Virus record (IMG/VR): IMGVR_UViG_3300031774_000196
Coordinates: 1-20,952 of that record
Source of the DNA: a virus
DNA: 20,952 nucleotides
Reading direction: 5' to 3' (one strand)
The notes under the pieces are model-generated. The model was not told the origin of the DNA. It was given only the letters and a program-made list of their open reading frames with translations, and did no database searches. The position numbers were made by a program, and so were the translations under genes. This document shows, piece after piece, positions 1 to 20,952 of the stretch. How positions within the stretch are numbered: the stretch's first letter is position 1; every line of letters begins with the position of its first letter.

Positions 1-787
1 TTATTGAACCTGCACCTATTCCTATACCAGCTTTTTTACTTATATACCTAACAATAGAAGTAGCAGTAGCATTAATAGAATCAAGACTGTCTCCAGACTC
101 AATGAGTACACACGAAGAAAATTGTCTAGTCGGCGTTCTAACACCTGCCATAATCGGCGTAGGTAGTGATATATAAAATTGAGATATTGCATCATAATAA
201 TCCTTAACGTATTTTAATCTATTTTCTTTATATGAACTAAACAATGTCATTGCAATCATCATATAAAGTATCTGAGGAGTTTCGAATATTTGTTTTGTTC
301 TTCTATCTTGAACTAAATATTTACCTCTGAATTGTTCCATACCAGCATAAGTAAATGTGTCATCTCTTTCATGCTTAATATAATTACCTAACTCTACTTG
401 TTCATCTTCATCATATAACTGAGTTATTTCACTATCATATACACCTAATTCTACATTTCTTTCTATAATATAAGTTAATGGTGGCACTTGATATTCACCA
501 TAAGCTTCTTTTCTCATTTTATAAGATATAAGACGAGCTGCTACGAATTGATAGTTTGGTGTATGTTCTGAAATAAGTTCAGCTGTTGATTTGATAAGTA
601 GCTCATGGATATCATAAGCGGGAATCTTATCATAGAGTTGGATGTTGGCTTTTAATTCTATTTCAGACATTGATACGCCTGATATATCTTCAACTGCCCA
701 TTCTAAAACTTTGTGAACTTTATCTAAATCAAATGGTTGTATCGAACCATCTCTCTTAGTGACATTAATTGTATTTGTTCCATTCAT
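1..787 (-). CDS. nrdA: Class I ribonucleotide reductase alpha subunit, partial (3' end outside window)
   Basis: The frame is open from the ATG at 787 to the window edge, about 262 residues; the C-terminal part is missing. It encodes the large subunit of aerobic class I RNR, which reduces ribonucleoside diphosphates to supply dNTPs for phage replication. The N-terminus (NVTKRDGS..PFDLDKVHKVLEWA) is an ATP-cone-type regulatory domain, and residues near 225-262 read SLPTPIMAGVRTPTRQFSSC, then VLIESGDSLDSINAT and RYISKKAGIGIGAGSI. These closely resemble E. coli NrdA around active-site Cys225. Start: the N-terminus aligns with E. coli NrdA (..VTKRDGS..), and the alternative ATG at 783 is in another frame. 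No Shine-Dalgarno is seen, and a promoter -10 lies only 10 nt upstream, so the mRNA may be almost leaderless. Identification is secure. Confidence 0.96.
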   Translation of the reverse strand, partial: MNGTNTINVTKRDGSIQPFDLDKVHKVLEWAVEDISGVSMSEIELKANIQLYDKIPAYDIHELLIKSTAELISEHTPNYQFVAARLISYKMRKEAYGEYQVPPLTYIIERNVELGVYDSEITQLYDEDEQVELGNYIKHERDDTFTYAGMEQFRGKYLVQDRRTKQIFETPQILYMMIAMTLFSSYKENRLKYVKDYYDAISQFYISLPTPIMAGVRTPTRQFSSCVLIESGDSLDSINATATSIVRYISKKAGIGIGAGSI

Positions 788-797
788 TATATTATAT

Positions 798-826
798 ATT
801 ATATCACAAATCCCGTGATTTGTAAA
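798..826 (-). promoter_or_regulatory. Sigma70-type promoter for nrdA with extended -10
   Basis: Reading the minus strand, the -35 is TTTACA (826-821), the spacer is 17 nt and ends in TGA, and the -10 is TATAAT (803-798). It matches three other promoters in the window in hexamers and spacing. The predicted transcription start is near 791, only about 4 nt before the nrdA ATG. Confidence 0.82.
806..823. promoter_or_regulatory. Inverted repeat in the nrdA promoter, possible operator
   Basis: ACAAATC, four bases, GATTTGT: a perfect 7-bp dyad that fills most of the spacer and half of the -35 hexamer. It could be a repressor site or, read as RNA, a weak stem at the end of the preceding gene. No T-run follows it, which argues against an ordinary terminator. 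The other three promoters of this class lack it. Confidence 0.4.
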
Positions 827-829
827 CCT

Positions 830-1108
830 TTATTTTACTTTTTTTTCTAAATCTTCGATTCTTTTGATGAGACTTGGATATCCATCAAATTCTTCAATAC
901 CGCATTTAGGATGAGCATCCTTTTCTAATAACTGGAGTCTATTCATGATTCCAGGATATTTTTCATGGAACTTCTTTTCTTGTTTGATTAGGTCAATACC
1001 AAGTCTTTGTTCTAACCAGGAATCGAACCTAAGTAGCCAGGCCGGCTGATATATTTTCAATAGTAATGATATAATACCCTTGAAAATATTTATTACAAGG
1101 CCAATCAC
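830..1108 (-). CDS. Small membrane-associated protein of unknown function
   Basis: This is a 92-residue protein I do not recognise. The first 25 residues are strongly hydrophobic (GLVINIFKGIISLLLKIY), suggesting one membrane segment or a membrane-lying amphipathic helix. The rest is charged and helical, ending in a short coiled-coil-like tail (RIEDLEKKVK) with a lone Cys in PKCG. The start is GTG at 1108, preceded by AAGAGG five bases upstream and one base after the stop of the o-spanin-like gene. It is therefore translated as the last gene of the ACP-spanin group. A role in lysis (holin-like accessory) is possible from position only. Its stop lies just before the -35 of the nrdA promoter. 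Confidence 0.75.
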   Translation of the reverse strand: MIGLVINIFKGIISLLLKIYQPAWLLRFDSWLEQRLGIDLIKQEKKFHEKYPGIMNRLQLLEKDAHPKCGIEEFDGYPSLIKRIEDLEKKVK

Positions 1109-1109
1109 G

Positions 1110-1628
1110 TTAGCCTCTTATCTCTTCTTCAGTAGTTGGTTTATCAATTTTAATACCAACACCTTGGCCTTTATCTCCATCGGGCATTGTCACGTTCCTA
1201 TAATATATAACTACTTCGCCCAATTGTTTTATATATCTCTTAAGTTCTTGCATATCTTCAGCCATGACTTTATAGTCACCAACTGTAGTTGCAACAAAAA
1301 CTACTTCTCCACCATTCAATTCTTTCATATCATCCATAAATCTATCTAGATATGTATAACCTTCTGGCCAATCTGGATTTTCTCTTTCTGATAAATCACA
1401 TGCTTTAGGTCTTTTATCATCTACCTTTTTACATGGATTTGCAATTCTTGCTTCTGAAACAACATACCATTGAGGTGCTGTTAATTGAACCGCACGTGGT
1501 AAGTCCGGTTGCATAATTTCTATTTCTATTGGTTTAGATACTATATCTATTTTTTTAGTAGGTATTAAACTACAACCACTAATTATTAGGATTAGTGAGA
1601 TTGTACAAAGCTTCTGTATCATCTTCAA
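1110..1628 (-). CDS. Probable outer-membrane spanin lipoprotein (Rz1-like), unusually long
   Basis: The 172-residue protein starts with a lipoprotein signal peptide: basic start, hydrophobic stretch LCTISLILI, lipobox I-S-G-C with the lipidated Cys at 19. The mature part begins SLIPTKK and carries a conserved-looking region (APQWYVVSEARIANPCKK, later VVFVATTVGDYKVM and LGEVVIYYRNVT). In two-component spanins the o-spanin is a small outer-membrane lipoprotein that joins the inner-membrane i-spanin across the periplasm and fuses the membranes at lysis. The gene overlaps the end of the i-spanin-like gene by 50 nt in a different frame, the arrangement typical of Rz/Rz1. It is much longer than lambda Rz1 (60 residues before processing), so the extra domain may do something else. 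The role rests on context plus the lipobox. Confidence 0.72.
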   Translation of the reverse strand: MKMIQKLCTISLILIISGCSLIPTKKIDIVSKPIEIEIMQPDLPRAVQLTAPQWYVVSEARIANPCKKVDDKRPKACDLSERENPDWPEGYTYLDRFMDDMKELNGGEVVFVATTVGDYKVMAEDMQELKRYIKQLGEVVIYYRNVTMPDGDKGQGVGIKIDKPTTEEEIRG

Positions 1629-1956
1629 GGCCCTCCATCACGGCTTCACTTGCATTATTAAATCTATTTTCAATTAGTCCAGGCTTTTTAGTAGCAAGTA
1701 AATCTAAATTATGCCTAGAGAATATCGCAAGATATTCAGCTTTTTCTTGTTCTATTTGAGCATTTACTCTACTCATATTCTGTAAAGCCTTGCCTTGTCT
1801 TTCGTATGATTCTCTTAACGATTCTATTGCTGCAGTTTGGTCAGCGAGAGCTGTTTCAAGTTTCATGTTATTTTGTTGTAAGGTTGTATTCTCATTATAT
1901 AAGTACCAACCTCCTAAGCCTAACACTAGTATTATTCCTATTAACGCTTGTTGCAT
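1579..1956 (-). CDS. Inner-membrane spanin (Rz-like)
   Basis: The 125-residue protein has an N-terminal membrane anchor (ALIGIILVLGLGGWYLY, residues 4-18) and a long periplasmic coiled coil from about 20 to 75. This is followed by the conserved-looking spanin block around residues 80-105, HNLDLLATKKPGLIENRFNN. Spanins are the last step of lysis in Gram-negative hosts, after holin and endolysin, and fuse inner and outer membranes. The start at 1956 has GGAG eight bases upstream and shares one base with the stop of the acyl carrier protein gene (TAATG). The next gene is a lipoprotein overlapping its 3' end out of frame, as expected for its outer-membrane partner. No holin or endolysin is recognisable next to it. 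Confidence 0.85.
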   Translation of the reverse strand: MQQALIGIILVLGLGGWYLYNENTTLQQNNMKLETALADQTAAIESLRESYERQGKALQNMSRVNAQIEQEKAEYLAIFSRHNLDLLATKKPGLIENRFNNASEAVMEGLEDDTEALYNLTNPNN

Positions 1957-2171
1957 TATGTATTCTCCGAAATATATTTTTTGATAGCGCCAACAGTAGT
2001 TAATAGTTCTGCATCTTCATCAAGTATTTCAATTTCAAATTCTTCTTCAAATTCCATTATTAACTGTACAGTATCTAATGAATCTGCGCCCAAATCTTCC
2101 ATTAGGTTTTTATTGTCTGTGACCGCATCAATATCTACATTTAATTGGTCTGCTATAATTTTTTCAATCAT
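1956..2171 (-). CDS. acpP: Acyl carrier protein (phage-encoded)
   Basis: The 71-residue acidic protein is full length and closely resembles bacterial AcpP. The phosphopantetheine attachment motif is [11 protein letters not shown], with the modifiable Ser at 31, followed by the helix [17 protein letters not shown] and the C-terminal YISENT. ACPs carry growing acyl chains as thioesters on the 4'-phosphopantetheine arm. The phage would depend on a host phosphopantetheinyl transferase, and no fatty-acid enzyme is visible nearby. It lies directly before the spanin pair and overlaps both neighbours by one base, so it is co-translated with late lysis genes. It could redirect host lipid synthesis or bind an ACP-dependent host enzyme. 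The family call is secure; the phage role is unknown. Confidence 0.95.
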
Positions 2172-2425
2172 TACTCATCCTCTATTTTATATTTTAGGCC
2201 TTGCATGCCTCTGAGATGAACAGTTTTCTTATTTTCATCTCTAAACTTTAATTCTTTGAAATTTGATTTGATAATCTTTTTGACGTGATAATATACTTGG
2301 TCGTCTTCATTACCCCATTGAGAATCATATGAAACAGTAATTGTGTATCTTACTTTCCATATACCAGTGAACCAGTAATAGAACCTTTTGATGTATCCCC
2401 AAGTTTTAATAACAAAATTTTTCAT
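2171..2425 (-). CDS. Conserved-looking small phage protein, unknown function
   Basis: This 84-residue protein has an aromatic, basic N-terminus ([19 protein letters not shown]) and then alternating hydrophobic residues typical of beta strands ([17 protein letters not shown]). A charged segment follows ([16 protein letters not shown]). I have the impression of similar proteins in other marine T4-like phages but know no function. It shares one base with the acyl carrier protein gene downstream and is probably the first gene of the ACP-spanin group. There is no clear Shine-Dalgarno before its ATG, and a late-promoter-like TATAAATA ends ten bases upstream. Confidence 0.8.
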
Positions 2426-2426
2426 A

Positions 2427-2927
2427 TTATAATTTATTTATATCTATATTAAGAACGTCCATTACGATTTTTCTTAATTGTTTTTCGTCACGACCTATTT
2501 TTTTACTATAGTCGTTAAATTTAATTGTATCTCTGCGTACACTTACGTCTTGGCCATATATATCATACCCAGCTTTTTTAAATGCGTCTTCTACATCCCT
2601 TCCATAAGCGCCGTTTCTTAATTTTAACTCATGATTACGATAATATCTAAAATCGTTTTCATCAAATTCATAGGTATTAGTTTTAGAATTGTATCTACCT
2701 TCGTCTATTTCAGCTTGGCCTTTGAGCATTCTTTTATTTCTTCTATCTAGTATTCTTCTAACAAAGGCTTTACCTTCTTTAGTTCTACCATCGTAAACTT
2801 TTTTCTTATGTTTTTTGTGAGCTGCTTTAGGCATCATATCAGCTGGCATTGATACACCACCGCCACCTACTGAATTTGCTGCAGCGTCTTCCCACATAGC
2901 TTCGTATTCTTTAAATGTTCTTTTCAT
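2427..2927 (-). CDS. Basic late-cassette protein with capsid-targeting-like leader, unknown function
   Basis: The 166-residue protein is rich in Lys and Arg. It begins MKRTFKEYEAMWE|DA, a leader of the type shared by many genes here, although the putative cleavage site (M-W-E before D) departs from the [L/I]-x-E|[A/G] form. A Gly-rich stretch follows (SVGGGGVSMPADMMP), then a very basic run HKKHKKKVYDGRTKEG and a helical C-terminus ending in VLNIDINKL. The positive charge would suit a DNA-associated internal capsid protein. Its ATG overlaps the stop of the upstream gene (ATGA). Confidence 0.8.
   Translation of the reverse strand: MKRTFKEYEAMWEDAAANSVGGGGVSMPADMMPKAAHKKHKKKVYDGRTKEGKAFVRRILDRRNKRMLKGQAEIDEGRYNSKTNTYEFDENDFRYYRNHELKLRNGAYGRDVEDAFKKAGYDIYGQDVSVRRDTIKFNDYSKKIGRDEKQLRKIVMDVLNIDINKL
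2435..2442 (-). promoter_or_regulatory. Possible T4-type late promoter before the ACP-spanin genes
   Basis: An exact TATAAATA on the minus strand lies within the end of the upstream gene, ten bases before the ATG at 2425. It fits late expression of lysis genes. In such AT-rich DNA one octamer can occur by chance, and transcription from it would leave almost no leader. Confidence 0.4.
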
Positions 2928-3400
2928 TTTTTCTTTTTCCTAATCTCTTTACCTATCAATTTTATGTCAGATTTATTTAATTTTTTCTTTTTTCCTTTAC
3001 GTTTAAATATACTAAATACTTTTCTACGTGATTTAGGAACTACTAATGTTAGTAATATTGCTCCTAATGTCACACCACCACCTATCATAGCTTTTGCAAA
3101 AATAGATGCAGCTAATTCTGCTGATATTTTTTTACCAGCGCTTGCGGCTAAAGCCATAACTAATTCTGTTCCAGCTGCTTGTGTTTTTATAACAGTAGTT
3201 AAATTATATTTTACAGCTATAGCACCTACAACTGTTGATTGTATTGCTGTTCTTATACTATAAGCTGGAAGTAATAATTTGCCTGCATTAACTCCAGCTC
3301 GTACTAATCCTGTAAATATTATTCTAGCTCCTAATACGACACCGGTAGTTGTAAATATTCCTTCATCTAATTCATATTCTTGAAAAGTAGCTATTGTCAT
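2924..3400 (-). CDS. Hydrophobic protein with capsid-targeting-like leader and basic tail
   Basis: The 158-residue protein opens with MTIATFQEYELDE|GIF, a strict [L/I]-x-E|G site at residue 13. Several hydrophobic, Ala/Gly-rich stretches follow (TTGVVLGARIIFTGLV, VVGAIAVKY, ELVMALAASAGKK, IGGGVTLGAILLTLVVP). The C-terminus is intensely basic (FKRKGKKKKLNK..., ending EIRKKKK). Hydrophobic helices plus a basic tail suggest a membrane-inserting protein. Combined with the leader, I infer that it is packaged and delivered, and might help DNA cross the host membrane. No family is recognised. It shares ATGA overlaps with both neighbours. Confidence 0.8.
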   Translation of the reverse strand: MTIATFQEYELDEGIFTTTGVVLGARIIFTGLVRAGVNAGKLLLPAYSIRTAIQSTVVGAIAVKYNLTTVIKTQAAGTELVMALAASAGKKISAELAASIFAKAMIGGGVTLGAILLTLVVPKSRRKVFSIFKRKGKKKKLNKSDIKLIGKEIRKKKK

Positions 3401-3567
3401 AGTTTTCCTCCAGCTGCTGCAAAAGCAGCTAAAGCCATATTTTTCTTTTCTTCGTCAGTCTTACCTTTAAATTGTGGAGCATCAGATTTCATGAAATCTT
3501 TTATCCATGCACCTACTCCATCAGATACAGACAACTTTTCGTATAATTTGAATGAAATTACCGACAT
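3397..3567 (-). CDS. Short phage protein (56 aa) with DAPQFKGK motif
   Basis: This short gene starts at the ATG at 3567, overlapping the end of the preceding gene by 10 nt, and stops in an ATGA overlap with the next gene. The product begins MSVISFKLYEKLSVSDG, continues GAWIKDFMKSDAPQFKGK, then TDEEKKNMALAAFAAAGGKL. The DAPQFKGK...K..MA.AA pattern is one I associate with small proteins of other marine T4-like phages; no function is known to me. The N-terminus (ISFKLYE) loosely resembles the leader of its neighbours without a strict cleavage site. The tight coupling on both sides and protein-like composition make it a real gene. Confidence 0.8.
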   Translation of the reverse strand: MSVISFKLYEKLSVSDGVGAWIKDFMKSDAPQFKGKTDEEKKNMALAAFAAAGGKL

Positions 3568-4151
3568 ATATCTCCATTGCTTATGTAAATATCTTGATTA
3601 GTCTTTGTATGTTTCACTCTATATATATTTATATTTTGAAACTTCCCGATTGGTTCTTGTAAACTATCTACGACCACTCTTGTATTTTTTAATGCTATTA
3701 CTTCTCCAGTTATTGGTGATGCCATATCTTCTGTTAATATATAATTACCCGGAAATAGATTTGAATCATCATCTTGATACCAAGTGCTTTCACTTAAATC
3801 ATATGGGTCAATTTCTATATCTAATGCTTTTTCTAGCATTTCCATCATTTTCTCATCTGACATATTAGTATGTTCTCTGATAAGAAATAAAGCTGCTCCA
3901 TATCTAGCTACTACAGACCTTCCACCAGGTACTTTACCTACAAGCCTTTTAAGATTAAATACGAGTCTGTGAAAAACAGTATAAGCAGATTTTTCTTCTG
4001 GCTTAGTTCTTTCCTTTGCTCGTTTTATAAGTTTGCCTTTTCCATCTATTATACCAAGTTTAAAAGCTTTAGTTTTCTCGAACGGAGTGACGAGCAATTT
4101 CAAAAATCGAAATGCGTAAAATAAATCTCCTGCTCTTGATACAAATGACAT
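3558..4151 (-). CDS. Conserved-looking phage protein of unknown function
   Basis: This 197-residue protein has no clear catalytic motif. The N-terminal half is basic and helical (FRFLKLLVTPFEKTKAFKLG, then GKLIKRAKERTKPEEKSAY), with a central TVFHRLVFNLKRLVGKVPGG and ARYGAALFLIREHTNMSDE, a helical bundle-like region. The C-terminal half looks beta-rich (LFPGNYILTEDMASPITGEV, then VVVDSLQEPIGKFQNINIYR). I believe related proteins are common in marine T4-like phages, but know no function. It lacks the capsid-targeting-like leader of its neighbours, although it lies inside the same run of coupled genes. Confidence 0.8.
   Translation of the reverse strand: MSFVSRAGDLFYAFRFLKLLVTPFEKTKAFKLGIIDGKGKLIKRAKERTKPEEKSAYTVFHRLVFNLKRLVGKVPGGRSVVARYGAALFLIREHTNMSDEKMMEMLEKALDIEIDPYDLSESTWYQDDDSNLFPGNYILTEDMASPITGEVIALKNTRVVVDSLQEPIGKFQNINIYRVKHTKTNQDIYISNGDICR
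3626..3633 (-). promoter_or_regulatory. Weak candidate late promoter octamer
   Basis: TATAAATA on the minus strand, inside the 3' end of the upstream gene and about 59 nt before the start of the 56-residue gene. Spacing is plausible for a late promoter. The surrounding sequence is nearly all A and T, so chance occurrence is quite possible. Confidence 0.25.
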
Positions 4152-4522
4152 TATAGTTCTCTTAATACCTCTACTATGTTTGGGTCCATTACAACCTCAA
4201 CCTTTTCCTCTTCCGGTAGATAGTGAAGATAGACTAAGAATGGTTTAATATATTGATAATGATTTTCTTCTATTTTAAACCACATCATCTTATTACAAGA
4301 TTCTATACCAAATACATTATATAGAACAATTATATGGTTGAGAATTAATCTTTCTTGTAATTCTCCATGTTCTTCGTATCTAGTAAGAAGCCTTTTAAGA
4401 TACTTAAATCTTGAAAGGTCATTCTTAAACTCTTCAACATCCGTACATTCCGGATTGTTATACTTTTGAGCTGCAAAAAGCTTAAAGTTCTTATTATTTA
4501 ATTCATCAAAAATTTTCATCAT
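4151..4522 (-). CDS. Conserved-looking phage protein of unknown function
   Basis: The 123-residue protein is predicted to be mostly helical. Its core reads FKNDLSRFKYLKRLLTRYEE, then GELQERLILNHIIVLYNVFG and ending near KPFLVYLHYLPEEE. This core is one I recognise as recurring in marine T4-like phages, without a function. It starts MMKIFDELNNKNFKLFAAQK, without the capsid-targeting-like leader. One base overlaps the next gene (TAATG). Position in the late cassette suggests a virion or assembly role, but that is inference only. Confidence 0.8.
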   Translation of the reverse strand: MMKIFDELNNKNFKLFAAQKYNNPECTDVEEFKNDLSRFKYLKRLLTRYEEHGELQERLILNHIIVLYNVFGIESCNKMMWFKIEENHYQYIKPFLVYLHYLPEEEKVEVVMDPNIVEVLREL

Positions 4523-4541
4523 ATAACTATATATAATCAGA

Positions 4542-5978
4542 TTACATATCGTCTAATTCTTTTTGAACCGCCTTTAAGTTTTTATGCTTAGACTCAACTC
4601 CTAAATTATCCTGTGCGAACTTAACAAGTTTAGAATCTGGTCCAGATATTTCAACGTCGTCATATCCATAACTTGAACCTACTACTTTTACTTTAAGACC
4701 AAGTTTCTTTGGATTATCTCCGCCGCCTTCATGTCCAGCATAACTTTTTACAGTAATTGTGCCTTCATTGACTTCTTCTTCATCTTCTTCAGAATCAGAT
4801 GATTCATCAAACATGCCTGAATCTTTCATCATTTTCATGGCATCTGCTTTAGCATTTCTTAAATTTTGTCTATTGATTTTTTCAACAGCTTTCTTAATAA
4901 GCTTTAAACGTTTATCCATATCAGCTTTTGATAAAGCTTCTTCTAAATCTTCTTCATCAGATTTAGCTGGTTTAGCATCAATTTCTTCAGCTTTAGCCTT
5001 ATAGTTTTTATCAACGTAATCAAAGAATTCTTTTTTCTTAGAATCATCTAAATCTTTAGGGGAATCAACACCAAACTTTTTAAGTGCTGCACTAAAGAAT
5101 TTTTGATAAGCTTTTTGCTTTTCAGATTCTTTTAATTTATCTTCGTCTACTTTAGACTCAGCTAATTGTGGAAATGTATCTTCGATTTCATCTTCGTCCA
5201 TAAGATAAGCATCTGATTTTAATAGTTTAATAATGTTTTTTCTATCACCTATTATATCAGCTGTAGTATTACCTGTTGATTTAATTTTAACTTTAAACTT
5301 TTTTTCAAGTTCTTTAGTTAATCTGTCATCACCGATATAGTCTACATCTAAGGTATCTTTACCACTTTTCTTTAGCTTTTCGCTAACACTAATAGTTGCT
5401 TCATTAACAGATTCATTTTTTTTATGATAATCTTTTAAATCGCTTTCTAAGTGACGTATACCGTATTCTAAAGCATTTTGGCCTGAATTTAATTCTTGAT
5501 AAGATTCTTTATAATCTCCATCAACCAGTTCTAAATCTTCAGGTATTTGCTTTATTAAGTCTCCTGTTTTATCAATAGCTTTTTCTAAATCTCTAACAAG
5601 TTTTTTTTCTTTAAATCCAAATGCTTCTTTAACTACAGTACCGTCTTCCTTTTCTCCGACTTTCTTGCCTTTATGTTTATCAGCAAAGTCTTTTTCACCA
5701 GAATCTTGTCCTAGTTTACCAGATGGTTTTTGTGGTTGTGCTACTTCACCAAGTGGTTCATGAGTCCAGCCCATTTTAGTATACTTCTCATGGTCTGCTT
5801 TATTCATGATTTTTACTTTTTTACCAGTTTCATGGTGATACATCATATGAGGATATTTTACTTCCTTTGTTTTTACTGGAGCAACTTCTTGCTCCTTAAC
5901 AGCTGGCTTGCCTTCGAGCACGTCGCGTACTGTGCTAGCAATGCTTTTTGTTATATCATCGTTAAATAAGTTGTTCAT
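4542..5978 (-). CDS. Large acidic/lysine-rich modular protein with internal protease-like linkers
   Basis: The 478-residue protein is very rich in Lys, Glu and Asp, and looks like a chain of small domains joined by charged linkers. The N-terminus ends in V-L-E|G (residue 22). Modules: a KYPHMMYHHETGKKVKIMNK region (41-75), a helical segment (120-185), a small alpha/beta module (about 205-260), a helical module (285-330, KAYQKFFSAALKKFGVDSPK), another helical one (350-390), and a second alpha/beta module (406-470). Boundaries carry NESVNE|A (188-194), DLEE|A (344-348) and EEVNE|G (401-406), which resemble prohead-protease sites. The start at 5978 has GGAGAG upstream. A scaffold-core or packaged polyprotein is possible; no single function is established. 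Confidence 0.8.
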   Translation of the reverse strand: MNNLFNDDITKSIASTVRDVLEGKPAVKEQEVAPVKTKEVKYPHMMYHHETGKKVKIMNKADHEKYTKMGWTHEPLGEVAQPQKPSGKLGQDSGEKDFADKHKGKKVGEKEDGTVVKEAFGFKEKKLVRDLEKAIDKTGDLIKQIPEDLELVDGDYKESYQELNSGQNALEYGIRHLESDLKDYHKKNESVNEATISVSEKLKKSGKDTLDVDYIGDDRLTKELEKKFKVKIKSTGNTTADIIGDRKNIIKLLKSDAYLMDEDEIEDTFPQLAESKVDEDKLKESEKQKAYQKFFSAALKKFGVDSPKDLDDSKKKEFFDYVDKNYKAKAEEIDAKPAKSDEEDLEEALSKADMDKRLKLIKKAVEKINRQNLRNAKADAMKMMKDSGMFDESSDSEEDEEEVNEGTITVKSYAGHEGGGDNPKKLGLKVKVVGSSYGYDDVEISGPDSKLVKFAQDNLGVESKHKNLKAVQKELDDM

Positions 5979-5992
5979 TTTTTCTCTCCGTT

Positions 5993-6307
5993 TTAACTAC
6001 TTAAATGAATTATATATTCCCAAGTTATTGCTGATATTAAACCAACTATAATAACCCAAAATATCTTGTTTATTACATTAACCGTTTGTGCATTGCTATT
6101 AACTAATTGCTCAACGCGGTCTATTCTATTTATAAGACTTTGTATTTGTTCTGACTGCTGCTTATTAAATTCAGCCAATGTCGAAATCTTTTCTTCAGCT
6201 CTCGCAAGCGCTATAATCGCCTGAGCCATCTGGTCCAATTTCTCTTCTATACGGTCTAACCTTTGTGATTGTACTGTATACACTTGTTTAATTTCCTTAT
6301 TGTCCAT
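5993..6307 (-). CDS. Coiled-coil protein with C-terminal membrane anchor
   Basis: Residues 1-70 of this 104-residue protein form a heptad-like coiled coil (QSQRLDRIEEKLDQMAQAII and EQIQSLINRIDRVEQLV). It is followed by one hydrophobic segment (INKIFWVIIVGLISAITWEYII, about 79-100) and a very short tail, so it is tail-anchored with the coiled coil on the cytoplasmic side. The layout resembles many small phage membrane proteins, including some holin-associated ones, but it does not identify a function. The ATG overlaps the 3' end of the cupin gene by 11 nt. Confidence 0.78.
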   Translation of the reverse strand: MDNKEIKQVYTVQSQRLDRIEEKLDQMAQAIIALARAEEKISTLAEFNKQQSEQIQSLINRIDRVEQLVNSNAQTVNVINKIFWVIIVGLISAITWEYIIHLSS

Positions 6308-6575
6308 CTTTGAATATTATCCTACATTTGAGTTTATTATACCCTTTGATTAATCGGTGATATTCACCTTTCGGTATATCGAATATCATGCCAGGTTCTA
6401 ACAAATATGGAAGACAGTTTTCGTATTGAAACCGCCAACCTTCACCTTCGAGGACTTCAATCTCACGAGCTTCATTATCACGATGCCAAACAAATTCTTC
6501 GTCGTCTCGATCGATAAAGAATTCTCTTAATTCTCCGCCTAGTTCTTTTTCGGATATGAAAGGAAGTTCTACCAA
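6297..6575 (-). CDS. Small cupin-fold protein
   Basis: The 92-residue protein fits a single cupin domain. Motif 1 is approximated by VWHRDNEAREIEVLEGEGW (residues 29-47) and motif 2 by EPGMIFDIPKGEYHRLIKG (61-79). Candidate metal ligands are His31, Glu36 or Glu38, and His74, in the pattern H..(E)...G then G.....P....H. Cupins include dioxygenases, isomerases and simple sugar- or metal-binding proteins, and the reaction cannot be told here. It overlaps genes on both sides within the late cassette and carries no capsid-targeting-like leader. The fold call is fairly good; the function is open. Confidence 0.72.
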   Translation of the reverse strand: MVELPFISEKELGGELREFFIDRDDEEFVWHRDNEAREIEVLEGEGWRFQYENCLPYLLEPGMIFDIPKGEYHRLIKGYNKLKCRIIFKDGQ

Positions 6576-6928
6576 AAGTAATTACCTCCACCTTTCAATC
6601 CAAGTTCTTTTGCATACTTTGGTAATCTGCACGCCCAGTATCCTGCCGACATCTTATCATTTTTTGTATCGCAATTATGTCTAGAAGCGAAGTTTCGAGC
6701 TGCGTCTTTGTTGTTTATCTTTGCAGTTAAACCACCCTTTGCATCTCCAAAATTTATTTTCTTAACATTTCCAGTCGTTGGATTTTTTACATATACAACA
6801 TATTTACTAGGACCTGAAGACCTTTTAGGTTTATTTAGTTCAGGACCTTCAATCATAGGTTGTTCTAATGGAACGTGAGCTCCTTCAAACAAACCAAATG
6901 TAGTTCTAAATTCATTAAAGCTTATCAT
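6569..6928 (-). CDS. Phage protein with capsid-targeting-like leader and YVVYVKNP/GYWACRLPKYAK domain
   Basis: The 119-residue protein begins MISFNEFRTTFGLFE|GAHVP, with a strict L-F-E|G site after residue 15. The rest is a compact basic domain: YVVYVKNPTTGNVKKINFGD, then AARNFASRHNCDTKNDKMSA, then GYWACRLPKYAKELGLKGGG ending NYFW. I recognise this domain (KNP.TG.V..I.FG....ARxFA.RH.C...GYW.CRLP) as widespread in phages, often fused to other domains, but know no function. The two Cys are in HNC and WACR. The leader and domain suggest a small processed virion or ejected protein. Confidence 0.85.
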   Translation of the reverse strand: MISFNEFRTTFGLFEGAHVPLEQPMIEGPELNKPKRSSGPSKYVVYVKNPTTGNVKKINFGDAKGGLTAKINNKDAARNFASRHNCDTKNDKMSAGYWACRLPKYAKELGLKGGGNYFW

Positions 6929-6929
6929 T

Positions 6930-7418
6930 TTACTTTACAGCTTTTAACTTTTTCATAGCATCATTAGCTTGTTTAGTTAATTCATCTATTTTATCGTAAT
7001 AGCTATATAATTCTTTTTTGTGTTTTTGTTGGTCTTCTTTTGACATACTTTCTAAAGACCCTTTCATGCTTTCTAATCTAAGAATAGCATTCTCATATTT
7101 ACCTTTAGCCATTCGGAGCTTTTTAATTTGTTTAGAAGTTTTAGCCATTTGTTTATTAAATCTTCTATCAGCTCTTCCTTGTTTATTATATCTCCTATAT
7201 AGGAATTTACCAGAACCCCACATAGTTTTGATACCGTTTACAACTAAAAATTTAATTATAAGACCTAATAGCTTTAATACTTTCCATATAAACTCTTGTA
7301 ATTCAAAAACTACCTGACTAACTACAGGACTTAATTCTTGAAGATTTTTTAAGTCTTCTTCTGTAATTTCTTTAGAAGGTTTTTTACTTAAATTTCTGTG
7401 TTCTTTAAATGTTATCAT
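6930..7418 (-). CDS. Membrane plus coiled-coil protein with capsid-targeting-like leader
   Basis: The 162-residue protein begins MITFKEHRNLSKKPSKEITE|E, a leader like that of its neighbours with a looser I-T-E site at residue 20. A hydrophobic helix lies about residues 43-62 (VLKLLGLIIKFLVVNGIKTM). A basic region follows (KFLYRRYNKQGRADRRFNKQ) and then a long coiled coil to the end (AKTSKQIKKLRMAKGKYENA onward). The combination resembles the hydrophobic-basic protein at 2924-3400. Membrane engagement after ejection is a reasonable guess, not shown. It has an ATGA overlap with the preceding gene. Confidence 0.8.
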   Translation of the reverse strand: MITFKEHRNLSKKPSKEITEEDLKNLQELSPVVSQVVFELQEFIWKVLKLLGLIIKFLVVNGIKTMWGSGKFLYRRYNKQGRADRRFNKQMAKTSKQIKKLRMAKGKYENAILRLESMKGSLESMSKEDQQKHKKELYSYYDKIDELTKQANDAMKKLKAVK

Positions 7419-7639
7419 CGTTTTAAATCGTATCTAAACGAACGTCCTCTGGTTTGACCTGCTTTAGTTATTTTAAATCTAGCTATTCTTGCAATCTGGT
7501 TAACATGTTCAAGGTTGCCTTTTTTCATGTCTTTTTCTAGTTCTAGTTTTACTTTCTTCCATATAGTATCTAATATGGAAGAGTCATCCATTACTAATGG
7601 TGCTTCATCTATTTTAGCATGTTCTTTAAAGTTTTTCAT
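7415..7639 (-). CDS. Small basic protein with strict capsid-targeting-like leader
   Basis: This 74-residue protein starts MKNFKEHAKIDE|APLVMDD, giving a strict I-D-E|A site after residue 12. The remaining 62 residues are basic and mostly helical, ending RFKITKAGQTRGRSFRYDLK R. After removal of the leader it would be about the size of the small T4 internal capsid proteins. No family is recognised. It overlaps both neighbours by a few bases and must be co-translated. Confidence 0.8.
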   Translation of the reverse strand: MKNFKEHAKIDEAPLVMDDSSILDTIWKKVKLELEKDMKKGNLEHVNQIARIARFKITKAGQTRGRSFRYDLKR

Positions 7640-8478
7640 TAATCCCTTGGTGTCGGCTTAGATAATATATCTCTAGCTTTTGCTTTGTTTCGTTTTAACA
7701 TTTCCATGCCATCATCTATATAACTAGATAAAGTACCATAAGGTAATCCTTTCCATTTTTTACCGTCTTGATGAGCAAGATATTTAGCGATTCTTAATCC
7801 ATCATAAGCTCCACCATCATCTCGTGTATACATACCTTCTTCTAGTGGTAATGATTGTAGCCATTTTTCTATTTTCTTTTTAGTTCCATGAACTGTTAAT
7901 TGTACACCTAAAACACCGCCTTCAAAATCAGTATCTAGTCCAGCTTTTTGAGCAAGTTTATCAGCGATTTTTGCAGTTTTTCTTGACATATCAACTAGCT
8001 GAAATTTGTCTTCGTTAATAGATTCATTAACATCATCTTTAAGTAATTTCTTAATCTTATCAAGAGCTGATAGTTTACCTTTTCCTAAGTCGTTATAATG
8101 TTTTATTAACTGTCTTTTTTGCATACGAGAAAGGTCTTTTGATTTTAGTTCAACGCTTCTTTTCACAATACGAGAAAATGCTTGTGCTTTCTTTTCAGCT
8201 GGTTTTACTAAAGCTTGTAAATTTTCTTCAACTGATTCATTTTTAGCTAGATGTTTTTCGAAATCTTTTTTCTTTCCTTTATCCCATAGGTCTCCCAATT
8301 CAACATATAGTTTAGAATTAATCATTTTTCCTGGCTTAACAGCATGAGATACTCTCACCGCTAGCTCTTTGGACATTCCTTTAAATCTATCTAACGCTCT
8401 TTTAACTAAAGCTTTTTGGTGATGTTTTGGTCCACCTATTTCTTCAATTTCTTTTCTTACTTCTTTTAGCTTTTTCAT
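7639..8478 (-). CDS. Modular lysine-rich protein with NES[VI]xE linkers
   Basis: I place the start at the ATG at 8478, which overlaps the upstream stop as ATGA. The longer reading (8511) lies inside the preceding gene. The 279-residue protein has three or four modules. Residues 18-80 are basic (RVSHAVKPGKMINSKLYVEL), then comes linker NESVEE (80-85). Residues 86-150 form a helical segment, then linker NESINE (151-156). An alpha/beta module spans about 157-210, with L-E-E|G at 212-215. A C-terminal module begins MYTRDDGGAYDGLRIAKYLA. The alpha/beta module resembles those in the 4542-5978 and 9491-9733 proteins. It has no N-terminal leader of the strict type. I do not know its function. Confidence 0.8.
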   Translation of the reverse strand: MKKLKEVRKEIEEIGGPKHHQKALVKRALDRFKGMSKELAVRVSHAVKPGKMINSKLYVELGDLWDKGKKKDFEKHLAKNESVEENLQALVKPAEKKAQAFSRIVKRSVELKSKDLSRMQKRQLIKHYNDLGKGKLSALDKIKKLLKDDVNESINEDKFQLVDMSRKTAKIADKLAQKAGLDTDFEGGVLGVQLTVHGTKKKIEKWLQSLPLEEGMYTRDDGGAYDGLRIAKYLAHQDGKKWKGLPYGTLSSYIDDGMEMLKRNKAKARDILSKPTPRD

Positions 8479-9494
8479 GCTGAAAAATCCTCCGCATTTT
8501 TGTCTAACCAATCGATGAATTCATCTGGGTCGTCTGTTGCAATTTCGCCATGGTCAAATGCCCAACCAAATAAAGCTTCTTCAGCATCAGCTGGAAATTC
8601 AAGACTTCCTTTATCTAGAGTCTTTTTAATCACTCTACCATATTTTCTTTTGATTTGTCTTTGGTTTAAGTTTTTCATAAATCCTTCATTAACAGATTCA
8701 TTAGCTAATCTTAATGCATTCATGACAACTGGATCGTCGCTTAATCCTTTTTTTAATTTTTCGATAGCATTAATAGCACCTGTCATATTACCCATGTAAT
8801 ATTTCTTATCAAAGGCTATTTTAACTGCTTTTTGAACTAATCTATCTGGATATGATTTAGCTTCGTTAACCTCTTTACTTTCCAAATTAGTTTTTGCTTT
8901 ACGGCCCAATTTTTTCTTAATTTTCTTTCCAGCATTTCTAAGTTTATTCATAATCGTATCAAAAATACCTTCAGCAATTTGTGGTTTATTAGGAGTAAAT
9001 GTACCTTCCCACATAATTTCAGCTCTGGTTGCATCTTCAACAGCATATGCTAATTCTTCTCTTGTCATAGTATCACCAGCACCTAATTGTCTTGGTAATT
9101 TTTCGAATTGTTTATTCATTTCATTATAAACGAAACCAGCTAAATTTGAATCACCCATACTAGCTGAATTCTTTTTAACTAAAGCTTTGAGGTATTTGTT
9201 CATTTTTGCATTTTCTTTACTAGCTAAGGCTTTCATTTTATCTTGTGGGTCTGTACTTTTGCCTGTTAAAAATGCAAAATAGTAATCACCATCATTAACT
9301 GGATAACTAAGTGCCATAAAACTGTTTGCCTTATTTTGATTAGGTTCATATACAATCATATCAGCTTCGTTATCCAATATCCACTGTTGTTCTTCTTTAT
9401 CGATACCAATTTTCTTAGCATATTTTTCTATAGGCATTTGTTTTGACATACCTTCTGTTAAGAAATTTTCTCTTAGTTGTTTAAATTTAATCAT
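8475..9494 (-). CDS. Modular protein with leader and several internal cleavage-like sites
   Basis: This 339-residue protein begins MIKFKQLRENFLTE|GMSK, a strict L-T-E|G site after residue 14. Internal candidates are MWE|G (161-164), IAE|G (173-176, strict), EVNE|A (208-212) and NESVNE|G (265-271). Between them are an alpha/beta domain (about 20-130), a short very basic piece (FDTIMNKLRNAGKKIKKKLG), a helical module (SYPDRLVQKAVKIAFDKKYY, GLSDDPVVMNALRLA) and an acidic C-terminal module (EEALFGWAFDHGEIATDDPD). Full cleavage would release several peptides of about 40-150 residues. The modules recur, in my memory, in marine phage proteins; no function is known to me. Confidence 0.8.
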   Translation of the reverse strand: MIKFKQLRENFLTEGMSKQMPIEKYAKKIGIDKEEQQWILDNEADMIVYEPNQNKANSFMALSYPVNDGDYYFAFLTGKSTDPQDKMKALASKENAKMNKYLKALVKKNSASMGDSNLAGFVYNEMNKQFEKLPRQLGAGDTMTREELAYAVEDATRAEIMWEGTFTPNKPQIAEGIFDTIMNKLRNAGKKIKKKLGRKAKTNLESKEVNEAKSYPDRLVQKAVKIAFDKKYYMGNMTGAINAIEKLKKGLSDDPVVMNALRLANESVNEGFMKNLNQRQIKRKYGRVIKKTLDKGSLEFPADAEEALFGWAFDHGEIATDDPDEFIDWLDKNAEDFSA

Positions 9495-9733
9495 TTTGCT
9501 TTCCTCATTGTTTCTTTAGCTTCTCCTTTACTTAAGCCGAATGTTGTATGTAGCCACTTATATAAATCTTTAGGTTGTCCTTCTACAGTCATTTCATTCT
9601 TTCTTTTATTCCAGTTGTATAAGTATACACCTTCTTCTTCCCAGTCAGGACTAAATTCTCTTGGGTCACCGACATCAAAATCTAAAACAACTCTTTGTGT
9701 CTTAGCTTCTCTAATTTCTTTAAACGTTCTCAT
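9491..9733 (-). CDS. Single alpha/beta-module protein with strict leader
   Basis: The 80-residue protein begins MRTFKEIREAK. I-R-E|A after residue 9 is a strict prohead-protease-like site, leaving 71 residues. The body is one small module: strands around TQRVVLDFDVGDP and YLYNWNKRKNEMTVEG, then a helix DLYKWLHTTFGLSKGEAKET. The signature (hydrophobic)-T/D-V/I-x-G, four or five residues, K-W/L-L resembles the modules inside the 7639-8478 and 4542-5978 proteins. It looks like the free-standing form of a domain that the larger proteins carry in tandem. No enzyme motif is visible. Confidence 0.8.
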   Translation of the reverse strand: MRTFKEIREAKTQRVVLDFDVGDPREFSPDWEEEGVYLYNWNKRKNEMTVEGQPKDLYKWLHTTFGLSKGEAKETMRKAK

Positions 9734-9735
9734 AT

Positions 9736-11001
9736 TTATTTTCCTCTTACTTTGTCGGCCAAGTCTTTGTCAGCCTTTCCCCAAGTTCCACTTGATTTTG
9801 TTGTAAATGAATTAACTCTTGCTAATCCCCATTGAACTGCATTTGTTCCAGGTCTATGTCCTGTCTTCCAAGCTGCAACTCCTCTTTGAAATACTTTCTT
9901 TAATATAGGTAATGGCATACCAGATTTATCAGCCTTTTTCTTTAAAGCTGCATCTGAATTTTCTACTACATAATCTTCAAATGTCAAATATTCTGCCATT
10001 TCACCAAACATCTTTTTATACTTTGGAAGGCCTGTGTGATATTTAGCTGCTGCAGCTTGTCCGTTTCTATTATTAATCTGAGTAGTTTCAGCTTCTTGAC
10101 AATGAGCAGCTAGTGGTATATCTCCAGACTCTGGAGTATCTTTGAGATAACGAGCTGTAGTAGCATCTGTACCAAGCTCATTATATTCAGCTAATTCTAT
10201 AGCATCAATCCAATATCTATTCTTACCAAGTTCAGATTCTACTATAACATAATTAGGACCACATACTACAATTTCTCCAGTAGTATTTGATTCTTTTATA
10301 TTAACAATATCTCCTTCTTGGAATAGATTGCCGCCGATATATTCTTCTCTTCTTTGAGAAACAACTGGTAAGTCAACATGTTGTCTAAAAGTATTTTCTA
10401 ATTTTAGACCCATGCCTTTTCTTACAGCATTGAATAGGTCAGTTGGATTGAACTTAGCCGGTAATCCTTTTGCAAAACCAGCTAAGTCATTCTGTTGAGC
10501 GGTCATGCGCATTTTAGAAGCAGACATTCCAGAAGTTCCTTCGGAATCTGGGTCTCTTTCTCCTGCGCTTACTACATTTATAGCACCTTCGAAATTATAA
10601 AAACCATGTCTAGAGTCGACACCATTATATTTGTTTAATAGTATATCAAACTCATGTACACGGTCGCTGCCTACAACCATTGTTAATTTAGTATATCCTT
10701 GGTCGTACAATTTCACTGCAATATCCAGTACTGTACGAACATCTTTATCTGACATTATCTGACGCGCATGTTTAGGAAACATTTTACGTAAAAATTTTAA
10801 TTTATCTTTAAATTTTAATGGATTGTTTTTAGCATCTTCTGATTTAGATGCATATATTCTATAACTGCCGCCTCTTGATTGTTTTTTGATTTTATCAAAT
10901 AGTTTTTCATGACCTATTGTAGGCGGATTGAAACGTCCAAAAGCGAACGTTATTTCTTTGTTGTTTTCAGTTAAATAATCACTGAATGATTGTATCGACA
11001 T
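9736..11001 (-). CDS. HIGH-motif nucleotidyltransferase fused to SH3-like and phage C-terminal domains
   Basis: The N-terminal 200 residues of this 421-residue protein are a cytidylyl/adenylyltransferase-fold domain. FGRFNPPTIGH (21-31) is the T/HxxH nucleotide-binding motif, VVGSD (109-113) follows, and SGMSASKMR (157-165) matches the ISSTxxR signature. Such enzymes join a nucleotide to a small phosphorylated substrate (NMN, phosphopantetheine or glycerol phosphate type); the substrate here is unknown. Residues 228-268 (EGDIVNIKESNTTGEIVV...) look like an SH3/KOW barrel. Residues 350-421 form a C-terminal domain (ILKKVFQRGVAAWKTGHRPG, WGLARVNSFTTKSSGTWGKA) that I recognise as common in phages. 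The leader MSIQSFSDYLTE|N fits the local pattern loosely, and a similar string (TFEDYVVE|N, 340-348) precedes the C-terminal domain. The start has GAGG upstream. Confidence 0.87.
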   Translation of the reverse strand: MSIQSFSDYLTENNKEITFAFGRFNPPTIGHEKLFDKIKKQSRGGSYRIYASKSEDAKNNPLKFKDKLKFLRKMFPKHARQIMSDKDVRTVLDIAVKLYDQGYTKLTMVVGSDRVHEFDILLNKYNGVDSRHGFYNFEGAINVVSAGERDPDSEGTSGMSASKMRMTAQQNDLAGFAKGLPAKFNPTDLFNAVRKGMGLKLENTFRQHVDLPVVSQRREEYIGGNLFQEGDIVNIKESNTTGEIVVCGPNYVIVESELGKNRYWIDAIELAEYNELGTDATTARYLKDTPESGDIPLAAHCQEAETTQINNRNGQAAAAKYHTGLPKYKKMFGEMAEYLTFEDYVVENSDAALKKKADKSGMPLPILKKVFQRGVAAWKTGHRPGTNAVQWGLARVNSFTTKSSGTWGKADKDLADKVRGK

Positions 11002-11020
11002 TTATATCCTCGGTTCCCAT

Positions 11021-12262
11021 TTAGCCTGGATTATCCCAGCCTTTTATAATATCTTTGCTGAAGTTGTTAGTAGAGAATTCTAATCTGTCTACTAATTTAA
11101 CAGCACCACCTTCCATTCGATCTATAGCCACAAAGCCTTCTACGCCGGTGACTTTAAATCCGGATTTTGTTTTAACAAACGTACCCATATTTGATAGTTT
11201 GTTTAGTTTATTTATAATAATTATTTTGCTATCTGTCACATAATTGTGTAAATCAAATATTAATTCTAATTGGTCTAAATTATCATCGCTAAAAAATGAT
11301 AGTAGTTCATCTCTTTTATCTATTTGTACTTGTTTACCAGCATCTGAACTTCTTTTATCGATAGCTTTTGCATATCTATCTTTAACAAACATAATTAAAC
11401 CTTTTGCGTGTTTAGCAGTATTTTCAATTCTTTGACCTTCTCTTACTTTTCTGTTGTTGTAGATATTGATAACTAGGTTTAATTCTTTATTATCTTCAAT
11501 TTCTTTTAATGATTTTGATGCAATCTTTTGGAATACTCTACCAGCATTTGATAGATTTGAATTTAACATAGATGTTTCTGATGCCGTTAATGTTGCTGTA
11601 CCTGATACATCTTTTAGTGTTGCATCGTCTTGCCAAACGTCTCTATCTTTTTTTAATTTACTAACTATATCTCTACCAAATTCAGCCTTCATTGTTTCAA
11701 ATGATTTGCCACTGTACGATGTATGCCAAACTATACCAATCTTAGCTTTCTGTATATCTTTTGCTAATCTACTACCAAGTGGTACAGCATATAAGATAGT
11801 ATTAGGATGGAAAGTAATATATCCAACTCCATTTATTCTCTCCTTTTTTAAATCACTTGCATCAAACATAAAATCTCCTTGGATAACATCTTTGATGCCC
11901 AAGTCTTTTAAATGGTCAAATGCAAGTTTTAGTTTTTTACTTAAATCACCTGATGTATCTGCATCGATATCAGCATGACTCTTATAAATTTTTGGGGATT
12001 TAGCAAATATGCCTTTTTTAGCTACGAAAAATTGACCATCTTCTGGGTCTTCTCCAGCAAAAACGGCGGGGGCTCCGTCCCATTTGACAGTAATATCTAT
12101 AGGTGCTTTAGTATTACCGCTCAACATATCACGCATACTTCTTAGTGCGTTGATAGCTTGGCGAGCCCCCTTAACTCCTCCGTCAAGTATTAAATCCTCA
12201 ATATGAGTCATATGAGTATTTTTACCTGCGGCTTCTGATAAGTAGTTCTTTAATGTTTTCAT
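11021..12262 (-). CDS. Ligase-like covalent nucleotidyltransferase with capsid-targeting-like leader
   Basis: This 413-residue protein begins MKTLKNYLSE|AAGK, very like the T4 IPIII leader (MKTYQEFIAE|A). The body carries the ordered signatures of ATP-dependent DNA/RNA ligases: motif I VKWDGAPA with Lys60 (KxDG), a QGDFMF segment (128-133), YITFHPNTILYAV (148-160, motif III-like), EGFV (375-378, motif IV) and VKLVDR (388-393, motif V). About 200 helical residues separate the III-like and IV regions, longer than in classic ligases. I believe it belongs to a large phage family known only as a domain of unknown function. Nucleic-acid sealing or end adenylation is the best guess. Catalysis is unproven, and motif VI is not evident. 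Confidence 0.82.
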   Translation of the reverse strand: MKTLKNYLSEAAGKNTHMTHIEDLILDGGVKGARQAINALRSMRDMLSGNTKAPIDITVKWDGAPAVFAGEDPEDGQFFVAKKGIFAKSPKIYKSHADIDADTSGDLSKKLKLAFDHLKDLGIKDVIQGDFMFDASDLKKERINGVGYITFHPNTILYAVPLGSRLAKDIQKAKIGIVWHTSYSGKSFETMKAEFGRDIVSKLKKDRDVWQDDATLKDVSGTATLTASETSMLNSNLSNAGRVFQKIASKSLKEIEDNKELNLVINIYNNRKVREGQRIENTAKHAKGLIMFVKDRYAKAIDKRSSDAGKQVQIDKRDELLSFFSDDNLDQLELIFDLHNYVTDSKIIIINKLNKLSNMGTFVKTKSGFKVTGVEGFVAIDRMEGGAVKLVDRLEFSTNNFSKDIIKGWDNPG

Positions 12263-13341
12263 TAGTTTCCGAATTTCTTTGGTAGATTAAAATGTTTCAT
12301 GAAAGGAGGAGTCACTGCCCAACTTCCATCTTCTGATTTTACATAACAAGCCGAACCAGTTTGTTGTCCATATCCTCTGATATGTAATCCAGCTTTCACA
12401 CCATGTTTATCAATAGGATATGTTTTCTTAAGTAGTTCAGTTATTGTTTCTGTTGGTTCACCCTTTAAAAAGCAATTGGCAGTAGCAGGATGATTTTTAC
12501 CAAATTTATTTGCTCCACTAAATACTTCAGTTGATTCGTCGTTATCTAGCCAGATTCCAGTATTGTTCTTTTTATCTTTTACAAACCAATGCATTGTAGG
12601 ACTTCTTTCTCCAATCTCTCCAGCATTAAGTCTTTTATGCATATCCATTATAATTCTAATTGCTTTACTTTCACCAAATATCTGTTCCATTCTTTCTGGC
12701 TTCATCCAATTTTCTATAAATGTAGCATTATCAGCTTTTAAACTATATTTTAATTCATCACCGTATCCTTTTAAGTTTTCAGCTAGTTTTACATATAAGT
12801 CTGTTTTAGGATTACCACCTATGCCTTTTGGTGTAGGAGGAGATGATAATTCAGTAATATGATATTCTTTTCCTCTATGTTCAAATTCCCAATTCCCGCC
12901 TGAACCATTTATAAACACATTAGCAATTTGTCCTTCATGGCCATGGCCACCCTTAAAAGGCTTCCAGACATCTGGATTAATTTTATCTTTTAAATCTACT
13001 TGAATGTAATCTACTTTTTTACCGGACGGTTTTAGTATTTTACTTAAAGGTAATCTATACTCGCTTCCTTTATATTTGATTTTAGCAGTATAAGACTTAC
13101 CGTTTACTTCTAAATCTTTTTCTTCACGGTCTAAGATTTTGAATTCTTGACCCTTTTTGATTGTTTTATCTGTAGGTACACCTTCTAAGTCTAATAAAAC
13201 TGAATCTTTATCAGCTTCGTAATCCATATTTTGGTCTGCGGCTTTTTCTACATACTTGTAAAAAGCACCGGTAGGTTGTGAATAATTGACTGTTCTACCA
13301 GATAAGGTTGCTTCGTATATAAAAGATTTTAAGGTTTTCAT
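12262..13341 (-). CDS. Putative PD-(D/E)XK-type nuclease with capsid-targeting-like leader
   Basis: The first gene after the late promoter encodes 359 residues beginning MKTLKSFIYE|ATLS, a strict I-Y-E|A site. Residues 174-216 read IGGNPKTDLYVKLAENLKG, YGDELKYSLKADNATF, IENWMKPE. P178-K-T-D181, then S200-L-K202, with Glu216 fourteen residues after the Lys, fits the D...SxK-X13-E arrangement of restriction enzymes such as NgoMIV and Cfr10I, a variant of PD-(D/E)XK. The N-terminal 110 residues look beta-rich and might bind DNA. The C-terminus includes HIRGYGQQTGSACYVKSEDG. The nuclease call rests on this short motif only. If right, it would be a DNA-cutting protein delivered with the genome. 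It shares one base with the ligase-like gene. Confidence 0.6.
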   Translation of the reverse strand: MKTLKSFIYEATLSGRTVNYSQPTGAFYKYVEKAADQNMDYEADKDSVLLDLEGVPTDKTIKKGQEFKILDREEKDLEVNGKSYTAKIKYKGSEYRLPLSKILKPSGKKVDYIQVDLKDKINPDVWKPFKGGHGHEGQIANVFINGSGGNWEFEHRGKEYHITELSSPPTPKGIGGNPKTDLYVKLAENLKGYGDELKYSLKADNATFIENWMKPERMEQIFGESKAIRIIMDMHKRLNAGEIGERSPTMHWFVKDKKNNTGIWLDNDESTEVFSGANKFGKNHPATANCFLKGEPTETITELLKKTYPIDKHGVKAGLHIRGYGQQTGSACYVKSEDGSWAVTPPFMKHFNLPKKFGN

Positions 13342-13369
13342 AGTACTCCCGTTAATATTTCGATAATAC

Positions 13370-13377
13370 TATTTATA
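13370..13377 (-). promoter_or_regulatory. T4-type late promoter opening the packaged-protein cassette
   Basis: An exact TATAAATA on the minus strand lies in the 41-nt intergenic gap between the early small genes and the 12262-13341 gene, 29 nt before its ATG at 13341. In T4 this octamer is recognised by gp55-loaded RNA polymerase. It marks a plausible switch from early genes to late, virion-related genes. Confidence 0.7.
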
Positions 13378-13382
13378 AACTT

Positions 13383-13565
13383 TTAATTGTCAGTTTTATT
13401 TTCGATATAAAAAGGATTGGGTATTATATCGCCATTAGTTTTGATACTAATGATTTTTTCTTCGTGTAATTTTTTGACACATCTTTCGGCGCCCTCACGA
13501 ACGCCAATGTTGAATGATTGATATCCACATGCAGCAACAATAATTGCTAAAAAGACGTATTCCAT
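13383..13565 (-). CDS. Small single-pass membrane protein, unknown
   Basis: This 60-residue protein has an N-terminal hydrophobic segment (VFLAIIVAACGYQSF, residues 4-18). A short soluble tail follows (GVREGAERCVKKLHEEKIIS, then NGDIIPNPFY). The shape is common for small early phage proteins. No function is recognised. It starts two bases after the preceding stop and is the last gene of the early small-gene group. Confidence 0.72.
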   Translation of the reverse strand: MEYVFLAIIVAACGYQSFNIGVREGAERCVKKLHEEKIISIKTNGDIIPNPFYIENKTDN

Positions 13566-13567
13566 TA

Positions 13568-13873
13568 TTATCTCTGGTAGATGTATAAGTCAATACGCTC
13601 AGCATGTCTAAGAGGTAAAGACTGGTCGTAAGCCCTAGGATGCCTGCCATCAGCTCTAGCATGAATGGTCCTAGGACCTCTTGCTTTAAGAGCGACGCGA
13701 TATTGTTCGTAATATTGACTCCCATACCCGTCTTTCTTCTGACGGGAACCATATTTAAATCTTCTTAAATCCGCATTAACAACCTTTATTGCTTTACGAA
13801 TAGTTTCAATTTCTAACATATCTGAAGCACTTCCAGTATGAAAGGTTTTTATATAACTGTCTGAATATCTCAT
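13568..13873 (-). CDS. Basic small protein, unknown function
   Basis: I choose the ATG at 13873, one base after the upstream stop, giving 101 residues starting MRYSDSYIKTFHTG. A GTG at 13894 would add seven residues but has no Shine-Dalgarno. The protein is rich in Arg and Tyr, with a helical middle (ETIRKAIKVVNADLRRFKYG) and a basic end (RADGRHPRAYDQSLPLRHAE). Nucleic-acid binding is possible from the charge. No family is recognised. Confidence 0.65.
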   Translation of the reverse strand: MRYSDSYIKTFHTGSASDMLEIETIRKAIKVVNADLRRFKYGSRQKKDGYGSQYYEQYRVALKARGPRTIHARADGRHPRAYDQSLPLRHAERIDLYIYQR

Positions 13874-13874
13874 T

Positions 13875-14081
13875 TTAGTGTATTGGCCTCCCACCTAATG
13901 TGTGTAAAAAGAATTGACCTGGAATATCATGTCCGGTTCTTATAAGAACTGATTCGCACATGTTGTCCCAAGATTCATTAACTGTTTCTGGGTTTTTATC
14001 ACAAGCCCAAGCTTGTTCGACTAAATCTAGCTCAATGTCTAGAGGTATATCTGTAGCAATGTGTGTTAGTGATAATATCAT
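13875..14081 (-). CDS. Small acidic protein, unknown function
   Basis: Two ATGs are possible. I prefer the one at 14081, seven bases after GAGGAGG and overlapping the upstream stop as ATGA; the ATG at 14087 sits too close to the same Shine-Dalgarno. The 68-residue product is acidic, with LDIELDLVEQAWACDKNPET and ESVLIRTGHDIPGQFFLHTL. No family is recognised. It is co-transcribed with the small genes on each side. Confidence 0.7.
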   Translation of the reverse strand: MILSLTHIATDIPLDIELDLVEQAWACDKNPETVNESWDNMCESVLIRTGHDIPGQFFLHTLGGRPIH

Positions 14082-14290
14082 CTGCATGCCTCCTCAAATC
14101 TTTTCATTACAAGTTTTTCTCTTAATGCGTCCATATCTGCGAATGCGAAAAACTCGTCCCATGAATCTGAAGCTGGTGATGGTGACCCTGCAGGTCTATC
14201 ATTTACTTCGTTGACTACTGACATTCCTGACAGTTTAGATACATCTTCAGCGATGTTCTCTAAAAGTATTGTATTTGTGTTATTTGACAT
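14078..14290 (-). CDS. Small acidic protein, first gene of the early small-gene group
   Basis: The product has 70 residues, starting MSNNTNTILLENIAEDVSKL. AAGGAG lies six bases before the ATG at 14290, and the transcription start is predicted about 27 nt upstream. The middle (NDRPAGSPSPASDSWDEFF) looks disordered, and the C-terminus is helical and charged. It contains VVNEVND, loosely like the linkers of the late proteins, but it lies in an early operon, so I take that as chance. Function unknown. Confidence 0.75.
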   Translation of the reverse strand: MSNNTNTILLENIAEDVSKLSGMSVVNEVNDRPAGSPSPASDSWDEFFAFADMDALREKLVMKRFEEACR

Positions 14291-14323
14291 TTTTAACTCC
14301 TTATTTAATTATCTAATATGTAT

Positions 14324-14352
14324 ATTATATCATAGTCTGGCGCAAATGTAAA
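14324..14352 (-). promoter_or_regulatory. Sigma70-type early promoter for the small-gene group
   Basis: Minus strand: TTTACA (14352-14347), a 17-nt spacer ending in TGA, TATAAT (14329-14324). Same hexamers, spacing and extended -10 as the nrdA, bS21/uvsX and SGNH-like promoters. The predicted leader of about 27 nt carries AAGGAG before the ATG at 14290. Confidence 0.85.
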
Positions 14353-14407
14353 GGATTATTTCACCTAAAAGTGAAAATAATTTGCAGAATAGTGTTGTTT
14401 AAAGTAA

Positions 14408-14426
14408 GGGGAGCTGAACGCTCCCC
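14408..14426 (-). terminator. Hairpin terminator of the uvsX-gp41 operon
   Basis: GGGGAGC, five-base loop, GCTCCCC: a perfect 7-bp GC-rich stem in AT-rich DNA, 25 nt past the stop of the small membrane protein gene. In the direction of transcription it is followed by TTACTTT, a weak U-tract. It lies just upstream of the next promoter and separates the two early units. The remaining bases of the 14291-14450 gap hold nothing else I can identify. Confidence 0.75.
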
Positions 14427-14450
14427 CATGATGTCAATAATAAAGGAGTG

Positions 14451-14633
14451 TTATACTTCTTTTGCTATAAAAGTGTATACACCGTAAGCAAGGGCTACCC
14501 AAGCTACTATGTCAACTAAGCCACCTAGTAGTAGGTATGCTAATGATAATCCGACGATAAGTCCGCCGTCCCATGAAGTTCTTTCGCTCCATCGGTCCAT
14601 TAACCATGCTTTTGCTGTATTTAACATGTTCAT
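14451..14633 (-). CDS. Small two-segment membrane protein, conserved-looking in marine phages
   Basis: I choose the ATG at 14633, with GGAG eight bases upstream; a longer reading to 14693 would run into the helicase gene. The 60-residue product starts MNMLNTAKAWLMDRWSERTS. It has WDGG and then two close hydrophobic segments (LIVGLSLAYLLLGG and IVAWVALAYGVYTFIA). The W..ERTSWDGG motif plus hydrophobic hairpin is one I associate with small proteins in marine T4-like phages; function unknown. It is the last gene of the operon before the terminator. Confidence 0.78.
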   Translation of the reverse strand: MNMLNTAKAWLMDRWSERTSWDGGLIVGLSLAYLLLGGLVDIVAWVALAYGVYTFIAKEV

Positions 14634-14646
14634 ATAGTTTCTCCGT

Positions 14647-16032
14647 CTAAAGTTTAAAGTCGGCAAAAGAGTCATTACTTTCTCGTTCACCAAACTTGTT
14701 AATCGGCTTATCTGGCACCATTTCTTGCATAATGTCTGATTGAGCCGACTCCTCTACATCGTATAATTTCATGCGGGAACGGTCCACACCAACTACAAAT
14801 CTCTTATATTTGGTTGGATCGTTATATCTATTCTTCAATTGTTTTACTAGCATTTGGCCCAATTCTTCTAGTTCCTCTGTTGATATGAGAGCGAACATCA
14901 AATCAGCCGTTGCTGGTAAACCAAACGATTCAGATGTATCCTCAAGTCCGACGTCAGTATTACTGTACCCAGACCTAGTAGTCTGAGTTGCCGATACTAT
15001 CGGTACATTGAATTCTACAGCAAGGCCACGCAGTTCTTCTGCGATAGCTTTAATGTAGGTATAACTATTTATACTTCCGCCCATGCCACGCATGCGACTT
15101 GAGGCACAAATATTTAAATAGTCAATATAAATCATATCAGGGCTAAAATTCTTTTTGAGACGTAGCTCATTAAGTAAAGCTCTGAAATGACCTGTGTGTG
15201 CTGAGCCAGTAGGATATTCTTTTACTATAAGTTTACCTACAGAGGCTTTTGCAATTTTTCCAATCTTATCATCAAATACCTTTTTAGGTAATGAGTTTAA
15301 CGATTCAATTGGAAGGTTCATGAGGTTAGCATCGATTCTTTCAGCGATTCTTTCCTCAGCCATTTCCATAGTCACATACAAAACATTCTTACCTTGTTGT
15401 AAGACTGATGCTGCACAATGACACATGAATAAAGATTTACCTACGCCCGTGCCCGCAAGCGCGATGTTAAGCGTTTTATTAGGTAAACCACCTTTGGTTA
15501 TTTTATTAAAATAATCTAAATCAAAAGGTATTCTATCTTCTTTACGATTATAGAAGTCAAACCTTTCATCACTATTGTCAATATAATCATGACCTATCTT
15601 TTGGTCAAATGATACTCCAAGAGCTTCAGATAGTATTTCAGGTATAGCACCTTCACTTCTTAATTTGTCTTTACCATCAATGATTGTTATCGAATCCATG
15701 ATAGCATTATAGACTGCTCTTTCTTTACACCATTTTTCTGCTTCAATAATTAAATAATCAGTATCAACATCTGATTTATCAGCAATTTCATTTACTAATC
15801 TTTGAGCATTATTTAATATTTCTTCTGAAGCATTGACTTTTTTAAGTTCAAGTTCTAAGATTTTTGACGTTGGTAATTTATTATGTTTGCCAACAAATTG
15901 TACAATAAGGTCGAATACCGTTTTGTGTGTACCTTCAAAATACTCATTTTTTAAGTATGGTACTACTCTTCTACAGAATTCTTCGTTATGAAGAAGATGA
16001 TTCAGTATGTGTGTCGGTAGTTGATTCTCCAT
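14647..16032 (-). CDS. 41: Replicative DNA helicase, DnaB/gp41 family
   Basis: This 461-residue protein matches T4 gp41, the hexameric 5'-3' helicase that unwinds the replication fork and stimulates the primase. An N-terminal helical domain covers about 1-150. The RecA-like core carries Walker A AGTGVGKS (193-200), the segment NVLYVTMEMAEERIAERID (216-234), Walker B DMIYIDYLN (299-307) and VSATQTTRSG (346-355), the DnaB-type H4 region. A probable arginine-finger region is VVGVDRSR (413-420). The acidic C-terminal tail ends SNDSFADFKL. Length is close to T4 gp41. Its start overlaps the upstream gene by 47 nt in another frame, and the order uvsX - small gene - 41 matches T4. Confidence 0.95.
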   Translation of the reverse strand: MENQLPTHILNHLLHNEEFCRRVVPYLKNEYFEGTHKTVFDLIVQFVGKHNKLPTSKILELELKKVNASEEILNNAQRLVNEIADKSDVDTDYLIIEAEKWCKERAVYNAIMDSITIIDGKDKLRSEGAIPEILSEALGVSFDQKIGHDYIDNSDERFDFYNRKEDRIPFDLDYFNKITKGGLPNKTLNIALAGTGVGKSLFMCHCAASVLQQGKNVLYVTMEMAEERIAERIDANLMNLPIESLNSLPKKVFDDKIGKIAKASVGKLIVKEYPTGSAHTGHFRALLNELRLKKNFSPDMIYIDYLNICASSRMRGMGGSINSYTYIKAIAEELRGLAVEFNVPIVSATQTTRSGYSNTDVGLEDTSESFGLPATADLMFALISTEELEELGQMLVKQLKNRYNDPTKYKRFVVGVDRSRMKLYDVEESAQSDIMQEMVPDKPINKFGERESNDSFADFKL

Positions 16033-16348
16033 GTCCTATTCCCATTATTGATTGATTAGTTTCTTTAGCGTAATCTAAAGAATCTGTTATTATATATTGT
16101 AGTACAGAACCTAAATAATTTTTGAATGCTTCATCACTATTAAGTTCGTCTACACTAAACTCGCCTGGGTCTTGGACTGTAAAATTAAAACTTAATGTTG
16201 CCATATCTAAGTTTTCGTCTTCTTTAACTCCAACTTGTCCATATACAACTATTACATCTTTCCAAGTCCCAGTTTTAAGTAGCACTCCGTGAAAAGCGCT
16301 TGCTTCGTTTTCGACTATCGAATAGTCTTTATCTGTTATTGTATACAT
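15986..16348 (-). CDS. Unknown protein in the T4 gene 40 position
   Basis: The 120-residue acidic protein lies between uvsX and the helicase, as gene 40 does in T4. It seems beta-rich in the first half (FHGVLLKTGTWKDVIVVYGQ, then DMATLSFNFTVQDPGEFSVD) and helical later (FKNYLGSVLQYIITDSLDYA), with a disordered Ser/Thr/His tail (GIGHGESTTDTHTESSSS). I do not see enough likeness to call it gp40. The last 47 nt also encode the helicase start, so the low-complexity tail may be a by-product of the overlap. It shares one base with the uvsX stop. Confidence 0.8.
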   Translation of the reverse strand: MYTITDKDYSIVENEASAFHGVLLKTGTWKDVIVVYGQVGVKEDENLDMATLSFNFTVQDPGEFSVDELNSDEAFKNYLGSVLQYIITDSLDYAKETNQSIMGIGHGESTTDTHTESSSS

Positions 16349-17397
16349 TATTCAGTTTCTATATCAAGGTCAATATCAATCATTGGTCTATGACCGATTG
16401 AATAATACGTTTTGACAAATTCTTTAAAGTCAGTATTTTCAAAGACTGGTTGCCAGAACTTTTTCTTAAGAGTATCTTTTTCTCTTACTTTAGGTTCTAG
16501 TATTTCGCCTGTTTCCATATCAACTGCTGCATACCAACCAACATTTGGTTTAGTGACATATCCACCAGCCATTGCTACATCGAGCAATCCACTATATTGT
16601 TCTATACCACCTTCCCATGAAACGCTTATTGGAATTTTAGACTGTTCTTTTACAAATCTAGATTTCTCTACTTTGATTATAAAATGATACCCTTGAATTT
16701 CAGTACCTTTTTTATCTTGACGTCTTCCAATAATCCAGATATTATCTGCTGAATAGTAGATACCTGTTCCACCACCAACAACATCTTTTGGAAATAATCC
16801 AATCTCTTTATATGTATGGTTAACAGCAAGTAAAGGGATATTCTTCATAGTAAGATAAGGAGTGACCATTCTGAATAGTCCCTTTAATGCTTTAGCTCTC
16901 GTCATGTCAGCAACTGACTTTTCGTTGAGAGCGTCTTCCAACTCTTTCTTAGAAGCTAAGTTTCCAATAGAATCAATAACAACAATTACTTTATCGCCTC
17001 TTTCTATGTTTTCGAGTTGGCCTACTAAATCGAACTTAAGTTGTTCGACATCTGTAATAGGTGTGTGTAATACTCTGGATGTATCAATCCCAAACGTTTC
17101 AAAATAAGATTGTGGTGAACCAAACTCTGAATCGTAAAAGAGCATTACTGCATCTTCATATTGCTTCAAATAGGCTGCTCCCATCAGCAAAGCAAATGAA
17201 GTTTTAAAATGTTTTGATGGACCTGCTAGAACTGTAAGTCCTGAAGTAAGTCCTCCTTCGATTTCGCCTGACAATGCAACATTTACCATTGGCACATCAG
17301 TAACGATTATATCCTTTTCAGCAAAAAGTACTGAATCAGATAGAATAGCTGTATCTTTAATTTTACTATTCTTTTTTAATTTATCCATTATAGACAT
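16348..17397 (-). CDS. uvsX: UvsX RecA-like recombinase
   Basis: I choose the ATG at 17397 (AGGAG eight bases upstream, one base after the bS21 stop), giving 349 residues; longer readings run into bS21. It is the phage strand-exchange protein, which forms filaments on single-stranded DNA and drives recombination-dependent replication and repair. Walker A is AGPSKHFKTS (58-67), with the T4 UvsX-like GPSKxFK form. Walker B is VIVVIDS (137-143), followed by the L1-like region NEKSVADMTRAKALKGLFRM and PLLAVNHTYKE with VVGGGTGIYYSADNIWIIGR, all typical of UvsX. Length is slightly below T4 UvsX (about 390). It sits in an operon with bS21 and gp41. Confidence 0.96.
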   Translation of the reverse strand: MSIMDKLKKNSKIKDTAILSDSVLFAEKDIIVTDVPMVNVALSGEIEGGLTSGLTVLAGPSKHFKTSFALLMGAAYLKQYEDAVMLFYDSEFGSPQSYFETFGIDTSRVLHTPITDVEQLKFDLVGQLENIERGDKVIVVIDSIGNLASKKELEDALNEKSVADMTRAKALKGLFRMVTPYLTMKNIPLLAVNHTYKEIGLFPKDVVGGGTGIYYSADNIWIIGRRQDKKGTEIQGYHFIIKVEKSRFVKEQSKIPISVSWEGGIEQYSGLLDVAMAGGYVTKPNVGWYAAVDMETGEILEPKVREKDTLKKKFWQPVFENTDFKEFVKTYYSIGHRPMIDIDLDIETE

Positions 17398-17398
17398 A

Positions 17399-17662
17399 TT
17401 ATCTTCTCCTGGCTTTTGACGGCCTATTAAATGCATCATTCATGCGTTGTTGTTTACGAGTTCTTGCTACTGCTTCAGCCTTTTTTCTTTTTCTTTTGGC
17501 TGTAGGTTTTTCATAGAACTCTCTTTTTCGTACTTCTTGTACGATACCTGCTTTCTCGCAAGCTTTCTTGAATTTTCTAAGACCGACATCAAAGGGCATT
17601 TCCTTTGCTGGTCTTTTATCCTTTGGATGTCTCTTCCTAGGACGTAAATCAATACTTGGCAT
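17399..17662 (-). CDS. rpsU: Ribosomal protein bS21, phage-encoded
   Basis: I choose the ATG at 17662, five bases after GGAG, giving 87 residues; GTG at 17668 has poorer spacing. Residues 23-70 match bacterial bS21: [40 protein letters not shown]. About 20 basic residues precede this block, and the tail is Arg-rich. bS21 sits near the mRNA exit and anti-Shine-Dalgarno region of the 30S subunit and affects initiation. Phage copies are known in marine phages and are thought to enter host ribosomes. It is the first gene of the uvsX-gp41 operon, so it is made early. The family call is secure. Confidence 0.96.
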
Positions 17663-17694
17663 AGTCACTCCTATTATTTATTTTCATATAGTAT

Positions 17695-17723
17695 ATTATA
17701 TCATAAAATCAGTCAATTGTAAA
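17695..17723 (-). promoter_or_regulatory. Sigma70-type promoter for bS21-uvsX-gp41
   Basis: Minus strand: TTTACA (17723-17718), 17-nt spacer ending in TGA, TATAAT (17700-17695). Most of it lies inside the 3' end of the methyltransferase gene. The predicted leader of about 26 nt carries AGGAG before the bS21 ATG. Confidence 0.85.
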
Positions 17724-18883
17724 CTGTTTTTTTCATATTCATACGTTCTTTTTTTGTTATCTTGAACTAAGAACTTTGTGTCAATCATTTCAAGATTACC
17801 AGCTAAATATTCCTTAACCATTCTTGCTGGATGTTCAGCTGTAGTCACTGGCACATTTTGGCAAATATGATTTAATGACCTTTTAGGATTAAGTAATATA
17901 AAGTTATCTGGTAGTTTCATTAAAGATAGAGCTTCTCTTACTGTTAAATATCTATCTTCATCTGGATGAGTTAAGCATGTTGGCATATGACCGACAAAAG
18001 CTCCTATTTTATCTTTAGGTATTTCAGTTGTCTTTCTCATTATATTGCCACCTGCTTTCAGTTTATGATATTGTCTATCGCATTTCTTTGCTACATTATC
18101 ATATCCTTTTTCACGCATCCATTTAGCAACTTCTTTATAAGTTGTTCTTTCTTCTATATAATCCATTGGATTAGTAGTTTTGTCTATTTTCTCTTGGAAC
18201 TCACTATGGGTAATACCACCCTCTAACTCCTCTAATACATATTTATAATACGGCTCTTCGGAAGGAGTCTTATCGTTAGTTAATATTTGACTCATTGGGT
18301 CTTCTTCTTTTCTTTCAACTGCTCTTATATCGTCAGCTATCATGGTTGGTCTTTCTAATACGTAATCAAATAATGGTACTTCTTCTCCTTTCCAAAAGAA
18401 ATAAAATGTTCTATCTCTTACTTGACTCAATCCATGTAATATCGATTTTGTTTTAAAGATACTAAAAGTATAGCCATTATCTTCTCCTATCTTTCTTAAT
18501 CTTTTTACAACAGGTTCTCCCATCTTACTAGCTAACCTAGGAGCATTCTCTCCCCAAAATACTTTTGGTTGTACCTCACCAAGAACATATTCTGCAGACT
18601 TATACATCCATTCGTTCATAGGATTATTACTTGCAGCTGATGGACTCAGTGAGCTCAGCCCTGCACATGGGCATACAGTATTAATCACATGAACTTTTTC
18701 TGTGTAGCTCGCTCCCTCTGAGAGGTTCAAATATGGGACCTCATTGTTATAATAGTGTCTTAAGTGAGATTCATTAGCTTGAAATCCCTCGAACGTTAGA
18801 AAATACTTTGGCTTTTCTCCAAAGACATTTTCCATTGCTATTGTCTCTCCACCAATTAATGGTACTATACTCGCATAACTCAT
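17696..18883 (-). CDS. Divergent C5-cytosine DNA methyltransferase
   Basis: I choose the ATG at 18883 (ATGA overlap with the upstream stop, GGAG eight bases away), giving 395 residues. It transfers a methyl group from SAM to C5 of cytosine. Motif IV is VCPCAGLSSLSP (about 70-81) with the catalytic Cys73. Motif VI is WGENAPRL (110-117), where GEN stands for the usual ENV. Motif VIII is QVRDRTFYFF (154-163), and the C-terminus has LTVREALSLMKLPDNF and HICQNVPVTTAEHPARMVKE (motifs IX-X). Motif I is degenerate: SIVPLIGGET instead of DLFxGxGG. The target-recognition region would be about 170-310. It probably protects phage DNA against restriction, though it could act on a modified base. Confidence 0.87.
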   Translation of the reverse strand: MSYASIVPLIGGETIAMENVFGEKPKYFLTFEGFQANESHLRHYYNNEVPYLNLSEGASYTEKVHVINTVCPCAGLSSLSPSAASNNPMNEWMYKSAEYVLGEVQPKVFWGENAPRLASKMGEPVVKRLRKIGEDNGYTFSIFKTKSILHGLSQVRDRTFYFFWKGEEVPLFDYVLERPTMIADDIRAVERKEEDPMSQILTNDKTPSEEPYYKYVLEELEGGITHSEFQEKIDKTTNPMDYIEERTTYKEVAKWMREKGYDNVAKKCDRQYHKLKAGGNIMRKTTEIPKDKIGAFVGHMPTCLTHPDEDRYLTVREALSLMKLPDNFILLNPKRSLNHICQNVPVTTAEHPARMVKEYLAGNLEMIDTKFLVQDNKKRTYEYEKNSLQLTDFMI

Positions 18884-19860
18884 ACGAAAAACTCCTCTAA
18901 ACCTGCTGCTTCGATTCCATTCCAATATGGATAGAATTCTCTTGACAGATGAATTGATTGTGGCTTCTCCATATATTGAAAATCGAGTTCGCCTTTTTGA
19001 TTATATAAATGTTGTGTCCATCTTATGATACCATATTCTTTTTCAATATAGTCATTAAACTTATTTCTTGCATCATTTCTTTCATTCCAAGAACCATAAA
19101 ATGGTTGTCCTTTGTAATATCCTGATTGTGGTATTCTTCTATGTGGAGCTTCAATTGGTAATAATTCGTGTATCTTAGCTCCATACTTAAAAGCTTCTTC
19201 AATATATCTATCAGCTAAATCTTCTATTTTTAAACCTAATCGTATCACATGGTGACGTATGTCTATATTTCCAAAATAACATTCTAACTCTGTAAAGTCG
19301 TGTGGTATAAAATTATGAAATCCTTCGTTTAAAGCTCCATTCAAAGTCTTAAAAGGAACAGAATTTACTGTCCAGCCTGGACGATACATGCAGATGGAAT
19401 GACTATCACCAATAACTATTTTACTAGTTGGATTAGGATAGTCCACTCTTTCAGCTGTATTGAACATTCGTTCTAGATTTACTAAATCTACTTCCATCCA
19501 TTCCGGTTGAACTTCTTTCTTAGCAGATTCCAATTTCTGTTTAACCATCTCGTGATACGGCGGGAAGTCGATTCCAATTGAAAAGACTCTGCCTTTAAAC
19601 TTAGAAAAGTTGACAGTGTTCTTAACATAAGGAAAACCGTATACGCCACCAAACATATTAATTCCACCAGACCAATCAGTGCCGTGATAGACCCAAAGAC
19701 TATCATAAACATTGTGGTCTTGAATTTCTCCACCATAGTTAACATCGCAGTTTCCATATTTCTCCTTTATCATATCTCCATACATTACTCCTGCAGCTCC
19801 TCTATGAGAACCTGGCCTTTTGGCAATAGGAATAAATGGACAATTAATTATATTTTTCAT
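18880..19860 (-). CDS. SGNH-like hydrolase-fold protein in the DNA-modification block
   Basis: The 326-residue protein begins with PFIPIAKRPGSHRGAAGVMY and a Gly-rich first third. Residues 147-155 (KIVIGDSHS) resemble SGNH block I (GDS), CYFGNIDIRHH (194-204) block III (GxN), and PQSIHLS (300-306, His304) the DxxH block. Together they suggest an esterase or transferase fold, but the catalytic Asp is not evident. Its promoter gives a nearly leaderless mRNA. It lies between a glycosylase-like protein and the methyltransferase, so it might alter DNA, nucleotides or a surface sugar. I do not recognise a precise family, and the SGNH call rests on short motifs. Confidence 0.7.
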   Translation of the reverse strand: MKNIINCPFIPIAKRPGSHRGAAGVMYGDMIKEKYGNCDVNYGGEIQDHNVYDSLWVYHGTDWSGGINMFGGVYGFPYVKNTVNFSKFKGRVFSIGIDFPPYHEMVKQKLESAKKEVQPEWMEVDLVNLERMFNTAERVDYPNPTSKIVIGDSHSICMYRPGWTVNSVPFKTLNGALNEGFHNFIPHDFTELECYFGNIDIRHHVIRLGLKIEDLADRYIEEAFKYGAKIHELLPIEAPHRRIPQSGYYKGQPFYGSWNERNDARNKFNDYIEKEYGIIRWTQHLYNQKGELDFQYMEKPQSIHLSREFYPYWNGIEAAGLEEFFV

Positions 19861-19867
19861 TACTTAT

Positions 19868-19896
19868 ATTATAACATACTTTTTGAGTTTTGTAAA
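19868..19896 (-). promoter_or_regulatory. Sigma70-type promoter abutting the SGNH-like gene
   Basis: Minus strand: TTTACA (19896-19891), 17-nt spacer ending in TGT, TATAAT (19873-19868). Only seven bases separate the -10 from the ATG at 19860, so transcription would start at or within a base of the start codon. No Shine-Dalgarno is seen. Confidence 0.82.
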
Positions 19897-19900
19897 CTGT

Positions 19901-20952
19901 TTATTCAAAAAACTCAGTAAGTGTATTTGTCTTCTGTACACGCGCTACGCGTCTACGCGCGCATGCACGCTCGTCTTCACGTATCTGTAGGTATACACCG
20001 AACTGACAAGACAAAACTTCAGTCCCGTAGTACTTGAGAGAATCCTGTTCGAACTCAAACAATTTAGTACCATCTTTTTTATTTATATTGAAAGCTTTAG
20101 GATGGAATACTACATTTTCTGTAAGTCCAATCTCATCGCTATTTTCTCTCATAAAATAAATTGCTTCATCATATAATTTCTTTGGAGCATCTGGCCACAT
20201 TAATTGTATTGTATATACAGCTCCTGGACCAGGCGAAACAAATCTTTGGTCATGATGATACTTCATTTGTGGTAATACAGATGAAGAAGCAGCTCCATGA
20301 AATCCGTAATAATGTCCAATGCCAGGTTGTTCTCTTAAAAGAGTATATATTTCTGACATATGATTACATTGTTGCATTCTTTCTAAGAAACCAGTATCTC
20401 TAAAAGAAGATACCCATTCACATACATCAAACGCATGAAACTTTCTATCTGGTTGATTATAATATTCTCTACAGTAGTTTCTTGATGCTGTTTGAATAGA
20501 TGTATGTAATTCTGTTGTTCCCCAAATTGGTTGCTTATTCTTAACAGCTTTATCTAAATTAGCTTTAATAAACGCTTTATAATCGTTATCTTTATCTGCT
20601 ATTCTATCAAAATCTACAAACTCATTATCTTGACCTGATGCAAGAAAATGAACTCCTCTTCCACCATAGAAATGAGATATAAATGTATTACCAACGATAT
20701 TCATAAGTGACATATCAGCACTAGCAATTTCAGTACCAATAAATCTCATACGGTCATCAAGTGTAATTGTTGGATGAAAATATTCTACGTCTTCATGTAA
20801 TCCAAAATCATTCTTGCCATGACGATTTACTGATTCGTATTTCTCATCGATATAACCAAGTTGTATATTAGACCTTTCATTGATTTTATATAGAAACCAA
20901 TTGAACTCTTTCATAAGTTCTTTATCGTAATTCAACCAATCGTAATTATATT
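19901..20952 (-). CDS. Glycosylase/pyrophosphorylase-like protein of the base-hypermodification superfamily, 5'-truncated by window edge
   Basis: The frame stays open to the window edge; a TTG at 20935 is a possible start, but the gene probably begins upstream. At least 344 residues are present. FYGGRGVHFLASGQ and then PGIGHYYGFHGAASSSVLPQ, HHDQRFVSPGPGAVYTIQLM resemble the helix-hairpin-helix, glycosylase-like proteins described for 5-hydroxymethyluracil kinase and alpha-glutamyl/putrescinyl-thymine pyrophosphorylase systems. These act in thymine hypermodification. HxD/HDQ and GPGA may form the active region. With the SGNH-like and methyltransferase genes it suggests a DNA-modification locus, though no dUMP hydroxymethylase is in view. 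The Arg-rich C-terminus (EDERACARRRVARVQ) comes from a CpG-dense patch. Confidence 0.6.
   Translation of the reverse strand, partial: YNYDWLNYDKELMKEFNWFLYKINERSNIQLGYIDEKYESVNRHGKNDFGLHEDVEYFHPTITLDDRMRFIGTEIASADMSLMNIVGNTFISHFYGGRGVHFLASGQDNEFVDFDRIADKDNDYKAFIKANLDKAVKNKQPIWGTTELHTSIQTASRNYCREYYNQPDRKFHAFDVCEWVSSFRDTGFLERMQQCNHMSEIYTLLREQPGIGHYYGFHGAASSSVLPQMKYHHDQRFVSPGPGAVYTIQLMWPDAPKKLYDEAIYFMRENSDEIGLTENVVFHPKAFNINKKDGTKLFEFEQDSLKYYGTEVLSCQFGVYLQIREDERACARRRVARVQKTNTLTEFFE
19937..19972. other. CpG-dense patch within the 3' end of the glycosylase-like gene
   Basis: About 36 bases with many CG/GCG steps (ACGCG occurs repeatedly, including one ACGCGT) in otherwise AT-rich DNA. The codons used (GCG, CGC, CGT) are rare in the neighbouring genes, and the encoded peptide ERACARRRVARV is very basic. 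Confidence 0.6.

Follow-up and report, generated by a model that had tools for sequence, protein, structure and literature searches.

The window is an incomplete fragment, 20,952 nt long, of a marine T4-like phage (IMG/VR record IMGVR_UViG_3300031774_000196, positions 1-20,952) and contains a gene block in which most proteins start with a capsid-targeting-like tag (Table 1). Tags in this block include MKTLKSFIYE↓A, MKTLKNYLSE↓A, MRTFKEIRE↓A, MIKFKQLRENFLTE↓G, MKNFKEHAKIDE↓A, MISFNEFRTTFGLFE↓G and MTIATFQEYELDE↓G, among others (arrows mark predicted cuts between P1 and P1'). Three of the genes, referred to here as g4542, g7639 and g8475, encode proteins built of several modules (numbered M2 to M16). 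The start codon of g7639 is the ATG at 8478, and the gene does not start at 8511.

Table 1. Position of the gene block, its modular genes and candidate protease sites in the window
Feature	Position	Strand	Context	Basis
Gene block	2427..13341	-	most proteins with capsid-targeting-like tag	sequence scan, domain/PHROG annotation
g4542	4542..5978	-	478 aa; N-terminal tag FNDDIT..VLE↓G, then M2/M3, M4, M5, M6, M7, M8	
g7639	7639..8478	-	279 aa; basic N-terminal part, then M11, M12	
g8475	8475..9494	-	339 aa; CTS-like tag LTE↓G, then M16, cationic segment, M13, M14	
Cytidylyltransferase	9736-11001	-	in block	
DUF6267 protein	11021-12262	-	in block	
T4-type late promoter motif TATAAATA	13370..13377	-	28 nt before block's first gene	
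VLE↓G (E22)	5910..5921	-	g4542, N-terminal tag end	sequence scan
VKE↓A (E118)	5622..5633	-	g4542	sequence scan
NESVNE↓A (P1 = E193)	5397..5408	-	g4542, M4/M5 junction	sequence scan + model
LAE↓S (E274)	5154..5165	-	g4542, M5 end	sequence scan
LKE↓S (E284)	5124..5135	-	g4542, M6 start	sequence scan
LEE↓A (E347)	4935..4946	-	g4542, M7 start	sequence scan + module contexts
EEEVNE↓G (E405)	4761..4772	-	g4542, M8 start	sequence scan
NESVEE↓N (res 80-85)	8224..8241	-	g7639; P1' = N, weaker site	
VNE↓SINE↓D (E152, E156; NESINE↓D res 151-156)	8011..8031	-	g7639, before M11	sequence scan
LEE↓G (E214)	7834..7845	-	g7639, before M12	sequence scan + module contexts
LTE↓G (E14)	9450..9461	-	g8475, N-terminal tag end	sequence scan
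MWE↓G (E163)	9003..9014	-	g8475	sequence scan
IAE↓G (E175)	8967..8978	-	g8475	sequence scan + model
EVNE↓A (E211)	8859..8870	-	g8475, before M13	sequence scan + model
NESVNE↓G (E270)	8682..8693	-	g8475, M13/M14 junction	sequence scan

The late promoter motif occupies the same place at the block head in the relatives G001, S-CREM2 and Melnitz-2; counted across entire loci, TATAAATA does not clearly exceed chance in three of the four, and the motif is informative only by this repeated position. In G001, N-terminal sites are concentrated in the syntenic block (10/19, versus 10/156 elsewhere; p = 1.8e-6), where overall site density is not raised (3.1 versus 3.8 per 1000 elsewhere). Published mass spectrometry of virions from cultured relatives identified products of this block in S-CREM2 (gp154, with tag MKNFSSFLTE↓A, gp155, gp156 and gp160) and S-SM1 (gp190, MKKFSAFLNE↓A), the three modular proteins not being among them (PMC10665884, PMC3037559). 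In relatives the block is flanked by the replication genes for helicase and primase/nrdA, which, with the missing virion record of g4542, g7639 and g8475 themselves, would suit proteins that act unpackaged in the infected cell, their tags and sites being incidental. The late promoter, the neighboring block proteins in virions and the enrichment of N-terminal sites argue against this, and we regard it as very improbable.

No Pfam or NCBIfam domain scores above cut-off in the three proteins, and PHROG comparison matched none of them to a head or prohead family or related them to gp22, gp67 or gp68; the PHROG match in g4542 is phrog_28651, on M6. A search of solved structures, with PDB sequences searched for g4542, gave no significant match, and neither g4542 nor g7639 had a tblastn match among named phages. 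Fold searches with the g4542 model identified one viral match, an uncharacterized protein, over approximately 71 residues. Against the PDB the same model returned just KH-like or ACT-like matches (best E 0.17), which were set aside as too weak.

The preliminary description named NES[VI]xE and VNE↓[AG] linkers and strict internal [LI]xE↓[AG] sites in these proteins, and all are present. Further sites have P1 at E22, E118, E274 and E284 of g4542, E152 of g7639, and E14 and E163 of g8475. Short N-terminal tags ending in a site of the type cut by the prohead protease gp21 are found in g4542 and g8475; the N-terminus of g7639 (..KEIEE↓I) does not clearly form such a tag. P1' is D, E, N or K in some linkers, as in NESVEE (N) and NESINE (D) of g7639. 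Over 20,000 residue shuffles of the three proteins, ES[VI]xE was expected 0.05 times and is observed four times, [LIV]xE[AG] 10 times against 2.45 (P = 2e-4), and [LIVM]xE[AGS] 14 times against 4.0 (P < 5e-5). The count of strict [LI]xE[AG] sites is near chance (4 against 1.7, P = 0.09), so these were dropped as evidence, and the site count of g7639 alone is not significant against shuffles. In predicted structure models the linkers are acidic, low-confidence stretches that contain 7/7 and 4/5 of the sites.

Homologous proteins from marine T4-like phages, 174 in all, share a set of modules of 40-100 residues each, combined in 55 different orders with 43 neighbor pairs, so that several domains per polypeptide are shuffled between genomes. 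Among cultured relatives, Methylophilales phage Melnitz carries these modules and HTVC008M the syntenic block. Alignment of the homologues, proposed in the preliminary description as a check, shows the linkers kept though the modules are shuffled. Several modules occur both solo, behind an N-terminal capsid-targeting-like tag, and in fusions behind a linker; M12, for example, stands alone in one protein behind a tag ending ..KINE↓G, and KINE↓GVYT of a solo module corresponds to VNE↓GVYT within fusions. Such heavy shuffling, together with 18 bases (AATGAATCTGTTAATGAA) identical in g4542 and g8475, might suggest that the linkers are DNA-level recombination sites that aid module exchange and have no role in proteolysis. 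Across 76 linkers, however, Glu, Ser and Val codons follow background codon use with no single fixed DNA sequence, and what is conserved is a pattern of amino acids in which P2 varies. This codon variation argues against recombination sites, and the explanation was rejected as scarcely credible.

The sites lie predominantly at module edges. With module limits set by eye and the sites in view, [LIVM]xE↓[AGS] occurs at 42.1 per 1000 residues in start flanks, 33.5 in end flanks and 0.4 inside modules, the last value being partly circular for that reason; control motifs are flat across flanks and interiors. The comparison was therefore repeated with site-blind BLAST boundaries, which are free of this circularity, and gave 12.2 per 1000 at boundaries versus 1.5 in interiors (Fisher p 7e-41, on non-independent data). 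The earlier claim that the linkers lie at module boundaries thus holds on both counts. Within modules the observed/expected ratio is 0.26 for [LIVM]xE and 0.06 with AGS included (module limits again partly circular), whereas other G001 proteins show no avoidance (1.14 and 1.28). The S-SM1 virion protein gp190 carries [LIVM]xE[AGS] inside its enzyme region, so the motif may occur within a folded part.

Composition would predict 24.4 +/- 4.4 motifs in the flanks, where 135 are observed. Among 22 distinct contexts preceding M15, M12 and M7, P1 is Glu in 22/22 and P3 is L, I, V or M in 19/22, while such residues occupy P2 in 1/22, P4 in 3/22 and P6 in 2/22. These patterns bear on whether cutting is confined to the N-terminal tag, with internal linkers being unprocessed flexible spacers or fusion leftovers between tagged cargo genes. 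Internal and tag junctions can be identical, as in YIEE↓ASFSSS of L008 and L023, which is expected if fusions kept an old tag end, and acidic, low-confidence linkers would also suit spacers. Nevertheless, residues before P1 vary with context while the hydrophobic P3 and P1 Glu are kept, the pattern exceeds its compositional expectation, and the motif also follows M5 rather than merely preceding modules. Cutting at the tag alone is accordingly considered improbable.

We infer a specificity of L/V/I at P3, Glu at P1 and G/A/S at P1', which fits the L/I-x-E motif published for T4 gp21 (PMC9026906). The gp23 pro-site of one relative (ISE↓A) and gp22 motifs of G001, including VVE↓G and VPE↓G, agree with it. 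No gp21 gene was found on the incomplete 21-kb fragment; each of the four relatives whose records exceed 60 kb encodes gp21, and in G001 gp22 and gp23 adjoin it.

It is also conceivable that the three proteins are cut as prohead core components, in the manner of T4 gp22, gp67 and gp68, with pieces that aid core building and are mostly expelled, rather than serving as cargo. In T4, core proteins undergo cleavage at several sites and for the most part leave the head, the scaffold gp22 of G001 carries eight such motifs against 3.2 expected, a gene adjoining gp21 in C48C1 bears the same tag, and most predicted pieces of the modular proteins are <10 kDa. Set against this, G001 already has separate gp22 and gp67-like genes, the modules resemble conserved folded units that avoid sites, and the block also encodes enzymes (cytidylyltransferase) present in mature virions of relatives. 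A core role is therefore judged unlikely, though of the alternatives considered it deserves most attention.

The three genes probably encode head-packaged modular polyproteins, which gp21 would cut into small folded cargo that enters the host with the DNA. An N-terminal capsid-targeting-like tag would bring each chain into the prohead core, where gp21, an S77 prohead protease, would cut after Glu at [LVI]xE↓[GAS], both at the tag end and in the inter-module linkers. Several small folded modules of approximately 6-9 kDa, some larger, would thereby be freed and, like T4 internal proteins, stay inside the head and pass into the host together with the DNA. Whether a module is its own gene behind a tag or a polyprotein element behind a linker, the product would be the same once cut, so modules could be freely shuffled. 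Since the modules are joined by protease-site-like linkers, one gene probably delivers several small proteins in the head. The proposal in the preliminary description that the prohead protease could cut each protein into several pieces is partly supported, by the retention of linkers under shuffling, the gp21-like specificity, the presence of gp21 in relatives, the gp23 pro-site of one of them and the block proteins in virions of cultured relatives; the cutting itself, and the retention and delivery of the pieces, we infer from sequence.

More broadly, it seems on balance that in abundant marine T4-like phages the head-maturation protease acts as a polyprotein processor, with modules from a common lexicon, shuffled behind one tag, being cut apart in the prohead so that one gene yields several injected proteins. 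Literature searches, mostly outside subscription journals, turned up no account of modular phage polyproteins cut by gp21. If this is correct, tailed phages would be making virion cargo as a modular polyprotein, and what some very common ocean viruses carry could be read from sequence, each module between two [LVI]xE↓[GAS] sites being a predicted packaged protein, most of unassigned function. This would explain a large number of "hypothetical" genes in marine phages, and what capsid-targeting tags do outside T4 would become directly testable.

The sites and module layout fit a viral polyprotein that yields several mature proteins, and are best read as a variation on T4 internal-protein packaging. 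Like IPI, IPII, IPIII and Alt, which bear a capsid-targeting sequence and are cut by gp21, these proteins have a short N-terminal tag with hydrophobic-x-E before a small residue (less clearly in g7639), and would share with them a gp21-type protease, late expression and variable cargo with a common tag. However, the T4 proteins, as described, supply a single cargo per gene and lose just end propeptides, whereas here sites also part several modules per chain and modules are exchanged among genes. T4 gp22, gp67 and gp68 resemble them in having several L/I-x-E gp21 sites (here predicted) in a single chain, and some of their fragments stay in the head, but these are scaffolds that are degraded; the proteins described here are strings of conserved modules with sites at their edges, present besides the gp22 and gp67-like genes. 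Many shuffled domains also characterize the polyvalent proteins of phages and conjugative elements, such as P1 DdrB and DarA, which are likely packaged and have been proposed to be processed, by zincin-like peptidases (Iyer et al. 2017, PMC5512222). Their domains are recognizable and often enzymatic, in contrast to the small, mostly unannotated modules here, in which Pfam and NCBIfam recognized no enzymatic, effector or peptidase domain; the sites here agree with those of the head protease. The head ejection proteins of giant phages (phiKZ gp175/SPN3US gp245) likewise involve several head proteins and a gp21-related protease that cuts after Glu, their published processing being propeptide removal rather than the release of several modules per chain (PMC5694885, PMC7411985).

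The linkers named in the preliminary description of the modular minus-strand proteins g4542, g7639 and g8475 were each found again (a bar within a motif marks the predicted cut after Glu, P1). Against residue shuffles of the three proteins together, ES[VI]xE occurs four times (0.05 expected) and [LIV]xE[AG] ten times (2.45 expected, P=2e-4). The strict [LI]xE[AG] sites that had also been listed are present; counted by itself, this form shows no significant excess (4 vs. 1.7). g7639 taken alone has no site excess over residue shuffles. Seven further [LIVM]xE[AGS] sites, absent from that description, include those at the N-termini of g4542 and g8475.

Relatives were collected using each of the three proteins and three module alignments as queries. 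Modules comprise approximately 40–100 residues and recur across other genes in altered order: among 174 proteins they are arranged in 55 orders and form 43 neighbour pairs; the GNMTGAY module (M13) occupies at least 555 places in IMG/VR. The proposal that linkers lie at module boundaries, not inside modules, was upheld in two ways. Across 108 non-redundant proteins (199 modules), with module limits set with sites in sight, [LIVM]xE[AGS] occurs at 42.1 per 1000 residues in start flanks, 33.5 in end flanks, and 0.4 in module interiors; control motifs (K or D for E, E shifted, charged P3) show no such contrast. Because these limits were drawn with sites visible, the test was repeated without modules, boundaries being solely BLAST alignment ends internal to two proteins that both continue past the end. 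This site-blind comparison gave 12.2 per 1000 at boundaries vs. 1.5 in interiors, with flat controls. Flank shuffling predicts 24.4 ± 4.4 motifs vs. 135 observed, so they are not accounted for by acidic composition. There is good support for selection on gp21-type sites that separate exchangeable modules, gp21 being the prohead protease of T4-like phages.

In 22 distinct contexts preceding modules M15, M12, and M7, P1 is always Glu; 19 contexts have L/I/V/M at P3 and 20 have G or A at P1′, while P2, P4, and P6 are seldom hydrophobic. Flank-to-interior counts favour L/V/I in P3, E in P1 (204 to 2), and G/A/S in P1′, followed by D/E/K. This specificity fits the published T4 gp21 motif, L/I-x-E (PMC9026906). 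The major head protein of G001, a 128-kb relative, has ISE|A at the expected pro-site position and its scaffold contains VVE|G, VPE|G, and LGE|G, making V at P3 plausible in this clade. gp21 was found in G001 and the further relatives G003, C48C1, and Melnitz-2, and none on the 20,952-base window fragment.

In G001, a site near the N-terminus occurs in 10 of 19 genes of the syntenic block vs. 10 of 156 other genes (p=1.8e-6). Several modules occur both solo after a tag and within fusions after a linker. The GVYT/GMYT module is solo in L014 (MKFNEFRSKMKINE|GVYTRDDGG) and fused in SVNE|GVYTKNDGG and LEE|GMYTRDDGG; the ASFSSS module is solo in L008 (MMKFKQLREKYIEE|ASFSSS) and internal in L023 (YIEE|ASFSSS). 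Solo tags of M6 and M14 are MKTISQIRE|AS and MKTFKELRE|A. Cleavage would yield an identical mature module start in either setting. In C48C1, the position of T4 gene 68, directly before gp21, is taken by a gene starting MRTFKELRE|AK, a near match to the tag MRTFKEIRE|AK of a window gene. The N-termini suggest a core-binding signal common to cargo genes and the pre-gp21 genes of C48C1 and G001. That the sites are really cut and the pieces delivered is our inference; its main live rival treats the pieces as core material that exits the head. Among known systems, T4 internal proteins, T4 core proteins, and polyvalent proteins (PMC5512222) come closest; in the searchable literature, none of them pairs small shuffled modules with intervening head-protease sites.

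Coordinates of genes and segments in the window and its relatives
Sequence	Position	Feature
Window	8478	Most likely start of the 7639 gene
Window	8862-8969	g8475 residues 176-211: +7, pI 10.3, flanked by IAE|G and VNE|A; helix predicted (GIFDTIMNKLRNAGKKIKKKLGRKAK...)
Window	9491-9733	Gene with tag MRTFKEIRE|AK
Window	9736-11001	Cytidylyltransferase; C-terminal DUF5824 module assigned a separate PHROG (phrog_28338), which again points to module fusion
Window	1110-1628, 1579-1956	Overlapping genes, one with lipoprotein-like N-terminus, the other with membrane anchor and coiled coil; look like a spanin pair
Window	1956-2171	71-aa protein; acyl carrier protein likeness judged by eye alone
Window	17696-18925	C5 DNA methyltransferase likeness, judged by eye
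L007	585-2552	Extreme case: single chain, 7 recognised modules, 9 sites
L066	940-3828	Extreme case: 962-aa single chain, 11 sites
C48C1 (L031)	1233-1430	Gene directly before gp21
G001 (L035)	13472-13696	Gene directly before gp21; N-terminus MLSFVELREK, cargo-gene type of tag

Virion mass spectrometry of S-CREM2 detected gp154 (cytidylyltransferase), gp155, gp156, and gp160, the authors cautioning that co-purification is possible (PMC10665884). All four belong to the syntenic block; gp154 begins MKNFSSFLTE|A, and gp155 contains NLRE|G and KIEE|G. The S-SM1 block cytidylyltransferase, likewise detected in virions (PMC3037559), begins MKKFSAFLNE|A. The late-promoter motif TATAAATA lies 28 nt upstream of the first block gene in the window, and 24, 20, and 39 nt upstream of its counterpart in G001, S-CREM2, and Melnitz-2; it was not found ahead of the tested genes of HTVC008M and S-SM1.

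All genes of interest are on the minus strand of this IMG/VR virus fragment. At the nucleotide level the fragment's helicase matches T4-like cyanophages distantly; both the cytidylyltransferase and the DUF6267 protein are members of marine T4-like phage families. Kyanoviridae such as HTVC008M, S-SM1, C48C1, and Melnitz share the gene order helicase, DUF6267, cytidylyltransferase, small genes, and S-CREM2 shares its cytidylyltransferase part.

AlphaFold models of g4542 and g8475 are weak overall (mean pLDDT 65.8 and 62.3). Sites lie inside or within three residues of segments with pLDDT <50 in seven of seven cases for g4542 (P=0.0009) and four of five for g8475 (P=0.09). Fold searches yielded no reliable function. 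If released, the basic segment of g8475 might bind DNA or membrane; similar segments occur in relatives, for example GFFKNLFRKLKRRGVRLLRPKG in L024.
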